Source: a virus. Taken from it: a stretch of DNA of 64,000 nt. Below the pieces are notes generated by a model, which had not been told where the DNA came from, searched no databases, and saw nothing but the letters and a program-made list of their open reading frames with translations. The stretch is from positions 1 through 64,000 of IMG/VR virus record IMGVR_UViG_3300032315_000608; one strand, written 5' to 3'. How positions within the stretch are numbered: the first letter of the stretch is position 1; each line of letters begins with the position of its first letter. This document shows positions 1-64,000 of this stretch, piece after piece. A program made the translations under genes and the position numbers.

Positions 1-426
1 GAGCCCACCAATGACATCCCGTTTAATTACAAACAGCTTTGGGATTGTTTCTCGGAAAACGTGACCGTAATCGACTACAGCTTCCTAGCCTACCACCGCG
101 CCCAGATTGTTTTGAGGGACGGAACTAAGGCATGGGGCACCTACATGTTTACCGTGGACTGGTTCAACAACCCGTACAGCGACGAGCCTTCCGATTATAA
201 ATGCGGCCATGTGTTTGCCGCGGACGATGGATACTTGCTTTGCATGCCGAACAATCGAATCTTCTGGAGAGACTCCAACTGGGTAACCAAGAAGCTTCCG
301 GAAAACCTCAAACAATTTAAGGTGGACACCGAGCTACCTTCTGTGGAGAATCAATCCGACAGATGGGTGACGGAAGACACAGACTCGTTCTACTACGACA
401 TCCATAAAAGAGAAGAAGCAACCTAA
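1..426 (+). CDS. Hypothetical protein, 5'-truncated by window edge
   Basis: The frame is open from base 1. A GTG at 61 could be an internal start, but codons 1-60 also read as plausible protein, so I treat this as the 3' part of a longer gene. The visible 141 residues are aromatic-rich and acidic, with no motif I recognise. It ends 11 bases before the next gene, whose Shine-Dalgarno (AAAGGAG) lies just past this stop, so the two are probably co-transcribed. Function unknown. Confidence 0.7.
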   Translation, partial: EPTNDIPFNYKQLWDCFSENVTVIDYSFLAYHRAQIVLRDGTKAWGTYMFTVDWFNNPYSDEPSDYKCGHVFAADDGYLLCMPNNRIFWRDSNWVTKKLPENLKQFKVDTELPSVENQSDRWVTEDTDSFYYDIHKREEAT

Positions 427-437
427 AGGAGACACAT

Positions 438-1190
438 ATGAGACAACCCAAGATCGTAACCATCGGTACCCCAGCCTACGGACCAATCACCAGCGGGTAC
501 ACAACATCTCTCGCTGCCTCCGTTAGCTTGTTCCAAAGATATGGCCTTGAGCTTCACGCCATTGTTTTGAACGGCCATTCGGTGATTCAGATGGCTCGCA
601 ATCGGGTACTCCGCGAGTTCCTGAAGACCGACAGCGAGATGCTCGTTTGGATTGATTCCGACATTTCATGGGACCCCATGGATTTGCTTAAGCTTTGCTT
701 GCACGACGAGGAAGTGGTTGGCGCTACTTATCGAAAGAAGGTTGCCACCACTACTGAGTTCACAGTCCAATTGAAGCGCGGAAACCTTGACGCCGACGAT
801 CGCGGCCTGCTTGAAGTTGACCGCATCGGAACCGGATTCCTTCGCGTGACCCGCAAAGCCCTTGAAGATTTGACCAAGGATTGCAACCACCTCGACCTTC
901 ACAACAAGGCTAACGAGACCCACACGATCGGCGGTTCGGGCAAGTACCAAGACTCGCAGACCGAGTTCATCCACAATGTGTTTGAGGTTGGGATCTACAA
1001 AGGCGAGTTCCTTTCTGAGGACTTCATCTTTTGTGAGAAGCTCAAAGAGAAAGGCTACAAGATCATGATGGATACCAAAATTGATCTTGGCCACGAAGGA
1101 CCCTACACATATCGCGGGAGCATTTCCCACTTTTTGAAGTACATCAAAGAAGAGGAAGCCAAAGCCGGTGGTAAAGACAAAGTGGATTGA
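438..1190 (+). CDS. Glycosyltransferase-like protein (GT-A fold)
   Basis: A 250-residue protein preceded by AAAGGAGACACAT. The N-terminus has the GT-A nucleotide-binding look (KIVTIGTPAYG), followed by RNRVLREF and the DxD-type motif WIDSDISWD near residue 75, which in such enzymes holds the metal-sugar-nucleotide. Near residue 200, SEDFIFCEKLKEKGYKI resembles the acceptor-side ED motif of family 2-like transferases. Donor and acceptor cannot be read from sequence. Targets could be modified phage DNA bases, host surface glycans or a virion protein. It overlaps the following deaminase by 23 bases. Confidence 0.7.
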   Translation: MRQPKIVTIGTPAYGPITSGYTTSLAASVSLFQRYGLELHAIVLNGHSVIQMARNRVLREFLKTDSEMLVWIDSDISWDPMDLLKLCLHDEEVVGATYRKKVATTTEFTVQLKRGNLDADDRGLLEVDRIGTGFLRVTRKALEDLTKDCNHLDLHNKANETHTIGGSGKYQDSQTEFIHNVFEVGIYKGEFLSEDFIFCEKLKEKGYKIMMDTKIDLGHEGPYTYRGSISHFLKYIKEEEAKAGGKDKVD

Positions 1191-1581
1191 CCTTGCCATG
1201 CGGCTGGCAGACGCCGCGGCAAAGACAAGTCAGGATCAGTTCGTTCGAGTCGGTGCGGCAGTGCTTCGGCAGGACGGCTCCGTTTGCGGAATCGGGTATA
1301 ACGGATATCCGCCCAACTTTGAATTGACCAAACAGGAATCCTGGGACCGCGATTACCGGCGGGACTTTATGGTTCATGCCGAGACCAACGCCCTTGCTTA
1401 TAGTCGACCTGGCGAGCCCCACCTTTTGGCCGTGACTTACCCGCCTTGTAAAGCTTGCGTTTTGGAAGCCGCCCGATATGGCGTTAAATACATTGCCTAC
1501 CGCGAGAATAAGGATCGCGACATCTTTCCGTCTGACTATTTGGCCGCCCGACTCGGTGTTACTTTGATCGTCGAAAAATAA
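1168..1581 (+). CDS. Deoxycytidylate (dCMP) deaminase
   Basis: A 137-residue zinc-dependent deaminase converting dCMP to dUMP, feeding dTTP synthesis. The catalytic HAE (His70, Glu72) and the zinc-binding PPCKAC (Cys94, Cys97) are intact, and the length is normal for the family. The GTG start at 1168 places the conserved leading helix (KWIDLAMRLADAAA) before VGAAVL, as in family members; the ATG at 1198 would remove it. It overlaps the upstream transferase gene by 23 bases. Riboflavin- or tRNA-type deaminases are less likely given the length and motif spacing. Confidence 0.88.
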   Translation: MVKTKWIDLAMRLADAAAKTSQDQFVRVGAAVLRQDGSVCGIGYNGYPPNFELTKQESWDRDYRRDFMVHAETNALAYSRPGEPHLLAVTYPPCKACVLEAARYGVKYIAYRENKDRDIFPSDYLAARLGVTLIVEK

Positions 1582-1631
1582 AAAATAAAATAAATTTTTA
1601 AAGTACATATACCGTATTACAAAAATCGCCG

Positions 1632-1711
1632 AAGGGGGGTGGGGGAGGGGGTGCGTATAGGGGTTGTCCCGCAAACCCACAGCCCGATAGGGCAGGGGGG
1701 AGGGGGGAAAC
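1632..1711 (+). other. G-rich intergenic tract with quadruplex potential
   Basis: The 148-base gap 1582-1729 holds two G-run clusters on the + strand. At about 1634-1663 there are runs of 6, 5, 5 and 4 Gs. At about 1687-1707 there are runs of 3, 6 and 6. Both fit a G-quadruplex pattern. The second cluster ends 22 bases before the start codon at 1730, with an AAAGGAA Shine-Dalgarno between. Confidence 0.5.
1651..1665 (+). promoter_or_regulatory. GCGTATAGGG element, copy 1
   Basis: G(T)GCGTATAGGG(G)TT follows a GGGGGAGGGG run directly. A near-identical copy at 2858-2872 follows another GGGGGAGGGG run. Both lie shortly upstream of + strand genes. The TATAGGG core resembles the initiation end of single-subunit phage RNA polymerase promoters. 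That reading is inference, because no such polymerase lies in the window. Confidence 0.35.
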
Positions 1712-1729
1712 ATAAAGGAAACAAATCAA

Positions 1730-2155
1730 ATGGAAAACGCAATCGTAACTCAAGCAAGTATTGAAATCAAAGCCAAGCGTACCGCCAAATCGGGACGCAT
1801 ACTGAAGGCCGTGTTCGGTAACTGGAACGGCGAAGCCTTGGTCACTGAAGCGGGACGGCTCGCATCGAGGAAGGATTTTGGTATCGTGACTGATACCAAA
1901 GGCGTGCAACTCGCCTCCCGCTACGATGAAGCGGTCAATGCCTTCAACACTCTAGGGAAAGCCCGCCTCTCCTTTGAGTCTACCGAAATCGCATCGGGCA
2001 AGCGTGAGATGAAACGCATCTACACCAACCCCAAGACTGGTCGTACCATCTTGGAAACCGCCCCTGCGAATAAGGATGCCTCCCTCATCAAGACGATGAA
2101 GGAAGCAGGATGCACCGAAGCCCAGATTGAGGCGGTGCTGGCGAAACGGAAATAA
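1730..2155 (+). CDS. Hypothetical protein, 141 aa
   Basis: Preceded by AAAGGAAACAAATCAA and followed directly by a strong rho-independent terminator, so it is probably a single-gene transcript driven from the G-rich region upstream. The protein is basic. The C-terminal 40 residues (KEAGCTEAQIEAVLAKRK) look like a small helical domain, and the middle is beta-like. No family is recognised. Its isolated transcription unit suggests a separately timed or strongly expressed product. Confidence 0.75.
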   Translation: MENAIVTQASIEIKAKRTAKSGRILKAVFGNWNGEALVTEAGRLASRKDFGIVTDTKGVQLASRYDEAVNAFNTLGKARLSFESTEIASGKREMKRIYTNPKTGRTILETAPANKDASLIKTMKEAGCTEAQIEAVLAKRK

Positions 2156-2165
2156 GGTAGTAGGC

Positions 2166-2200
2166 GGAGGGGGGAGGGAAACCTCCCCCCTCCCCTTTTT
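2166..2200 (+). terminator. Rho-independent terminator
   Basis: A 12-bp perfect stem (2166-2177 with 2082+100 to 2193, i.e. 2182-2193) closes a GAAA loop and is followed by CCTTTTT. It stops transcription of the 1730-2155 gene. On the - strand there is no U-tract, so it should not terminate the opposing gene. Confidence 0.88.
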
Positions 2201-2206
2201 ATTTCA

Positions 2207-2230
2207 AAGAATCCAAGAATCTAAGAATCT
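2207..2230 (+). repeat. Three tandem AAGAATC(C/T) octamers
   Basis: AAGAATCC, AAGAATCT and AAGAATCT lie head to tail just past the stop of the small-terminase-like gene. GAATC also recurs on the other flank of that gene (2750-2773). The repeats could be binding sites for that DNA-binding protein. Confidence 0.6.
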
Positions 2231-2242
2231 ATGATACCAAGC

Positions 2243-2707
2243 TTAACCAGCTGCAATGTCGATGACAGGCTTCATCGCATCATCGCTTCGAAGGACTGCC
2301 AAATTCACAATCGTTTTCCCGTTGCTTCCTTGATTCTGCGAAGCCAAGCCCAATGCAGGGCGAGCTATCTTGTCCACTTTCTCGAGCACATCGATATGTT
2401 CACGCAATTCTTTCCTGTCGCTAGGCATCGAAGATTCGAGGACGTCCAAACTATGGTCGACTTGATTAGCAATCCTCGACAGATATTGAGCCTGCTTATC
2501 GGTGGCAGTCTGAACAATCTGCTTATCAACTCTCTGTTTTATCTGAACAATATTCTCCAACTTCCGTGCAACCCACTTGCATCTCCTCGACCTACTATCC
2601 AAAGTGTTGATGCTGATACCATACTGCGATGCAATGAAGCTACGACTCTTGCCTCCAACGAAGTCTCTTTCTACTGCTTTCCAGTCTATAGCCAAGGCTT
2701 TAGGCAT
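2243..2707 (-). CDS. Small terminase-like HTH DNA-binding protein
   Basis: A 154-residue protein on the - strand inside a + strand region. Residues 8-42 (DWKAVERDFVGGKSRSFIAS, then YGISINTLDSRSRRCKW) form the helix-turn-helix seen at the N-terminus of many small terminase subunits. A predicted helical middle (VDKQIVQTATDKQAQYLSRI) would suit oligomerisation. Its expected partner, the large terminase, lies about 50 kb away on the same strand. No Shine-Dalgarno is visible; a TTGACC/TATAAG promoter ends 9 bases before the ATG. It could instead be a regulator of the neighbouring + strand genes. Confidence 0.6.
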   Translation of the reverse strand: MPKALAIDWKAVERDFVGGKSRSFIASQYGISINTLDSRSRRCKWVARKLENIVQIKQRVDKQIVQTATDKQAQYLSRIANQVDHSLDVLESSMPSDRKELREHIDVLEKVDKIARPALGLASQNQGSNGKTIVNLAVLRSDDAMKPVIDIAAG

Positions 2708-2715
2708 AAACCCAG

Positions 2716-2742
2716 CTTATATGCCCTAGTGCATAAGGTCAA
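2716..2742 (-). promoter_or_regulatory. Promoter for small-terminase-like gene
   Basis: On the - strand, TTGACC (2742-2737), a 15-base spacer and TATAAG (2721-2716). Initiation about 7 bases downstream would start the message near 2709, two bases before the ATG at 2707, which would make it essentially leaderless. Confidence 0.4.
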
Positions 2743-2749
2743 TGCATCT

Positions 2750-2788
2750 TTGAATCAAGGATTCAATGAATCCGTGCATCCTGTGCAC
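2750..2788. promoter_or_regulatory. Cluster of overlapping palindromes
   Basis: TTGAATC-AAG-GATTCAA (2750-2766) overlaps GGATTC-AAT-GAATCC (2759-2773), followed by GTGCA-TCCTG-TGCAC (2774-2788). It lies in the divergent region 2708-2904, between the - strand HTH gene and the + strand gene at 2905. It looks like an operator, or a packaging-site candidate. Confidence 0.5.
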
Positions 2789-2813
2789 CAGATTTCATCT
2801 TCCAACATCCATC

Positions 2814-2845
2814 CCCCCTACCTATCGGGTCGTTCCCGTAGGGGG
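2814..2845. other. Hairpin CCCCCTAC/GTAGGGGG
   Basis: An 8-bp perfect outer stem with an inner GGG/CCC pairing. It sits just upstream of the second GCGTATAGGG element. No U-tract follows on either strand. Confidence 0.5.
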
Positions 2846-2857
2846 AGGGGAAGCTCG

Positions 2858-2872
2858 GAGCGTATAGGGATT
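2858..2872 (+). promoter_or_regulatory. GCGTATAGGG element, copy 2
   Basis: G(A)GCGTATAGGG(A)TT, 33 bases before the start of the 2905 gene and downstream of GGGGGAGGGG at 2841-2850. It is the second copy of the element at 1651-1665. Confidence 0.35.
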
Positions 2873-2904
2873 ATGGAAGCAACCCTAACCCAAGGAGAAA
2901 ACAA

Positions 2905-3390
2905 ATGAGTAATACATACCTTCAAGACTTCGGTCTGCTACGCAAGCAGATGAACGATCGAGAGGTCAACGACCCTATGTCTGGCAGTGAAAGATGGGAG
3001 GACTTGCAGATGGACTTGCGCAAGCCCCATATCCCACAGCCTCGGCGGGCCAACATGCCTGCCAACCGCAAGCTCACGATTGCTGGTGTAACCATCGATA
3101 TCAAGAAGCCCGATGCCAAGCTTACTACGAGTCTTGGCTTCGTCAGCGGTGGCTGTGCCAAGTATGCATTGTCCAGTCCCAAGGCTATCAACTACCGCAC
3201 TCGGTTGCAGGACAGCCGATGCCAAGTCCGTGACCCCAAGGAGGCGGAGCTTTACTGCCCTTATGGTTCGGTGGCCGAGGCCATCAAGCGGTATGTCCGC
3301 AAGGCTAGGTTTGCCACCATCCCAAGCGTGGCTGACAAGTATCGTGAGAAGGTCAGACTGCTATGGCCAGCACGGAGGGTCGGGCGATGA
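2905..3390 (+). CDS. Hypothetical protein, 161 aa
   Basis: First gene of a long chain of small + strand genes, with a clear AAGGAGA Shine-Dalgarno 8 bases upstream. It is a basic protein. Residues 55-100 contain a short beta-rich stretch (RKLTIAGVTIDIKKPDAKL), then three scattered cysteines and a basic helical C-terminus. It ends in an ATGA overlap with the next gene, indicating translational coupling. No family is recognised. Confidence 0.72.
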   Translation: MSNTYLQDFGLLRKQMNDREVNDPMSGSERWEDLQMDLRKPHIPQPRRANMPANRKLTIAGVTIDIKKPDAKLTTSLGFVSGGCAKYALSSPKAINYRTRLQDSRCQVRDPKEAELYCPYGSVAEAIKRYVRKARFATIPSVADKYREKVRLLWPARRVGR

Positions 3391-3638
3391 AGTGTGTCAT
3401 CTGTGACGACCTTATCGAGGCCGAGCGCATCAACCTAGGCTTCTCCAAGTGCAAGGGCTGTGCATTCCTGCACCCCGAACTCAAGGTCAAGGGTGCAATG
3501 GTCTACTCAGACAAGACAGGCGGGGCAATCAATGTGATGAGTCCCGATAGCTATGCAGACTACAAACGAATTTCGCGCAGGGTCGGTCAGCGTTCGGCAC
3601 TAAGGAATGTGCTGGACAATGGCGGTCGCTCGCAATAA
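3387..3638 (+). CDS. Small zinc-ribbon-like protein
   Basis: The ATG at 3387 overlaps the preceding stop (ATGA). The 83 residues start MKCVICDD and have a second pair CKGC near residue 28, giving a CxxC-x(24)-CxxC arrangement typical of zinc ribbons. The remainder is basic (RISRRVGQRSALRN). It may bind nucleic acid or protein; the role is unknown. Confidence 0.68.
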   Translation: MKCVICDDLIEAERINLGFSKCKGCAFLHPELKVKGAMVYSDKTGGAINVMSPDSYADYKRISRRVGQRSALRNVLDNGGRSQ

Positions 3639-3658
3639 CCAAAAGGAGATACAATACA

Positions 3659-3922
3659 ATGCAAACTCAGTTCGAAGAAGTAATCGACGAATCCAAGCCA
3701 TTTGAATTCGTCTGTGAAGGAACCTCGCATACTGCCTATGTGAGATACTACAACAACGGGGATATGGATATGGAGATTACCACCGATAACCCTATCGCTA
3801 AAGCCTACGACCAAGCTTGGGTCAAGGCCGAGGAATTGGGGTTGACGCGTAAACTCCACTCTAAGCCCGATACTCTAAATGTGCTTATGGCGTGTAAGAA
3901 ATTGTTAAGTAATAACCAGTAA
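3659..3922 (+). CDS. Hypothetical acidic protein, 87 aa
   Basis: Preceded by AACCAAAAGGAGATACAATACA, a leader repeated with one change before the next gene. The protein is acidic, beta-rich in the first half (FEFVCEGTSHTAYVRYYNN) and helical in the second. Function unknown. Confidence 0.68.
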   Translation: MQTQFEEVIDESKPFEFVCEGTSHTAYVRYYNNGDMDMEITTDNPIAKAYDQAWVKAEELGLTRKLHSKPDTLNVLMACKKLLSNNQ

Positions 3923-3942
3923 CCAAAAGGAGACACAATACA

Positions 3943-4158
3943 ATGAGTCACGAAATCAATGGACAAACCCGCTGGACTCCCGAGCAGTTCGGAGCTTTCG
4001 TTGCTGGAACTGCAAGCGGAGCGGACAAAACCAAGACAGCCTGCCCTGTCTGCAAAGGCACGGGCTTGGACTGGGACCACCCTTGGCCTAACGGCATGCC
4101 TAACGGCATGGCCTCGCACTGCGAGGAATGCGATGGCTACGGGGAGGTAACCAAATGA
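3943..4158 (+). CDS. DnaJ-type zinc-finger small protein
   Basis: A 71-residue protein with CPVCKGTG and, 24 residues on, CEECDGYG. These are two CxxCxGxG half-sites as in the DnaJ cysteine-rich domain. It probably folds around one zinc. There is no J-domain, so it is not a chaperone subunit by itself. It is coupled to the next gene by ATGA. Confidence 0.72.
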   Translation: MSHEINGQTRWTPEQFGAFVAGTASGADKTKTACPVCKGTGLDWDHPWPNGMPNGMASHCEECDGYGEVTK

Positions 4159-4304
4159 AAGGCAAATGGAGAGTAGTGAATGGTGTGGGCAAGGTAATCC
4201 GAGCTGGATTCCTCACCGAGCAAATGGCCTACAAGTGGATGCACGAACACAACAACGAACAGTCCAAGAGCTTTCACTTCTGGATTGTGGAGGAAACCCG
4301 ATGA
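4155..4304 (+). CDS. Hypothetical protein, 49 aa
   Basis: The ATG at 4155 overlaps the previous stop, and its own TGA overlaps the ATG at 4301. That double coupling is the main evidence the gene is real. The protein is compact and rich in Trp and aromatic residues (WRVVNG near the start, SFHFWIVEE at the end). The form suggests a small alpha/beta domain. Function unknown. Confidence 0.62.
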   Translation: MKGKWRVVNGVGKVIRAGFLTEQMAYKWMHEHNNEQSKSFHFWIVEETR

Positions 4305-4666
4305 GCGTGATACTACCAATCGATGCTTACATCCAACTCAACGGAGTCGAGTACTATGGCAAGGTTGTAAAAGACGGAACACGAAACCACCACCCTATGT
4401 CCGAGTATGTCGGCAAGCGTGTGTTTGATGTGTCCAAAATTCAGTCAGACGAGTCATGGACTCATTGGTATGTCTTCGAATCCGAGATGCCATTGCCCAA
4501 CTTCTATGACTCTACGTTCATTCACTCGCTGGACTATGCGAGCTGGATAGATGTGGACAGGGATGACTGCGACGCACCTGGACAGATGTTCAGACGCAGA
4601 GCTTACATCTCAAAGATGGGTCAGTGGAAGATGGTCATCACCCAAAGCGGAGGGAGGGACATATGA
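4301..4666 (+). CDS. Hypothetical protein, 121 aa
   Basis: The ATG at 4301 is coupled to the upstream gene; a longer in-frame start at 4166 is rejected because it would run through that gene. The protein is aromatic-rich with several acidic loops (DVDRDDCDAPGQM) and looks like a single beta-sandwich-type domain. No motif is recognised. Confidence 0.68.
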   Translation: MSVILPIDAYIQLNGVEYYGKVVKDGTRNHHPMSEYVGKRVFDVSKIQSDESWTHWYVFESEMPLPNFYDSTFIHSLDYASWIDVDRDDCDAPGQMFRRRAYISKMGQWKMVITQSGGRDI

Positions 4667-4851
4667 TTACCATAGAAAAACTAGTTGAGATTCTCAAAGA
4701 GGATATAACTCGCGTGCGGAAGTATGTAAATAAAGATGTGTACGACGGAGATGGAGTTCGCGACATCTTCCAAGAGGGTTACAACTATGGTCACGAAGTG
4801 ACTGTGGAACAAATACTAGAACTAATCGAGAGAGGAGGGCGAATCAAATGA
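4663..4851 (+). CDS. Hypothetical protein, 62 aa
   Basis: ATGA-coupled on both sides, with GGGAGGGACAT before the start. It is an all-helical, acidic small protein (TIEKLVEILKEDITRVRKYV, then VEQILELIERGGR). Function unknown. Confidence 0.68.
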   Translation: MITIEKLVEILKEDITRVRKYVNKDVYDGDGVRDIFQEGYNYGHEVTVEQILELIERGGRIK

Positions 4852-5132
4852 GAGGTAGGTCTATCGACCCCAAGTATGTCATGACCAATGCAGTCCAAGC
4901 TCACTATGGGCGAAGGCTGACTAGGAAAGACTGGGAAAGAAACGTCAAGATGGCAAGACGCACGAGCCGAGCGACCATCGCAATCAAGCGGAGCGAAGGC
5001 TTGGAATATCAGTATGCGTTGACCGATATTCATCGGAGCATCATCAAGAAAGCGATGATGACCTTCGACGAAGCTTACCAACGTAATAAGGTAACCAAGA
5101 AGCTTGGGCTGGCTTGGGTTCTGTGCGGATGA
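4848..5132 (+). CDS. Hypothetical basic protein, 94 aa
   Basis: Coupled by ATGA, preceded by GAGAGGAGGG. Strongly basic (RRLTRKDWERNVKMARRTSR), which suggests nucleic-acid contact. No domain is recognised. Confidence 0.68.
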   Translation: MRGRSIDPKYVMTNAVQAHYGRRLTRKDWERNVKMARRTSRATIAIKRSEGLEYQYALTDIHRSIIKKAMMTFDEAYQRNKVTKKLGLAWVLCG

Positions 5133-5209
5133 GTGTCGAGAGACTTAAGCTGTGGATTTGGCTGGCTTACCATACGCCATCACCAAAGCTTTACCACGGC
5201 AACAACTAG
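5129..5209 (+). CDS. Tiny protein, 26 aa
   Basis: The ATG at 5129 overlaps the previous stop. It encodes MSVERLKLWIWLAYHTPSPK and six more residues, an amphipathic, Trp-containing helix. It stops 5 bases before the structured element at 5215. Support is positional only. Confidence 0.42.
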   Translation: MSVERLKLWIWLAYHTPSPKLYHGNN

Positions 5210-5214
5210 GCGGA

Positions 5215-5266
5215 TAGACAGAGTGCCCCCCTAGCACGGGGGCACAAGTCTGGCCGATAGGCTGGA
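5215..5266 (+). ncRNA. Structured RNA element, copy A
   Basis: TAGACA is followed by an 8-bp stem (5223-5230 with 5238-5245, loop CTAGCAC), then AGTCTGGCC-GATA-GGCTGGAAAC, which forms a 6-bp stem (5250-5255 with 5260-5265, two G-U pairs). AGAC at 5216-5219 can also pair with GTCT at 5248-5251. Copy B at 9155-9211 keeps the architecture with a different first-stem sequence. Both follow the last gene of a coupled chain. No U-tract is present. It may be an mRNA processing or stabilising element, or a terminator of another kind. Confidence 0.6.
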
Positions 5267-5303
5267 AACGAAAGTAACACTAACCAAGAAAGAATCAGTA
5301 AAT

Positions 5304-5537
5304 ATGAAACTGAATAACGAAGGTAAGATAGTCATTGAAGTGAAACACGGCGTGTCTTCGGACGGGAGTCTGAACGGCCGTTACTATATGGCCAGCATTG
5401 ATGGCTGGACTGGTGAAGGTCTGACCGAGGAGGACGCGGTGCGCGATGCGCATCAGTCCCGTGCGGAAGCTTTGACCAAGCTTCACCACAACAACCGCGT
5501 GTTTGGAACGCGCTTAAACTTCGAGGTGGTCTCGTGA
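5304..5537 (+). CDS. Hypothetical protein, 77 aa (HicB-like outline)
   Basis: First gene after structured element A. VIEVKHGVSSDGSLNGRYYM, then DGWTGEGLTEEDAVRDA and a helix give the strand-strand-helix outline of HicB-type domains (partial RNase H-like fold), but no toxin partner is adjacent. The resemblance is by eye and weak. It is GTGA-coupled to the next gene. Confidence 0.6.
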   Translation: MKLNNEGKIVIEVKHGVSSDGSLNGRYYMASIDGWTGEGLTEEDAVRDAHQSRAEALTKLHHNNRVFGTRLNFEVVS

Positions 5538-5674
5538 GTTGGGCGGAGTTCTTTGAGGTGATGACAATCATCATCCAACTCGTGTGTGCGTTTCTGGTCA
5601 TACCCGCCTGCATTGTGGCTGGCGTGATTCTCATCAACCGCCTTCTCAAGATGGCCGCGGAGGAACTCTCTTGA
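5534..5674 (+). CDS. Small single-pass membrane protein, 46 aa
   Basis: The GTG at 5534 overlaps the previous TGA. The protein has one hydrophobic span (TIIIQLVCAFLVIPACIVAG) followed by a short positive tail (NRLLKMAAEELS), so the C-terminus is likely cytoplasmic. Possibly an early membrane effector. Function unknown. Confidence 0.6.
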   Translation: MSWAEFFEVMTIIIQLVCAFLVIPACIVAGVILINRLLKMAAEELS

Positions 5675-6024
5675 AAGCTGGCGACAAGCTATGGGTTGAT
5701 GCCCAAATGATTGAGATATTAAAAGGTCACAATCTTGGGCGGAAGTTCCGCTTGAACACTGGCGTGGTCGAGGTAGCTGGCGACATCTACACCGATGACA
5801 CGATGGTGCCGAAGGAACTGAATGTAAAAGTCGGTGATGCCCGCTGGGTCAGCTTGCCTTTGGGTGAGCTGGAACGCCCGTGGCGTTACCCAACCTTCCG
5901 CCGTTTGCTTGCGGTTATCCGCTCGTGGACTGGTGACTGGTTGTTCCGTGCTCGCAAGAAAGAGCAGGGAATCGACATCGAAGAAACAATCAACAATGAG
6001 GAGAACGAAAATGATCAAAGTTAA
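5671..6024 (+). CDS. Hypothetical protein, 117 aa
   Basis: The TTG at 5671 overlaps the preceding stop (TTGA) and has GGAGGA 8-12 bases upstream, so I prefer it to the upstream in-frame start at 5584, which lies inside the membrane-protein gene. The protein is beta-rich, ending in a charged tail (EETINNEENENDQS). Function unknown. Confidence 0.58.
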   Translation: MKAGDKLWVDAQMIEILKGHNLGRKFRLNTGVVEVAGDIYTDDTMVPKELNVKVGDARWVSLPLGELERPWRYPTFRRLLAVIRSWTGDWLFRARKKEQGIDIEETINNEENENDQS

Positions 6025-6211
6025 GCTTGGTTGGGAGTGGATGCGTTGCGGATTCTTTATAAATCGATTCTATTCGAATCCATTCAAAAAAGTAATGGTT
6101 GCAAGCTTGCAGTTCAAACCTCTCGGGTTTGAATTATATCCTTCAACCGAATCGGCAATCATTTACTTGGAGCTTGTCATCGGCACGCTGATGATCAAGT
6201 TGAGCAAATGA
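6011..6211 (+). CDS. Hypothetical protein, 66 aa
   Basis: The ATG at 6011 has GAGGAGAACGAAA upstream and overlaps the previous gene by 14 bases. The protein is aromatic and hydrophobic in its last third (SAIIYLELVIGTLMIKL), possibly membrane-associated. Longer in-frame starts would run through the upstream gene. Confidence 0.58.
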   Translation: MIKVKLGWEWMRCGFFINRFYSNPFKKVMVASLQFKPLGFELYPSTESAIIYLELVIGTLMIKLSK

Positions 6212-6375
6212 AGGCTGACAAATACTTAGATACTTGCACGGAAGCAGAGTGCGAGTTTGTATATGAGAGGTTTTACGGCCAATCGACGCATGAATTGGTT
6301 GAAGATCTCCTAAGTTACATTGACCACAAACCTATCAAACAATTAGTCGAAAACTATAGAAAGGAAATCAAATGA
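6208..6375 (+). CDS. Hypothetical acidic protein, 55 aa
   Basis: ATGA-coupled at both ends. Helical throughout (ECEFVYERFYGQSTHELVED). Function unknown; the evidence is coupling and coding-like composition. Confidence 0.58.
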   Translation: MKADKYLDTCTEAECEFVYERFYGQSTHELVEDLLSYIDHKPIKQLVENYRKEIK

Positions 6376-6758
6376 GTTACCCAATCGAAGTAGTAGCCGA
6401 AAAGGGAACGCTCCAGCGCAGGCTGGGGCTGACCCCTATCGACCGAACCTCAACGGCAGACTTCCCGAAAGGGAAGGTGACCATCAGAACAAACAGAGTT
6501 CCCACCTTGTCAGAGGGCGGAGCTTATGCGTTCTACTACTCTAACCCCAAAGGTTACAGAGCAGTGTGTCACGTCGGCCCTGTATTTGAATATACAAGCC
6601 AAGGAAGAGTTGCCAGTGATGAAATGTATTATCACTTCAACTCTGGAGTCTTAAAGAAATCTGAACTCGACGCGTTTGTCGGAACCATCAAGGCCATCGA
6701 AGCCAAAGTCGATGCCCTTATGAGAAAGGAATCCAATGGCTACCAAGACGAAATCTAG
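6372..6758 (+). CDS. Hypothetical protein, 128 aa
   Basis: Preceded by AAAGGAAATCAA. Beta-rich N-terminal two-thirds, then a C-terminal helix (ELDAFVGTIKAIEAKVDAL). It overlaps the next gene by 23 bases. No motif is recognised. Confidence 0.66.
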   Translation: MSYPIEVVAEKGTLQRRLGLTPIDRTSTADFPKGKVTIRTNRVPTLSEGGAYAFYYSNPKGYRAVCHVGPVFEYTSQGRVASDEMYYHFNSGVLKKSELDAFVGTIKAIEAKVDALMRKESNGYQDEI

Positions 6759-7125
6759 TAAGAAGAAGCTGATCAAAGACCATGTCGATCGGATGCTGTT
6801 TGATCGGATGATGAATGAGAAGCCGACCAAAGATCGGCTTGAGAGAATCAGTGTACTTGAGTTCATCGAAATCTATGGCGACGACGACCACAAGGAAAAC
6901 ATCATTCTACTCGATGGCTTGGACAAAGCTTTCATGGGGCTTTCCTATCGAGATGGACAACACGGAACACAAGTGGCGGTGTATGGAATTACTTCCTGCA
7001 TTAACCAACTGAAACGCGCCAACAAATGGAACTGGGATACAGCTGAAGAATACTTCTACTTCAATACCCGCTATGCTTATGTTGGCGAGTATACCCCGAT
7101 GTTCATCGAGGAGATGGTGCGATGA
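6736..7125 (+). CDS. Hypothetical protein, 129 aa
   Basis: The ATG has GAGAAAGGAATCCA upstream. A lysine-rich N-terminus (TKTKSSKKKLIKDH) is followed by an acidic, aromatic alpha/beta body (FIEIYGDDDHKENIILLDGL). It is coupled to the next gene by ATGA. Confidence 0.66.
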   Translation: MATKTKSSKKKLIKDHVDRMLFDRMMNEKPTKDRLERISVLEFIEIYGDDDHKENIILLDGLDKAFMGLSYRDGQHGTQVAVYGITSCINQLKRANKWNWDTAEEYFYFNTRYAYVGEYTPMFIEEMVR

Positions 7126-7370
7126 CTGCCAAGCTGACACCTCAAGAGATTAGGCAAGGCGACACCGTGTGGTGGCGCGGAAGCTTTGGCAACGATGGCT
7201 GGGAGAAGGCGAAGGTTCATCGGATTGAACTCGTCCGTCCAGGCCAGAAAGAGAATGGTCTCCTTGTGCCTTGGGTTCCCACGACCGTGATCGAGAACTG
7301 TGTTTTCGATCTGGACAATGGGCATTGGGCATATGGATATCAAATCAAACCAGTGGAGGAAGCTATATGA
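7122..7370 (+). CDS. Hypothetical protein, 82 aa
   Basis: ATGA-coupled on both sides. IRQGDTVWWRGSFGNDGWEK looks like a small SH3-like or KOW-like beta-barrel start, but no family can be assigned. Confidence 0.64.
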   Translation: MTAKLTPQEIRQGDTVWWRGSFGNDGWEKAKVHRIELVRPGQKENGLLVPWVPTTVIENCVFDLDNGHWAYGYQIKPVEEAI

Positions 7371-7756
7371 AAATCAAAGACTACCATATTGTTGGGAACA
7401 AAACCGACCGCATAGAAGTCACGGAAGCTGACTTGGCTGAAGGTTGGGAGAATCTTTGCAAGACGAACAAGATGCTCGCTGAGATGGAACAAGCTTCCTT
7501 GAAGAAAGAAGGCTTGATTGTTCTCCTGCGAAAACACACGCTGAAAAACGGAAGGGTGACCCGCAAGGTTGTGGACACTGGTTCCCTCGAGATTGACGGT
7601 GTTGACGGCAGAGACGCTCCAGACTTCTCCGACGCCTACTTCAGTGCTGGTCAGTTTAAAGACGGCACTGAGATGAGCGACGAGGAACTCAACGAGCTAG
7701 CCGCCGAGCATCCCGATCTTTTATACGAGAAGATCTACCACTACGCATCGGACTAA
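7367..7756 (+). CDS. Hypothetical protein, 129 aa
   Basis: The ATG at 7367 is chosen over an upstream in-frame start because of the ATGA coupling and the GGAGGAAGC site before it. Acidic, with helical N- and C-terminal parts and a central acidic turn (GSLEIDGVDGRDAPDFSDAY). Function unknown. Confidence 0.66.
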   Translation: MKIKDYHIVGNKTDRIEVTEADLAEGWENLCKTNKMLAEMEQASLKKEGLIVLLRKHTLKNGRVTRKVVDTGSLEIDGVDGRDAPDFSDAYFSAGQFKDGTEMSDEELNELAAEHPDLLYEKIYHYASD

Positions 7757-7766
7757 AGGAGGACAT

Positions 7767-8000
7767 ATGGGGTTACAGAATAAATGCGCTCGCTATTTCT
7801 TAGAAGACAACGCTCGCCCGTGCAAAGGCACGTACCGAAACGTTAGAGAGGTCTACAAGATCGTGGGCCAGCGTATTCCCAATCTCTTGTTGCACAAGTG
7901 CGACAAGTGCGGGCACACGACCCTGCCTTGGTCTTCGGTGTTAATAGTCGATAAGGCAACTGCTAAACATAGGAGAAAGTTAAAAAGGAGAAACAAATGA
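7767..8000 (+). CDS. Small zinc-binding basic protein
   Basis: AAAGGAGGACAT precedes the ATG. The 77 residues contain CDKCG near residue 50 plus two earlier cysteines (residues 7 and 18), enough for one zinc site, and a very basic tail (KHRRKLKRRNK). Probably binds nucleic acid. ATGA-coupled to the next gene. Confidence 0.66.
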   Translation: MGLQNKCARYFLEDNARPCKGTYRNVREVYKIVGQRIPNLLLHKCDKCGHTTLPWSSVLIVDKATAKHRRKLKRRNK

Positions 8001-8212
8001 AAAAGAAACCATTACTTATCACAGTCGAGCAAGGATTCGTATACGGATACGATCTACCCAAGGGGGTAAATGTTCTTGTTGTTGACTTAGATGCAGCGAA
8101 ACATGAAGGGCAGGAATCAAAAGCTAGGCGTTGGTTAAAGAGCGTGGCGAAAGGCTCTTGTCCAATGAAGTCCTCTGTGGAACTTAATTGGCACGATTGG
8201 ACGCTGGCATGA
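7997..8212 (+). CDS. Hypothetical protein, 71 aa
   Basis: Shine-Dalgarno AAAAAGGAGAAACAA. Small alpha/beta protein (LLITVEQGFVYGYDLPKGV, then NVLVVDLD). ATGA-coupled to the next gene. Function unknown. Confidence 0.64.
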   Translation: MKKKPLLITVEQGFVYGYDLPKGVNVLVVDLDAAKHEGQESKARRWLKSVAKGSCPMKSSVELNWHDWTLA

Positions 8213-8421
8213 GATTCTTCTACCACTTCAACAAACCTTTGACGCAACGACGCAAAGATATCTGGTGGACAATTCACTACCAGAACCAGTGCGTCCCCAT
8301 CAAAGGCTTTGACTGTCGTGTGGCTACACACGATCGAAAACGCAAGAAGCAACCACTCGCAGTTGTATGGGGCGATGCCAGTAGCATCGTCATTCAAAAC
8401 AACCGCGCAATCATTACATAG
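8209..8421 (+). CDS. Hypothetical protein, 70 aa
   Basis: Start at 8209 by ATGA overlap; a slightly longer form from 8188 is possible but would intrude on the previous gene. Basic and aromatic (FYHFNKPLTQRRKDIWWTI). Function unknown. Confidence 0.62.
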   Translation: MRFFYHFNKPLTQRRKDIWWTIHYQNQCVPIKGFDCRVATHDRKRKKQPLAVVWGDASSIVIQNNRAIIT

Positions 8422-8430
8422 GGAGATTAT

Positions 8431-8535
8431 ATGACAGAAGCTCAACAGAAAGAAATTCTGGCTAGAATCACCATTGATGAATGGCTAGGCAAGATGGAAA
8501 ACGAACGAAAACTAAACGAAAGGAAGACATCATGA
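8431..8535 (+). CDS. Tiny protein, 34 aa
   Basis: Preceded by AGGGAGATTAT and ending in an ATGA overlap with the next gene. A single charged helix (EAQQKEILARITIDEWLGKM). It may serve mainly to couple translation of the next gene. Confidence 0.52.
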   Translation: MTEAQQKEILARITIDEWLGKMENERKLNERKTS

Positions 8536-8834
8536 AAAAGAAAAAAGCAAAGGTAACAGAGAAAGTTATGACGATCGATCGGAAAGACGGAAACCTCAAC
8601 GGAGTTCCATTTATTCAGTTCCTTGTAGCGATGCTGGGGCTGGAAGCTTTGAATCGTGGAATGATGTTGACTCGAGTCGCAACCCCTAGTCGGTGTATGG
8701 AAATCATATCGCAGATCACTGGTCAGCGATACAAACGAACCGACAGGAACAAAGCGTTGTATGATGCCGAAGTGATCATGCATGCAATTCGTGAAGAGAA
8801 GAGACAGCTAGCCGAGGACGCGGCACTCGCATGA
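8532..8834 (+). CDS. Hypothetical protein, 100 aa
   Basis: ATGA overlap and AACGAAAGGAAGACATC fix the start. Lysine-rich N-terminus, then a helical domain (PFIQFLVAMLGLEALNRGMM) and basic loops. Function unknown. Confidence 0.64.
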   Translation: MKKKKAKVTEKVMTIDRKDGNLNGVPFIQFLVAMLGLEALNRGMMLTRVATPSRCMEIISQITGQRYKRTDRNKALYDAEVIMHAIREEKRQLAEDAALA

Positions 8835-9157
8835 GAATCGAAGTAGAGAAGGATGATGTTAAGTTCGAATACGACGGAAAGAAGTATTCGGTAACTGGCA
8901 CAGCCATCCACAATACCGAGAAGGAAGACATCGGTATTGGTTCTTATGAGTTCTGGGGTTCGCGTGGTTACGACAGCAGGATTGTCGAACAAAGCGAGTT
9001 CTCGGAATGTGAGTTCGATAGCTTGGCAATTTATCCAGACGAGGGGATGGAAGAAGTTCCAGAACCTTCTAAAGAACTTGTCGAGGCTGCGCAGGAAGCT
9101 TTGTATCAAGCGACCTACGAAACCGCGGAAGAGCGGGCTGTCGAGTTAAGCGACTAG
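8831..9157 (+). CDS. Hypothetical acidic protein, 108 aa
   Basis: Last gene of the second coupled chain; its TAG stop is the first three bases of structured element B. Strongly acidic with a beta-rich N-terminal half and a helical C-terminus (ELVEAAQEALYQATYETAEE). Such acidic early proteins sometimes mimic DNA, but nothing specific supports that here. Confidence 0.66.
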   Translation: MRIEVEKDDVKFEYDGKKYSVTGTAIHNTEKEDIGIGSYEFWGSRGYDSRIVEQSEFSECEFDSLAIYPDEGMEEVPEPSKELVEAAQEALYQATYETAEERAVELSD

Positions 9158-9211
9158 ACACTCTGCCCCGTCGCTCACACGGCGGGGTAGCAGTCTGGCC
9201 GATCGGCTGGA
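9155..9211 (+). ncRNA. Structured RNA element, copy B
   Basis: TAGACA, then an 8-bp stem (9166-9173 with 9180-9187, loop CTCACA), then AGTCTGGCC-GATC-GGCTGGAAAC, forming the same 6-bp stem as copy A (9195-9200 with 9205-9210). The 3' half is nearly identical to 5247-5268, while the first stem has a different sequence but equal length, i.e. compensatory change. It starts inside the stop codon of the preceding gene. Confidence 0.6.
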
Positions 9212-9243
9212 AACAAACGAAAACCAAAATGAAAGGACACAAT

Positions 9244-9561
9244 ATGGAACTAACAATACCATCAGAAGTGGTAGATGAGTTCGGTCGGGCGACCGAGTGG
9301 CTCAAGCTATCCAATGAGAAACGCAAAGAGTATCGGAGTCTATTCCTAGAATCCGCGAAGCAAGGAATCAAAAGCTGGGTAGGCCAGCACTTCACGGTTC
9401 AGATGGATGAGCACGATAAGGCAAGACTTGCCAAACCTTTGCTCAAATCCAACCTGCTCAAGTATCTGACGCCAGAGCAAGTGAACTACATCATCGATGC
9501 CTCAACAGTATCGAGCGAAGAGTGGCACTTCACGGCGCGAAGGATTCCGACAGGTGAGTAA
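9244..9561 (+). CDS. Hypothetical protein, 105 aa
   Basis: Start at 9244, six bases after AAAGGA; an in-frame ATG at 9229 overlaps that Shine-Dalgarno and is rejected. First gene after structured element B. Mostly helical and basic (EWLKLSNEKRKEYRSLFLES). Function unknown. Confidence 0.64.
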   Translation: MELTIPSEVVDEFGRATEWLKLSNEKRKEYRSLFLESAKQGIKSWVGQHFTVQMDEHDKARLAKPLLKSNLLKYLTPEQVNYIIDASTVSSEEWHFTARRIPTGE

Positions 9562-9763
9562 CGCTGTAAAGATTGCAAACGAGATAACAAAGTGGGATGG
9601 CTACGCTTTGTTTGACAAAGACAATGTATTACTCAACGACCAGTTATTCACATACTACGAACGGGCGCAGAAAATTGCTTCCTGTTACGAGAATGGTGAA
9701 GCCATCATCTGGAAAGTTGAACTGAACAGAAAGGAAAAAGTCAATGATAATTACGTCATCTAG
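9554..9763 (+). CDS. Hypothetical protein, 69 aa
   Basis: GTG start at 9554, nine bases after AAGGA and overlapping the previous stop by 8 bases. Small alpha/beta protein (WDGYALFDKDNVLLNDQLFT). It overlaps the rIIA-like gene by 20 bases, so these are read together. Confidence 0.58.
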   Translation: MSNAVKIANEITKWDGYALFDKDNVLLNDQLFTYYERAQKIASCYENGEAIIWKVELNRKEKVNDNYVI

Positions 9764-12089
9764 AAACACGCCAGTATCAAGCGGGGTTACCGACACGATC
9801 GATTACAAGATCGATGTGTCCAACCTCGGTCACATCGCCAGTATCCTACGCAAAGCTTACTCTGACCCGATCAGAGCGGTTGTGCGTGAGTATGGCACCA
9901 ATGCCTGCGAGGGTCACATCCTCAATGGTAAAACCAACAAGCCCATCCAAGTCTCGCTTCCGACTGGTATGAAGCCAGTCTTTACGATTCGTGACTTCGG
10001 CCCTGGACTTGGCAAGGAGAAGTTCCAAGAGTTGTTCTGCTCGTATGGCGGTAGCGACAAGCGGACAAGCAACGACTTCACGGGCTGTCTTGGTATCGGT
10101 TGCAAATCGTATGGTGCCTACACGGATGCCATTACGGTAACCGACTACAACGGAGTTACTCCCCACAAGGACGGAGTCAAGCGTATCTGGAATTGTCACA
10201 TCGACGAGAGTGAGGTGGGCAAGGCATCGCTGTTAAGCGAGACCAAGACCAACGAACCCTCTGGTGTTGAAATCTCGATTCCAGTTCGGCCACAAGACAT
10301 TAGTAGATTCCGCGAAACTGCGATGCAAGTCTATCGTGTCTTTGATGTCCGTCCCGACATCGTTAACCTATCGCCAGAAGAGAAGAAAGCATATGCCACT
10401 CAGACATACAAGGATGGCATTATCAAAGGAACCAACTGGTCTTTCAATGGTGAAGGCGAAAGCTGGCTCCAGATGGGTCTTGTGCTTTACCCGCTCAAGT
10501 CCGACTTCTCTGGCTCACCAGTCATCAAGCAGTTGATTGACGCTGGAGTCTACGTGAGGGTCGATCTTGGCGATGTCCAAGTCGCTCCGTCTCGTGAGGA
10601 CTTGCAGTATTCACAGAAGACAATCCAAGGCTTGGTCAAGCATCTCAATCCAGTCATTGACTCGATGGGGTCGACCTTGCTTGCGGATATTCAAGCGGCT
10701 CCAGACTTCTTCCAAGCTCACATGATCTTGCGTAGATTCACTGGCACTGGCGGATATAGTTCCTCCAGTTTTCGTGAAGGCATTGTCAAGAAGCTGAAAG
10801 GCAAGCTGAAGTGGAAGGGAATCGCTATGTATGATGACAATCGAATTCCTCTATGTGTCTCGCCTCTCAAGAAAGACCAGACTGAAATCGAGTTGCTTAG
10901 ATCTCACGGCATCACCGCTATGAGCATAGGCAAGCGTAGTTGGGGCAAGGCTAGATTCAATGTCGATCGCTCCGTTGACGAGCTGATTGTCCACAAGGAC
11001 ACACTCGTCATGATCAACGATACTGGCACTGGCTCGGGTGAAGCTCGCGTTCGTCACTGGTTGATGAACGGCGGGCCTAATGGAGCGACCGTGACTATCA
11101 TCAACTTCAAAAATGGTGGCAGGGAGTTCCTTAACAAGACTCTCCCTTGGTTCGCGACGACGACATTCCAACAGGTGTCGTCTCTGCCCATGCCCCCACC
11201 GAAACAGAAAGGTGTAGATGCAAACGGAGTTGAGGTTGAATATGACAAGAATGTCAAGCACACCAAGGGGAATGTGTTTGGTTTACATTCCAAGTATCAA
11301 CGCCAAGACAAGCGTAGTGACTATTGGGGAATCTCAGCAGTACCTACGACTGGCAAGAAAGTCTATGTAACACTCGACCAATTCAAGTGGTCAATGCCTG
11401 GTAAGGACTACGAGATGGAGGAGTATTATCCTCTACATCGGGCAAAAGAATACTTGAAAGCAATCGGGTATTGCGATCAAATCTATGGCGTGAAGGAAGC
11501 TGATGTCGACAAGAAGGTTGATGCAACTTGGACTAAATTGCAGGATGCAATCGAGCAGGGGACACAAGCCTTCCTCAAGGCTAATCCCGACAAGGCTCAA
11601 AAGATTGCTGATCGTTATGCTGTCTTGAGTTTCTTCAACTCTCGATCGGTATACAACAGCGATCGGTTTAGGAAAGAGGGTTGCTTCTTTGAGCGATGCT
11701 CGCTTGGTCGTTGGGTCGGCAATTCCAAGATTAGTCTACTCAAAGACATCAAGTCCGACAGCCCATTTCGAATCTTTATGGATAAGGTTCTGGAGATGTC
11801 TGGAGGATGCGCAGAAGAAGGAGACAAAGACTTGCCAGCTTGGCTTGAGGAACCACAGAATACTTGGGCTCTTGGCCGATCGAATAACGATGATAAGAAA
11901 GGTGTATACCAACAACTCAAAGCGTCGTTGCCTAAACCTTCTTATGATCTGAAAGGTGAGGGAACTGCAATAGCTTCGAGGTATCCATTGCTTTGCCACA
12001 GTAACTGGCAATCAGATGTAATGGAATATCCAACCGAACACACTGTCGAGTATGTGCATCTTGTAGATGCAGCTCGCAAAACAAAATAA
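9744..12089 (+). CDS. rIIA: rIIA-like GHKL ATPase-domain protein
   Basis: A 781-residue protein with an N-terminal GHKL (gyrase/Hsp90/histidine kinase/MutL) nucleotide-binding fold. The N-box is REYGTNACE (Glu49, Asn53), the G1 box RDFGPGLG (Asp84 to Gly90), and a G2-like GCLGIGCKS follows near 114-122. This is the layout of T4 rIIA, a membrane-associated protein that protects infection against some host or prophage-encoded exclusion systems. The rIIB-like gene directly downstream supports the identification. Start at 9744 follows AAAGGAAAAAGTCA. Biochemical activity is not established by sequence. Confidence 0.82.
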   Translation: MIITSSRNTPVSSGVTDTIDYKIDVSNLGHIASILRKAYSDPIRAVVREYGTNACEGHILNGKTNKPIQVSLPTGMKPVFTIRDFGPGLGKEKFQELFCSYGGSDKRTSNDFTGCLGIGCKSYGAYTDAITVTDYNGVTPHKDGVKRIWNCHIDESEVGKASLLSETKTNEPSGVEISIPVRPQDISRFRETAMQVYRVFDVRPDIVNLSPEEKKAYATQTYKDGIIKGTNWSFNGEGESWLQMGLVLYPLKSDFSGSPVIKQLIDAGVYVRVDLGDVQVAPSREDLQYSQKTIQGLVKHLNPVIDSMGSTLLADIQAAPDFFQAHMILRRFTGTGGYSSSSFREGIVKKLKGKLKWKGIAMYDDNRIPLCVSPLKKDQTEIELLRSHGITAMSIGKRSWGKARFNVDRSVDELIVHKDTLVMINDTGTGSGEARVRHWLMNGGPNGATVTIINFKNGGREFLNKTLPWFATTTFQQVSSLPMPPPKQKGVDANGVEVEYDKNVKHTKGNVFGLHSKYQRQDKRSDYWGISAVPTTGKKVYVTLDQFKWSMPGKDYEMEEYYPLHRAKEYLKAIGYCDQIYGVKEADVDKKVDATWTKLQDAIEQGTQAFLKANPDKAQKIADRYAVLSFFNSRSVYNSDRFRKEGCFFERCSLGRWVGNSKISLLKDIKSDSPFRIFMDKVLEMSGGCAEEGDKDLPAWLEEPQNTWALGRSNNDDKKGVYQQLKASLPKPSYDLKGEGTAIASRYPLLCHSNWQSDVMEYPTEHTVEYVHLVDAARKTK

Positions 12090-12110
12090 AAACGAAAGGA
12101 CACAGTAAGT

Positions 12111-12962
12111 ATGAACTACATCATAACTGACGAAACAATAACAGCGGTCATCAACGGGAAGTCTCACACTATCCGTCGTGACCACGCAAATGCAAAGATG
12201 GTAATCAACGCGATCGCAGAGGGTCGTGCGGAGGGTGACATCGAGCAATTGATGGACATCACCAACGCACTCAATGCGTATCTCGGCAACTCCGTCGAGG
12301 TGAAAGACGGTTCGGTGTATCACCGCGGGGAGATCGTTGACGAGCGTATCGCCAAACGAATCCTCAACTTTATGCAGGAGAATCTACCAGTGGAGCCGAT
12401 GACGCGGTTCTTGGAGAATCTCTACAACAATCCGAGCCACAATAGTCGTGCTCAACTCTACAAATTCTTGGAGCACAAGAACATGCCGATCACTGAGGAT
12501 GGCTGTTTCTTGGCTTACAAGTCGGTTGATGAGAACTATATGGACCACCACACTGGCAAGTTCTCGAACAGAGTCGGCCAGGTGTTGAGTATCGCTCGTC
12601 GCAGTGTGGACGACAATCCCGAGAACGGATGTTCTTACGGATTCCATGCTGGCTCGCTCGAGTACGCCAGCAACTTCGGTGGTGGCGATCGTCGGGTCGT
12701 GATCGTCAAGATCAACCCCGAGGATGTGGTGTCGGTGCCCAATGACTGCGAGTTCCAGAAGCTTCGTACTGCAAAGTATGAGGTTGTCGCGGACTACACG
12801 GGACCACTGCCCAAGACATACGCCGAGTCGTATGACTCCACAGAAGACGACATCTACAACGAAGAAGATGTAGAGACCGATGAAACTGACAGCGATGACA
12901 GCCTTGTTACGGCAATCCGTACCGCGGCTCGTCAGTTGCTCGACGCAGTATCGAATCGCTAA
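12111..12962 (+). CDS. rIIB: rIIB-like protein
   Basis: A 283-residue protein. Residues about 118-240 carry the conserved rIIB block: LYKFLEHKNMPITEDGCFLAYK, HTGKFSNRVGQVLSI, DDNPENGCSYGFHAGSLEYA and VIVKINPEDVVSVPND. The C-terminal 40 residues are acidic and variable. It follows rIIA by 21 bases with AAAGGACACAGTAAGT upstream. In T4 rIIA and rIIB act together at the membrane; I infer the same pairing. It ends just before a GC-rich hairpin. Confidence 0.85.
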   Translation: MNYIITDETITAVINGKSHTIRRDHANAKMVINAIAEGRAEGDIEQLMDITNALNAYLGNSVEVKDGSVYHRGEIVDERIAKRILNFMQENLPVEPMTRFLENLYNNPSHNSRAQLYKFLEHKNMPITEDGCFLAYKSVDENYMDHHTGKFSNRVGQVLSIARRSVDDNPENGCSYGFHAGSLEYASNFGGGDRRVVIVKINPEDVVSVPNDCEFQKLRTAKYEVVADYTGPLPKTYAESYDSTEDDIYNEEDVETDETDSDDSLVTAIRTAARQLLDAVSNR

Positions 12963-12968
12963 TCATTC

Positions 12969-12997
12969 GGGGCGGGTGGGCAAATCCCATCCGCCCC
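12969..12997 (+). other. GC-rich hairpin after rIIB
   Basis: A 12-bp stem (12969-12980 with 12986-12997, one G-U pair), loop CAAAT, no U-tract. It separates the rII genes from the next chain, as the two structured elements do upstream, but lacks their conserved 3' half. Confidence 0.55.
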
Positions 12998-13012
12998 ACT
13001 TGAAAGGAAATT

Positions 13013-13252
13013 ATGATCTACACAGTAAGTCAACTAAAAAAGAAGTTAGCTCTCTTCGAACCTTCCGATGTCCTTTACGTTATGTTTTGGGCTAAAGACG
13101 AGTTTGAGGATAACTTCGAGAACCAAAAAATAACCAATAGAATGTGGTATCAAGCCTTGGAAAACCTTGATTCCGAAAGTGAAGAACAAGTAATTAAAGA
13201 AAGTATTGAGAATGAAATTCAATATCAACTTGATGAAAAGGAGACTGCATGA
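13013..13252 (+). CDS. Hypothetical acidic protein, 79 aa
   Basis: Shine-Dalgarno GAAAGGAAATT. Acidic and helical (ESEEQVIKESIENEIQYQLD). ATGA-coupled to the next gene. The sequence is more AT-rich than the rII genes. Function unknown. Confidence 0.66.
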   Translation: MIYTVSQLKKKLALFEPSDVLYVMFWAKDEFEDNFENQKITNRMWYQALENLDSESEEQVIKESIENEIQYQLDEKETA

Positions 13253-13527
13253 TTGAAGTCGAATATAAAGGTAAACAAGCCAAGCTTATTGCGGGAACTA
13301 AGTTCCCCTATGGCTTGGGCTGGCATAAAGAGGACGCATCCGTCATCGAAACATTGAAGCTTCGAGGCGGAGACGCTTCGGTTCTTCTTGCCGAATGGTG
13401 TGAGGCAACTGGATTGGACAGCAATAGCAATCTAGTTCGTAAGGAACGATTCGAAGGCAAAAAACCTTGGAATCAAAAAGATGAGAACAAGAAGATCTAC
13501 ACTCGTGAAATCAGACTCTCTGTTTAA
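13249..13527 (+). CDS. Hypothetical protein, 92 aa
   Basis: ATGA-coupled. Basic alpha/beta protein ending in a charged segment. It overlaps the GP88-like gene by 47 or 23 bases depending on that start. Function unknown. Confidence 0.64.
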   Translation: MIEVEYKGKQAKLIAGTKFPYGLGWHKEDASVIETLKLRGGDASVLLAEWCEATGLDSNSNLVRKERFEGKKPWNQKDENKKIYTREIRLSV

Positions 13528-14155
13528 AAATAAGAAAGAGGCGGAGAAGATAGTCGGCACTCTATCTAAGCCTTCCAAAATGCCTGGGTTCGCATACTCG
13601 ACCCCAGCTAAACACTGCCTTATCGGGCAGAAAATGAGGAAGGTTGCGGGTAGTATCTGTGCGTTTTGTTACGCACTGAAGGGGCGTTATGTATTTCCAA
13701 ACGTCATGGCGGCGATGGAAAAACGTTTCAAGTCTCTGACTGACCCGCTATGGGTAAGCGCCATCTCGTATCTAATCGGAGGACGTAAGAATTCTTATTT
13801 CCGCTGGCATGATTCGGGAGATCTCCAAGGTGTATGGCATCTAAAGAATATTGTTGAGGTAGCAAACAACCTGCCAAACATTTTCTTTTGGTTGCCGACC
13901 CGTGAGTATGCCTTTGTATCAAGTTACATTGAGCAAGGTGGATTGGTTCCAGACAATCTGTGCATTCGGTTGTCGGCTCTAATGATGGATGGCCCTGCCC
14001 CAGAGGGCATAGCCAAACGTCTTGGGTTGACGGTATCGGGTGCCAGCATGACTGGTAACTTCAACTGCCCATCCTCGAAGCAAGGAAACAAGTGCGGTTC
14101 ATGCCGTAAATGTTGGGACAAAAATGTATTCGCAATTGATTACAAAAAGCATTAG
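13481..14155 (+). CDS. GP88-like phage protein
   Basis: A 224-residue protein of the phage 'gene product 88' type. It has a TPAKHCLIGQKM start, CAFCYALKGRYVFPNV near residue 60, the hallmark YFRWHDSGD near residue 110, and a cysteine-rich C-terminus (CPSSKQGNKCGSCRKCW). The cysteines suggest a metal centre; no activity is established for the family that I know of. Start is ambiguous: ATG 13481 or GTG 13505, neither with a strong Shine-Dalgarno. Confidence 0.72.
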   Translation: MRTRRSTLVKSDSLFKNKKEAEKIVGTLSKPSKMPGFAYSTPAKHCLIGQKMRKVAGSICAFCYALKGRYVFPNVMAAMEKRFKSLTDPLWVSAISYLIGGRKNSYFRWHDSGDLQGVWHLKNIVEVANNLPNIFFWLPTREYAFVSSYIEQGGLVPDNLCIRLSALMMDGPAPEGIAKRLGLTVSGASMTGNFNCPSSKQGNKCGSCRKCWDKNVFAIDYKKH

Positions 14156-14177
14156 GACGTCAACCTTAAGTTTACTT

Positions 14178-14291
14178 ATGGTTATCGTAATGATGGACTG
14201 CATTCCCGATAAGTACTGGCCTGTGTGGGCTAGACCTGGGAACGACAACATCATATCCAGAATTAAAATATTCGGAGAAAGGCATGTATGA
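14178..14291 (+). CDS. Tiny protein, 37 aa
   Basis: Ends in an ATGA overlap with the next gene. Sequence MVIVMMDCIPDKYWPVWARP continues to a basic end; a second ATG at 14190 could be the true start. The upstream site is weak, so it may act as a coupling leader. Confidence 0.42.
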   Translation: MVIVMMDCIPDKYWPVWARPGNDNIISRIKIFGERHV

Positions 14292-14506
14292 GTCTATTAA
14301 ATAAAGCGGCAGTTAAGCGGTCAGCTCTGGATTTGGCGAGCGCCAAGTTCAAGGAGCGGAACAAGACGAGACTAGAGATGGGGCTTGCCCCTATGAAGTT
14401 AGTTCCGTCGAGAGTTAGTAGTGAATTCATGGACACCTTTGAAGCCAAGGTCATTGGCTTATTGAATGTCATGGTTCACGAGCACAAGACAGGGGTGACA
14501 CTATGA
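14288..14506 (+). CDS. Hypothetical basic protein, 72 aa
   Basis: GGAGAAAGGCATGT precedes the ATG. Basic helical N-terminus (KRSALDLASAKFKERNKTR). The C-terminal half (RVSSEFMDTFEAKVIGLLNV) superficially resembles a histone-fold long helix, but the match is short. ATGA-coupled to the next gene. Confidence 0.6.
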   Translation: MSLLNKAAVKRSALDLASAKFKERNKTRLEMGLAPMKLVPSRVSSEFMDTFEAKVIGLLNVMVHEHKTGVTL

Positions 14507-14727
14507 ATTGTTATTGTATTACAAAACCAACGGAACAAAAGTTCCTATCGATCGATGAAACGTGGGTGGACTTTATCACGGGTATCCGTAATGACTCCAT
14601 CCGAGGCTACACCTCTGAGGAGATGGAAGCCTTGAACAACGATGCAACGAAGCATGGAGGCGAGGTGCGACAGCATCCGTCTCCCGACGGAGTCACACTC
14701 CCCTTGTTTTATGACTGGGGTACGTGA
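14503..14727 (+). CDS. Hypothetical protein, 74 aa
   Basis: ATGA-coupled. Starts MNCYCITK, with a helical middle (DSIRGYTSEEMEALNNDATK). Function unknown. Overlaps the next gene by 17 bases. Confidence 0.6.
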   Translation: MNCYCITKPTEQKFLSIDETWVDFITGIRNDSIRGYTSEEMEALNNDATKHGGEVRQHPSPDGVTLPLFYDWGT

Positions 14728-15349
14728 AGTATTTGAGGGACTGAAGTCCCGAGAGGTCAGCCGTTACGTCAATTACTGGGACAAGATTAAGCCCAAGTCC
14801 CGTGAAGACGAATGGCGCTTCTGGATATTCTCGATTCTCGCGGCCAACTTCGGTTGGAAGCAGAACGTGAAAGCCTTTAACGCAATCAAGAATCGCGACT
14901 CGTGGAAGTCCGACCTTGGCAAGCTACAGTTCGAACTGTATCAAACCAAGACTGGACTGTGGCGGACCAAGGCCGTGAGCATCTGGAAGTTTGATCAGAT
15001 GTTCGCCGCCAAGCCCCACATCTTCGAGCGTTATCCCAATGAGCCGTTGATGCAATACCGTGACAGGATTGCCGACAACGTCCCAGGATTGGCGATTGCC
15101 AAGTCAAGCTTCTATGTGGAGATGAAACATCACGAAGAGTCAAACGTTGTTTGCCTCGATCGTCGTGTGCTTAAGTCTATCCACAAGAGGGATAGGAACG
15201 TGAACAGGACTGACTACCTCGCGCTTGAGAACGAGTGGCAGACCTGCTCACAGGAGTACGGTATCCCAGCGGCTACTGCCAGATTCATCTGGTGGGACAA
15301 GTTGCAGGGGTATAAAAATAGTCGGTACTGGAGTGAGGTATTAGAATGA
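14711..15349 (+). CDS. Helix-hairpin-helix DNA-glycosylase-like protein
   Basis: About 212 residues from the ATG at 14711. The segment NVPGLAIAKSSFYVEMKHHE, followed by VVCLDRRVLK, matches the helix-hairpin-helix-Gly-Pro-Asp pattern of base-excision glycosylases, with Asp as the presumed catalytic residue and Lys supplying the lyase-type position in VPGLAIAK. The rest is helical as expected. Substrate unknown; it could act on damaged or modified phage DNA. Longer starts (14642) overlap the upstream gene and are rejected. Confidence 0.6.
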   Translation: MTGVREVFEGLKSREVSRYVNYWDKIKPKSREDEWRFWIFSILAANFGWKQNVKAFNAIKNRDSWKSDLGKLQFELYQTKTGLWRTKAVSIWKFDQMFAAKPHIFERYPNEPLMQYRDRIADNVPGLAIAKSSFYVEMKHHEESNVVCLDRRVLKSIHKRDRNVNRTDYLALENEWQTCSQEYGIPAATARFIWWDKLQGYKNSRYWSEVLE

Positions 15350-15555
15350 ATATGAAAAAAGTAAATGGTGAGATTCTTTGGGGCGCTGGTGACAGCATCC
15401 ATAAGATCGCATTCAAAGCAGAAGTGGACACAGCCAAGGAAAAGGTCGACAGCCTTAAACTTGAACTGGACCCGCAGTTCCTTGATGACGTTCTTCAGAA
15501 CGTGTACAAGGCGGGTGCAGATGAAGCCCTCCGATTGGCCGCTGTCCAAGGATGA
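15346..15555 (+). CDS. Hypothetical protein, 69 aa
   Basis: ATGA-coupled on both sides. Helical and acidic (FKAEVDTAKEKVDSLKLELD). Function unknown. Confidence 0.62.
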   Translation: MNMKKVNGEILWGAGDSIHKIAFKAEVDTAKEKVDSLKLELDPQFLDDVLQNVYKAGADEALRLAAVQG

Positions 15556-15713
15556 AGAACAAACGAAGATTAGCATCGAAAGTGTTGGAGAGTATTTACT
15601 TGTTCTTCACGCTCGTAGGTATGATGGTGGTATGTTGGTCCGTCTACTCGATGGCCCTCGGTACTTACGTCAAGACCTGCGAAACGATTCAAAAGAAACT
15701 ATTGATGCGGTGA
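15552..15713 (+). CDS. Small single-pass membrane protein, 53 aa
   Basis: The ATG at 15552 overlaps the previous stop. Basic start (KNKRRLASK), then one hydrophobic span (IYLFFTLVGMMVVCWSVYSM) and a short polar tail, so N-in orientation is predicted. Last gene of the chain before the convergent region. Confidence 0.6.
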   Translation: MKNKRRLASKVLESIYLFFTLVGMMVVCWSVYSMALGTYVKTCETIQKKLLMR

Positions 15714-15717
15714 TGAT

Positions 15718-15909
15718 TTAGAAATGTTCGCCTAGCCACGTTTCGAAGTCATCTAATTTATTCCCGAGTTCTTCAGGGGTGATGATACTCAAGGAACAAG
15801 CACGCGCAAATTGCAAAATATCCGTGACTTGTTCTGGAAGTATTGCCAACTCTGGGGACTCGGGAATATTTTTTAACACAGTTTCATCCTTCTTCCGATA
15901 AGTATACAT
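15718..15909 (-). CDS. Hypothetical acidic protein, 63 aa
   Basis: A - strand frame converging on the 15552-15713 gene. Helical and acidic (ELGNKLDDFETWLGEHF at the end). No Shine-Dalgarno, but TTGACG with an AATTAT hexamer lies upstream at the spacing seen before other - strand genes here, which raises confidence somewhat. Confidence 0.45.
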   Translation of the reverse strand: MYTYRKKDETVLKNIPESPELAILPEQVTDILQFARACSLSIITPEELGNKLDDFETWLGEHF

Positions 15910-15918
15910 ACAGTTTTA

Positions 15919-15947
15919 ATAATTGAAAGCGTGATCAGATACGTCAA
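15919..15947 (-). promoter_or_regulatory. Candidate promoter for 15718-15909 gene
   Basis: On the - strand TTGACG (15947-15942), 17-base spacer, AATTAT (15924-15919). Predicted start about 3 bases before the ATG. Confidence 0.33.
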
Positions 15948-15966
15948 CCAAATAATATCACGCTTT
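15926..15966. repeat. 10-bp inverted repeat
   Basis: AAAGCGTGAT (15926-15935) and ATCACGCTTT (15957-15966), 21 bases apart, flank the TTGACG box. It could be an operator or a weak bidirectional hairpin. The non-coding stretch 15910-16034 holds nothing else I recognise except TTGACT at 16001. Confidence 0.5.
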
Positions 15967-16034
15967 GTGTTCCTCATTTCCCCAGTTTGTCCCAGCTATA
16001 TTGACTTGGCAACCCTGCCAGTCAGCATTGAATT

Positions 16035-16295
16035 GTGCCCAAGAAGCTTGCAGAAGCAAAGTTCGGCGAACTATCCGAACAGTTCCTCCGTGTATTACTC
16101 GCCGCTGCTGCGGTCGATGGTAAATCGGAAGAGCTGGTTATTACCCGTAAGGCTTTCCATGACCTCCACCAGAAATTAAAGGATGGCTACAATCCAGAGA
16201 TAGATGTTTGGTTTGAGGACAATGAGCTTCACATTGCTTTAGCCTGGAGCGAAGTTCCGATTATCGGTTTTAGAAAAATCCGTGGCCAAAAATAA
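16035..16295 (+). CDS. Hypothetical protein, 86 aa
   Basis: GTG start without a clear Shine-Dalgarno; TTGACT lies 34 bases upstream but with only a poor -10. The N-terminal half is helical (KFGELSEQFLRVLLAAAAVD), the rest beta-rich (VWFEDNELHIALAW). Function unknown. Confidence 0.52.
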   Translation: MPKKLAEAKFGELSEQFLRVLLAAAAVDGKSEELVITRKAFHDLHQKLKDGYNPEIDVWFEDNELHIALAWSEVPIIGFRKIRGQK

Positions 16296-16392
16296 AAAGA
16301 AAAAGGTTAAGAGCTTAATCGATCACTCGCATCGACCACGTCAGGGCTTGCTTGATAAGGTCGCCAAGCTGGCGTTATACCACAAGAACTAG
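16282..16392 (+). CDS. Tiny basic protein, 36 aa
   Basis: GTG start, 14-base overlap with the previous gene, ending right at the convergent fibre gene. Very lysine-rich (MAKNKKKKVKSLIDHSHRP). Support is positional only. Confidence 0.38.
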   Translation: MAKNKKKKVKSLIDHSHRPRQGLLDKVAKLALYHKN

Positions 16393-17723
16393 CGGCTTAT
16401 CTCTTCCCAATCAATGGAAGCGAATAAATCAGAATTGTTATTGTTCGCCGCGCAAACAACTGAAAACTCAAAGGCTGTTCCCAAGATACCATTTCGTTCT
16501 AACTGATTGGCGAAGAGGGCTTCTTTTAGAATATCGATACCTCCACCAGTTTGCTGAGTAGTGCTGAAATAACCAGACGCCATAGTTCTTCCCGCTGTCG
16601 TGAGTGTTGTTGCTGTAAGGTTGTATTCTACCGCGCTGTCGGCGCCAGCGCTTACCCATGTTCCCCCTGAAGATATACTTGCATTCCTAACCTGCCAGTT
16701 AAAAGTGTCTCCTGTAGTTTTTCCAAGCAAAGAGAGGGCTGTTATGATAACTACGGCATCCGTTCGGTCTACAGGAGGAGTGCTAGCGGAAGACTTTAAT
16801 CTGAGTGTGACGACTGGATAAAAGGTTCCAGCTGTGGTTAGTCTAAAGGGGCTTGTGACCGCAGTCCCGACAGCTTGTTGGGCTCCTCTCAATTCATATC
16901 CGCCTTCGGATAAAACCGTAGAGCAAACTTGTTTGAGGTTGCTGGAGCTAGAAGTAACCCCTACGTTTTTAATTTCGTACCGAAGTGGGAGACTTGCCGT
17001 TGTTATATAAGTTGACGTAATTAAATTGGCATGATGAAACGAATGACAAAGAATAAACTGACCGTTAATTATAAATCCTAGACGAACAGTTCCAAGACCT
17101 AACCATTCGATGTCCATCCAGAAAATCTGGGCTTTTGTAATATCAAGAGTTATACCAGAAGGGCCAGTCCCATCGAGCTTGTCCCCATTCCAATCAGCTT
17201 GAGCTACTGGGGTTTCTGTAACGATTCCAGTTACCAAAGACCGTTCAACTAGACTCAACGCGTTACCATAAAGTTCAACATATAAACCGTTATCATCGCC
17301 ATAATAGCCAACCCTCTGGCGAAGATTTGTTTTAGTTGGACTCATAACAAATGTATTCATGACCAATAAAGATTTTCCAGGTTGGTAAGAAAATACTTTT
17401 GTTGTCTCTCGAATTATCTCGTCATTATTTGCTGTGCCAATTGTTAAATCCATGAGACCCTGGCTCGCGTTGAAAGTAGCTGAAGCGGTGCCAGAAGTAT
17501 AAGTCGACCAAAGCCCATTGTCCCGATAGCGATGGCTAGAATCAAAGAGGGTGAAAGGTTCAGAGACCCTTAAACGACCAAAGGAATCGGTAGGGAAAGA
17601 CCCGATAATACCGCCAGTCCCACCAGTTGAAAGGTTGTCTAGGCTACTGGAGATTTTTTGAAGACTGCGTACTTCCGTATCAGTCTTGAGCGGAGTATTA
17701 TTCTCCGGAAAATAGTCAGGCAT
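16389..17723 (-). CDS. Tail fibre / receptor-binding-type protein
   Basis: A 444-residue, beta-rich protein at the distal end of the virion operon. Residues about 48-70 (SFGRLRVSEPFTLFDSSHRY) are a recognisable opening of a phage minor structural family. The body is Ser/Thr/Gly-rich with no membrane span, and the C-terminus ends SDLFASIDWEEISR. I infer a tail or host-recognition role from position and composition; no enzymatic motif is seen. Confidence 0.68.
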   Translation of the reverse strand: MPDYFPENNTPLKTDTEVRSLQKISSSLDNLSTGGTGGIIGSFPTDSFGRLRVSEPFTLFDSSHRYRDNGLWSTYTSGTASATFNASQGLMDLTIGTANNDEIIRETTKVFSYQPGKSLLVMNTFVMSPTKTNLRQRVGYYGDDNGLYVELYGNALSLVERSLVTGIVTETPVAQADWNGDKLDGTGPSGITLDITKAQIFWMDIEWLGLGTVRLGFIINGQFILCHSFHHANLITSTYITTASLPLRYEIKNVGVTSSSSNLKQVCSTVLSEGGYELRGAQQAVGTAVTSPFRLTTAGTFYPVVTLRLKSSASTPPVDRTDAVVIITALSLLGKTTGDTFNWQVRNASISSGGTWVSAGADSAVEYNLTATTLTTAGRTMASGYFSTTQQTGGGIDILKEALFANQLERNGILGTAFEFSVVCAANNNNSDLFASIDWEEISR

Positions 17724-17740
17724 AAACTATGCCTGGGGTA

Positions 17741-17881
17741 TCAATACTTACCCAATCCCCGACCTTTATTGGAAGGCTGGGGCATAACGTAAGGCTTTTT
17801 CTTTTCAATCTTAAGGGAAGGCGACTTGTTGGTCGGCATCTTTGCGTTCTTTTGATTCAGGTTAATAGATAAATTTTTCAT
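17741..17881 (-). CDS. Tiny basic protein, 46 aa
   Basis: Starts 4 bases after the upstream gene's stop and reads MKNLSINLNQKNAKMPTNKS, then a Lys/Pro-rich tail ending RGLGKY. An internal ATG gives a MPTNK start reminiscent of the MPLGK proteins upstream. Likely a minor virion component. Confidence 0.55.
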   Translation of the reverse strand: MKNLSINLNQKNAKMPTNKSPSLKIEKKKPYVMPQPSNKGRGLGKY

Positions 17882-17885
17882 ATTA

Positions 17886-18269
17886 TCATTTATTCAAACC
17901 AGTTTTTTCCAAGGTATCTTGTACCTTCATTCGTCGGGCTCGAACCATCTGGTCATACTCATCCACCCTACGCATTGCTTCTCGTTCTTGAATCTTTTTA
18001 TCAATAGCAGCTCGCTTGGCCTCTAGATCTTTAATAACTTCCGGTGTCATAATTACGCCCGGCTCCTCCTTCATGGAAGGGTTCTCGCTGTATTTAGAAT
18101 TTTGATAATCCCGCCGTGCGCCACTAACGAGCTGACTATTTTTTGCGGAGGGCGGCACGTTTTCTTTTGTATAAGCATTCTTTACTTCATCTCTCAATTG
18201 TTCTAGGAGAGTAAGCGGTGGGGTTGAAGCCGCGTATTTTAAAGTTGGGATTATGTCCTTGTAGTCCAT
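17886..18269 (-). CDS. Hypothetical protein, 127 aa
   Basis: Helical, highly charged protein (EVIKDLEAKRAAIDKKIQER) that probably forms a coiled coil over residues 75-120. It begins two bases after an MPLGK gene stop and is part of the same late message. A virion-associated role is inferred only from position. Confidence 0.66.
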   Translation of the reverse strand: MDYKDIIPTLKYAASTPPLTLLEQLRDEVKNAYTKENVPPSAKNSQLVSGARRDYQNSKYSENPSMKEEPGVIMTPEVIKDLEAKRAAIDKKIQEREAMRRVDEYDQMVRARRMKVQDTLEKTGLNK

Positions 18270-18270
18270 A

Positions 18271-18426
18271 TTATTTATTTTTCGATTTGCCGGCCGCCGT
18301 TAATGCAATGGCGATGATCTGTGCCCTCGGACGAACCTTGCCGCCAGCACCTCGGGCTTTACCTTTTTTCTTGTTATCAGCGTAAAGTTCGCTGATGTTT
18401 GCAGATACGTTTTTTCCTAGAGGCAT
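18271..18426 (-). CDS. Small basic MPLGK-type protein, 51 aa
   Basis: Begins MPLGKNVSANISELYADNKK and continues KGKARGAGGKVRPRAQIIAI with a basic tail. It shares the first five residues with the products starting at 19037 and 19332. High Lys/Arg content suggests DNA or inner-capsid contact. Confidence 0.6.
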   Translation of the reverse strand: MPLGKNVSANISELYADNKKKGKARGAGGKVRPRAQIIAIALTAAGKSKNK

Positions 18427-18457
18427 GGGACTATGTTATAGGGTATAGGGTTGGGGG

Positions 18458-18661
18458 TCAAGAGCCCTTTTCAAGTTCATCCTCAACGCCATCCGAATCC
18501 TTGTCCTTAAAGCTTTGTGGATCGCGGGAGAATATCTTGTTTGCTAGCAGGTACTTTTCTTCGGCCGACATCTCTGTCCACGATTCGGTCCTACCCCTTG
18601 GCCTCCAAAGGATTAGGGTTATTACGATCCCAACAAAAAATATGATGGGCCAGAAGATCAT
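18458..18661 (-). CDS. Membrane-anchored small protein with acidic Ca-binding-like loop
   Basis: 67 residues: an N-terminal membrane span (WPIIFFVGIVITLILW) then a polar domain ending DPQSFKDKDSDGVEDELEKG, whose DxDxDGxxDxxE spacing matches EF-hand or thrombospondin-type calcium loops. It overlaps the next upstream gene by 4 bases. Function unknown. Confidence 0.62.
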   Translation of the reverse strand: MIFWPIIFFVGIVITLILWRPRGRTESWTEMSAEEKYLLANKIFSRDPQSFKDKDSDGVEDELEKGS

Positions 18662-18912
18662 TTGCCTAGCCCTGTTTTTTTCTTCCAGCTTATGGGTTTT
18701 GAACTCGTTTTTTTCCTAGCTGCCGAGTTGCACATTGACCTAGTGGGGCGACAAGCTGGATAACTTCCACCGCTATCAGCCGACTTTCGGCCACAAGGAC
18801 CACCAGTCTTACAGTTGATCCAACCCTTACCTTTGTTGCGAGAGAACCAACCGTGTAGCCCTTTCTTCTTTTCGAGTTCGAAGCCCACTATTTCTTCCCC
18901 TTGTTCCCCCAA
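18658..18912 (-). CDS. Small Lys/Cys-rich protein, 84 aa
   Basis: Contains KKKGLHGWFSRNKGKGWINC, then CGRKS and YPACRP. This block is familiar from small proteins of aquatic phages and algal viruses, though I cannot name a function. Four cysteines may bind a metal. It overlaps the 49-residue gene upstream by 25 bases. Confidence 0.64.
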   Translation of the reverse strand: MGEQGEEIVGFELEKKKGLHGWFSRNKGKGWINCKTGGPCGRKSADSGGSYPACRPTRSMCNSAARKKTSSKPISWKKKTGLGK

Positions 18913-19037
18913 TTAGCTGCCCCTACTTTACGGCACTTTACCAAAGCTCCGCTGGCGTAGGCCGAAGGCCAAACGGCATAACGAGCTTTTACCTTGCGGG
19001 TACAGGCATCATTAGCTTTCTTTTTTCCGAGGGGCAT
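18888..19037 (-). CDS. Small basic MPLGK-type protein, 49 aa
   Basis: Reads MPLGKKKANDACTRKVKARY, then AVWPSAYASGALVKC and a basic end. It begins one base after the upstream gene's region and shares the MPLGK start with two neighbours. Arg/Lys- and aromatic-rich, with two Cys. Likely a virion component that contacts DNA. Confidence 0.62.
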   Translation of the reverse strand: MPLGKKKANDACTRKVKARYAVWPSAYASGALVKCRKVGAANWGNKGKK

Positions 19038-19038
19038 C

Positions 19039-19332
19039 TTAGTATTTTCCCTTCCGATTAGATGGACTAGACTGAGTAGATCCTCCTGGTCCAGCCCATA
19101 GATTTTTGCAAGCCCAGTACTTGGCGCTTAATTTAGTTCCAGGGTTATCGCAGTTATGGCGGGCCCGGAAGGATTTGCGCGCGGCGGCCGAGTAGTTGTG
19201 GCCGTATCCTTTGGCCCCAAAGTGTACAAGTCTTTCTTTCCCGCCCTCGCAAGCTTTGACCATGCGCTTCTTGCCTGGCCGTGTGCTTGGCCGAGGCTGA
19301 TTGCAGGGCATGCTGGCTTTTCCTAGTGGCAT
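19039..19332 (-). CDS. Basic MPLGK-type protein, 97 aa
   Basis: Starts MPLGKASMPCNQ. The C-terminal half (KSFRARHNCDNPGTKLSAKYWACKNLW) is a recurring block in small phage proteins, with Cys positions compatible with metal binding. It follows the giant ejection protein by 13 bases. Function unknown. Confidence 0.66.
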   Translation of the reverse strand: MPLGKASMPCNQPRPSTRPGKKRMVKACEGGKERLVHFGAKGYGHNYSAAARKSFRARHNCDNPGTKLSAKYWACKNLWAGPGGSTQSSPSNRKGKY

Positions 19333-19345
19333 ACTAAAACTCTAC

Positions 19346-22300
19346 TTACTGTCTTTCGGGATACAAGATACCCTCTTGATTTTTCTCAAGAAGAACTTGG
19401 TATAGGATTGCTTTTTTAATTGGATTTACAATTGCTCGCGTCGCCTCTCTAAACTGTCCTGGACTCATCGCCTCCAGCTGGGGAATGACTTGGGATAGCT
19501 GTTCCTGAATAACAGGACCAGCTCTCATCATCCATTCGTACTTCTCGTCCGTTGAGAGTTCCCGTTTGAGGTTGTAGAAATCGTCCTGTGTTAGCTGCTC
19601 GCCTTTGGCTTGAGCGTCCTGAATCATCTCAGCCATAGCAAAATCTTTAAGGGGGCCGGCATCCCAATCCAATGAGGAACGCTTAGATGCAAACATGGAA
19701 ATAAGCTTATCGTGAATTGCCTGTGGGGTTCTATCCCCATTGTCATAAGCTTTAGAATCAACGCCTGTAGTTGTGAGTCGACGTAAGAAGGGAATAGTAT
19801 TCGCTACCTGTGTCTTTGTGTTTCCGCCAAGGAAATCAAGGTCAGGTCTACCAACCTTTGAAGCGAAAGGAACGGACTGAGCAAACGTAGATAGAAAATT
19901 TTCTTGATACGGGCGCGCGGATGGCGAACCATATATACCATTAAACACTTGTTCAAAATCCCGAAGAGTTGCATAACCCGGTATCAGACCTCCCGCAACA
20001 TTACCCATGGTTTTACTTAGGTTGGTCATGATTCCTTTTGCGTCTCGCTGGCCAACGCCGGGAGAAGTGAGAGACATAATCTGACGTATGCCAGATAGAG
20101 CCGCCATATCTAGAACACCATACATAGCGAGAAGCGCACCGGTCGCCCCACCAAGTAGGATAGACTCTGCCACGGATCGTTTCTCGTATCGAATAGATTC
20201 CGTAATAGCCCCAGCTAGAAGCAGAGGTCCGGACAACCCAACGGGGAAACCCTCAAAACTAAAGAAGCTTGGTTTACCTTCACTGAACCTCCCTAGCTGG
20301 ATGGAGCGAAGTTTGCCTCCGGCGGCAAAGAAAGCTTCGCGTTGAGCCGGATCCGTTGGTCCCTTGAAGTGAATATTAAAATATGGGTCATCCTCTCCAC
20401 TCATAGCGTCCTTAAGGAGGAATAAAAGCCCAATGGTAATCGCATATCCAGCATTCATTTTTCCAAGCATAAGATCATGCTCAACTGTTCCGGGAACAGG
20501 TGGAGGACGATAATATTTAGTGTCCTTCAACATGGCCGCGGAACCACGATATAACCTGATGGTGGATATTGCGGGGAGAAAATTTAAAACTTCGTTTGCC
20601 AAGCTTGATCCAGTTTTTAAGAACTTAATAAACAGCCTTAATGGCCACGCCTTGGCAGAGATACTTGTCAGGCCATCGGCCAGCAACCCAAACCAGCCTT
20701 CAAAATTGTTTGTATATGTTGATTGCGCTGCGAATGTTTTTGCTTTTTCCGTCAAATTTTTAACGCTCTCTTCGTCTGGTCTACCCTGCTCGAGAATTTC
20801 TTCTACCCGTAACGATTGCTGTTCGGGCGTTAAATTAAATTCCTTAGCCTCCGAGGCGGCTTTGGCCTCCGCACGCTTTCTGGCTTCAGGACTTTGATTT
20901 AAAAGGCGGGCAACTTCTGTTTCAATCTCATCGTTTGTCTGGAGACCTTGTGCAATCGCAATGTTAGTTGCCTCTGCAATCTCATACATTTTACGTGAAG
21001 AGATTTTATTGATCGCGTCACCAGCTGCCATGGCTCGACCGAAGAAAATGAAAGGGGCAAGAGCTCCATACTTACTGCTAAGATATTTAGAGTCTAGCGG
21101 AATTCGGTATTCTTGTCCGAACACATTTACGGGAAGCTCAGGCTGAACAGCTCCTGGTTTACCCGCTCGGTAATCTTCCCCTTGTTTTACAATTGCTTCC
21201 CAGATATTAACTCCACCCAATTCCTGGGTCAAAGCATCTTGAATATTTGAATAATCTCCATTAAAGAATACGTTAGCTGCGGCATTCAACGCCGGCTTCT
21301 CGCCAGCAAAGATAGCTGAGTTGAGCGCAATCGCCGCATCCCTATAAGCTTTGGCTCTTGCCTTGTCTCCGCGAACCCCCTTCATCGCGCCAACTGCCGC
21401 AAGAATTGCGGCGTTGAGCTGATTGCTCATCGACGAAGACCAAGCATTGATACCGATCGTTCCAACTCCTGCCAGCAAGTTGGAAGTTTGATAATTCACG
21501 AGCAACTCTCCCCATAGCTGGGGCGAAACCAACTTTACATACTGATACATCTCAGAAATCTTTTTATTCCGAATCATGCCGACCGGATAGAGAGGGAGGT
21601 CTTCAATCAACTTGTTGAGCTTCTTGCGTTCTTCCTCTTTAAGCTCGGGCAATCCAAGCTGAGAATGCATTTGAGCGAATACTTCACTATCGTTCAAAAC
21701 TCCAAGGTTGGTGGCCTCAATCAAACGGTCTAAAGCTGAACGCATCTTCCTAGTCTTACGTTCTTTTTTTGCGTCAAATCTTTTCTTAATTCTTTCTAGT
21801 TCTAGCTTACGTTCTTTAGCAATAAGATCCGTCAATCCTTCCCGCAGGAAATCGGTCACTTCTTTCTTTTGAGCTTCGTCGAGCGTTGTGTTCTGAGTCA
21901 GCAATGCACCTAGCTTGTTTTCAAAATCCATGATATCGCCCTTGCTCGAACGGATGAGACCGCGAATATTAGTTTGAGGCCCACCGATTGATTCGAGAGA
22001 ACGAACTGCCTGCTTCAGGCTCGACACAGTAAAGGGACGGCCAAAGGCTTCATCGATGAAAGGCTCAAGTCCAGCGAGTTCTTCTTCGCTATAAACTTCT
22101 TTCAAGGAGTCACGCACATTGTCAATAAACTCCATGACATCTGGATACTTCTCAATTCTATCACGAAGAACTTCGGCCTCAGTCGGCTTCGGCTCTGGTG
22201 TGTAGGTAGGCTGAAGTCCGCCCTGCTCTTTTGTTCTCTGTGCGATGAGTCTGCGAATACGTGCAGCAAACTCTTCGAGCTGATCTTTCTTCTTTGGCTC

Positions 22301-25300
22301 TTGCTGTAGACGGGCTGCCTGCTTTTGTAAAGCTTCCGCTGATGCTTCCGCCAAAGCTTCAAGTCTCGAAGTGGCTTCGGTAGGAATTGCAACGGGAGCT
22401 TGGTCTTTGGCTTTAGCCTTGGCATCAATCACGCGACGAATTGCTTCTCCGCGTGTGGCGGGGGGCTGGATGCCCTCGCGGGCGCGAGCTTCGCCAAGAG
22501 CTTGAGCTGAGAAAATTTCAAGAGCATTAGTCAAAGCGGCATCAAAATAAAGATCGAGTTTGCGTCGAACATTCTCCTGATTCTTTGCGTCCCGCAGAGC
22601 TGGGGTAAGCATCAGCAAGCTTTTGATCTGATCCTCGGAAGCGGCCGTCACGCCAGGGTTTTCAGAACGCTGAATGATCTCAAGTATCATTCGGCTCAGT
22701 GCGGTAGTTTGTTCTGGATTGAGACGAATGCCATCGGCATCACTTCCCTCAACCTCGGGGGCAGCGGCTAGATCTGCCCCAAGGAATTCCGCTCCATCTG
22801 CCAGCGCTTGCTCGCTTCCAACGTATTCTGCTACTGCCGCTTCGAGTTCGGCAACAGTTGCTTGCTTCTTATTAAGCTCTACAAGTTTTGCAATCTTTTC
22901 AATCGTCGACTTTGTCTTCTTATCTGTCGTTAGTTTGTCGACAGCTCTACGAGTGGAGTCAACAAGACCAGAGGATATCTCGCTTTCTTCTTCTGCAAAG
23001 CCTGTCAGCCTTCCTCGAATCGACGAATCAATTTGTCGGTTAATGTACATCTTCATGGCTTCTGGATTGTTGGAGAGTTCCCCTAGTGCATTCCAAAGAT
23101 CAACGGTTCGTCCAGGTTCGGTGCCGTACTTCCTGCTCAATAGGAGCATTACCTCGGCCAACTGTTCCCTGGCGTACAGGTCTGTCTTAGCTTTCGCACC
23201 AAGAGCATTGGCCAACTCAAATCCAATTGCACCCTGCAACGGCAAGGAGCTTTTGATGTTACCGCTCAAGAAAGCGTTGAGAGAATTCTGCAATCCGTTT
23301 GTAGCGATATAAGATTTAGCGTCAGCAAATTGTTGTTCGCGTGGTACAGATTGGTAGTACCAAGCGTCCAGAAGTTTATCTTTCACCTTGCCTTCGGGAA
23401 GAACGTCAACGAACTGCGTGACAATATTTTTTACGGCTCGGCTTTCACGAATCTCAGGGGCTGGTGATACGCGAATAACTTCGGTTGATGGTACTGGGAT
23501 TGAAACTGGTCCTCCATCTAATGAGACTGAGTTAATGATTGGTTTCTCAGGTATAATTTCTATGGCTGGAGCCGGAGAGATAACCTTGGCGAACTTATTA
23601 TATCCAGCATCGCGGAGAGCAGCGATCAGAGGTCCGGGGCTGGTATAACGTTGTCCGTTATAGTTAACCACTTCCTGTCGTTCGAATAGTCGGATGACGG
23701 CATTAGCCGTGGCTTTTGCTTCTGAGGAAGCTGTGGTCGGAACGGCTATGTTGCCCGGAATCTTGACGCGATATTGTTGATATGCTGGTTGAGGTTCGAA
23801 ACTTTGTTCGTTGCTGGTCACTTCAGCGGGTGCAGAAGTTGCCACAAAAGCTGCGACTGGCAATGACCTTCCAGCCTCTTCCATATTCTCGGCTATCTCA
23901 AGGGCTTTATTGGCAATCGCTGGAAGACTTGCCCGACCTCCGTCCATAACGGCTTGCGTTGCGGAACGGAAAAGATCGCGCTCATCAGCCGTAATAATCC
24001 CACGGCGTCGGCTAATATCGAGGGCGTCCAGCCACTCCTCTACGCCAACAGTCTTGAATAAATCATCGGCAACTGTAACTCCAAGTACGCCTTCGGTTCT
24101 TCCCTCAAGATGATTCTCAATCATGCGGTAGATTCGAAGATCGTATGAGTCAAATACGGTCGCGGCACGGGGTGCAGTTGGTGAAGTTCCCGGAGCAGGG
24201 ATGGGTCTGGCCGGAGCTTCTCCAGCTTGTACAAATTCTTTTGATGTTTTGCGAAGTGTGGAGATTGCGTCCTCGATGCTTTGACGCATTACCAAACGAT
24301 CTTTTGCGTTCGGAGCCAATCCCAATCCACGCTTGACCACTGTAGCCATGCTGTCAAACCACACACCGAGTCTAGCGAGAACAGATCTATTCTCCGATTT
24401 AATAATATCCTTGAGACGTTGAGTCGCCCGAGCAATGTCGTTTGCATTTACGGAGTTGACCTGCTCAGTAATTCCGCCCGTTAATTTTAACTGGGATAGC
24501 TGACGAATTCCTTCCATAGCAACGAAGAAAGGATCGTTCGCAAGAGCTTTAATCTTTGCTTGCGTGTCTGGGTTTGTTATGTCGGACCCTAATGTTGCGT
24601 AATACAATCTTCCAATAGCTAGTCTGGAGGCTTGAGATAATGAATCACCAATCGCAGTGAGTTCTTCGATAGGATCAAGGCCAAGCTCGCGGTAATACCG
24701 AAGCGTCTCCATGTGGATCGTTTCTTCGATCAATGCCTGGGTTATGTAAGACTTATAAGCATCGGGAGCAAGTGCGTTCCTTCCTTTTTCCAGGAGCGCG
24801 GGGTTGATTACAATGACGTCGGAATCATTATCTGACCCCACCACAACAGCTATTGGATGATTGAAATTCGGATCAAGTTTTACGTTGTAATTATGGGCTT
24901 GGCCCTTGGCGTCGCGGAACGTAATTACATTATTGTTGTAGTCTTTCCCAAGAGCCAACTTTAAAATCTCGTCTGTAGTTGCGATTTGTTCGGGAGTAGG
25001 CTCGGCTTCAGAGCGAACAGTAGCTACACGTTCTTGTGGACCAGCCGGAAATTCAGTACCTGTAGTTATAGACTCCTCATTTACGGCTCCCGATAAAACT
25101 AATTGTTTTAAGAGCCAATCCGCGTAACCAGAACCAATGTTCATTTTCTTTTGTATAAATGATTTACTAACTGTCTGTTGACCTTTTAGTAATTCCAAAG
25201 CTTGTTTAAATCTCGCTTTATCTGTTTCTCCTCTTACTCCTTGCCCCAAATTATTTATAAACTCTTCTAAGTTTTTAGTAACTCCGCTTGGTTTAACTAT

Positions 25301-28300
25301 AGTTTCTTCAGCCTTCAGCCCTTCAAACCCAGCACCTGTGGTGGCGTCCAGCAAGCGGAGCTTGGCACGCATCCGGTCAATGTTCTGTTGGTCAACTTCG
25401 GCTTTCGACTCCAAGAAAATAAGATTGGGTCGGCTGGCGCTGTCAGTACGCCATACCCTATAGATGAGCTGAACAGCTTGAATCGCGCTGACGGGTGGCG
25501 ACATAATAATCATGTCGCGAGGCTTGTCCCCGAACTTATCGTCAAGCTCAATTCCAGTGCCGCCCATTTCCTTCGTGGCGATCAGAACATCAGCTGCGTT
25601 CTCATTGAAAGCTGCGAGTGCCTGTTCCTTAGTCTGCTCTGAACCAGTGTACATCCTTGCAATTTTGAGATCAGGAGCAAGGCGAAGGATTGCCGCTTCT
25701 ACCGCGGCTGAAGTTGGGTCGACCGTTTCTCCGCGGGCATTTGTTTCAGAAACAAACCCGACATAGATAACTGGCTTACGACCTTGGCGGATAGATTGGA
25801 TGGCTCGCTTGGCCGCGGCATCAACTTTATATTCTTCTAGCGCCCGCTTCTGAGCGGCTACCAGTTTGCGTAATGATGCGATGTCGGTGTTCTGTGCGCC
25901 ACCATACATGTTCTTGATGTCTTCCAGTTGCTTAATGATTGCAGAGTCCAACGGAACATCTTGGAACTCTACATTCACACCATCCAATTTGAGGGATCGG
26001 GAACGCAGGATTCCATTCTTTACGAGTCCATCGAGATACGCTTCGAGACGATCTTGCATCTCGGCTTCGGTAACTCCGGGCGACAATGTCCAATAAGATT
26101 TCTTTCCACCCCGGAGGTATTGCTTCTCAAACCCAAGTCTTTTGATCAAGGCATCGGGCGACTCGGTGTCGAAGATACCAAGTCGTCCAAGCGAGAGAAG
26201 CTGATCGGGTGTCTCAAACGGAGTTCCAGAAGCCATCAGTACTCGACCGGCCTTCTGTGAAATCTCATTCATCAGGATCGACCAAGCGCGGCTCTTACCT
26301 TCTTGAATTGCTTTATGCAGATTTCGTCCGGAATGCTGTTCGTCAAAAATAACAACTGTCTTTGCATTCACTAACGGAAGAATTTTTTCCAAGTACTGCG
26401 AAGTGTAAGTGGAGACAACAACTTTTCCTGGCACATTCTCAATTGGAAGACCGCGACCACTCTCACCCTTACCACCACGAGCCGCGATCGGAACGCCCAT
26501 CAATCCGGCATCTTTCTCAATCGAACCGCCGATTGTGTTGAGATCCCAGTTCGGGGTAACGGCATCGGGAGCCGTCAAATAAAATACATTAAATCCTTTG
26601 TTGAGATAGTATTTGGCTGCCGCCAACAACACTCGGGTCTTGCCAGTTCCAGGACCATTAGCCAAGTAAAAAGCTTTATGCTTGGAGCTTTCCATCGTGG
26701 TGATGGCCGCCGCCGCATCTTGCTTTTGCTCTGGAGATAAGAGGCTAGTAGTTTCTGATCCGATCGGATCTAGAACTTTCTCGCTGTAAGGTTTGCCTAG
26801 CTGGTTGCGGGATTCGACGAAGGACTTGGGGATGGGGACGCCACGAGCGCGTTCAGCTCCAGGTCTCCCGACTCCGGTTGCCCCACCTGCAACAGCTCGT
26901 CCCACTTCTTCCCGCTTAACGGGAACGGTTTCTTGAGAAACTCGCTTTGTGGTGGCAGCACGTTTGGCTTCGATTTCCGCGAGCTTCTGGCGAGCTTCCT
27001 CACGTCGATCATCGGCTGTTTTGGCTTTTGGCTTGGGGGTTGGTTTAGTTGTTGGTTCTTCATATGTTCCTTCCTCGTTGGTGGTAATTCCGCTATCGGC
27101 CAGAATCTGGTCGTTGACCTTTAGCAGATTTGATCGGAAGGTGGCGGCAATATTGTTCTTTGCCGGTCCCTCTTCCATTGTTTGAGAAGCCAGATAAGGC
27201 TCCGCAAGTTTGTTTAATTTATCGACATAGTCATCGGACTGAGCTTTGGAAATGTTTCCGTCATCGAGGGCAGTCTTAAGATTGCTGTCGACCGCTTCAG
27301 CCAGTTCAGTGATACCCTCAGGAGAAAGTTTAGACTCAACTACGGAATCCATATATCCTTCAAAAGCCCGAAGGATATTAACGGAGCGGGTGCTTTGGGT
27401 TTGTTCGAGCAATGCCTTGGCGGAGGCAAGCTCTACGTCGTCAAAGAAATCATCGGCCTGTAGTTTTCGGAAGCGTTCGATTGCTGGCTGGATTTGTTTA
27501 GCAGTTAGACTTCCCTCTCGGACAATTCCTTCTGGTTCCACGACCTCTCGAACTGGAAGAGTTCCAGCTTCCTGATTCTTGCGGTATTCAGCCTGTAACG
27601 CAGAAACAAACTTCTGCTGAACCGCCGGCTTCAATGCATTGATGTTGTCGACAGTAGTTCCAATCTTAGCGGCATCTTGGGCTGTAGCTCCTTTACCGGA
27701 AGTCACGGAGTCAAACGCGAGTTTCTCGGCTTCAGTTCCTAGCGATTGCCTAAAAGGTGCTTGAAGGTTCTGGGCAAGAATGGAAAGGGCTTCTTGCCTC
27801 TGGGCTGGCGAAGGAACGTCAGAAGGATTGGCAACTTGATTGTCCACCTCTGTTGCATCGATCTGGTCGAGGGCTTCGTTGATCGCTCCGGCAACGGCGG
27901 GGTTGATTCCTTGTTCCTCGGCCAGCGTATCAGCATCGACTGCATTAACACGAAGGCCGGGAGTCTCAAGGCTAACAGCCGCGCCAAGACCAACTCCCGC
28001 GCGCATCCGAGGAACAGCCCTGCGGATAAAGTCCCGAAGTCGGCTATTAAAAATTGTGCTTAAGGAAAGATTGTTCTTGCCTTGTCTGAGTTCATACAAA
28101 AAGCTGTTGATGGTCGCGGCAGATACTTCATCGGCAATATTATATTTTTGATATCCAGCCAGCGACTTGCTCTGCAAATAAGATCTCTTACGGTTGACAT
28201 AAGCCAGAACAGTTTCGGCTGGGGTCATTATGTTGCGACCGTTCTCGTCGATCGCACCAAGACTTTGGAGCAACTCGATTGTCGCGGGATTCTTTAAGTT

Positions 28301-30829
28301 AAATACTGCACCGAGAGCCTCGCTCGAATTCTCTCGAGGATCTGGCTCTAGCTTTTGATACTTCTGGAAAGACTCGCTTTCGGGGTTGTTGATCGGGAGA
28401 ACGATATCGGGACGGGCTTCCAATTCGGGGGCCAGCTTTCCAGTTCTGGCTTCTTTCGTAGCTTCGTTCTCAAATTGCTGAACTAACTTAGATACCGACT
28501 CTTCGCCACGTACTAACCGGGCAGCCTGTCCCTCAATCTGCATGGCTTGAAGTCTTGCAAGTTGTTCCTGCATGGCGACGGCTTCATCTGCCGGGGCTTC
28601 CTTTATTTTATTTTCAAGAACATTAATTTGATCCTGAAGTTTTTTAGCATTGATCTCGGCTGGTTTCTCCTGCTCAATCAGCTCTTGGCTTTTGGCCAGT
28701 TGGCTTTCCAAGGCGACTTCATAATCGGTTGGGCCGAGATATTTTCTGGCAACTTCTTCGATGGCGTCGTCTGTTCCAGCTTTCTCCAACTCAGAATTCA
28801 TTTGGTCAATCTCGTCGGTCTCAAGACCAATCTCTTCCGCACGCAGAATAAACTGATCTTTTAACTCTTGCTTAAATTCAATCGCAGGAATCCCGTTCAT
28901 CCAATTGCCAGCGTCAGTTTTTACATTCGTTACAGAATAGGTTTTTCCGTCTTCGGACAATTCACCAATTACCCGACCCTGACTCTCAAGCCATTGAATC
29001 TTCGAAGCATTCTCTGGTGTATTAGAAAGGTTAATGGTCGTGGCACCTTTCTCAAAGACACCAATCAACTCGTTGAGTGCTGAAAGCTTTTCCTCTTCGG
29101 TTTCAGGAGCTCTAGTTTCAATCGTTGCTGGCGTACCGATTTGCCCCTCTGCTTTTGAAATCTCCTGTGTCAACATGGATTCAACCGATCCTTGCTTCGC
29201 GGATTCTACTGCTTCGTCTGCTACCTTTGTTGTCTCGGGAGTGGTTACCGTATCAAGGGAGGAACGAACATTGACAGCATCAAAAAGAGATTGAGCCTTT
29301 GGTGAGGTTAAGGATTGACGAAGTTGGGCTAGTTGTTCCGCCTTCTGTTGGTCATTAAGATTTGGATCAACTTTAATGCTCGATACTGTTTGCTCTAAAG
29401 ATTTTGCAAATCGATCGTCCGCTAATTTATATATCTTGGCTCGACGATTTGCGATAGACGCTGCCCCTATAACTCCAGGGATTGCCATTCCAAGTCCAAT
29501 ACCTCCCGATACAGCCAAGTTCTGGAGCAAAGGTTCTACGGGATCTTGACCGCGGAGGATGGCCTCAATTTCTTCTGATGCAGTTTCTCCGAGGGTGGTT
29601 CCAACTACTTTCCCCGTGCTACCAACTAAAGGCGCAAGGGCTGGAATTTTTGTGGCCAATGCTTTTGCGGCGACGTGATTGGCTAGGGCGTTATCGATCG
29701 AGTTTTCTAATTTGTTTCCAGCACCTTCGGCTAAACCCAGAACTGCACTCTCGCTGAATATGGAGGACAGACGCTGGGGGACGGTTAGATTCCGTGGGTC
29801 GCCCTCGAAAGATTGCGATGCCCCGATAGTTGCATAAGTTGCCCCTCTGGAAAGAACGGTCGGAACTTTGATAGCTTGATCTGCGATCTGGCCAGCTTTA
29901 CCCAATAGCTTTGTGGCACCGGCACCAACTCCAATAAACGAACCCACAGATCCGAGGGCCGATCCAGCCAAGGTTCCGGTCATGTAATCTTTTTGAATTG
30001 TATTGTTAATTGCGTTGGAAAGGGCGGCTCGACGGGCAACTTGGTCGGGATTGTTTTCGTCAACTATGATGTCACCGAGAGAAACAAAAGGTAGGAAGGC
30101 ATCGCCAGATTGAATTGCAAAGTTCCGCAGGCTGGCCGATCCCAATTTTTTAGAGCGATCGCTTTCAAGATCTCGAAGATAGTTTTCGGCCATTGCCAAA
30201 TTCATTCCAAGCTTCGCTGTTAGAGGTCCCGTGCCAAAAGCCATCGCTGGCTTCTCGTCTTTCGGAACGATTGACTTTCCGCTGGTTAATTCATCCTCGT
30301 AAAAATTTCCAAGCTCCAAAGCTTTAGCTGCCTGCGCTGGGTCGGTGATTGTTCCTACATAGTTTCGGGCAGCAAAACTTTTCTGCGTTGCTTCGGCTTC
30401 CTCATTTGTAATTCCAAGGCCAGCTTGCAAGTAAGCCCCCATAGTCTTTCCCACGCCAAGAAGGGCGAGCTTGGTAAGTTCACCCCAGTCGCCTTTTTTC
30501 TCTGCATCTAAAATCTTTTGGCTAGACTCAAGTGAATAGTTGCGGACGTTGTTTTGTACGTCTTGCCACGCTTGGGTGTTGAATGGAAGTTTCTTTTCTT
30601 GGAGTCGAGTCGCCAGACCACCGATAAGATCGGTTGACTGCGGGTCATCCCTAAGATCGATTAGATTTTGAGCTTGCGCGAGATTGGTGGGCGGGGCTGA
30701 AAATAAGGAGTTAATCTCCTGTTCGGGGGTAACTCCAGAAGGAGCAAACAATGCGTCGATAGCTTGTTGCTCACCCTCGGGGAGACTCGCTATATCAAGC
30801 TCTGTCTCAGGGTTAAATGGATCCGCCAT
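19346..30829 (-). CDS. Giant ejection / polyvalent protein with SF2 helicase core
   Basis: A single 3827-residue frame, last of three adjacent ejection-protein-type genes, in the place of T7 gp16 but about three times as long. Residues 1-500 are helical with hydrophobic stretches. Near 1390-1800 lies an SF2 helicase core: GPGTGKT (I), IFDEQH (II), MASGTPFET (III), QLIYRVWRTD (VI). At 1880-1925 an FtsK-gamma-like winged helix follows (SFIQKKMNIGSGYADWLLKQ). Residues 2000-2170 hold a degenerate zincin-like EETIHMET. Long coiled coils follow, and the last 600 residues carry several hydrophobic segments (about 3256-3270, 3390-3430, 3457-3475, 3530-3580). I infer injection with the genome and action on DNA in the host. 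No Shine-Dalgarno is visible. Confidence 0.8.
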   Translation of the reverse strand: MADPFNPETELDIASLPEGEQQAIDALFAPSGVTPEQEINSLFSAPPTNLAQAQNLIDLRDDPQSTDLIGGLATRLQEKKLPFNTQAWQDVQNNVRNYSLESSQKILDAEKKGDWGELTKLALLGVGKTMGAYLQAGLGITNEEAEATQKSFAARNYVGTITDPAQAAKALELGNFYEDELTSGKSIVPKDEKPAMAFGTGPLTAKLGMNLAMAENYLRDLESDRSKKLGSASLRNFAIQSGDAFLPFVSLGDIIVDENNPDQVARRAALSNAINNTIQKDYMTGTLAGSALGSVGSFIGVGAGATKLLGKAGQIADQAIKVPTVLSRGATYATIGASQSFEGDPRNLTVPQRLSSIFSESAVLGLAEGAGNKLENSIDNALANHVAAKALATKIPALAPLVGSTGKVVGTTLGETASEEIEAILRGQDPVEPLLQNLAVSGGIGLGMAIPGVIGAASIANRRAKIYKLADDRFAKSLEQTVSSIKVDPNLNDQQKAEQLAQLRQSLTSPKAQSLFDAVNVRSSLDTVTTPETTKVADEAVESAKQGSVESMLTQEISKAEGQIGTPATIETRAPETEEEKLSALNELIGVFEKGATTINLSNTPENASKIQWLESQGRVIGELSEDGKTYSVTNVKTDAGNWMNGIPAIEFKQELKDQFILRAEEIGLETDEIDQMNSELEKAGTDDAIEEVARKYLGPTDYEVALESQLAKSQELIEQEKPAEINAKKLQDQINVLENKIKEAPADEAVAMQEQLARLQAMQIEGQAARLVRGEESVSKLVQQFENEATKEARTGKLAPELEARPDIVLPINNPESESFQKYQKLEPDPRENSSEALGAVFNLKNPATIELLQSLGAIDENGRNIMTPAETVLAYVNRKRSYLQSKSLAGYQKYNIADEVSAATINSFLYELRQGKNNLSLSTIFNSRLRDFIRRAVPRMRAGVGLGAAVSLETPGLRVNAVDADTLAEEQGINPAVAGAINEALDQIDATEVDNQVANPSDVPSPAQRQEALSILAQNLQAPFRQSLGTEAEKLAFDSVTSGKGATAQDAAKIGTTVDNINALKPAVQQKFVSALQAEYRKNQEAGTLPVREVVEPEGIVREGSLTAKQIQPAIERFRKLQADDFFDDVELASAKALLEQTQSTRSVNILRAFEGYMDSVVESKLSPEGITELAEAVDSNLKTALDDGNISKAQSDDYVDKLNKLAEPYLASQTMEEGPAKNNIAATFRSNLLKVNDQILADSGITTNEEGTYEEPTTKPTPKPKAKTADDRREEARQKLAEIEAKRAATTKRVSQETVPVKREEVGRAVAGGATGVGRPGAERARGVPIPKSFVESRNQLGKPYSEKVLDPIGSETTSLLSPEQKQDAAAAITTMESSKHKAFYLANGPGTGKTRVLLAAAKYYLNKGFNVFYLTAPDAVTPNWDLNTIGGSIEKDAGLMGVPIAARGGKGESGRGLPIENVPGKVVVSTYTSQYLEKILPLVNAKTVVIFDEQHSGRNLHKAIQEGKSRAWSILMNEISQKAGRVLMASGTPFETPDQLLSLGRLGIFDTESPDALIKRLGFEKQYLRGGKKSYWTLSPGVTEAEMQDRLEAYLDGLVKNGILRSRSLKLDGVNVEFQDVPLDSAIIKQLEDIKNMYGGAQNTDIASLRKLVAAQKRALEEYKVDAAAKRAIQSIRQGRKPVIYVGFVSETNARGETVDPTSAAVEAAILRLAPDLKIARMYTGSEQTKEQALAAFNENAADVLIATKEMGGTGIELDDKFGDKPRDMIIMSPPVSAIQAVQLIYRVWRTDSASRPNLIFLESKAEVDQQNIDRMRAKLRLLDATTGAGFEGLKAEETIVKPSGVTKNLEEFINNLGQGVRGETDKARFKQALELLKGQQTVSKSFIQKKMNIGSGYADWLLKQLVLSGAVNEESITTGTEFPAGPQERVATVRSEAEPTPEQIATTDEILKLALGKDYNNNVITFRDAKGQAHNYNVKLDPNFNHPIAVVVGSDNDSDVIVINPALLEKGRNALAPDAYKSYITQALIEETIHMETLRYYRELGLDPIEELTAIGDSLSQASRLAIGRLYYATLGSDITNPDTQAKIKALANDPFFVAMEGIRQLSQLKLTGGITEQVNSVNANDIARATQRLKDIIKSENRSVLARLGVWFDSMATVVKRGLGLAPNAKDRLVMRQSIEDAISTLRKTSKEFVQAGEAPARPIPAPGTSPTAPRAATVFDSYDLRIYRMIENHLEGRTEGVLGVTVADDLFKTVGVEEWLDALDISRRRGIITADERDLFRSATQAVMDGGRASLPAIANKALEIAENMEEAGRSLPVAAFVATSAPAEVTSNEQSFEPQPAYQQYRVKIPGNIAVPTTASSEAKATANAVIRLFERQEVVNYNGQRYTSPGPLIAALRDAGYNKFAKVISPAPAIEIIPEKPIINSVSLDGGPVSIPVPSTEVIRVSPAPEIRESRAVKNIVTQFVDVLPEGKVKDKLLDAWYYQSVPREQQFADAKSYIATNGLQNSLNAFLSGNIKSSLPLQGAIGFELANALGAKAKTDLYAREQLAEVMLLLSRKYGTEPGRTVDLWNALGELSNNPEAMKMYINRQIDSSIRGRLTGFAEEESEISSGLVDSTRRAVDKLTTDKKTKSTIEKIAKLVELNKKQATVAELEAAVAEYVGSEQALADGAEFLGADLAAAPEVEGSDADGIRLNPEQTTALSRMILEIIQRSENPGVTAASEDQIKSLLMLTPALRDAKNQENVRRKLDLYFDAALTNALEIFSAQALGEARAREGIQPPATRGEAIRRVIDAKAKAKDQAPVAIPTEATSRLEALAEASAEALQKQAARLQQEPKKKDQLEEFAARIRRLIAQRTKEQGGLQPTYTPEPKPTEAEVLRDRIEKYPDVMEFIDNVRDSLKEVYSEEELAGLEPFIDEAFGRPFTVSSLKQAVRSLESIGGPQTNIRGLIRSSKGDIMDFENKLGALLTQNTTLDEAQKKEVTDFLREGLTDLIAKERKLELERIKKRFDAKKERKTRKMRSALDRLIEATNLGVLNDSEVFAQMHSQLGLPELKEEERKKLNKLIEDLPLYPVGMIRNKKISEMYQYVKLVSPQLWGELLVNYQTSNLLAGVGTIGINAWSSSMSNQLNAAILAAVGAMKGVRGDKARAKAYRDAAIALNSAIFAGEKPALNAAANVFFNGDYSNIQDALTQELGGVNIWEAIVKQGEDYRAGKPGAVQPELPVNVFGQEYRIPLDSKYLSSKYGALAPFIFFGRAMAAGDAINKISSRKMYEIAEATNIAIAQGLQTNDEIETEVARLLNQSPEARKRAEAKAASEAKEFNLTPEQQSLRVEEILEQGRPDEESVKNLTEKAKTFAAQSTYTNNFEGWFGLLADGLTSISAKAWPLRLFIKFLKTGSSLANEVLNFLPAISTIRLYRGSAAMLKDTKYYRPPPVPGTVEHDLMLGKMNAGYAITIGLLFLLKDAMSGEDDPYFNIHFKGPTDPAQREAFFAAGGKLRSIQLGRFSEGKPSFFSFEGFPVGLSGPLLLAGAITESIRYEKRSVAESILLGGATGALLAMYGVLDMAALSGIRQIMSLTSPGVGQRDAKGIMTNLSKTMGNVAGGLIPGYATLRDFEQVFNGIYGSPSARPYQENFLSTFAQSVPFASKVGRPDLDFLGGNTKTQVANTIPFLRRLTTTGVDSKAYDNGDRTPQAIHDKLISMFASKRSSLDWDAGPLKDFAMAEMIQDAQAKGEQLTQDDFYNLKRELSTDEKYEWMMRAGPVIQEQLSQVIPQLEAMSPGQFREATRAIVNPIKKAILYQVLLEKNQEGILYPERQ

Positions 30830-30864
30830 GGCTGGTATAATTCAAGGGATTATTCAGCCGTTCG

Positions 30865-32424
30865 TCAACGATTTTGTCCTGAATCTTCAACCGTTCCCGG
30901 GGAGACCACATTAGTGGGAACGTTAACTCCGGGGATGGTATACCCACGGGCTTTAAGGTTGGCCAAGACCTCTCTAGCCGGTCTGCCATATACAATGGCG
31001 TTAGGATCTCTACGATAAGCTTCAGCTATAATAGCTATAGTGGAATCCGAAATTGGAGCTGGTTGATTTCTAGGGGTTATTGGGATGGAAGCAGTGCCCG
31101 GTGTTCTTGGGGCTGTTCCTCCGGCAGTGGTCGCTACATTCGAAGAATCGTTGGGTATGAATTCAAGTTTCTTTATGTTCGGATTGGCCGGAGCTTCGGA
31201 GAGTGCTTTCCCGAGCATAGCCTGCATTGCATTATAATCGCCATTCATTGCCCTAGTTAACAGCTGATCGTAGTCAGTAATTTCTTTTTGCTTGACCTTT
31301 GTTAGCAATCCAGTTCTTGGATCGATGTCTCTATCGGTAAGATTCATATTGGGCATGGATCTCACAAAAGTTGCCCTCTTCTCTCCAGTGATCGGGTCGG
31401 TAGTCTCTACCCCAAGGCTTGCATTTTTCTGCACCAAGTTTCTTTGGTCGACCGTAAATTTTGTTTTCATCTCGTCGAGATATGCTTGCTGACTATCTTT
31501 AGTGATATCTTTTGCGAGGCCACGAAGCTGATTGAAAGCATCAGGATTATCAATTCTGTCTTGCCAATTCGGATACTGTTTCTTAATAACATCGTATCTG
31601 GCTTGGTATTTTGGGTCGAGAATGTTTCCGGCCGCTCCATCTGAATTCAATTGCGTGATACCATTTAACACCACGTCATCAGATAGCTTCGTTAGTGCAG
31701 CATTTTTTTGAGATAAAATCTGAGAGAATTTATTAACTGTATTATCCGTCATACCAAGATTGGCAAACTGTGTTTCAATGTCATTTAGCGCCAAGCTTGC
31801 ATCTTCAGGGGTCATGCGATCAATGGGAAGATTTGCTGCTCGTACTAGAAGTGCGTCGGCTTGTGGTTTCTTCTGCCTATTGGCCACCAAATCATCGACT
31901 CTGCGTTTTCTTTCTTCTGCAATATCAAGCCTATCGAGCATTGTCATTTTTGTTAGACTTGACAGAGATGTGTTATCGAGTGCTGCCTCAGCCATAGCAA
32001 TTTGGTCGGGGTCCCCCGAGTTTCTCGCGTCGCGGATATAAGAATAAAGCCTTCCAGACTCAGCATCTTCTCTATTCTTTCTGTCAATCTCTTCCATCTT
32101 TTGTCGTTTTTCTTCTTGGACGAGCTCGAGTTTATCTAACTCTAAACGATCTGCTGCGGCTTGACGTTGACGATTGTAAGCAAGACTTTCTAAATCGCGC
32201 TGATTTTTTATTCCTTCGAGTTCAATCCTTTGACTATCGAGGTCAGCTTGTCTGGCTTGATTATCCCTTTGAGCCGCGAGTTGTGCGTAGCCTAATGCAA
32301 GTTGAGCCCCGGCTTGTTGTTCTTGTTGGAACAACTGTTGCTTTTTAAGATAGTCTTCGCGAACATCACCAATGATGCCACGAACCTGACTTACATAATC
32401 TGGGGCGTTAGGTGAGAGGGCCAT
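30865..32424 (-). CDS. Internal virion / ejection protein (coiled coil)
   Basis: A 519-residue protein. Residues 20-130 are an almost continuous charged coiled coil (QAGAQLALGYAQLAAQRDNQ, then EEKRQKMEEIDRKNRED). The middle is helical, and the C-terminus Pro/Thr-rich (GTAPRTPGTASIPITPRNQP). Position between a gp14-like gene and the giant protein suggests the gp15-like component of the ejected core. Sequence alone does not show the function. Confidence 0.65.
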   Translation of the reverse strand: MALSPNAPDYVSQVRGIIGDVREDYLKKQQLFQQEQQAGAQLALGYAQLAAQRDNQARQADLDSQRIELEGIKNQRDLESLAYNRQRQAAADRLELDKLELVQEEKRQKMEEIDRKNREDAESGRLYSYIRDARNSGDPDQIAMAEAALDNTSLSSLTKMTMLDRLDIAEERKRRVDDLVANRQKKPQADALLVRAANLPIDRMTPEDASLALNDIETQFANLGMTDNTVNKFSQILSQKNAALTKLSDDVVLNGITQLNSDGAAGNILDPKYQARYDVIKKQYPNWQDRIDNPDAFNQLRGLAKDITKDSQQAYLDEMKTKFTVDQRNLVQKNASLGVETTDPITGEKRATFVRSMPNMNLTDRDIDPRTGLLTKVKQKEITDYDQLLTRAMNGDYNAMQAMLGKALSEAPANPNIKKLEFIPNDSSNVATTAGGTAPRTPGTASIPITPRNQPAPISDSTIAIIAEAYRRDPNAIVYGRPAREVLANLKARGYTIPGVNVPTNVVSPGTVEDSGQNR

Positions 32425-32427
32425 TGC

Positions 32428-33429
32428 TTATACCATTCTACCAAAGCCGGGGGCAACAGGTCTTGTGGTAACCCTTGCGCCCGGTTGATAACCAACAAAA
32501 GAACCAGTCTTAATATCGAACTGGCCGGGCAAAGCTTGAGTCTGATAAGCATTGAGCAAGTTCTGGTTGGCAATCTGCTGGTTGACTGAGGCTTGGTTGG
32601 CCGCAGTGCTAAAGATCTCATTGGGAGAAATCGGAGTCATAGCCTGCATTGCTTGTTGTGCCAACGCGGAAGACCTAGCCAACAAATCAGCTCCCTGCTG
32701 TTGAACTTGTAACGACCCCAATCCTAAATCACGGGCAAGAATATTACGGCCAATTCCAGAGCGCCCGCCAAGGCCAGTGCTGAAACCAAGGCCCGCGGCT
32801 CCACGACCAATTTGACTGGCCATATCGCGAGAAAGTTGTCCAGTTGCATAAGTAGCTCCAGCTTGAGATAGAGCCCTAGCTCCAGCTTCAGTCTGCGGTG
32901 CAAATTGTTTGTACTGCTCCGCAAAAGGTGCATTAGCCTCCATCGCTCTTTTACCCATTTCTGCATAATCAAGATTTAATCCTTGTAGGGTTGGAGCTGG
33001 GCCTAGATAAAACTCCAGAGGCGAGGGTTGTCCAATAGAAATTGCTCCGCCACCACCAAATCCGCCACCACCCCCACTTCTCGGTATACTTCTAGCGCTA
33101 ATCCCGCTTGGATTATCTCGCTGAGTGGCTGCGGCTCGTGCGGTAGCAATTCCTGGCCCTGTGTATGTGTTATTAAATGCATTTTGTTGACCCATCCACT
33201 CGTTCCAATCCTGTCCGGGAGCCCGTGGGATTTCACCATACGACATACTCCCGGGATCCCTAGATTGCTGTAACGCGCGGTCATATGAATATTGCTCATA
33301 CGATTTGCCAGAACCCATGAAATTACCGCTAGGGAAATTACTGCTAGGACGAGTTGTAACGGGTGCACTGCCTCGACCATAAGCGCCGGAGGCGGCCGCA
33401 TTAAAAATTGAACTATAATCAATCGCCAT
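32428..33429 (-). CDS. Internal virion protein, gp14-like by position
   Basis: 333 residues, Gly/Ala/Ser/Gln-rich. Residues 1-120 are low-complexity and end in a poly-Gly stretch (GGGGGFGGGG). From about 145 to 270 it is helical (AGARALSQAGATYATGQLSR), with amphipathic segments typical of proteins that form an ejection conduit. Directly upstream of the other two ejection candidates with 3-4 base spacing. Role inferred from composition and order. Confidence 0.6.
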   Translation of the reverse strand: MAIDYSSIFNAAASGAYGRGSAPVTTRPSSNFPSGNFMGSGKSYEQYSYDRALQQSRDPGSMSYGEIPRAPGQDWNEWMGQQNAFNNTYTGPGIATARAAATQRDNPSGISARSIPRSGGGGGFGGGGAISIGQPSPLEFYLGPAPTLQGLNLDYAEMGKRAMEANAPFAEQYKQFAPQTEAGARALSQAGATYATGQLSRDMASQIGRGAAGLGFSTGLGGRSGIGRNILARDLGLGSLQVQQQGADLLARSSALAQQAMQAMTPISPNEIFSTAANQASVNQQIANQNLLNAYQTQALPGQFDIKTGSFVGYQPGARVTTRPVAPGFGRMV

Positions 33430-33432
33430 AAA

Positions 33433-34647
33433 TTATGCCATCGCGGGGACTTCACCCATCGCGAATGCCTCCATTTGAATCTGGGGTCTGCCAATGTTAG
33501 CTCCTTCGACTTCCGCGAGTTCTTCACGCAAGAGTTCGACAGCCTTCTCTTCATACTTCATGGCTTCGTCCAGGTTATTGTTTTCTTCTTTTTCAATGGC
33601 GATTGCCATCATCTTTAAAGCTCCAAGGTTGGTCACGATCAAATCGTCGTCATCGGTGACCACGGGAATAAACTTACGCTTTGCAAGTACGGTCACGTTA
33701 GCACCATCTTCTCTTTCATGGCCAGGAATTGCATATCGTCGATACTGGGGCAACGTCTCGTCGGGCGCAAGTATGGCGATGCAGTATTCAGCGCCCGTGG
33801 TAGGATCGACTGCATAAACACGGACCCAACCTTTCGTTGCAGTTTTGTTTATGGCATCGATGCTTCTGAAGGCGTTGACTGTAGTTCGGGGGAGTTCTGT
33901 CATGGTTAACCCAGCTGGATAAATCCAATTTATTGTCCAAGGATATAATCCATTATCGTCTTGTATAACTCCGTCGTTCGTGTTAGCGAGAACCCAGGTT
34001 CCACTTCCTGAAGAAGGACCGCTAATACTCCATCCACCTGTCCCTTGTTTTACATAATTTCCAGGTGTTGAATACGCGTAAACACCATTACCCTCGGCAT
34101 AAGGTTCAGTTAAGCCAGAAACCAATACGCTGGAATTACCAGATCCAGCACTCAAGTTTAAACGCTCGCCGTCGATGTAGACTCCATTTTCCTGAGTCTG
34201 GACTCGGTTGTTATAGGTATCTGAACCGCGAAACAAAATGGTCGAGGTGGCGTCTTCGATTAGGTCGGTGTAAACGCGGATGTACTTCTGCGAATCTAAC
34301 GGACGGAAAGAGGGAACAAAACCGCGGTCCTGTAATTGTCTCCAAGCCCCGGCGGGGGACATTCCTGGGCCGTTGGCCATAAACTCATACCACTGGTTAT
34401 AAACTTGCGCGGCCGCGCCGTCGTAATTGTACCCGAGAATAGATTCAAACTCGCGGGGCAAGGTGATGCAACCACCATAAACGCAAACGGAATATCGTCC
34501 GTAAGTTCCTGCGTACAATCCTTTATTGAGCAAACGTTCCTGAGCTTCGTTGGTGCGGGCAAGCAGCTGGGGATTATCCGCGCACATCCCGTTCTGGGTT
34601 ACGCGAGCCAGTTGGTCTTTAACTGATCCGTAGGTACGACGGATCAT
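33433..34647 (-). CDS. Head-tail adaptor-like protein with inserted domain
   Basis: 404 residues. The N-terminal part (YGSVKDQLARVTQNGMCADN onward) and the C-terminal helical part (EEENNNLDEAMKYEEKAVEL) are shaped like the helical adaptor proteins of short-tailed phages. Between about residues 160 and 240 lies a Gly/Ser/Tyr-rich beta segment (PYAEGNGVYAYSTPGNYVKQ) that looks like an inserted surface domain. It overlaps the next upstream gene by 4 bases. The adaptor role is inferred. Confidence 0.58.
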   Translation of the reverse strand: MIRRTYGSVKDQLARVTQNGMCADNPQLLARTNEAQERLLNKGLYAGTYGRYSVCVYGGCITLPREFESILGYNYDGAAAQVYNQWYEFMANGPGMSPAGAWRQLQDRGFVPSFRPLDSQKYIRVYTDLIEDATSTILFRGSDTYNNRVQTQENGVYIDGERLNLSAGSGNSSVLVSGLTEPYAEGNGVYAYSTPGNYVKQGTGGWSISGPSSGSGTWVLANTNDGVIQDDNGLYPWTINWIYPAGLTMTELPRTTVNAFRSIDAINKTATKGWVRVYAVDPTTGAEYCIAILAPDETLPQYRRYAIPGHEREDGANVTVLAKRKFIPVVTDDDDLIVTNLGALKMMAIAIEKEENNNLDEAMKYEEKAVELLREELAEVEGANIGRPQIQMEAFAMGEVPAMA

Positions 34648-35069
34648 TCGTAATACCCCACGTAAACTTTATACTGTGCGTTGGCGGGAGCCACTGGAGT
34701 TGTAGGGGTCAATTTAGTAATTCCATTAACTACGTAAGCGGTGTTGCCGACACCCCAGGGGGATTCAATAGTGGCGTTCGCATCTGTTAAAATAAGATCT
34801 CCAAAAGCAAACGGAGTGAACTCTTCCCAAGATCCCGCGTTGTAAAGTTTGATCGACTGAGGCGCTCCCGAAATCCCAGCCTGAGTCTGAAACCAGACTT
34901 TATCGTTGTCTTCTGATTGGGGGGTGGCCGCTGATACAACAACGGAGGTTAATGTCGAGTTTGAGGAAACCGACAAATAGGACTGCAACAATTGCAATAA
35001 ACCTTGGACATTGGCGGGGTATCCTGTATTGGCTGGTAAGGTCGCCGCGGTTATCGAATATACAGCCAT
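34644..35069 (-). CDS. Small virion-type protein, paralogue A
   Basis: 141 residues, clearly related to the next gene upstream (35103-35540). Shared features are TLPxNTxYPxxVQxL near the start, VWFQ/LWFQ, a W-x-EF core, GDLIL/GDMVL, SPWG, and a final YK-x-YVGY. The beta-rich layout suggests a surface or fibre-attachment domain. It has a TTGACA promoter candidate at 35106-35079 and no Shine-Dalgarno. Confidence 0.66.
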   Translation of the reverse strand: MAVYSITAATLPANTGYPANVQGLLQLLQSYLSVSSNSTLTSVVVSAATPQSEDNDKVWFQTQAGISGAPQSIKLYNAGSWEEFTPFAFGDLILTDANATIESPWGVGNTAYVVNGITKLTPTTPVAPANAQYKVYVGYYE

Positions 35070-35078
35070 AGCTTATTT

Positions 35079-35106
35079 AGATTAACGACTTATACTTTTG
35101 TGTCAA
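35079..35106 (-). promoter_or_regulatory. Candidate promoter for paralogue A
   Basis: On the - strand TTGACA (35106-35101), 16-base spacer, TAATCT (35084-35079). Predicted start about 3 bases before the ATG at 35069. Confidence 0.38.
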
Positions 35107-35540
35107 CTCTTAGAAGACCAATACCCGACATACCTCTTATACTTTAAGCCTTCGGGGGGAGTTGGCGAAAGAGGGGGCGCGTAGGTGGGCAGGCCGGTAT
35201 CCCCAAACGCATAAGTAAAGCCATTCTCACCCCATGGGGATACAATCTCAGAGGTGGAGGCCACGAGAACCATGTCACCTTGACTCAATTGGGCGAACTC
35301 TTTCCACTCACCATTAACGTATAGTCTAGCTACTTTTGGAAGTCCTTCTGCTGTAATCTGAAACCACAACTGACTCGATGCATCAGCGGGCAAGGCTGTG
35401 TCTGAAATCGCGTACTCGGCAGGATTCCCAGCTATCTCAACTCTAGAATACTCAGCAACCAGATTGATTAAAGCTTGGACCGTCGGTGGGTAGCAAGTAT
35501 TATCGGGTAATGTGGTTACAGTAATAGGATTTTCGTTCAT
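35103..35540 (-). CDS. Small virion-type protein, paralogue B
   Basis: 145 residues, paralogue of 34644-35069, with a proline-rich insertion before the shared C-terminal YVGY. No Shine-Dalgarno; the region between stop and start is very AT-rich and carries TTGACT/GATAAT. The pair probably arose by tandem duplication. Virion role inferred from location. Confidence 0.66.
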   Translation of the reverse strand: MNENPITVTTLPDNTCYPPTVQALINLVAEYSRVEIAGNPAEYAISDTALPADASSQLWFQITAEGLPKVARLYVNGEWKEFAQLSQGDMVLVASTSEIVSPWGENGFTYAFGDTGLPTYAPPLSPTPPEGLKYKRYVGYWSSKS

Positions 35541-35547
35541 AAATTAA

Positions 35548-35573
35548 ATTATCTAATATGTTAAATGAGTCAA
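35548..35573 (-). promoter_or_regulatory. Candidate promoter for paralogue B
   Basis: On the - strand TTGACT (35573-35568), 14-base spacer, GATAAT (35553-35548). TAATTT at 16-base spacing is an alternative. Predicted start about 1 base before the ATG at 35540. Confidence 0.38.
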
Positions 35574-35579
35574 CTTTGT

Positions 35580-36263
35580 TTATACTTCGTGGGCTAATAC
35601 ATACCAAGTTTTAGTTGTTCCGCCAACGCAAACTTGCAATTCCCGTCCCTCGTAAGTTCTGCTTGTATCTACATCAAAAATAACGGCCCCAGTTCTATAC
35701 TCAGTTCCCTCCATAACTAAAGCATCTTTTGTTAACGACATTCCAGTTGTTCCGTCTTCCCCAAACAACAATTCTGCATGGTCTAATGTCCAAGAAAATT
35801 GTGGATCTCCATCGAGGCCCCCAATTTTATCTTTTTCGTAATACCGAACATACGACTCTCGATCATTCGACATAGTTATTACTGGAGCTAAAATTGTACC
35901 TGGTTGAAAGCCGGTACAACCCGTGCATCCGCTTTCCACCTCTTTTCCAAAATATAGTGGCTGTACTAAAACATCATTTTTTGGCGGAACGCAATTTTCA
36001 CAAAAATTACTACTGAAGCCAGAACCGGATGGGGGCGCTGGGGCTGGCGGCACAACTTCATTCGTTGGGTCTTCGGGGTCACTTCCTGCGGGGGGTTCTG
36101 GATTGGGGGGTGTAACTGTTGGGGCATCTACAACTGGACCAAACTGTTGAGCCGCCACTACAGTATTAAACCCGGGTAGCACCAAAACAGAAATTGTTCC
36201 CCCGCCAAAACCAGGGAGCCCGGTCGGTAAAGGATTCCCTACAAACTCAATTCTTTCCGCCAT
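35580..36263 (-). CDS. Hypothetical virion-type protein, 227 aa
   Basis: Pro/Gly/Val-rich N-terminal third (VTPPNPEPPAGSDPEDPTNE), then a cysteine pair region (FCENCVPP and GCTGCTGF) and a beta-rich C-terminal domain. GGGGAG nine bases before the ATG is a good Shine-Dalgarno. Prolines suggest an extended linker holding a cysteine-knotted domain. Position points to tail or surface structure. Confidence 0.62.
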   Translation of the reverse strand: MAERIEFVGNPLPTGLPGFGGGTISVLVLPGFNTVVAAQQFGPVVDAPTVTPPNPEPPAGSDPEDPTNEVVPPAPAPPSGSGFSSNFCENCVPPKNDVLVQPLYFGKEVESGCTGCTGFQPGTILAPVITMSNDRESYVRYYEKDKIGGLDGDPQFSWTLDHAELLFGEDGTTGMSLTKDALVMEGTEYRTGAVIFDVDTSRTYEGRELQVCVGGTTKTWYVLAHEV

Positions 36264-36266
36264 ACA

Positions 36267-38207
36267 TTAACACTCCCCAAGATCGCTGATATCTTTTCTG
36301 GAAGCATGCAGCCTAAACAAAGCCAGCTTTGCGTGTCCAACCCAAGACATTTTTGGTTGGAACAAATAGCCGAAGCGGGCTTTTCTTCCAACACCCGTCA
36401 CGCAGGAATCCGAAGGTTTTACCGTTCGCACGTTATAGTATCCGAGGGCTAGTTCCAACGGAGCACAGCCGGTAAAAGAATCTGTCTCCGTTTCATAGCT
36501 AATTGTGCCTGTTTGGACAGGAAGGAATGTTGGATAATAATCTGGGGCAAATTCAAAGTTCCACGATACATCGCCGTAAATCTCCGAAAAGCTCAAATCA
36601 GCTCGGAAGAGTTCTTTAATTTCAAATGGTGATTCAAAAGACATTCTGCGGAACTCTACAGAAGAAGATATAGGAAGATTTAAAGTGCCTTCGCCGTCCG
36701 GAACGGTATCAAAATAATCATCTGTGGTGATCTCATACAAAGCGTTATTGCCGTCAGATCCGCAAACAATAGCGAAGCATCTTTTGTCCCCATCAAAAAC
36801 CCCCTGAACTAATTTAGATACTTGTAGCCCGGTCCACTCTCCATCGTACACGGGCGGGAAATTTCCTTGGTATACCCCGGGGTTAAAGTCTTGGCTAACC
36901 AATTTTGTAAAGACAATGTTAAACGCAGTTGGGTCTCCAGCAACTTTTTGGATCTTGGGGGCGCAACCATATAGCGCTCGGTAATCAAAGTAGACGGATG
37001 GGGCAAAACGAATCCACCGTGCAGTGTCATAATTAACGACGCGATCAGCCTCAACGCTATCTACTAAAGTAACATTTGCGCTTTTCGTGAATTGAACAGT
37101 TTGAACGAAAGATCTAACTCCATCTAAAGATCGAAAGTAAACATCGTTATTTGTAACTATCATTGCGTCCGGAGACTCTGCTCCACCGCCAATAAAAATT
37201 TTTCTTTGCATTCCTGGCGTCTGTTGCCAGAGGGCTCGATCAAAAATATTCGATCGAATTGCCCCCACTTGTTCTCTTGTGAAGACGATTAAATCCCCCT
37301 GACCGGTGGAAGTATCGGATCCCGGCAAAAAAGCTAACCCGGTAATATCGGAATCAAAAGCAAAGCTACCACCGCCAGATAGGTATTGGATCTCAGAAAA
37401 TCGAACTTCGGCTCCGGCATAACTTCCAGCCAAATCACCAGCAAACAATTGATTACCTCTAGCAACCCATAGCCGTCCGTTTCCAAAAGCCATGACTGTT
37501 CCCACGGGGATGGATACATTCGCTTGTAGTGGTCCGGGGGGAAAGAACTTTACGGTAGCCAAAGCTGTAAGAGTACAATTATTATTCAACGTAACTTCTG
37601 TAGCCGTATCAACAGATACAATTACTGTGTTTGGGGGGACTCCTCTTGCAGCCTGCATCAGCATTCCGGGAAACAATCCGGCGGTTGAAGAGACGTTGAT
37701 TCTTGGGTTGTTAGCCCCCATGGTTACTTGTAGTTCTACGTAAGAACTGATCTCTTCTAAGATTCTTTCCGAGCGATAAGAGCTTGAGCCGGTGTAAACA
37801 ATCGGAGAACTAACCCCGTCTTGCACCACTAGAAAATTATTGGCGGCCGCAAAGGAGGCTTGTCGGGAAATATAATTATTCGTTTCTCCCACGGGAGCTG
37901 CGGGCGTGACATCGAGAACTGGGGCTGATGCATCAACTGGTTGAACGCTGTAAAGTCTTCCATTAATTAATGTGACCAACTCATCCACGGAGGGATTTTT
38001 AAAATAAGAAGCCCCTTGAATTACACCATTAGGTAAAGCTTTTACAAACTTAAAACCAGGTCGAGATCTTGGGTAACCCCCTCGTATACTTACATTTTCT
38101 CCCCAAGAGAATTGATTCGGGGGCAACAGCGCTGGGTCTACGCTAGAATTGGCTCCGCCAATGAAGGATTCAATTCCTTCAACTAGCCGATTTGGATCAT
38201 TGATCAT
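36267..38207 (-). CDS. Tail nozzle-like beta-propeller protein
   Basis: 646 residues. The opening (SFIGGANSSVDPALLPPNQF, then SIRGGYPRSRPGF) is characteristic of large podoviral tail-tube or nozzle proteins (T7 gp12 position), which form a beta-propeller ring at the tail tip. Repeated beta segments and regularly spaced aromatic residues continue to the C-terminus. It follows two fibre genes and precedes small virion genes. The assignment rests on the opening motif and context. Confidence 0.62.
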   Translation of the reverse strand: MINDPNRLVEGIESFIGGANSSVDPALLPPNQFSWGENVSIRGGYPRSRPGFKFVKALPNGVIQGASYFKNPSVDELVTLINGRLYSVQPVDASAPVLDVTPAAPVGETNNYISRQASFAAANNFLVVQDGVSSPIVYTGSSSYRSERILEEISSYVELQVTMGANNPRINVSSTAGLFPGMLMQAARGVPPNTVIVSVDTATEVTLNNNCTLTALATVKFFPPGPLQANVSIPVGTVMAFGNGRLWVARGNQLFAGDLAGSYAGAEVRFSEIQYLSGGGSFAFDSDITGLAFLPGSDTSTGQGDLIVFTREQVGAIRSNIFDRALWQQTPGMQRKIFIGGGAESPDAMIVTNNDVYFRSLDGVRSFVQTVQFTKSANVTLVDSVEADRVVNYDTARWIRFAPSVYFDYRALYGCAPKIQKVAGDPTAFNIVFTKLVSQDFNPGVYQGNFPPVYDGEWTGLQVSKLVQGVFDGDKRCFAIVCGSDGNNALYEITTDDYFDTVPDGEGTLNLPISSSVEFRRMSFESPFEIKELFRADLSFSEIYGDVSWNFEFAPDYYPTFLPVQTGTISYETETDSFTGCAPLELALGYYNVRTVKPSDSCVTGVGRKARFGYLFQPKMSWVGHAKLALFRLHASRKDISDLGEC

Positions 38208-38213
38208 GCCGGT

Positions 38214-39467
38214 TTAACTCCCGGCCATTATGACCCAATTAGTGCCGTTACTTACAAGGGTAGCCCATTCCCCAGCAGTTCCAGATAGAATTGAGGAACC
38301 AGCAGTACCGCTATTTAGAGGTACTATATTATTAGATGCAGAATCAACTGCTTGAGCTTGTATTGTTTTTATAAAAATCTCTCGCCCCGGAGTTAAGGCG
38401 GCCGATGGGAAAGTAACCGTAGTTGCCAAAACAGCATTATTTACAATAATCCAATTCTCGGTAGAAGCGATACTAAAATCTGTAGTTTTTGTTACGGGAG
38501 ATCCTCTACTAATGGCTCCGACAATATCCAAAGCGACTGTTGGAGTAGTTTTAAAAATACCAACTCCATTGAAGGGGGTATCAGTACTTAAAACTGTAAT
38601 GGGTCTTGTGCTATTTGTCCCGTAAACTTGGAAGGAAGGGTTAGCCGCGATTCCTCCTGGGTTAACCAGAAGGGTATTCATTTCGGCGGCGCCATCTACG
38701 TCTAATAGTTTTGAGGGGGAATTTGTACCAATACCAACTGCGTCGGCACTAGCGTCTACAAAGAAAGTGTCAGAAACATTTTTGGTTTTAATCAAGAAAT
38801 CGCCGGATGTTCCAGTTCCAGATTGCTCAGAATTAAAGGTAGCACCTCTAGTGAATTCTGCATCAGATGGGGTTGCAAGAGTCCCTACTTTAAATGATCC
38901 ATCTACATGAAGAGTAGTCTCTGGTGCGTCAATGGAAACACCAACTCTTCCATTTGTTCCGCCATTCGCATCGCAAAATAACAAATGTGTATCGCCATCG
39001 CCCTCAACTCTAAAATCAGAATTGTTCCCACTTTCGTTAATAGTAACGGGTCCGTCTAAACTAGAGACACCACCGGTAGTTACGGTTAAAGAAGCCAAAG
39101 GTGCCGAGTAAACGGCGGAAGCAGATGGAGATACCTTTCGACCGCTAGTTACCGTTCCGCCGACGGAGATTCCATCTGTGCTAATTAGGTTAGCTGTCAC
39201 CGAAGAAAAAGATGGACTTCCACCTAATGCTGATACCGTATAAAATCCAGCTTGAGAAATATAAATTGTTTGGCCGACAGCAATCCATCGGTTCTCAACG
39301 ACCGAAAAAGTAACGGGAGACCCAACGGAAGGCTGAGTAAAATTAGCACTCGTTGTGGTAAAAGCGTTAAGTCCATTAGTACCGTTCGTACCGTTAATAC
39401 CAGCAAGACCCTGAGGTCCCGGGGCTCCGGCTTCTCCAACAACAAGTGTATTACAATCGCAGCTCAT
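38214..39467 (-). CDS. Tail fibre with collagen-like segment
   Basis: 417 residues. Residues 12-33 are collagen-like (GAPGPQGLAGINGTNG), which usually trimerises. A beta-rich shaft follows, with RVGVSIDAPETTLHVDGSF and AVGIGTNSPSKLLDVDGAA, a repeat found in trimeric phage fibres. AAAGGAGAACTAA gives a clear start. Likely a trimeric host-binding or decoration fibre. Confidence 0.75.
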   Translation of the reverse strand: MSCDCNTLVVGEAGAPGPQGLAGINGTNGTNGLNAFTTTSANFTQPSVGSPVTFSVVENRWIAVGQTIYISQAGFYTVSALGGSPSFSSVTANLISTDGISVGGTVTSGRKVSPSASAVYSAPLASLTVTTGGVSSLDGPVTINESGNNSDFRVEGDGDTHLLFCDANGGTNGRVGVSIDAPETTLHVDGSFKVGTLATPSDAEFTRGATFNSEQSGTGTSGDFLIKTKNVSDTFFVDASADAVGIGTNSPSKLLDVDGAAEMNTLLVNPGGIAANPSFQVYGTNSTRPITVLSTDTPFNGVGIFKTTPTVALDIVGAISRGSPVTKTTDFSIASTENWIIVNNAVLATTVTFPSAALTPGREIFIKTIQAQAVDSASNNIVPLNSGTAGSSILSGTAGEWATLVSNGTNWVIMAGS

Positions 39468-39478
39468 TTAGTTCTCCT

Positions 39479-41080
39479 TTAAGTCTTTAGCGCAATCCGA
39501 TACCTTGTTCCGTTTAGATAAATAATAAGGTCTTGGCCGGCACTTGCACCACCAGAGGTTGTCACAAGATTACCCATTGCATTTCCGCCTGTCGCACCGA
39601 TAACAAGCGACCCATCCACGGCGGGGGAAACCGCCGATTTCCCAAGGACAATGCACAGGTTTCTTCCGCCGCTGTCCACATCCGCGTCTCCACCCAAAAT
39701 CGTGTTTCCTTGGCCGTTTGTGATCGTGTCTCCAGCGGCTTCTCCGATAAGTGTGTTGGAATCACCCGATGTTGCATTAAGCCCTGCGCTTCTTCCGATC
39801 ATGGTGTTGTAGCTACCCGTCAGAACGAACCCCGCCGCGCGACCCATGGCAACATTGTCAATGCCAGCGGACAAACTCCCAAGGGCATTATATCCAACCG
39901 CGGTGTTCGAGATGCCCGTTGAGATTGCGTCCAGACAATTTGCGCCCACCGCTGTATTTTGACCGCCAGATGCACTTACCGCACCCAAAAGCGCATTGTA
40001 TCCAACCGCCGTGTTGTCAGTTGAAACGGCAAAATTCAACAAAGCATTGAAGCCAACCCCTGTATTGTTTGCACCCGTGGTGTTACCTTGAAGTGCGTTT
40101 GCCCCGTTGGCGGTGTTTGCAGATCCTGTGGTGTTTGCACGGAGAGCCTCGCTTCCAACAGCCACGTTGTTTGCAGCGGTTGTGTTTACGAGAAGGGCAT
40201 TTGCTCCGATGGCTGTGTTGTTACCCCCAGTGGTGTTTGCTTCGAGGGCACTTGCACCGGAGGCTGTATTTTGAGCCCCGGTTGTGTTTGAATAAAGGGC
40301 TTGGCGACCAACCGCTGTGTTAGTGTTTCCGGTTGTGTTGAGCGTAAGGGCGTTTGTGCCAAGGGCTGTGTTGCTGGATCCAGTTGTATTTAAGCGGAGG
40401 GTCTGGTAACCGGTGGCTGTGTTGCTGGATCCAGTTGTGTTGCTTTGGAGTGCATTTGCACCGGAGGCTGTGTTGTAGTTTCCAGTCGTGTTGGAAATAA
40501 GGGCGTTTGCTCCCGTGGCTGTGTTAGCGCCCCCAGTTGTGTTTGCTGTAAGCGCACCCGCCCCCACGGCCGTATTGTTACTCGCAGTAGTGTTTGCGCT
40601 GAGGGCGCTTTTTCCCACTGCTGTATTGCTGGCTCCAGTTGTATTTAAGCGGAGGGTCTGGTAACCGGTGGCTGTGTTTTCGTCTCCAGTTGTATTCGAG
40701 GCGAGAGCATTTGTTCCCGCAGCTACATTAAACAAAGTAGCACTTGTCGCGGGGGCTGGTCTAAGCAACCGATAATCGGCAGCCCCAACTTCAAAGTATG
40801 AAGCTTCCAGTACTTTTGACCCGGTTCCAGAATAAACCCATTCACGACCATCAGAAGTTACAACCCAACTACCTTCGTTGATTAACGCTTGTTGCGCAGT
40901 TGTTAAATCAGCGATACCGCCTGAACTTACGATTACGTCATTTGTCTCTTCAAGAACTGTAACCCGCGTATCAAGCGAATCAATTTCGGCCTGAATAGTG
41001 GCTGGAGGAGGAGTGGTGTTAGCCCCGGCTGTTCCGCAATCGCAATCTCGGGCGTAGTTATCGGGATTAGGAAAACTCAT
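39479..41080 (-). CDS. YadA-head-like repeat fibre
   Basis: 533 residues. Residues about 121-340 consist of a 17-residue repeat (NTT-G/A-xx-NTA-x-G-xx-AL-xx) with 13 copies of NTTG/NTTA in exact register; degenerate copies run to about 470. This resembles the left-handed beta-roll head of YadA-type trimeric adhesins. An N-terminal coiled coil lies near residues 28-48, and the C-terminus (GQDLIIYLNGTRYRIALK) is a small cap. No Shine-Dalgarno; TTGACT/CATAAT ends 8 bases before the ATG. Probably a trimeric receptor-binding fibre. Confidence 0.78.
   Translation of the reverse strand: MSFPNPDNYARDCDCGTAGANTTPPPATIQAEIDSLDTRVTVLEETNDVIVSSGGIADLTTAQQALINEGSWVVTSDGREWVYSGTGSKVLEASYFEVGAADYRLLRPAPATSATLFNVAAGTNALASNTTGDENTATGYQTLRLNTTGASNTAVGKSALSANTTASNNTAVGAGALTANTTGGANTATGANALISNTTGNYNTASGANALQSNTTGSSNTATGYQTLRLNTTGSSNTALGTNALTLNTTGNTNTAVGRQALYSNTTGAQNTASGASALEANTTGGNNTAIGANALLVNTTAANNVAVGSEALRANTTGSANTANGANALQGNTTGANNTGVGFNALLNFAVSTDNTAVGYNALLGAVSASGGQNTAVGANCLDAISTGISNTAVGYNALGSLSAGIDNVAMGRAAGFVLTGSYNTMIGRSAGLNATSGDSNTLIGEAAGDTITNGQGNTILGGDADVDSGGRNLCIVLGKSAVSPAVDGSLVIGATGGNAMGNLVTTSGGASAGQDLIIYLNGTRYRIALKT
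40063..40720 (-). repeat. 51-bp tandem coding repeats
   Basis: Thirteen 51-bp units encode the 17-residue fibre repeat. Two units, beginning near 40380 and 40635 and exactly 255 bp (five units) apart, share about 40 identical bases, indicating recent internal duplication. Confidence 0.75.
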
Positions 41081-41087
41081 CGCAGTG

Positions 41088-41115
41088 ATTATGCCTGTCT
41101 ATAATTATGAGTCAA
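41088..41115 (-). promoter_or_regulatory. Candidate promoter for repeat fibre
   Basis: On the - strand TTGACT (41115-41110), 16-base spacer, CATAAT (41093-41088). Best -10 of the set. Predicted start about 1 base before the ATG at 41080. Confidence 0.48.
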
Positions 41116-41122
41116 GCAATCC

Positions 41123-41518
41123 CTACTTGAGAACGTTCCAATTATCCCGCCACTTGCAGTTAGGTTCAAGATAGATGGATTTGGTGCGGGGGAGCTTTTC
41201 TCTTGGTATGACAAATAAAGCATCCAAAGTTGTATTTAGAAATATAAAAACGTCGCAATCTCCCTTGGTGTATAGCCTTTTCTGCATATGCCCAAAACCG
41301 GGACCGCGGATAGCAAAAAACTTTAACTTTCTCCTGCGACAATCTTCACCCCCACCAATGGTGGTTTTAACTTGGACGCGTACCATCTTACCCTTCCAAT
41401 CGGTAACCAAGTCGTATCCATCGTCATAGATGGGCAGGCTTACGAGAAAGCCTTGCTCCATCAATCTGGTGGAAACCTTTTGTACGCCTATTGCTCCTAA
41501 TCTAATGTTGTTGCTCAT
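41123..41518 (-). CDS. PD-(D/E)XK nuclease-like protein
   Basis: 131 residues. GAIGVQKVSTRLMEQGFLVS, then DDGYDLVTDWKGKMVRVQVKTT, is the D-x(n)-QxK core of PD-(D/E)XK enzymes (Asp of GYDLV, Gln-Val-Lys). It resembles the intron-associated or standalone group. It may cut DNA during recombination or act as a free-standing mobile nuclease between the lysis and fibre genes. ATGA-coupled to the endolysin. Active-site completeness is by eye. Confidence 0.62.
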   Translation of the reverse strand: MSNNIRLGAIGVQKVSTRLMEQGFLVSLPIYDDGYDLVTDWKGKMVRVQVKTTIGGGEDCRRRKLKFFAIRGPGFGHMQKRLYTKGDCDVFIFLNTTLDALFVIPREKLPRTKSIYLEPNCKWRDNWNVLK

Positions 41519-42057
41519 AACCAGCTCCTTGCGAGTATTGTACCAAGGGGTCGACGCTTGCGATAGACCCCGTCCCCATCTCTACTACCATCGTCGTTTG
41601 TATTACCCTCTATCGTTACAGCCCATTTTCCTTCGACTTTTTCGATGATACCCGTGTGAGCCACGCGTTTAAGACTTTGAAAATAAATCCCAAAGGCATC
41701 GGCTCGATCTGGCTTCTTTCCGCGACCTCTGTCCCATGTAGGACTTTTAACGAAATCTGGGCTCCAAGCAGATCTCGGGAACGGGTTCTCTTTCTTGCCG
41801 AACGCTTCATCTCCTATGTATACCACCCAAGCTGCGCACCAGGGAGCCCTTGTTCCTTCTAGCCCCACTGAGGCTAGGATCTTGTCCACCAAGGGCCCGG
41901 AGTTTCTGCCGACTTCTCGCCAGCCAATGGTTCCCCGAGCCACTTCAATAAGTCGCGATAGTCTTTCTCCTCGCGTCGGTACGATTCCTTCAGCAATTGC
42001 TTCTCGGGTACCCAGCAAAGATATAAACGCCAGAGCCAACGCATAAATTATCCGCAT
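41515..42057 (-). CDS. Endolysin, CHAP-type, with N-terminal signal segment
   Basis: 180 residues. An N-terminal hydrophobic segment (IIYALALAFISLLGTREAIA) suggests Sec export or a signal anchor. The catalytic domain has Cys74 (APWCAAW), His134 (RVAHTGIIE) and Asn152 (IEGNTN), the Cys-His-Asn set of CHAP amidase/endopeptidases that cut peptidoglycan stem peptides. It overlaps the holin candidate by 10 bases. If the segment is a signal anchor, release would need membrane depolarisation. Confidence 0.78.
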   Translation of the reverse strand: MRIIYALALAFISLLGTREAIAEGIVPTRGERLSRLIEVARGTIGWREVGRNSGPLVDKILASVGLEGTRAPWCAAWVVYIGDEAFGKKENPFPRSAWSPDFVKSPTWDRGRGKKPDRADAFGIYFQSLKRVAHTGIIEKVEGKWAVTIEGNTNDDGSRDGDGVYRKRRPLGTILARSWL

Positions 42058-42389
42058 AACAGGGCGAAAGATATGACGAGCCCTAAGAACACGGCGACCA
42101 AGATAGTCGCTCGTGTCTGCCCATCCAACTCCTGCCAGTCGTCCTCCAAAGCATTGTTGTCCATATATCGATCCAAAAACTTAAACTCAATATTGATTAT
42201 TAGCCAGGCTAATGTCACCGCAAAGAGTAGCTTAACACCCGCAAATAGGACGACATGAAGGGCTCCGAGGTCAACAACACCGGCTCCGGGGTCAAGGACT
42301 CTAAGGATCGGGCCTAGGGCCAAGAATAGGGTAAGTCCGCACAGCAGAGCGCCCAAACCCTGGACGTTATCCTTTAGCCACTTTTTCAC
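42048..42389 (-). CDS. Holin candidate, three membrane spans
   Basis: 113 residues with three hydrophobic segments: GALLCGLTLFLALGPIL, VVLFAGVKLLFAVTLAWLII and ATILVAVFLGLVISFALLCG. Short, membrane-embedded, between spanin and endolysin genes, which is the context of holins. The charged loop (EFKFLDRYMDNNALEDDWQE) lies between spans 2 and 3. Given a possibly signal-anchored endolysin it may be a pinholin. Confidence 0.62.
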   Translation of the reverse strand: MKKWLKDNVQGLGALLCGLTLFLALGPILRVLDPGAGVVDLGALHVVLFAGVKLLFAVTLAWLIINIEFKFLDRYMDNNALEDDWQELDGQTRATILVAVFLGLVISFALLCG

Positions 42390-42779
42390 TTAAAAGAGTT
42401 TAAGAAAGGGAAAGAAATTACGCAAGGCCAAAAATGCGGGTAAAAGAAGCATCCCGCCGATACCAATTAAACGCCACTTCCATAGCATCCCAACGGCTTT
42501 GCTGTACTTGGCCTCAAGATACTCGAGCCTTTCAGCCATCTCAGAACGTTCTTTGAAGTTCTTATCGACCTGAGATTGAAGCTTTAGGATCTGGTCTTTG
42601 GTGTTATCCAGCTCGTCGGCTACGGGTTTGCAAGCTGGGATTGAACGGGCAATGGCTTGAGCCTTTAAAACTGAATCAGTCGTGGCCTGAAGGGTTAGAG
42701 AACCTGAGGAAGTCGTGCGTGTCGTGGATGCGCAAGAAGAAAGAATTATACAAAATAAAAATAAAGTAATAAATTTCAT
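42390..42779 (-). CDS. Unimolecular spanin candidate
   Basis: 129 residues with a lipoprotein signal (FLFCIILSSC, Cys16 lipobox), a charged coiled coil (residues 55-95, KDQILKLQSQVDKNFKERSE) and a C-terminal membrane span (IGIGGMLLLPAFLALRNFF). Lipid anchor at one end plus transmembrane helix at the other is the u-spanin architecture of T1-like phages, which fuses inner and outer membranes at lysis. It sits directly before the holin and endolysin genes. It implies a Gram-negative-type envelope. Confidence 0.72.
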   Translation of the reverse strand: MKFITLFLFCIILSSCASTTRTTSSGSLTLQATTDSVLKAQAIARSIPACKPVADELDNTKDQILKLQSQVDKNFKERSEMAERLEYLEAKYSKAVGMLWKWRLIGIGGMLLLPAFLALRNFFPFLKLF

Positions 42780-42792
42780 ATAAAGTTAAAAT

Positions 42793-42816
42793 CCTGGTGG
42801 GTTTTACCCCACCAGG
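42793..42816 (-). terminator. Rho-independent terminator after the AT-rich gene
   Basis: Nine-base-pair stem (42793-42801 with 42808-42816), loop of 6. On the - strand it is followed by ATTTTAACTTT. It separates the 42853-43659 gene from the lysis cassette. Confidence 0.68.
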
Positions 42817-42852
42817 AAATAACGCTTTAGCTTATTCTTTTTCATAAAAGGA

Positions 42853-43659
42853 CTATAATGAAAGCGCATTTACCATTAATTGAATTTTATTTCTAAGATT
42901 TGGGTCCCCTTTTGAAGTCATAAAATGACTATAATGTTTTTCTTCTGCCTCTTGATCATTTGGCCATCCATTTGGAAATAATGATTCAACTTTTTTGTTA
43001 TAATATTTAGAAAATACTGCAAGATAATATTGCTCTGCTATGCAAGCCTTCATCCACCAACTTTTATCAAATGAAAATCCTCTATAATTTAACCAAAAGT
43101 CTTTGTTCTTTGGATCTAGTATTAGTTCTAGAGCAGAGTCGCTATAATTATATAGAAATTCAAGATCATTCCCGCCAATGATTCCAACATTAATAGCATC
43201 AGCCAGATTATGATCATGGTCGTCGTCAACTTTTCCTGCAATATGTAGATTTGGACAATTAGCTTTCAATTTCTCTATCTCATACCAATGATATGTTCCG
43301 TCTTCTTTGTTTTGAGCAAATACATCTGCTTTTTTAAGTCTATCCTCAAGGCCTTTCCACAAAATAACATCATAATCTACATGCACAAATGGGTCGCCTT
43401 TTTTTGCTATTAATTTATAAGCAAGCAACTTACTAATACTCCAAGTTTCGCTATATTCTTTTGGAAGATCATTAAATTCCTTTGCTACTGATGAGAAATT
43501 GATATCTTTAAAATAAGGTAAGCTAGTATCGTCTGTTATAAAGTGTACTTCACCAAAGTTTTGTTTTAAGAAATAAGCGCACACTTTATGCATATTTACT
43601 GTAAACTGATCTGGAGTTTTAGCTTTACCGCCAGACCAATAGCTCATGTAGGGCTTCAT
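42853..43659 (-). CDS. Glycosyltransferase-like protein in AT-rich insert
   Basis: 268 residues. HVDYDVILWKGL near residue 95 is a DxD-type motif in a GT-A-like context. KVCAYFLKQNFGEVHFITDD, LAYKLIAKKGDPFVHVDYD and NVGIIGGNDLEFL resemble capsule or LPS-type transferases. Base composition is visibly more AT-rich than both neighbours, there is no Shine-Dalgarno, and a terminator follows. I infer recent acquisition, perhaps to change the host surface. Donor and acceptor unknown. Confidence 0.62.
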   Translation of the reverse strand: MKPYMSYWSGGKAKTPDQFTVNMHKVCAYFLKQNFGEVHFITDDTSLPYFKDINFSSVAKEFNDLPKEYSETWSISKLLAYKLIAKKGDPFVHVDYDVILWKGLEDRLKKADVFAQNKEDGTYHWYEIEKLKANCPNLHIAGKVDDDHDHNLADAINVGIIGGNDLEFLYNYSDSALELILDPKNKDFWLNYRGFSFDKSWWMKACIAEQYYLAVFSKYYNKKVESLFPNGWPNDQEAEEKHYSHFMTSKGDPNLRNKIQLMVNALSL

Positions 43660-43690
43660 GTATATGTTATATTGATATTTGCAGTATTGG

Positions 43691-44344
43691 TTATGTTACA
43701 ACCGACCCGTTTTGATAGGTTTGATTATTCCAGTTCCCATTCCCAGCCGAATTCAAAGTTGTTTTAACATTATTTATCCAATAAGAATTGTTATAGAAAC
43801 CATTTGCTGTACCTAGAATGGGAATCCATTCTTGTACATTGGTTGTGGATGGAACTATAGTGACTTGAAACCCTTGGGCGGTAAATCCTGTTATTGGTAT
43901 ATTGTATTCCGTAAAATTAATCCGTGTATTAGAAAAGAAAGACACATACGGATCTGGACCAAACGGATTATTAAGCCTTGCAGGATGGGCTAGTTCAATC
44001 TTAATACCTTGGATGCCGACTATCAATGTTCCCAGGGGCGAATTATCGTTTTTAATGGCTCTATATAACTGAAATGAACTATAATTATTACTGGCGGGAG
44101 GATTCGCACCATTATTTGTTTCTGTCCAATTTCTAAAGGTTTCTTCTTCGTTTGAATAACCCATATTCCAGTCGCTAATAGTAAATGACCTAGGCCCAAA
44201 TAATGGTCCAGATAAGTATCGCAAGAATTGATCTACAAGACTTATACCGATACCACCCCCAGAATCGCTCCCATAGCCGCTTCCATAGCCGCTTCCAGAA
44301 ATCCGAATCTGATTCGCTATCGATAAACCAAGGCCTAGCTTCAT
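43691..44344 (-). CDS. Hypothetical virion-type protein, 217 aa
   Basis: Starts MKLGLGLSIANQIRISGSGY with a Gly/Ser/Tyr-rich linker, then a beta-rich body with many Asn and aromatic residues. Coupled by ATGA to the 18-codon leader frame upstream, which has a similar start (GLGLSL). The region is AT-richer than the capsid genes. Virion surface role inferred. Confidence 0.58.
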   Translation of the reverse strand: MKLGLGLSIANQIRISGSGYGSGYGSDSGGGIGISLVDQFLRYLSGPLFGPRSFTISDWNMGYSNEEETFRNWTETNNGANPPASNNYSSFQLYRAIKNDNSPLGTLIVGIQGIKIELAHPARLNNPFGPDPYVSFFSNTRINFTEYNIPITGFTAQGFQVTIVPSTTNVQEWIPILGTANGFYNNSYWINNVKTTLNSAGNGNWNNQTYQNGSVVT

Positions 44345-44397
44345 TTATTTAGACGCTTAGTCAGCGATAACGATAAGCCTAAGCCGATTTTCGGCAT
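44341..44397 (-). CDS. Micro-ORF, 18 aa, leader of 43691-44344
   Basis: Reads MPKIGLGLSLSLTKRLNK; its stop overlaps the next start (ATGA). AGGA lies 10 bases upstream. The GLGLSL core repeats in the next protein's first residues. It could be a coupling leader or the stub of a duplicated gene. Confidence 0.38.
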   Translation of the reverse strand: MPKIGLGLSLSLTKRLNK

Positions 44398-44403
44398 GGC
44401 AGT

Positions 44404-44697
44404 TTATCCTGCCTTGTAGGCGATTACTTTTCCAGAGGTTAGATCGTAGCTAGTAAACGGCCCGTAGATAATAGTCCCAGCAGGAAGAGTTACACCAACT
44501 AGATTGCCAACTGTAGAATTTAAAGCAGTCAAAGCTGAAAAAACAGTATCGGCAATAATTTGAATAGCTGCAAAATTACCATTAACTAAAGTCGTGTCAT
44601 CTGTATAAATAAACCCACGCTGGCCGAGGGACACAAGCGCGGCATCAGTTTCTTGAGTTACAGAGGGAGCGAGATTTTCGTCAAAAAAAGTTGGCAT
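44404..44697 (-). CDS. Hypothetical protein, 97 aa
   Basis: Starts MPTFFDENLAPSVTQETDAA. Beta-rich and short of charged residues; the C-terminus (GPFTSYDLTSGKVIAYKAG) looks like a small decoration or fibre-attachment domain. AGGAGAACCAT precedes the ATG, and TTGACA/ACAATA lies upstream. Confidence 0.62.
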   Translation of the reverse strand: MPTFFDENLAPSVTQETDAALVSLGQRGFIYTDDTTLVNGNFAAIQIIADTVFSALTALNSTVGNLVGVTLPAGTIIYGPFTSYDLTSGKVIAYKAG

Positions 44698-44707
44698 ATG
44701 GTTCTCC

Positions 44708-44736
44708 TATTGTGGGGTCTTATTTTTAATTGTCAA
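44708..44736 (-). promoter_or_regulatory. Candidate promoter for 44404-44697 gene
   Basis: On the - strand TTGACA (44736-44731), 17-base spacer, ACAATA (44713-44708). Initiation near 44701 would exclude the Shine-Dalgarno at about 44710-44706 from the message, so either the promoter or that site is not used. Confidence 0.33.
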
Positions 44737-44948
44737 CTATGTTTGCCAAAAATCTTTGACCAAAAGAATTCAGCAAATGTAGAAATCATAAATGTCATAA
44801 CCGCTACGACTCCATACCCCATGTGAATATGTTTCTCAACCTTGCCGATTCGTTGGTCGTGTTTGTCTCGGTCTTCAAGCAGAGAATCAAGTTTCTCGTC
44901 CATGCGGGCGGTACGCTCAAGAAGGGTAATTAGATGGTCATTTTCCAT
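44733..44948 (-). CDS. Hemolysin XhlA-like membrane protein
   Basis: 71 residues: an amphipathic, charged N-terminal helix (RTARMDEKLDSLLEDRDKHD) then one membrane span near the C-terminus (MGYGVVAVMTFMISTFAEFF). This is the layout of XhlA-type phage proteins that act with a holin. It lies among head genes, away from the main lysis cassette. Overlaps the upstream gene by 16 bases. Confidence 0.58.
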   Translation of the reverse strand: MENDHLITLLERTARMDEKLDSLLEDRDKHDQRIGKVEKHIHMGYGVVAVMTFMISTFAEFFWSKIFGKHS

Positions 44949-45201
44949 GGCTAAATATCCTATCCAGGGTGGGGTATAACCGTGATTTCATCTTATTGGC
45001 AGTATAGCTCTCAACACCCAGCAAAGGCAAGAATAGTTCGAAGCATAGTTCAAACGATTCCCGCTCATAACAGGCTTTTGGCCTGGCGGGTTTCTTACCG
45101 GCGTCAAGATCCTGGAGATCGTTCCAGGCTTGCTTGACAACCGCCAAGATGAGCTTATCCACGGCTTTACGCCATTTCGTTCGACGACATTCCTTGTTCA
45201 A
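44938..45201 (-). CDS. Hypothetical protein, 87 aa
   Basis: Helical, basic protein (KWRKAVDKLILAVVKQAWND) with three cysteines. Overlaps the upstream gene by 35 bases and the downstream one by 11, so it belongs to the same message. Function unknown. Confidence 0.6.
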   Translation of the reverse strand: MNKECRRTKWRKAVDKLILAVVKQAWNDLQDLDAGKKPARPKACYERESFELCFELFLPLLGVESYTANKMKSRLYPTLDRIFSHGK

Positions 45202-45415
45202 CGGCTTGAACCATTCCCATATCTTCTTCGGGCATTTCGGCTTCAGCTTCCTCTTCGACTTCTTTGCCGGGGGAAACTGCTACACCTTCAACTGCGGAGA
45301 GATACATGGTAGGTCCTTTAAAATAGCCGCTGGCCATGAAGTCGAATGTATCGCCTTCAGCAACACCTTCTGGAGGTGTAAAGCCTTTGGGTACGGGAAA
45401 TGAGATATTGTCCAT
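45167..45415 (-). CDS. Hypothetical acidic protein, 82 aa
   Basis: Beta-like N-terminal half (GDTFDFMASGYFKGPTMYLS) and a strongly acidic Glu/Met-rich tail (KEVEEEAEAEMPEEDMGMVQ). It follows a GC-rich hairpin. Position after the capsid genes fits a head-associated protein. Function unknown. Confidence 0.6.
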   Translation of the reverse strand: MDNISFPVPKGFTPPEGVAEGDTFDFMASGYFKGPTMYLSAVEGVAVSPGKEVEEEAEAEMPEEDMGMVQAVEQGMSSNEMA

Positions 45416-45444
45416 AAGAGTTGTCTTTCTTGAAAGAGTATGAT

Positions 45445-45469
45445 CCCCCGGGGGATAGAACCCCGGGGG
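45445..45469 (-). other. Perfect 9-bp GC hairpin between head genes
   Basis: CCCCCGGGG (45445-45453) pairs with CCCCGGGGG (45461-45469), loop of 7. No U-tract follows on either strand, so it is probably an attenuating or mRNA-stabilising structure downstream of the capsid genes. Confidence 0.6.
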
Positions 45470-45481
45470 ACCAATTAGTTA

Positions 45482-45730
45482 TTAGTTCTGAGCGTTGACG
45501 TTATTGATCAGAGTGATCAATTCGTTCACCTTGGAAGCAAGCGACTTGAAATTGTTATTCAAAGTCGTTTGATTGAAGGATGCGCCAACGTCGCCAATTG
45601 TGTCGCTCGCAGTGCCGGTAGCGGCAGTCAGAGCCACAGTGTTCGTCCAGGTCCCACCATTGGAGAGGACGTTACGAACCTGCGCGGCTAGGACATTGTC
45701 CTGCGTGCGAACTTGAAGGGGGAAGCTCAT
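45482..45730 (-). CDS. Small head-associated protein candidate, 82 aa
   Basis: Directly after the capsid gene, with AAAGGAGAACTCTAA before the ATG. Low-charge, Asn/Thr-rich, with a C-terminal helix (NNFKSLASKVNELITLINNV) that could form a coiled coil. A strong ribosome site next to the capsid gene suggests an abundant product such as a decoration or head-fibre protein. Not proven by sequence. Confidence 0.62.
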   Translation of the reverse strand: MSFPLQVRTQDNVLAAQVRNVLSNGGTWTNTVALTAATGTASDTIGDVGASFNQTTLNNNFKSLASKVNELITLINNVNAQN

Positions 45731-45751
45731 TTAGAGTTCTCCTTTCTTTAA

Positions 45752-47176
45752 TTAGCTAACGTAGTCAAGGCTAATGGCAGGCCGTGTGTGCAGGATGACG
45801 TAGCCATACTGCGGGAACACGGGCCGAGCACCACTGGCCATCACCCCGCGGAAATATCCGACATTTCCGTCCGGGTTGAATGCCCGATCAAGGATGTTGA
45901 CCCACTTGAACTCACCGCGGTAATTCTGAGCGTTGAAGCCCATCTTGTTACCAACGGCAATCGGGCTAGGAACCACGGAACGCATAACATCTTGATGGAA
46001 GATGTAGCTGATTTCGTAGCTAGCCGTCTCGTAGGCGGGGTTAATATTGTAAGCATATCCTTTGGTCGTGTTAGGAACCGTTTCCCTGCGGAAGGGGAAC
46101 ACGCGGATGAGCTTATCGTTAGTCGTATTGAACACGTTGAAGCGTGGGGGATACGGGTCGATGGAGTGGTAGAAACCACCGTAAGAACGCTCAATGCCGA
46201 GAGGCGTGAGCAATTCATTCGGTTTGGCATACCGGAAGTCCTGGCGAATGTCGGCATTCAACCGGATCAGGTTTTCGCTGGTTTCAGCACCGCAGATAAG
46301 CATGAACACCGGAGCTCCGTTTTCACGGCCCATAGCATGCGTACCCGCGCCGTCGCGGATCAACTTCATGTACAACCGTTTCAGGATACCTTGTGTCAGC
46401 TGGCTCTGGGGCAGAGCGTTAGCAGCAAAGTCAGTGGAATTACAAGTTCCGCTACCAGTGGTAACGGCATTGTAAACACCAACCAAGTCAGTCACGCTGA
46501 TGCTGTAAGCATTCGACCCAGTCGAGTTGACAGGGAGAATACCAATGGTGGAGGCGCTGGGGATAACAAGGTTACCTTCAGCTGCGACCTGCTCGGTGAA
46601 GAGCTGGCGATAGCGATCCTGCCAAACCAAGGAGGTCGAATCAGTGAGGACATCCATGATGTTGGAGAGCTGTTCTTTGCGTTTAACGGCAAAGCGCAAA
46701 TCTTCCAGGGCGATATCGGGGGAATCAACCGAGGCCCACTTCAAGCTGTACTGACGGAGCTTTTGTCCGAAAGTAACGCCAGTGAGGGGGATGGGGAGTG
46801 CGTTTCCAGCCGTCGACGAGGGTGAGCTCGAGGACACGGGTGGTTGGCTTCCACCCGAGATGGTCTGGGTGTAAGCATTGAACCCGGTGTAGGTCTGGTC
46901 AATCGGATTCGATCCGAGGTTACGCCAACCGTATCCCGCGTCTCCGGTGATATCACCAGCGGTATAACCGTTGGCGGTAGAGGCAGCGATGCTGCTGGAG
47001 GGGTAGAAACGTTCGAACGTGACCGAACTGATCACATCGCCCATCTCCTCGGGGAATTGTTCCTGTTTAGTGAGTTTGAGCCAGGCAGAAGTATCAACGG
47101 TCCGGCGAAAAATCTCCGGTCCGATACGCCCAGCTTCTTTAACGAGCAACTGCTCGATAGAGTAAGTAGTAGCCAT
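45752..47176 (-). CDS. Major capsid protein
   Basis: 474 residues, in the canonical position after portal and scaffold. The N-terminal segment (SIEQLLVKEAGRIGPEIFRR), mixed alpha/beta body and long E-loop-like Gly/Ser region (residues 60-130) suit an HK97-fold shell protein. No other gene here has a comparable combination of size and position. It is preceded by a 270-base leader with its own promoter candidate, which fits high expression. Confidence 0.82.
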   Translation of the reverse strand: MATTYSIEQLLVKEAGRIGPEIFRRTVDTSAWLKLTKQEQFPEEMGDVISSVTFERFYPSSSIAASTANGYTAGDITGDAGYGWRNLGSNPIDQTYTGFNAYTQTISGGSQPPVSSSSPSSTAGNALPIPLTGVTFGQKLRQYSLKWASVDSPDIALEDLRFAVKRKEQLSNIMDVLTDSTSLVWQDRYRQLFTEQVAAEGNLVIPSASTIGILPVNSTGSNAYSISVTDLVGVYNAVTTGSGTCNSTDFAANALPQSQLTQGILKRLYMKLIRDGAGTHAMGRENGAPVFMLICGAETSENLIRLNADIRQDFRYAKPNELLTPLGIERSYGGFYHSIDPYPPRFNVFNTTNDKLIRVFPFRRETVPNTTKGYAYNINPAYETASYEISYIFHQDVMRSVVPSPIAVGNKMGFNAQNYRGEFKWVNILDRAFNPDGNVGYFRGVMASGARPVFPQYGYVILHTRPAISLDYVS

Positions 47177-47447
47177 AGTAGTAGTATTTTCCTTTCAACC
47201 TTCCCCTGCTCGCGCAAAGGGTAGGTTATGATTTATAGTAAGTACGCCAACCCCTATCGAGGTTATCCGTCCTCACTACGACTCAAAACTTTTCCCTGGC
47301 GGCATCCCAGAGCTTTTAATGCCCGAATTCTGCTAGACCGTCTCAATCTTTATAGGTCTTGTTCAGTAAGGATCTCAATCTTTATACCTGTGCTGAACTA
47401 GTTAAAAGTATCAACCGGATGGAACGTGTCAATAGCTTTTAACAAAT
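47177..47447 (-). promoter_or_regulatory. Capsid-gene leader region
   Basis: The largest gap in the virion operon. On the - strand it contains TTGACA-16-TACTTT at 47432-47405. It also has a GTTCAG/CTGAAC inverted repeat (47361-47366 and 47393-47398), two direct copies of TATAAAGATTGAGA (+ strand 47341-47354 and 47373-47386, 32 bp apart), and AAGGAA before the capsid ATG. It holds no credible gene. Confidence 0.55.
47405..47432 (-). promoter_or_regulatory. Candidate capsid promoter
   Basis: Consensus TTGACA (47432-47427), 16-base spacer, TACTTT (47410-47405). A message from here would carry a leader of about 220 bases before the capsid start. Confidence 0.42.
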
Positions 47448-48653
47448 TTATTTCATTCCCCGTTCAAGGGCTTCGACAAAGCTGATATTAGCTGGTATTT
47501 CAACCCCGCCACCCTTCGCTCCACCGGAAGAAGGCATGGTGGATCGAAGTTCTTTAGTCAGCTTCTCAAGTTCAGAAATACGGGTCTGAGTCTTGGCCAC
47601 GTAATCCTGAAATACATTCATAACCACAGGCATAGCCGCAGCATTAAAGGTTAACTTGGCTTTAGCCCTAGGATCAAGCTCAGTATTTTCAATCTGCATG
47701 GCCTGCTGTTGGATATTGTTTAAGGTGCTATTCCAAGCTTCATTCCCCTCAATAGGGCGCAATAGAGCATTTTCTTTTTGGAGATTTTGCCACTCAGACT
47801 CATAAGCAGTTTTAACCTCTGACTCTATTCTCTGCTGAAAAGCTGTCGCTTCCTTCTGCTCTTCGGCTTGGATCATCTGTAACACAGTATTAACATCTTT
47901 AGTTAGAACTTCTCGTCTATCAAAGACCCTTTGAAGTTCTTCTGCCTTGCTTCGAATAGCTAAAGAATCTACTGGGTCAAATGCACTTGTGGCTTCTTTT
48001 AACAAGGCGCGACGTTTTGCTGGGTCTGGCTCAACCATTGCGGCGTAGATATTCCGGGGATCAACTCCCTCGTAAAGCTTGGTGATATCGGAAACTTCTT
48101 GCTGAATGCTGTTTAAAGGCTCAGTAACGGCTTGTTTATATTCCCTGGTAGATTCCAGTCGAGAGAACTTCAACTCATTCTCGTACTCATCGCGCTCCTG
48201 CTTGAGCGTATTAAGCTGGTTCTGCAAATCAATCTGCTCGACCGAATTAGTGGGAGCTTCGGAAACTTTGCCTTCAAGTTCTTTCAGCTTTGAGCGTGCT
48301 TCGCGCAAATCTTTGGTTAAACGGGCCCAAGCAGTCTGAGCTTCGGGCTTAAGATTCTCGGGTGCTTTAACATCCAAGTCATCGGAAACAGCTTCTGTCT
48401 TCGTGACTTCTTCTTGTCCAGTCATCCGTTTAGTCAAAATATCGAGAGGATTGGTGGAGGTAGACGCATCAGTCTTGGCTACTTCAACGGGTTTTGTGGT
48501 TTCGGCTGGGGCCGTCACAGCGGTTGCGACGGGAGCTTCAGTCGCGGGAGCTTTGTCTAGGGCTTCAAATCCAGCATCAAATGCATCGGCAAAACTAAGA
48601 TTTTCCGATCCTGTTGCTGTAGATGTGGGTTCTGCGGTTGCTGTTTCACTCAT
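47448..48653 (-). CDS. Scaffolding protein
   Basis: 401 residues, strongly acidic and helical, with long coiled-coil stretches (RDEYENELKFSRLESTREYK) and an Ala/Thr/Glu-rich disordered N-terminus. The C-terminus (IPANISFVEALERGMK) is a short amphipathic helix as in scaffold-capsid contacts. Lies between portal and capsid genes, where scaffolds are usual. No protease motif is seen. Confidence 0.75.
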   Translation of the reverse strand: MSETATAEPTSTATGSENLSFADAFDAGFEALDKAPATEAPVATAVTAPAETTKPVEVAKTDASTSTNPLDILTKRMTGQEEVTKTEAVSDDLDVKAPENLKPEAQTAWARLTKDLREARSKLKELEGKVSEAPTNSVEQIDLQNQLNTLKQERDEYENELKFSRLESTREYKQAVTEPLNSIQQEVSDITKLYEGVDPRNIYAAMVEPDPAKRRALLKEATSAFDPVDSLAIRSKAEELQRVFDRREVLTKDVNTVLQMIQAEEQKEATAFQQRIESEVKTAYESEWQNLQKENALLRPIEGNEAWNSTLNNIQQQAMQIENTELDPRAKAKLTFNAAAMPVVMNVFQDYVAKTQTRISELEKLTKELRSTMPSSGGAKGGGVEIPANISFVEALERGMK

Positions 48654-48668
48654 AGTTTATTTTCCTTA

Positions 48669-48959
48669 TTATTGGTTTGTTGTGTCTATTTTGGTTTCCC
48701 AAGGTTCCGGAAGATTAGTTGGTTCTCCGGCTTCTTCTGACAGGGTTGAAAGGACGCGAATTGCCTCGAAGTAACCTTCTCTTCGTGCGTTTAGAGTCGC
48801 ATTCCAATCAATGAAATCAACATTCGGGGGAGGAAGAGTTGCTGATGGAGTACCAAGGTTCAATAAAACTCGCACCAAAGATTCACCGGCTTCTGATTTG
48901 CGGAAAGCTCTCCAGGCGTTCTTAAGATCGGTTCTTTTATTCCAATCGTTTAACGTCAT
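48669..48959 (-). CDS. Hypothetical protein, 96 aa
   Basis: ATGA-coupled to the portal gene upstream. Helical, with Trp/Arg (DWNKRTDLKNAWRAFRKSEA) and a central Pro-rich turn. Possibly a head assembly factor; nothing specific is seen. Confidence 0.62.
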   Translation of the reverse strand: MTLNDWNKRTDLKNAWRAFRKSEAGESLVRVLLNLGTPSATLPPPNVDFIDWNATLNARREGYFEAIRVLSTLSEEAGEPTNLPEPWETKIDTTNQ

Positions 48960-51265
48960 GCTTTTGGTGCGTTGGGTGTACTCATCGCAGCACGAAGGTT
49001 AGCTGCGGCTTGTGCGTCTTGTAAAGCTAATTTTTGTTTTAATTCCGCTTCTTTAAAGCGCGCATCAAGCTGTGCTCTCTCCTGCTTGAGTTGCATGTCG
49101 AGTTGATGCTCCTGCATTTTCATCTGCATCTGAGGCGAGATGCCCTGCACTTGACCTTGTTCTAAAGCGATTTGCTGCTGTTGTTCGTTGGCCGCTCGGA
49201 TATCCTGCTCGACATCCCTCTGTAAATTCACAACGGCTTCGCGTAAAAGGTTCATGGCGAGTTTAGCTTGGCCGATTTCCTGTTGCTTTGTCTTGTCGTC
49301 AACAATTCTAAGAAGGTGTTCATTCGAGTGCTCGTATACCATGGTGAGGAACATCATGGTCGCTTGCTTATCCTGAATCTGGTTGTTTTGAACAGCCTGA
49401 ACAATTGGTTGAGTTTCTTTTAAATGTACGGCCAAATGAATTGCATGATTTTCGTTAGGCATTACCGTCACCTGTCTGCCGGCTTGCATCGAGCCATTTT
49501 CAAGTTCTGCAATCTTAGCGTCAGCCGGGATGCGATTCTTGACATTAGGGTTTGGTAGATATCGATCGACCTGATCGTAACCAACACGAGCGGCTACTCG
49601 ATCTCGAATCGCATTGACCTGACCGAGTTCGTCAAATCTAGGTAGCATCTGCATGAACTCGTTGAAGGCTGACAAGCGAGCTGCTGGAGATCCAAGTCCA
49701 ACTGCCCTTACGGCGTCAACATCATAAACAGCTTTAACTGCTTCCCACGGAACACCACGTTCTTCGAGTCTGGTGCGGAATTTTATAGCTCCCTCAGATC
49801 CCTCTTCTCCAGGAACCCATGTATCGCGTTGTAGCCTTCTGAATTGTTCGCGTAGCAAACGTCCCCAAGGAACGTAGAACAAATTCATGGAGTTGGTGGT
49901 TAGTATCGCCTCGTTCGCAACTTGTGCTTCTACCTCCGTAGCCGTGCGTGGATTACCGGTAGGCGCATTCATTTGGGTTCGGTAAGAGCCAGTATTGCTC
50001 TGACGAACCATCGCCATCTCGTTTACAATCGGCTGCACATTCGCGGCCAAATTTGGATACTGAGTTTGAACAACATTCAATCCTGGAGGCAGAAAGGATA
50101 ATGGTCCAGAATAAGCCATCGTCATCTTGGATACATCTTCTGCGCTCTGCGGTTGCAAGAGAACTGAGGTCTGCAACATGGCTCCATCTGCCATGGCGCA
50201 ACGCAAACGATTGGTCATCTGAATGTGCGGGAAAATCTTATAACCTAAACCACGAATCGAATAATAAAGACCATTACCAATGCCATAAGTAAAGATATGG
50301 AAAGCCTCCGAAGCGGTCTTAAATCTATGGAGTTTTTTAAACAAGAAATCGCCAGAACCGTCACGAAGTCCAATGGCGTGGGAATAAGTTCCATCAAATT
50401 CCCTTACGTAATAATGAATGACGTGAATTTCTTTTGCTCGAACGTAAGAAAAATAAAGATCATTCGACTTTAACTGTCTTTGCAATTCTTCCCAGTTAAG
50501 ACCGTCGCTAGGATAAGTTGAAGTGGCATTGCGGATCGCCTCTCTTACTGCGTCTACATTCCAACCCGCTTCTTCTGCAACCTTTGGATTCTCAATATAT
50601 TGATAAAGTTCGTGGACCAAAAAAATCCTTCGAACAGCAGCAAACTCCACCTTATCTTCTGTGGCGGGAGTTCCGCGGGGCATGAAGAAATCTCCAATTG
50701 GGCATACAGTCCACTGCCAATTTCGTTCGTCTTCAAAATAAGCAACACCAAGACCTTGAGCTACAAAGTAATAGGAAAGTAACTGTTGTTTAAAATAAAA
50801 GCTGGACCAATCTTTTGTAAGAAGGCGTGTGAACTCTTCTGCAATTATAGACGCGTATTCTTCACGCTGGCTCTCATCGCCAAATCTTGTTTTAACATTA
50901 ATCAATCGATCAACAGAAGTAATCAAATCATTGTAGGACGTAAGGGCTTTTTCCAAATCTGCCCCGGCTTCACCGAAGTTCAGATTGGCTCTATAGCTTT
51001 GACCGAGTCTACGTAAGGCAACGGGATCATAAGGGGCGGCTCCGTCGAACATGTCCATAATACGGGCGCGGTCGCGGGCTCCCTGCTCGTCCGCCATGTA
51101 TAAAGATTGATAGATTGAAAAGAGCCCGTTCTGGTCGGTGATCCTAGTTTTTGGTGCTTTTCCGGTTGGTGATAGCGTTTTTAGATAATCATCAGGAACG
51201 GAATTCGTATTGTATTGAGGTTCCACAAGTCCAACTAGTATGGGGGAAGCCAATATTCCTGTCAA
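48956..51265 (-). CDS. Portal protein
   Basis: 769 residues, next to the large terminase. The body (residues 60-500) has the helical and beta segments expected of a podoviral portal, e.g. YFVAQGLGVAYFEDERNWQW and GPLSFLPPGLNVVQTQY. The C-terminal 120 residues form a Gln-rich coiled coil (QEHQLDMQLKQERAQLDARF) suited to an internal barrel. TTG start at 51265 with AAAAAGGA just upstream, 9 bases after the terminase stop. It forms the dodecameric channel for DNA packaging. Confidence 0.82.
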   Translation of the reverse strand: MTGILASPILVGLVEPQYNTNSVPDDYLKTLSPTGKAPKTRITDQNGLFSIYQSLYMADEQGARDRARIMDMFDGAAPYDPVALRRLGQSYRANLNFGEAGADLEKALTSYNDLITSVDRLINVKTRFGDESQREEYASIIAEEFTRLLTKDWSSFYFKQQLLSYYFVAQGLGVAYFEDERNWQWTVCPIGDFFMPRGTPATEDKVEFAAVRRIFLVHELYQYIENPKVAEEAGWNVDAVREAIRNATSTYPSDGLNWEELQRQLKSNDLYFSYVRAKEIHVIHYYVREFDGTYSHAIGLRDGSGDFLFKKLHRFKTASEAFHIFTYGIGNGLYYSIRGLGYKIFPHIQMTNRLRCAMADGAMLQTSVLLQPQSAEDVSKMTMAYSGPLSFLPPGLNVVQTQYPNLAANVQPIVNEMAMVRQSNTGSYRTQMNAPTGNPRTATEVEAQVANEAILTTNSMNLFYVPWGRLLREQFRRLQRDTWVPGEEGSEGAIKFRTRLEERGVPWEAVKAVYDVDAVRAVGLGSPAARLSAFNEFMQMLPRFDELGQVNAIRDRVAARVGYDQVDRYLPNPNVKNRIPADAKIAELENGSMQAGRQVTVMPNENHAIHLAVHLKETQPIVQAVQNNQIQDKQATMMFLTMVYEHSNEHLLRIVDDKTKQQEIGQAKLAMNLLREAVVNLQRDVEQDIRAANEQQQQIALEQGQVQGISPQMQMKMQEHQLDMQLKQERAQLDARFKEAELKQKLALQDAQAAANLRAAMSTPNAPKA

Positions 51266-51274
51266 TCATCCTTT

Positions 51275-53014
51275 TTAGGAATTCAGGAAGGAGGATTCGG
51301 ATACGACCGAGTCTAGCTTCTTGGCTTGCGTCTGCCATGAAGACCTGAGTTTACCTCCAACTAGAGAGCCGGCTGAGATACCAAGCTTTTGTCTGGCTAG
51401 GTCTAAGCCAAGGAAAAACGCATCCGCCAAATCGGGCGACTTACCTAAACGCAATTTGTAGTCTCTTTTGGGTTCAACTGTTACTTTGCCCCCCGCGGTA
51501 GTATTGTATTTCCTGCCGGTCATCTCTTTTGCAAGATCTGGCACAATCCCCCTCAACTGCCCCGACCTCATATACTCCACGCCAGAAAACCATAGTTCCG
51601 TAACTCGATTGGTGTACTTATCCAAGCCGCGAATAGGGTTAGTTATACTGACGGGAAGTGTCGACGCTTTTTCACCAAACTTAATTCGTAGAATTCGATT
51701 CGACCATATTTCAGATAAAATGTCGCAAAAAGGATCTCCTGCTCCGGTGGCGTCGATAGCCAATCTTTCGGGAGGCACGCCGGACTCTTGGCAAACACGC
51801 ATAACTTCTTTAGCGATCTGGAAGTTGCGAGGCTCTGCTTTAGTCACGTCTTCACGAAGATTATGAAATTTGTGTAGAGCGACCGCCGGCCCAGACTCTT
51901 CGGTTTGACCGTACTTAAGAATAGCCAATACGGATCTGTCTCCTCCATTTGTAAACGCAGGATCGAATCCGGCCAGGTAAAGAGGGGGCTGAGACCATCT
52001 TGGCTCTTTAGTGACATCATATTTCCTAAAGTCTGCTTCTGAATATATACCTTCCTCTGCTCCGACGGGCGCGGGGAAGCTACGTATGAATCGCCAGAAA
52101 GAAAGAGAGTTCTCGCCTTCGTTATCGATTGCGTACTTAACTTGCTTGGAGGTTAGCAAAAAAGGCCATTTGTCGTCGTGCTCAATGTTCGGAGTTTTTA
52201 ATCCGTCAAGGTGAATACATTTTCCCGTCTTTGTTTCCCATTCTTCTGCGTCGACTGTAATTGAATTCCACCCGTCTTTCGGCGTGGAGAATACTCCAAA
52301 CGGATCGTATTGCGAGTTGAAGTTCCCTAAGGCTACGCATTGAAACTGGGGGTTTGCATTAAGATTGGAGATGGCTTCAAACACGGAATTAGTTACGTCC
52401 GTCGCTTCGTCGATAATCAAAAACACTCTTTTGTTTTTCAATCCGATAAGTTTTGCTGTCGCTTCTTTTTCTTTGTCTGGACTTGACGGAACCAGGGTAA
52501 TAGACGAACGATCCGATGCTTCGCCCGATTCGGACGCGTCCAGAACAATCTTTCCCATCGAGTCAACTAACTTGCCCGGCAATCCTGGAACTTGCATATA
52601 CCGTTCACGAATTGATCCCCACAAACGTTTACGGGCTTCTCGAACGCTAGTCGTGGTAACCAGCACTAAAGTTTCGTGCGGGGCGCAAAGCCAATTTACA
52701 AGACCCCACATGGCCATAGTCGATGTTTTTGCGGAAGACTTCGGGCCGGAAATAGCTAAATAGTTTTCTTCGCAGGCTCGCTCAATCATCCAGTCGGCCC
52801 AAGGATGCCAGTGAAAACCATTTTTGCTTTTTGTTTTATGGTAGGGCCAAAGCAGATTCACTACATTCTTAAAATGCTGGGCTTTACCCAAACCTCCGTC
52901 TTCAGGCTTCAATCCCATTTTGAAAGCCAATAATTCGATGTCGAGGTCTCCAGCTCCATCTGGCCAGGACTTTCCATATTTTTCTATAGGCAAGGGACTA
53001 CTCTGCATAATCAC
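51275..53014 (-). CDS. terL: Terminase large subunit
   Basis: 579 residues from GTG 53014 (or 577 from ATG 53008; neither has a Shine-Dalgarno). Walker A GPKSSAKTS (90-98) and Walker B VFLIIDEAT (Asp202, Glu203) form the packaging ATPase. The nuclease domain has Asp351 (GFDPAFT), Asp421 (IDATGAGD) and a C-terminal SPDLADAFFLGLDL. Together they translocate DNA into the prohead and cut the concatemer. First gene of the virion operon. Confidence 0.93.
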   Translation of the reverse strand: MIMQSSPLPIEKYGKSWPDGAGDLDIELLAFKMGLKPEDGGLGKAQHFKNVVNLLWPYHKTKSKNGFHWHPWADWMIERACEENYLAISGPKSSAKTSTMAMWGLVNWLCAPHETLVLVTTTSVREARKRLWGSIRERYMQVPGLPGKLVDSMGKIVLDASESGEASDRSSITLVPSSPDKEKEATAKLIGLKNKRVFLIIDEATDVTNSVFEAISNLNANPQFQCVALGNFNSQYDPFGVFSTPKDGWNSITVDAEEWETKTGKCIHLDGLKTPNIEHDDKWPFLLTSKQVKYAIDNEGENSLSFWRFIRSFPAPVGAEEGIYSEADFRKYDVTKEPRWSQPPLYLAGFDPAFTNGGDRSVLAILKYGQTEESGPAVALHKFHNLREDVTKAEPRNFQIAKEVMRVCQESGVPPERLAIDATGAGDPFCDILSEIWSNRILRIKFGEKASTLPVSITNPIRGLDKYTNRVTELWFSGVEYMRSGQLRGIVPDLAKEMTGRKYNTTAGGKVTVEPKRDYKLRLGKSPDLADAFFLGLDLARQKLGISAGSLVGGKLRSSWQTQAKKLDSVVSESSFLNS

Positions 53015-53028
53015 TTGACAGTTGTCAA
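53015..53028. promoter_or_regulatory. TTGACA-GT-TGTCAA palindrome at divergent junction
   Basis: A perfect inverted repeat, lying between the - strand terminase and the + strand nuclease gene. It presents a TTGACA box to both strands, but I see no good -10 on either, so it may be an operator. Confidence 0.42.
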
Positions 53029-53071
53029 TTTGAGTTCACTCTACCCAGCACGATGAACATACCCCTAAAAA

Positions 53072-53473
53072 ATGAACAGTTGTACAAAAGGCAAAGTCGG
53101 AGAGCGTGAGTGGCGCGACGTCCTCAAGGCGAAGGGCTTCGAAGCGCGCCGTGGTCGGCAGTTTTCCGGCAGTCCGGAATCGCCCGACGTTGTCAGCAAC
53201 CTCCCATTTCACTTTGAAGTCAAGCGGGTTGAGGCCCTCAACATTAACAAAGCTATGGAACAGGCCAAACGAGACAGTGGCAAGAGTGTGCCAGTGGTGG
53301 CCCATAGAAAAAACAAGTGCGCGTGGCTTGTTACGATGGCTGCGGAAGATTGGCTTGAACTAGTTCGTGAAAAGCATTCAGACGCTTGTTCAACTCCGCC
53401 CGTGGCAGGAGAAATCAAAAAGTATTATACTTCAGGCAATTCAGAACCACTCGATCGCGCTGGATTGCTCTGA
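53072..53473 (+). CDS. PD-(D/E)XK endonuclease (resolvase-like)
   Basis: 133 residues. KVGEREWRDVLKAKGFEARR, then PESPDVVSNLPFHFEVKRVE, gives the E-x(n)-PD-x(n)-ExK active site of Holliday-resolvase-like phage nucleases. NKAMEQAKRDSGKSVPVVAH and LVTMAAEDWLEL follow as in that group. First gene of the replication arm. It overlaps the helicase gene by 107 bases, unusually long. Probably resolves or trims replication intermediates. Confidence 0.75.
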   Translation: MNSCTKGKVGEREWRDVLKAKGFEARRGRQFSGSPESPDVVSNLPFHFEVKRVEALNINKAMEQAKRDSGKSVPVVAHRKNKCAWLVTMAAEDWLELVREKHSDACSTPPVAGEIKKYYTSGNSEPLDRAGLL

Positions 53474-54671
53474 TACTGGAACGGGAAAAACTGTTACGGC
53501 TTGTGCTGTAGCAAAAGAACTTGGCTTTGAATTTGCCGTAATAGCCCCCAAGATTGTACTTCCAGCTTGGAAAAGTTGGTGTAGCACTTTCGGGCTACAG
53601 CCAAAATTTGTGCTTAACTATGAAAAGCTACGGACGGGTAATACAGAATTCATAACTAAACTGGCGAGCAAGCAGTGGAATTGGAAACATAAGGGAAAAG
53701 ATTTCCTTTATATATTTGACGAGGTGCATCGTTGCAAGAGTTACAAGTCTCAAAACGGAGCAATGCTCGAGGCCGCGGCTGGATCGAACGTTCTCATGCT
53801 GTCTGCTACCGCCGCGGGAAGTCCTATGGATATGCGTTTTACCGGGCGACTTCTCGGGCTTCACAACGGAGTGGATTACTTTAGATGGCTCCACAAAAAC
53901 GGTGTGGTCAAGGCTCCGTGGGGTGGCATGACATTCCGTGGCGGGAAGCGTGTGCTAACCGATATCCACTCCAAGATATTTCCGGCTAAAGGCGTTCGTA
54001 TTCGAATCAGTGAACTCGGGGATGCGTTTCCAAGTAACCAAGTAAACGCCGAGGTGCTGGACATATCTCCAAAGATTGGTGAGTTATACCAGAAAGTTGA
54101 AGAGGAGATTCTGGAATTAAAAGACCGGTCTCGTACTGACGCAGATCCAGAGAATCCTCTCACTAAACGTTTACGCATGAGGCAGGAAATCGAACTGCTT
54201 CGAGTTCCTGTAATTACGGAAATGGCGGAAGAGTTTATCGAGGAAGGCAAAAGCGTTGTGTGCTTTGTAAACTTTAGGCAAACACTCGATGCCATCGGGG
54301 AAAGAATGAAAAAACACAAACCGGTTTATATTCTTGGCGATCAAACAACCGACCAAAGAGAATCGGCAATTGCTTCTTTCCAAGCAAACAAGTCACACTT
54401 AATCATCTGCCAAATTGCGGCTGGCGGTGTAGGGGTCAGTCTTCATGATCTACACGGAAGGCCAAGAGTTTCGCTAATTAGTCCGACGTACTCTGCTGTT
54501 GATCTTAAACAAGCTCTCGGTCGTATTCATCGCACGGGAGCTAAAACTCCCGCGCTACAATACATCCTGTTCGCGGCTAGCTCGGTTGAAGAAGAGGTCA
54601 GTAAATCAGTAAAAGCAAAACTTCGGAATATTGATTTGCTGAACGACGGCGATTTACTCACTCACAATTAG
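53367..54671 (+). CDS. SNF2-like SF2 helicase/translocase
   Basis: 434 residues with a Q-motif-like LRPWQEKSK, motif I CSDTGTGKT (about 35-43), motif II FDEVH, motif III LSATA, motif V QIAAGGVGVSL and motif VI QALGRIHRTG. A complete compact helicase core without accessory domains. GTG start at 53367; TTG 53382 is an alternative, but the start must precede LRPWQ. Likely remodels replication or recombination structures. Confidence 0.85.
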   Translation: MKSIQTLVQLRPWQEKSKSIILQAIQNHSIALDCSDTGTGKTVTACAVAKELGFEFAVIAPKIVLPAWKSWCSTFGLQPKFVLNYEKLRTGNTEFITKLASKQWNWKHKGKDFLYIFDEVHRCKSYKSQNGAMLEAAAGSNVLMLSATAAGSPMDMRFTGRLLGLHNGVDYFRWLHKNGVVKAPWGGMTFRGGKRVLTDIHSKIFPAKGVRIRISELGDAFPSNQVNAEVLDISPKIGELYQKVEEEILELKDRSRTDADPENPLTKRLRMRQEIELLRVPVITEMAEEFIEEGKSVVCFVNFRQTLDAIGERMKKHKPVYILGDQTTDQRESAIASFQANKSHLIICQIAAGGVGVSLHDLHGRPRVSLISPTYSAVDLKQALGRIHRTGAKTPALQYILFAASSVEEEVSKSVKAKLRNIDLLNDGDLLTHN

Positions 54672-54674
54672 CAC

Positions 54675-54703
54675 TTGACGATTACGTTTTTAGGGTCACA
54701 ATC
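54675..54703 (+). promoter_or_regulatory. Candidate promoter for split nuclease
   Basis: TTGACG (54675-54680), 17-base spacer, ACAATC (54698-54703). Predicted start about 54710, 6 bases before the ATG at 54716. Confidence 0.35.
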
Positions 54704-54715
54704 CACGGCACGCTG

Positions 54716-54952
54716 ATGGATACACAACACGCAAGATATAGCCCTAGCACCCTTAAAAGCCGGGAATTATGCCCAGGCTACGAACCTAAACGGGATGGAG
54801 AAGTTCACATAGTTACCCAACGTGGTACCGCTATGCATTACGCTTGCGAGATGTCCGACTTTTCAAAACTAAACGCCGACGAAACCAAGCTGGTTATGAA
54901 ATGCTTGGATTACATTGAGCGTTTAAGATCGGAGTTATCTACCGATGCTTGA
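54716..54952 (+). CDS. DUF2800-type nuclease, N-terminal part (split)
   Basis: 78 residues reading HARYSPSTLKSRELCPGYEP, then QRGTAMHYACEM. This is the N-terminal block of DUF2800-type PD-(D/E)XK proteins (HA..SPS..ERW..CPG...GT.AH). The frame stops at 54952, and the rest of the domain continues in another frame from 54945. Either the protein works as two chains, a ribosomal frameshift joins them, or the sequence has an indel. Confidence 0.72.
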   Translation: MDTQHARYSPSTLKSRELCPGYEPKRDGEVHIVTQRGTAMHYACEMSDFSKLNADETKLVMKCLDYIERLRSELSTDA

Positions 54953-55808
54953 TCTAAAAGAAATTAAGTTAGAGGTTTTTGACCAATGGGGTTTTGTCGA
55001 CCGATTGATGATTCGTGGGGATAAGGCTCATCTTATTGATTACAAATTTGGATTTAACCCTGTTGACGATGCGGAGCATAATGCTCAGATGTGGGCCTAT
55101 ACTTTAGGCGTTTTTGATAAACACGACTATATCAAAGAAGTTACTGTACACATTTTACAACCTCGTCTAGATCTTATCTTCACTCACACATTTACCCGTG
55201 AGGGAGACTACGAAAGAATACACAAACGAATAAAAGGAATCATCGACAAATGCAAAAATCATACAGAAGCCGATTACACGCCTGGGGATCAATGCGTTTA
55301 CTGCCACAAGCTAGCAGACTGCCCAGCAGTCCACGGAGCCACAATGCAGATCGTTAAAGCTTATGACATGGCGCATGACGCTCAATTGCCAGAACTATTT
55401 CAACCCGGCCAGTTGTCCACGCCAGAGCGTAGGGCTCAAGCCCAGCGTATAGCGATGGTCATGGAGGCTTGGTGCTCCAGCGTTCGTAAACATAATTTAG
55501 AATTTGCCAAAGAGGGTGGTGAAATACCGGGCTATGGATTGAAAGAAATCCAGGGCCGCAGGGAAATTAAAGACTCTCAGAAAGCTTGGGATTTGGTGAA
55601 AGGTAAACTTACTCCAGAGGAGTTCAGCTCCGCCTGCGAGATTAAGTTCACAGATTTGGCCGATCTAGTTGCGGCCAAGGCGCCTCGCGGTCAGAAGACC
55701 GTGGCGAAAGAACAACTGGAAGATGACCTCATCGCTGCCGAAGCAATGACGCGTGGTGAGCCATCTTATCAACTAAGAAAAAATAAAGAGATAAAACAAA
55801 TAAAATGA
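54945..55808 (+). CDS. DUF2800-type nuclease, C-terminal part (split)
   Basis: 287 residues beginning MLDLKEIKLEVFDQWGFVDR. The catalytic core is FVDRLMIRGDKAHLIDYKFG (Asp, DYK) with QMWAYTLG helix, followed by CVYCHKLADC, a cysteine set close to the iron-sulphur or zinc cluster of Cas4/AddB-type nucleases. Eight-base overlap (ATGCTTGA) with the N-terminal part. Likely a recombination or end-processing nuclease. Confidence 0.78.
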   Translation: MLDLKEIKLEVFDQWGFVDRLMIRGDKAHLIDYKFGFNPVDDAEHNAQMWAYTLGVFDKHDYIKEVTVHILQPRLDLIFTHTFTREGDYERIHKRIKGIIDKCKNHTEADYTPGDQCVYCHKLADCPAVHGATMQIVKAYDMAHDAQLPELFQPGQLSTPERRAQAQRIAMVMEAWCSSVRKHNLEFAKEGGEIPGYGLKEIQGRREIKDSQKAWDLVKGKLTPEEFSSACEIKFTDLADLVAAKAPRGQKTVAKEQLEDDLIAAEAMTRGEPSYQLRKNKEIKQIK

Positions 55809-56521
55809 AAACATCATTCAGTAAGAAGGATAAAGAAGCCGTAGAGGCAACCGAAGATAAAGCGTTGGCTGTGGCGGAGAGCAAGTCTCCTACCATCACC
55901 AACCGTAACGCTGGGGTAGACGGAGAGTTCAAAGCTTCCGACTTCCTTATTCCTAGGATTAACCTTGTGGGTAAGACTGGCAACCTTAGCAATAACTTCC
56001 AACCGGGCTCCTTTGTATTCAACAAAGAGATGGTAGTTGGCAGTAAGGACTCCTCAATGGAAGCCATTATCACTCACATCCAAAAGAAGTACATCCAGGA
56101 AATCCCTTATGGGACGGATGTAATCCCGAAGATTTTTGCCTCGCAAGCCGAGGTAGAGGCTGCGGGTGGAACTTTGGATATTTCTGAGTCGGACGATGTG
56201 GATCGGTATATTCCGTTCCTTGTCTTGACCCTTTTGGTTGCAGAGCCGAAAGATAAGAATCCGATCTTCTCTCTTGAGGGACCGGATAAAAAGAACTACG
56301 CGCTGGCGCAGTACAATCTCACCAAGAGTGCGTACCGCGGAGCGGGTCGTCAGTTGCTAACCGACAGTCAAACCGTCCTGCGTGGCGGGTTGACCAAAGG
56401 TCGGTATCAAGTCAGCAGCAAGCTAAACACCAACACGATGGGTAGCTGGTTTACACCCACGTTCAAGTTGGCTGGAACAAACAATGACGAGTTCCAGGCT
56501 TGGGCTTCCAGCTTGATCTAA
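55805..56521 (+). CDS. Putative ssDNA-binding / recombination partner protein
   Basis: 238 residues, ATGA-coupled to the nuclease. In other phages the DUF2800 nuclease is followed by a DUF2815-like single-stranded-DNA-binding protein, and this product is the right size and place. Middle beta-rich (PRINLVGKTGNLSNNFQPGS), C-terminus ends DEFQAWASSLI. The assignment rests mainly on context. Confidence 0.58.
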   Translation: MKTSFSKKDKEAVEATEDKALAVAESKSPTITNRNAGVDGEFKASDFLIPRINLVGKTGNLSNNFQPGSFVFNKEMVVGSKDSSMEAIITHIQKKYIQEIPYGTDVIPKIFASQAEVEAAGGTLDISESDDVDRYIPFLVLTLLVAEPKDKNPIFSLEGPDKKNYALAQYNLTKSAYRGAGRQLLTDSQTVLRGGLTKGRYQVSSKLNTNTMGSWFTPTFKLAGTNNDEFQAWASSLI

Positions 56522-56525
56522 GTAG

Positions 56526-56705
56526 ATGAAAAAGGGGAGACGTTCCGGCATGGTGCGACGCGAGAAGCGTCGACAGGTTAGGTGTGTCCTGCCGCGTGAA
56601 ACACCGGACGTCCTCCGCCAAGTGGTTAAGTTCTTCTCTGAACTACTGGAATCAAAATTTCAAAATGTAACGCAAGTAAAGGGTATATGGATCAAAACGA
56701 AATAG
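56526..56705 (+). CDS. Small basic protein, 59 aa
   Basis: Starts 5 bases after the preceding stop. Reads MKKGRRSGMVRREKRRQVRC, then a helix. Highly basic N-terminus suggests DNA or RNA contact. Overlaps the next gene by 19 bases. No family recognised. Confidence 0.52.
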   Translation: MKKGRRSGMVRREKRRQVRCVLPRETPDVLRQVVKFFSELLESKFQNVTQVKGIWIKTK

Positions 56706-56989
56706 TTCCGCCTTCAATTCATGAGGTGGCTTCAGAAGCTTTTACTACGGTCACTAAGATTATGGAGAAAGGTTCTGACAAGAGTTCATTTGGTGAATGG
56801 TTCTATAAAGATTCTCGTCGGTATAACTCCGATAGAGCAATTAGCCACATTTGTAGAGCTATGATGCAAATCGATGGTAATAGACAAGATCCGGATTTGG
56901 GAGGTGAAACATCTATCGACCACCTGGAACGAGCTTTAGTAAGGACAGCCTTTCTATTGTTTAAATGCAAAAGGGGGAAAACTCAATGA
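56687..56989 (+). CDS. DUF5664-like nucleotide metabolism candidate
   Basis: 100 residues. SDRAISHICRAMMQIDGNRQ, then GGETSIDHLERALVRTAFLL resembles the helical H...D...H pattern of dATP/dGTP diphosphohydrolase-like DUF5664 proteins. Acidic and histidine residues could hold a metal. Likeness by eye only. ATGA-coupled to the next gene. Confidence 0.5.
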   Translation: MDQNEIVPPSIHEVASEAFTTVTKIMEKGSDKSSFGEWFYKDSRRYNSDRAISHICRAMMQIDGNRQDPDLGGETSIDHLERALVRTAFLLFKCKRGKTQ

Positions 56990-57168
56990 TTGATTCAATT
57001 TTATTATGGTTATTTGTTTGGATTAGTAAACGTTGGTTTAATTCTGTCGTTTTTGGAACTGATCCTGAAACAGAGCGAGCTACATCTATTTCATTCTTTG
57101 AGCATGAGCAGCACGCTGAACAATATTTGGAATTAATCAAAAGAGGAAAAAAGGAGATGGACAAATGA
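56986..57168 (+). CDS. Small protein with hydrophobic N-terminus, 60 aa
   Basis: AAGGGGGAAAACTCA precedes the ATG at 56986. N-terminal hydrophobic stretch (DSILLWLFVWISKRWFNSVV), then a charged tail. Possibly membrane-associated. ATGA-coupled at both ends. Confidence 0.55.
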   Translation: MIDSILLWLFVWISKRWFNSVVFGTDPETERATSISFFEHEQHAEQYLELIKRGKKEMDK

Positions 57169-57302
57169 TATTTCATTGGGTTTGGAAGAAGACTGGGTTT
57201 CCTTATTTGGAATCCCCTGAAACAGAAACAAAAAGTACAACCATGCCAAAAAAGAAAGGTAAGGTGTCAAGTGGAAAATCAAAGCGATCTAGAAAAAGAT
57301 AG
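57165..57302 (+). CDS. Tiny basic protein, 45 aa
   Basis: ATGA-coupled start with AAGGAGATGGACAA. Reads MIFHWVWKKTGFPYLESPET, then a Lys/Ser-rich end (KKKGKVSSGKSKRSRKR). Function unknown. Confidence 0.48.
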   Translation: MIFHWVWKKTGFPYLESPETETKSTTMPKKKGKVSSGKSKRSRKR

Positions 57303-57414
57303 ACTTGCTCAAAAAGTTGTTGCAGAATTGGATTACCTTTTAAAGGAAGGATTTTTATGTCTAAAGAACACGAAGGAACCTCGCATTGTTTTAAGCCGGG
57401 AGGCGAACATATGA
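57271..57414 (+). CDS. Tiny protein, 47 aa
   Basis: GTG start after AAGGTGTCAA. Helical (ENQSDLEKDRLAQKVVAELD). Its TGA overlaps an ATG at 57411. It overlaps both neighbours in other frames, so only one of the overlapping readings may be used. Confidence 0.42.
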   Translation: MENQSDLEKDRLAQKVVAELDYLLKEGFLCLKNTKEPRIVLSREANI

Positions 57415-57722
57415 GCCTAGATGCAATCATTGATACAGACACAATGAGTAAACAACCGGAATACATGCAAAGAGAGCTTCATAGGGTGCATCAGTTTTAC
57501 AAACGTGTAACAGATCTGGCAGAAACAAACCACAAAACCGCCTCTACTCTTGTGGAGGAGAATGGGCGGTTAGAAAATGAGAACGAGGGGCTTAGAGAGT
57601 TCTGCCAGGAACTCCTTGGCTCTATGGCAGACCTTGAAGATGAATGCTCGGGGTTCAGACACAAGGTTAGGTCAGCCGTGCTCGAATTACTACCACATCA
57701 GAAAGAAGAAAAAAATGATTGA
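57357..57722 (+). CDS. Coiled-coil protein, 121 aa
   Basis: ATG 57357 has AAGGAAGG 6 bases upstream; ATG 57411 (GGGAGG upstream, ATGA overlap) is an equally good start giving 103 residues. The middle is a charged coiled coil (VEENGRLENENEGLREFCQE). Function unknown. Confidence 0.6.
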   Translation: MSKEHEGTSHCFKPGGEHMSLDAIIDTDTMSKQPEYMQRELHRVHQFYKRVTDLAETNHKTASTLVEENGRLENENEGLREFCQELLGSMADLEDECSGFRHKVRSAVLELLPHQKEEKND

Positions 57723-58059
57723 ATTAGCTATACAAATTAAAAACGAAATTGGGACTGACAAGATCAGCGTGGAGATGCTTCCCCGTGATAGCGAAGCAAA
57801 CATTATAGAGAAGGACGTGCTTAACGGTCTCTTCCCACACGTTGTTGAGCTTTTAAATGGACTTCTCGGTGGTGAAGGATTCCGCAAAATGGAGAGAATG
57901 GCTCAGGAAGTTCCTCCTCAGGAATCTCGTATTGTCGATAAAAATGGAGCTCCTACATCTATTCCGATGGATGAGGAATATCTCTTAAAGAAAGGTTTGA
58001 TTGAGCCCGAAGGTGGCGTTCAACCTATCGACAAGAGTTCAGTAACTATCATAAGCTAA
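57715..58059 (+). CDS. Hypothetical acidic protein, 114 aa
   Basis: ATG 57715, 8-base overlap with the previous gene, AGAAAGAAGAAAAAA upstream. Alpha/beta N-terminal half, then a Pro/Gly-rich acidic linker and helix. Function unknown. Confidence 0.6.
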   Translation: MIELAIQIKNEIGTDKISVEMLPRDSEANIIEKDVLNGLFPHVVELLNGLLGGEGFRKMERMAQEVPPQESRIVDKNGAPTSIPMDEEYLLKKGLIEPEGGVQPIDKSSVTIIS

Positions 58060-58349
58060 TGTCTCCTGCCAGTGAGAAACTGGCCGATCAATTCACCGTG
58101 ATACCTTACCCATTCGTGGGTGAGCATCGCGATGCAATCGAGGCTGAATATGCGATGCTGCTTAATGGTGGGATAAGACCAACTGAAGTAGTTGATCTCA
58201 TTCTTCATGCCTTGGAGATATTATTAAACAAAAGAAAAAAAGCAGAAGGAACGAACACTTATGATGAAGCCACAACTCAGGTGTCTGATATGCTTGGGCG
58301 CCTTGTGGTTTTTGAAGAAATGTTCTCAAATAAAAAACAAAAAAAATAA
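58059..58349 (+). CDS. Hypothetical helical protein, 96 aa
   Basis: Starts in TAATG with the previous stop. Helical (EVVDLILHALEILLNKRKKA). It ends 2 bases before the polymerase. Possibly an accessory of the replication genes; no motif. Confidence 0.6.
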   Translation: MSPASEKLADQFTVIPYPFVGEHRDAIEAEYAMLLNGGIRPTEVVDLILHALEILLNKRKKAEGTNTYDEATTQVSDMLGRLVVFEEMFSNKKQKK

Positions 58350-58351
58350 AA

Positions 58352-60142
58352 ATGAATACATATGCAATTGACTTTGAAACATATTACGACAAGGAGACAT
58401 CAATCACAACACTTGGGCAGTGGCATTACTTGCGAAACCCAGCTTCAGATATCTACATGGTTGCCATTCAGGGGCCGGATGTTGACTACGTAGGCTGTCC
58501 TAAAAAAGCCCCGTGGGAAAAAATTGATGGCCACAAGTGGGTGGCTCATAACTACAGCTTCGACGGCGCGGTGATCGAGAGGTTGCGGGAGCAGGGATGT
58601 GTTCAATCCAAGCCTGTAGCTTGGGACTGTACTGCAAACCTTTCGGTTGCCGTAGGTGCTCCGCGTAACTTGTTAGGTGCTTCCAGAGAATTGCTAGATC
58701 GTCATATCGACAAAGATCCGCGCGACAAGATGCACTCTAAGAAGTGGAGCGATGTCGAGGGGACTGAGTTTGGAAAAGAAGTATTAGAGTATGCTCGCCA
58801 AGATGCCAAGGCATGTCTTGGTATCTATGAGAAGTTTTCAGGTGATATGCTTCCAACGGAATCAGAACTATCCAAGCACACCATTGAGATGGGGTGGCGC
58901 GGGATTCAGGTCGACCAGGATGCTGTTTCCTCGGGCATTAAAGCTCTTCAAAGGGTTACTTGGGAGAGTGAAAACGCCTTGCCCTGGATCGATGAGACGG
59001 ATGGGGTGGTGCTTTCGACAAAGGCATTCCGCAGAGAATGTGCGAAGGCTGGCATTCCATGGCCTACTTCGTTGGCTGAGAACTCTGAAGAGTGTGCATT
59101 GTGGGAGTCCCAGTACGGTGAGCAAGTTCCTTTCGTCGGGATCATGCGGGACTGGCGCAAGGCAAACTCTTTGCTGGCCAAGTTAAAGGTCATGCAGGGT
59201 CGCATCAAACCAGACGGAACTATGAGCTACGGATTGAAATACATGGGTGCTCACACTGGTCGTTGGTCTGGTGATTCGAAGTTCAACGTTCAGAACCTCC
59301 CTCGCAATGAAATGTTCGGAGTAGACCTTAGAGGTTGCATCGTACCCCGGCCAGGTAAGAAGTTTGTTATCTGTGACTTGGCTCAGATCGAGCCGCGGGT
59401 ACTTGCTTGGTTGTCTGGTAACGAAGGACTCTTGGACGCGATCAGGAACGGTTATGGCATCTACGAGGCGGCGGCTAAGAACATGAGTTTATGGGATGGC
59501 CCGAAAGGGACATTGAAAAAGACTGACGCTCCATTGTATCAATTGGTAAAGGCGATGGTGCTTGGCCTTGGCTACGGTGCCGGGGCGAAGAAATTCGCTC
59601 TTATTGCCAAGATGCAATACGGAATCGACATGACAGAAACCAAGTCAAATATGATTGTCAATGATTTCCGTACAAGGAATCAGCCTATTCTTGATCTATG
59701 GCGAAAGTTAGAGGGCGACTTCCAGCGGGCGAAAGCGGACAAGCAGTTCGAGGTTGGCTTGCCAAGCGGTCGAGTTCTTACCTACCGGAATATTATGTCC
59801 CAATGGCCAGACAAGCAGAAGTATGACAAAAGTGGTAAAGCTAGGAAATCGGCTTGGACGGCTAAAGTCGAAAGGGGAGGACCGCAGATTCCATTTTACG
59901 GAGGGAAGCTGTGCGAGAACCTTGTCCAGGCTGTAGCTCGCGACGTCATGGGCGCGGCAGTATTGCGTTTGGAGAAAGCTGGATGCCCCGTTGTGATGCA
60001 TATTCACGACGAGGCCGTTTGCGAAGTTGACAATTCAGTTCCGGCTGGTGAGATTGAACGTCTCATGAGCGTCTGTCCTGAATGGTTGGATGGGTGTCCA
60101 ATAGGTGCGGAAGCGACCGACGCAGTGAGGTACAAAAAATGA
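58352..60142 (+). CDS. DNA polymerase, family A, with 3'-5' exonuclease
   Basis: 596 residues, shorter than T7 gp5 but complete. Exonuclease motifs: AIDFETYYD (Asp7, Glu9), HNYSFD (Asp71) and YARQDAKA (near 148). Polymerase palm: motif A CDLAQIEPRVLAW (about 340), motif B KAMVLGLGYGAG (about 410), motif C MHIHDEAVCEV (about 551). Replicates the genome. It is ATGA-coupled to the primase-helicase. Confidence 0.93.
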   Translation: MNTYAIDFETYYDKETSITTLGQWHYLRNPASDIYMVAIQGPDVDYVGCPKKAPWEKIDGHKWVAHNYSFDGAVIERLREQGCVQSKPVAWDCTANLSVAVGAPRNLLGASRELLDRHIDKDPRDKMHSKKWSDVEGTEFGKEVLEYARQDAKACLGIYEKFSGDMLPTESELSKHTIEMGWRGIQVDQDAVSSGIKALQRVTWESENALPWIDETDGVVLSTKAFRRECAKAGIPWPTSLAENSEECALWESQYGEQVPFVGIMRDWRKANSLLAKLKVMQGRIKPDGTMSYGLKYMGAHTGRWSGDSKFNVQNLPRNEMFGVDLRGCIVPRPGKKFVICDLAQIEPRVLAWLSGNEGLLDAIRNGYGIYEAAAKNMSLWDGPKGTLKKTDAPLYQLVKAMVLGLGYGAGAKKFALIAKMQYGIDMTETKSNMIVNDFRTRNQPILDLWRKLEGDFQRAKADKQFEVGLPSGRVLTYRNIMSQWPDKQKYDKSGKARKSAWTAKVERGGPQIPFYGGKLCENLVQAVARDVMGAAVLRLEKAGCPVVMHIHDEAVCEVDNSVPAGEIERLMSVCPEWLDGCPIGAEATDAVRYKK

Positions 60143-62268
60143 ACCTCTTTCGTATACCCAATTTATCGTCGTCGATTGCCAGCTCATGCACACCTTGGGA
60201 CGGTAATGTAAACCAGCCACCTAGTCTTGAGCCAGAAGTTGCAAAGCGTTGGGCCGTTCAGAATTCAACTGACGGAATGTTCGTCAGCGGATTTGAAGGT
60301 CGTGCCGCGGCTATGCGTGTTACCAGAGATAACCCCCCGGCAAAGATGCATGCGTTCATTGCAGACTATGATTGTGAACTTACATCTGAAGAGTTTATCT
60401 CTGGGGTTGGGGCTAAAGCCAAGGCTGGATTAAAACCTATGTACGCTCACCGTACTCCGAGTGGAGGTGCGCGGGTTATCTGGATGTTTGAAACACCCAT
60501 GCAGATTCCAGTCGGACTATTGCCGGCGTTCTTAAAACGAGTTGCCAAAGAGCTGGGGGCAAAGCGTTTGTTTGCTGGGCTTGATGACAATCATGTTAAG
60601 CCCGAGCAGTACTACGCTTGGTACTTGCCAATGACCAAAGTAGGAGATGTCCCTTTAAGGACAGAGACTTTGTATAGCTGGTTTGCTTCGACGATTGACG
60701 CCGACCATAAGTACCGCGGGGAAGGCCCCGTTGAGATCCCGATGGATCGTGTACGCAATCGCGTACAGGAAATGTACCCCGACAAGTTGCTGGGTAATCT
60801 GGAGGTCAACGGCAGAACCAATGCATTCTGGACTGCGACTTCAGACAATCCTACTGCTTGCGTGGTTACTCCCACTGGTATCGTTAGCTTCTCTCAGGAC
60901 AAGAGCTTCTATAGCTGGGCAGAAATCCTGGGTGCTGGCTGGGTCAAAGAGTTTGAGGAGGATCGTCTAGGCGCACCTCTGGCAAATTATTACTTCGACG
61001 GCAAGCGGTACTGGAGGCAGGACGGTCGTGGCATCTGGCGCGATACAGACTCCGAGACTACCCGCAAGGATATTGCTGGTATCTACGGACTGTCTCTTGC
61101 TCCAATGCAACGAGGTGGAATGTGTGAAGTCGATCAGACGGTTTTGCGTGTGCGCGAAACACGGCGGGTTGACGATGCCGGTCCAATCCTATTCAGCAAA
61201 GAGGAAGTGGTTTACATGGGCGGTCGCACTGTTCTCAACATCTCGCGGGTCAAGGTTCTAGAACCTAGGACTGAAGTCTGTGAGAAGTGGGGTGATGGAT
61301 TCCCTTGGATCGCGAAGTTCCTCGATGGGTTCTTCAATCCACACGACTCCCTCCAATACTTCTTAGCGTGGCTTCACCACTTCTACGTATCTGCCAAGTC
61401 GGGAAAGCAATCGCAAGGTCAGGCGATCTTTATCGCCGGACCGGTGGGAGTGGGTAAGACGCTTATGGGTACACAGATTGTATCCAGGCTGATGGGTGGT
61501 GGTTGCGACGCCTCGGGGCATATCTCCGGGGAGAGCGAGTTCAACTCGGAAATGTTCGAGGTGGGCGTACTCAACGTCGACGATACCATTGCTTCGACGA
61601 GCCACGAGAAGCACTTGCTCTTCTCCAATACGGTGAAGAAGTTTGTTGCCAATCGTCGCCATCGTTACCGCGCCATGTGGAAGAACCCAGCCACCATCGA
61701 ATGGTCGGGTCGAGTGTTCGTTACTTTGAATGACGATCCCGACTCCATGCGGGCGGTTCCATACACAGACGCGAGTATCTTGGACAAGCTTATGCTGTTC
61801 AAGGCATCGTCTAAGGGTATGGACTTTCCCCATTCTCAGGAACTACAGCGTATCCTAGACGGGGAGCTTCCAGCATTTGCCAGATGGTTGACTGACTTTG
61901 AGATCCCGGAGGAGCTTAAGTGCTCAAATCGGTTCCAAGTTAAGTGCTACCACCATGCCGATATCTTGGAAGATACCCGGACTACCCATCCTAACCATGC
62001 CTTCTCGGAGTTGCTGGACGAATTCCTCATCGGGTTCAATCAGGCTAATCCAAAGGAAAGAACATGGAAAGGTTCAGCTACCCAGCTGCTTAACCAGATG
62101 CTGAATGACCAAAACCTCACCAACCTTACCCGCCATTATGCCTCCACACCGGAAAAAATGGGGCAGAGGTTGGCAAAGCTAATGACGACTAAGGGTATTG
62201 AGCGGGTAACCGTAAATGGTAAAGTCATTTGGAAGATCCCAGTAATAGAACCTGACAAAAATGGCTAA
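60139..62268 (+). CDS. Primase-helicase (AEP-like primase plus SF3/VapE-like ATPase)
   Basis: 709 residues from ATG 60139 (ATGA overlap); an upstream start at 60082 would sit inside the polymerase gene. N-terminal AFIADYDCEL (hhhDhD) and SGGARVIWMF suit an archaeo-eukaryotic-type primase fold. The C-terminal ATPase has GPVGVGKTLMG (about 434-444), a Walker B-like VLNVDD, and RVFVTLNDD sensor-like segment, as in D5/VapE-type helicases. Probably primes and unwinds for the polymerase. Confidence 0.8.
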   Translation: MNLFRIPNLSSSIASSCTPWDGNVNQPPSLEPEVAKRWAVQNSTDGMFVSGFEGRAAAMRVTRDNPPAKMHAFIADYDCELTSEEFISGVGAKAKAGLKPMYAHRTPSGGARVIWMFETPMQIPVGLLPAFLKRVAKELGAKRLFAGLDDNHVKPEQYYAWYLPMTKVGDVPLRTETLYSWFASTIDADHKYRGEGPVEIPMDRVRNRVQEMYPDKLLGNLEVNGRTNAFWTATSDNPTACVVTPTGIVSFSQDKSFYSWAEILGAGWVKEFEEDRLGAPLANYYFDGKRYWRQDGRGIWRDTDSETTRKDIAGIYGLSLAPMQRGGMCEVDQTVLRVRETRRVDDAGPILFSKEEVVYMGGRTVLNISRVKVLEPRTEVCEKWGDGFPWIAKFLDGFFNPHDSLQYFLAWLHHFYVSAKSGKQSQGQAIFIAGPVGVGKTLMGTQIVSRLMGGGCDASGHISGESEFNSEMFEVGVLNVDDTIASTSHEKHLLFSNTVKKFVANRRHRYRAMWKNPATIEWSGRVFVTLNDDPDSMRAVPYTDASILDKLMLFKASSKGMDFPHSQELQRILDGELPAFARWLTDFEIPEELKCSNRFQVKCYHHADILEDTRTTHPNHAFSELLDEFLIGFNQANPKERTWKGSATQLLNQMLNDQNLTNLTRHYASTPEKMGQRLAKLMTTKGIERVTVNGKVIWKIPVIEPDKNG

Positions 62269-63370
62269 TATATTAATTAATACCGCCTGTTGTTCCGCGG
62301 CATGTGGCGCGGTAACCGATCCGTGTTTATGCCCGGGGCAACCTGGAGTTTATGTTTATTTGGAATCCGCTTGCTCCGCGTATCAAAACCTTTGTGGTAC
62401 ACAGGCATTTACAGGTCCGCAAAGGTGGTTTGCTACTTATGAACAAACATGTAATTTGAATTACTCAAATACCAGTTATGGGGGGGCGGAAGATTTGGTA
62501 CAAGTAGCTATACAAGCTGAAAACTCTACTACCTATTATAAGTCACAAAGTACAGATGAACACTATGTAGATGAAAACTGTGATATTGTTGGGTCATGTG
62601 GAGAAACAACATACACACATACTGGGACAATTTACATATATTGGTTTGAGCAGTATATATCTGGGTCAACATTTACGCGGATAGTGAACGCCACATGTAC
62701 CACATATCCACCAGATCCCGCGCAAAGTGAATGCACTGGTACTGAAACAAGAACCTATGTATATTCAGACGGCTCAAGTGATACTACTACGCTCGATTGG
62801 CCGTGTTTTACATGTTTAACAAGTCTAGTTTGTTCCAATTCAGATCCGACTACTACTGTTACAACAGATACAACGCAGACAATTACTTCGAGCATTGGAT
62901 CAGTTGAGAGAGTGTTATCGGATGAAATAACGTGTGACGCGGAATCGGGATTACAGGTTGAGGCGGCGATTTGTAAATCTGAAAACTGGGATCCAATGCC
63001 CATCAATCAAGGGTATGAAATAGCTCCAAGAATTGAAGGAGATCCGGAAAGTACATTTACTCCTACCTGTATCAATCTTGTAGTGGAAACTGATATAGAA
63101 GGATGCATATATTGTGTTAATAGGGGGAACATATCTTGGGTACTTCCTCCTCCGGAATCTGGTTCAGTTGAGGTAACTCTATGCCAAACTGAAATTCAAC
63201 AACCTCCAATATTGCCATGCGAGGATGGGGGAACAACATATACATTGACATATTCTGAAGACTCTACGGACATTATTTTAGAAGATTTATCCACGGGTTT
63301 TATTTTTGAACTTGGTGATCATATAGCTCAAATATGTGTATTAGACGCAGTATATATTGCTGCCCCATAA
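62261..63370 (+). CDS. Cysteine-rich surface-type protein, 369 aa
   Basis: Overlaps the primase-helicase by 8 bases. Starts MANILINTACCSAACGAVTD and has more than 20 cysteines spread throughout, with many Thr/Ser/Tyr and few charges. AT-richer than the replication genes. Beta-rich and lacking a signal peptide, it looks like a virion or adhesin domain rather than an enzyme. Its placement in the replication arm is unexpected. Confidence 0.62.
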   Translation: MANILINTACCSAACGAVTDPCLCPGQPGVYVYLESACSAYQNLCGTQAFTGPQRWFATYEQTCNLNYSNTSYGGAEDLVQVAIQAENSTTYYKSQSTDEHYVDENCDIVGSCGETTYTHTGTIYIYWFEQYISGSTFTRIVNATCTTYPPDPAQSECTGTETRTYVYSDGSSDTTTLDWPCFTCLTSLVCSNSDPTTTVTTDTTQTITSSIGSVERVLSDEITCDAESGLQVEAAICKSENWDPMPINQGYEIAPRIEGDPESTFTPTCINLVVETDIEGCIYCVNRGNISWVLPPPESGSVEVTLCQTEIQQPPILPCEDGGTTYTLTYSEDSTDIILEDLSTGFIFELGDHIAQICVLDAVYIAAP

Positions 63371-63373
63371 TTT

Positions 63374-63784
63374 ATGAAATTCAAAATAGCAGACATAGCA
63401 AAAGCAGCGGAAAGAAAGCCTGTTGGTTACTACCAGGATGTGATGGCCCATGGAAAAGTTGAGGGCGAATACCTGGTTTTATCGGTGGATAACTTCAAGA
63501 AACTCCGGTTAAAGTACCGCGGGGAGTCGGTTATGGGCCTGCCACCGATCATGACACAGGCCAAAACACTGTCCAAAGCAATGGTTGACTTCGCCGGCTC
63601 AGGGTTTAAAAAGGTGTCACGCGAGGTTTTTGACAAACGTATGAACGAATGCAACAAATGTGAATTCTGGCAAAAGAATGCTTTGGCCGGAATGGGCAGA
63701 TGTATGAAGTGTGGCTGTAGCGGGGCAAAGCAATGGATGCCTACGCAACAGTGCCCTATCGGGAGGTGGGGCAAGGAGACCTGA
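63374..63784 (+). CDS. Zinc-binding protein, 136 aa
   Basis: The C-terminal 45 residues carry CNKCEFW, CMKCGCS and QCPIGRW, a cysteine set for one or two zincs. The N-terminal part is helical and basic. It follows the cysteine-rich gene by 3 bases, so the two are probably made together. Function unknown. Confidence 0.64.
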   Translation: MKFKIADIAKAAERKPVGYYQDVMAHGKVEGEYLVLSVDNFKKLRLKYRGESVMGLPPIMTQAKTLSKAMVDFAGSGFKKVSREVFDKRMNECNKCEFWQKNALAGMGRCMKCGCSGAKQWMPTQQCPIGRWGKET

Positions 63785-64000
63785 AACTCCTGCCATACCT
63801 GTTGGGTTGCCTTGTGCTGACAATCCAACCAACGGTAGAAGTTCATCATCAGCCAAAACCAAACAAAAAGATAAAAGTACGTTTGACTGCGTACTGGGTG
63901 GGGCAAGACCAATGGACAAACAAGCTACAGTCTTCCACTGGACGCAGACTAATCAGCGGAAGATCGTGCGCCGTGGACCCCAAAGTAATACCGTATGGGT
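63733..64000 (+). CDS. 3D-domain protein (partial at window end)
   Basis: The frame runs off the right edge. KIKVRLTAYWVGQDQWTNKL, then GRRLISGRSCAVDPKVIPYG is the 3D (double-psi beta-barrel) signature, with the Asp of AVDP conserved. Such domains occur in peptidoglycan-cleaving transglycosylases. A hydrophobic stretch (LLPYLLGCLVLTI) precedes it and may be a signal. The start is uncertain: ATG 63733 overlaps the previous gene by 52 bases, and later non-ATG starts are possible. Confidence 0.6.
   Translation, partial: MDAYATVPYREVGQGDLKLLPYLLGCLVLTIQPTVEVHHQPKPNKKIKVRLTAYWVGQDQWTNKLQSSTGRRLISGRSCAVDPKVIPYG

Follow-up and report, generated by a model that had tools for sequence, protein, structure and literature searches.

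The window analyzed here, a stretch of 64,000 bases forming part of a 69,340-base IMG/VR virus record of an uncultivated, short-tailed phage, contains a giant gene whose 3827-residue product joins a complete predicted SF2 ATPase to a C-terminal region with homology to T7-like phage internal virion proteins. We favor, with a probability of about 0.6, the reading that this is a polyvalent podovirus ejection protein whose ATPase would enter the cell with the genome and translocate on the incoming double-stranded DNA; its packaging, ejection and cytoplasmic action are what we infer.

The giant gene and its relatives

19346-30829, minus strand: complete ORF of the putative giant ejection protein, 3827 aa, with an ATG start and five full-length relatives
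26840-30829, minus strand: N-terminal region, residues 1-1330, conserved among the relatives

A preliminary description of this DNA had given a 3827-residue product, which the ORF confirms; the strand, unstated there, is minus. Five complete relatives are present on other IMG/VR contigs, 3737-3956 aa long and 63-96% identical overall, so the frame is a real, maintained gene. The N-terminal region has a dN/dS of about 0.05-0.11 where measurable; it gave no match in family searches, and BLAST with the N-terminal part of the giant against 50,697 phage genomes gave none at E 1e-3. A PDB sequence search with a profile of the whole protein also gave no match. Divergence is uneven along the gene, a sign of within-gene recombination, since the version on contig L005 is close to that of the window at residues 2457-3050 (dS 0.22) yet saturated at residues 1-1330.

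Position in the late operon

The late operon begins with TerL followed by portal-like, scaffold-like and MCP-like genes, and ends with genes of 404, 333 and 519 aa and, last, the giant. The terminase was assigned by a PHROG match, and the portal-, scaffold- and capsid-like labels come from gene order and sequence character; the tail genes follow these.

30865-32424, minus strand: 519-aa gene in the position of gp15/internal virion protein C, placed by order and size only
32428-33429, minus strand: 333-aa gene in the position of gp14/internal virion protein B, placed by order and size only

The giant is the last gene of this putative ejection block. It had been described as occupying a gp16-like place after two ejection-type genes, and of this the last place in the block stands, while 'ejection-type' applies to the two upstream genes by order and size only; family searches with the 333-aa and 519-aa products gave no match. 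The order is that of T7, and in phage ProddE the matching gene carries the annotation 'internal virion protein D' and lies after B and C. In blastp comparisons of the window's other structural proteins with podovirus MW202801 there was nothing beyond one chance-level 14-residue match.

Homology of the C-terminal region to internal virion proteins

19349-21682, minus strand: C-terminal region, residues 3050-3827 with a core at 3263-3596, with homology to T7-like podovirus internal virion proteins

The identification as an ejection protein, first made from gene position, gains support from profile comparisons. With hhalign, the six giant C-termini (~780 aa) match the internal virion proteins of five isolated T7-like phages (P-GSP1, ProddE 'D', S-CBP3, S-TIP37 and Pelagibacter phage Gjalp, with their annotation fetched) at a probability of 97.2 and E 3.7e-11, or E 8.6e-18 when two intermediate proteins are added, whereas the helicase profile compared with the same set as a control gives a probability of 0.8% and E 0.07. 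BLASTP matches the C-terminal region to a 1121-aa protein of MW202801 (UOF82117) at E 8e-15. Both this protein (2e-24) and a second non-giant protein of 2076 aa (1e-21), which shares the C-terminus and carries other cargo, match PHROG 6651 'internal virion protein'. Sequence profiles thus show homology between the C-terminal ~780 aa of the giant and the internal virion protein that T7-like phages encode. T7 gp16 itself has no sequence match to the giant, and the annotated T7-like homologues of the comparison set also fail to match gp16. A PDB sequence search with the internal-virion profile gave no match, and a hydropathy scan of the giant found no obvious transmembrane segment and one weak 19-mer.

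Phage helicases are usually early genes whose products are made in the cell, and the giant could accordingly be a late protein that never belongs to the virion, a replication or repair helicase joined by chance to structural-operon sequence. The C-terminal homology and the late operon position argue against this, as does the separate early SF2 helicase gene that the phage already has (53367-54671), and we regard it as very improbable.

The SF2 ATPase core

25316-26734, minus strand: SF2 ATPase core of predicted SWI2/SNF2-Strawberry-notch type, residues 1366-1838, from Pfam, tblastn, hhalign, Foldseek and dN/dS
26636-26656, minus strand: motif I/Walker A GPGTGKT, residues 1392-1398, invariant in six sequences
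26333-26344, minus strand: motif II DEQH, residues 1496-1499, invariant in six sequences
26222-26230, minus strand: motif III SGT, residues 1534-1536, invariant in six sequences
25544-25579, minus strand: motif V region ATKEMGGTGIEL, residues 1751-1762, invariant in six sequences
25448-25480, minus strand: motif VI QAVQLIYRVWR, residues 1784-1794, with two arginines invariant in the six-sequence alignment

Motifs I, II, III and VI of an SF2 helicase had been noticed in order at about residues 1390-1800, and this is borne out: together with motif V they are ordered over two RecA lobes, VGFVS at ~1690 lies in the motif IV region, and the catalytic residues K1397 (Walker A), D1496-E1497 and R1791/R1794 are invariant in the window and the five full-length relatives. 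The motifs are not a chance occurrence, because Pfam ResIII (25.8 bits, over its 22.5 cut-off), Helicase_C (over its Pfam cut-off in a whole-genome search with the neighboring genes), hhalign against two plasmid Strawberry-notch proteins (E 6e-17 over 457 columns) and Foldseek all match. Plasmid Strawberry-notch proteins are the nearest annotated relatives of the core by tblastn, and the Strawberry-notch Pfam models are below cut-off on the giant (AAA_34 22.5 against 27, Helicase_C_4 20.2 against 30.5). Structure prediction, which had been put forward as a check for a helicase fold, agrees: Foldseek with an AF2 model of the helicase part, of medium confidence, finds the SWI2/SNF2 and XPB ATPases Rad26, ISW1, RapA and XPB at E down to 5.6e-12 in an alignment spanning both lobes, although at a TM of 0.2-0.3 and a pLDDT of 63 the lobe placement is unreliable and we claim the fold class alone. 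The dN/dS of the core is 0.009-0.07 where measurable, the minimum of the gene for most pairs. These analyses show that residues 1366-1838 make up a complete predicted SF2 ATPase, which belongs to the SWI2/SNF2-Strawberry-notch type and is subject to strong purifying selection.

Retention of the fold as structure only, devoid of activity, would be in keeping with a motif III that reads SGT rather than SAT, but is very improbable given the invariant catalytic residues and the lowest dN/dS of the gene. BLAST of the helicase part against the 50,697 phage genomes gave none at E 1e-3 and weak partial matches at E up to 10; a GTDB genome scan found no relative of the helicase, and a PDB sequence search with the helicase profile gave no match.

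The phage has a second gene of this superfamily:

53367-54671, plus strand: standalone SF2 helicase of the early module, present in three relatives too

Its product is 26% identical over 171 aa to the second ATPase lobe of the giant, and at E 1.9e-11 it is more distant from the core than the Strawberry-notch proteins are.

Two hypervariable slots

25028-25309, minus strand: slot A, residues 1841-1934, a hypervariable insertion point directly behind the ATPase, from the alignment of relatives and composition
25076-25216, minus strand: FtsK-gamma-like winged helix, residues 1872-1918, from a sub-cut-off Pfam match, similarity to FtsK/EccC and the model
23462-23572, minus strand: slot B, residues 2420-2456, a short linker in the window, from the alignment of relatives

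Comparison of the six sequences reveals two hypervariable points between invariant flanks. At slot A the window has 94 aa; L011 has an unrelated segment of 127 aa, and the remaining four relatives have 2-10 aa. Slot B is a short linker except in L006, where it is ~240 aa long and includes a YHGTS motif, and in L005, where it is 94 aa long. The proteins of L006 and the window differ in both slots despite being 96% identical. The alignment shows that modules are exchanged at both slots among close relatives, and near-identical phages with modules swapped at two fixed places are a natural series for probing the function of injected cargo domains.

Compared with the gene, the slot A insert of the window is markedly rich in A and T (GC 0.36 and GC3 0.21, against 0.48 and 0.44), which points to its having been recently acquired. 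When excised, it matches the FtsK gamma Pfam model with 23.1 bits and E 6e-5, under the 30.6 cut-off, and is called 'FtsK-gamma-like' only; it also resembles, at E 9e-4, FtsK/EccC translocases from mycobacterial prophages and has a helical HTH pattern in the predicted model. These features show slot A to hold a predicted FtsK-gamma-like winged helix of the DNA-binding type, adjoining the ATPase.

The segments in the relatives are of other kinds. The unrelated 127-aa module in slot A of L011 (L011:6401-6832, containing GTIYSGSWHPAAYEEY and GFVTSTGRFVTREEA) gave no family match and no phage match. The slot B insert with YHGTS in L006 (L006:6002-17872, residues ~2354-2600) is a possible ADP-ribosyltransferase; with a PARP match at E 0.06 only, the ART identity is kept as a hint. 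Elsewhere in the window there is a group of FtsK recognition-like sequences:

1642-2842, plus strand: five GGGNAGGG sites on a single strand within 1.2 kb

The 7 sites in 64 kb are about what base frequencies predict by a rough hand estimate, and the KOPS count is not used as evidence.

The slots bear on the reading that ranks next best after the translocase, in which the injected ATPase is an anti-defense effector like P1 DarB that counters restriction or another host defense, and does not act in DNA entry. The exchangeable modules look like arms-race turnover, including the ART-like YHGTS in one 96%-identical relative, and most polyvalent SF2 ATPases, DarB among them, are linked to antirestriction (PMC5512222). 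However, proteins of the DarB type carry an adenine methylase ahead of the helicase, and a search for such a methylase-helicase dyad gave no adenine methylase family match N-terminal to the helicase of the giant; the ATPase, moreover, is the most constant part of the giant and not a variable one. We consider an anti-defense role somewhat unlikely.

Residues 1945-2210 and processing

24200-24997, minus strand: conserved domain, residues 1945-2210, with an invariant EETIH at 2035-2039 in the six-sequence alignment

This domain has no Pfam match and no Foldseek match. Metallopeptidases that serve in self-processing are frequent in polyvalent proteins (PMC5512222), and the invariant EETIH resembles HExxH, as would suit a polyprotein that is cleaved before or after packaging to release the helicase as a free enzyme, perhaps never present in the virion. 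We rejected the metallopeptidase (zincin) reading, as the giant has no HExxH, the first H being E in EETIH, and neither Pfam nor Foldseek gives a zincin match. The virion RNA polymerase of N4 is packaged unprocessed (PMC5512222), so giant proteins can be packaged whole, and cleavage of the giant is quite unlikely.

Proposed mechanism

Under the ejection reading, the giant would be packed in the phage head and be expelled together with the DNA or before it; as with gp16 in T7, its C-terminal region would anchor or deliver it to the inner membrane and the cytoplasm. Like SWI2/SNF2 enzymes, the ATPase, fuelled by host ATP, would then move along the incoming double-stranded DNA and not unwind it; it may either strip host proteins off that DNA or help to draw it in. 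Because gp16-C of T7 is cytoplasmic, shows no sequence preference in binding DNA and has been implicated in translocating the genome (PMC8954989), a translocase fused to a gp16-like protein would be well placed to pull DNA or to clear host proteins. Several results count against this reading: T7 gp16 has no match, nor do the two upstream genes in the B and C positions; the AF2 helicase model is of medium confidence; and hydropathy shows no obvious transmembrane segment. Also counting against it is the size of the giant, ~3x that of the largest gp16 homologue (1337 aa) in a review of ejection proteins, which lists homologues of 609-1337 aa and leaves helicases unmentioned (PMC8954989).

T7 uses gp16 as the gate for genome entry and relies on RNA polymerases to pull in its DNA (PMC8954989). 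In contrast to the T7-like phages, no T7-type RNA polymerase was detected in five possibly incomplete records of the window's phage group, with T7 and P-GSP1 positive as controls, and entry driven by a phage polymerase is therefore not evident there. The giant might be an ATP-driven genome importer, a double-stranded DNA translocase held at the inner membrane by its internal-virion C-terminus that reels the genome in and replaces the transcription-driven entry of T7; we think this unlikely. As an importer, it would have its DNA engagement tuned by the FtsK-gamma-like module in the window's strain. What powers the last stage of podovirus genome entry is unsettled, and a natural fusion of an ejection protein with a double-stranded DNA translocase would make the question directly testable.

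Comparison with known systems

The giant shares with the T7-like internal virion proteins (P-GSP1, ProddE 'D', S-CBP3, S-TIP37 and Gjalp) a homologous C-terminus and the place of last internal-virion gene in the late operon, but those fetched are about 860-1270 aa long, whereas the giant, at 3827 aa, also contains a helicase and further domains.

The preliminary description had also invoked the 'polyvalent protein' theme, and the combination of an SF2 ATPase, an internal virion domain and an FtsK-gamma-like wHTH near virion genes fits it, with precedent in the SWI2/SNF2 and Strawberry-notch-like ATPases and FtsK wHTH domains that Iyer et al. (2017) found in injected polyvalent proteins (PMC5512222). 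The proteins they describe from phages and conjugative elements (P1 DarB and SnoC-wHTH proteins among them) are likewise giant and multidomain, lie beside virion genes and have an SNF2/Strawberry-notch ATPase, an FtsK wHTH-like module and exchangeable domains; the giant differs in having no recognized methylase, MPTase, MuF or ParB domain and in its T7-type internal-virion C-terminus. The plasmid Strawberry-notch proteins (Aeromonas pAC1520 WP_277857178 and Pseudomonas WP_270036756) belong to the ATPase family of the giant by profile over 457 columns, at 25-33% identity, but they pass the Strawberry-notch Pfam cut-offs, which the giant does not, and their long inserts differ.

Two proteins have the C-terminal ejection family of the giant in the same gene position and, unlike it, lack the helicase: UOF82117 of MW202801 (1121 aa) and P0003 on IMG/VR contig 3300025669_001086 (L021:2504-8734). 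P0003, at 2076 aa, is itself a candidate polyvalent ejection protein, with a ParB-like domain (PHROG 2579, 3e-22), a HELGH motif and the internal-virion C-terminus.

A literature search, with most subscription-journal papers outside its reach, found no report of a polyvalent protein built on a T7-type internal virion protein, and within the sources searched a DNA-moving ATPase turned up in no further ejection protein of this type. The polyvalent theme is already published; the architecture is new, with no methylase found, a gp16-type C-terminus and a helicase in mid-protein.

Other genes in the window

58352-60142, plus strand: ORF matching positions 670-1225 of a 1445-position DNA polymerase PHROG
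60082-62268, plus strand: weakly DUF5906-like ORF
14642-15349, plus strand: 8-oxoguanine DNA glycosylase-like gene (Pfam Ogg-HhH, 1e-8)
9744-12089, plus strand: RIIA-like protein (PHROG 612, 1e-89)

The polymerase-like and DUF5906-like ORFs overlap by 61 bases, and the start of the latter may be misplaced. RIIA is best known from T4, and its relative here is encoded in a podovirus-like genome.
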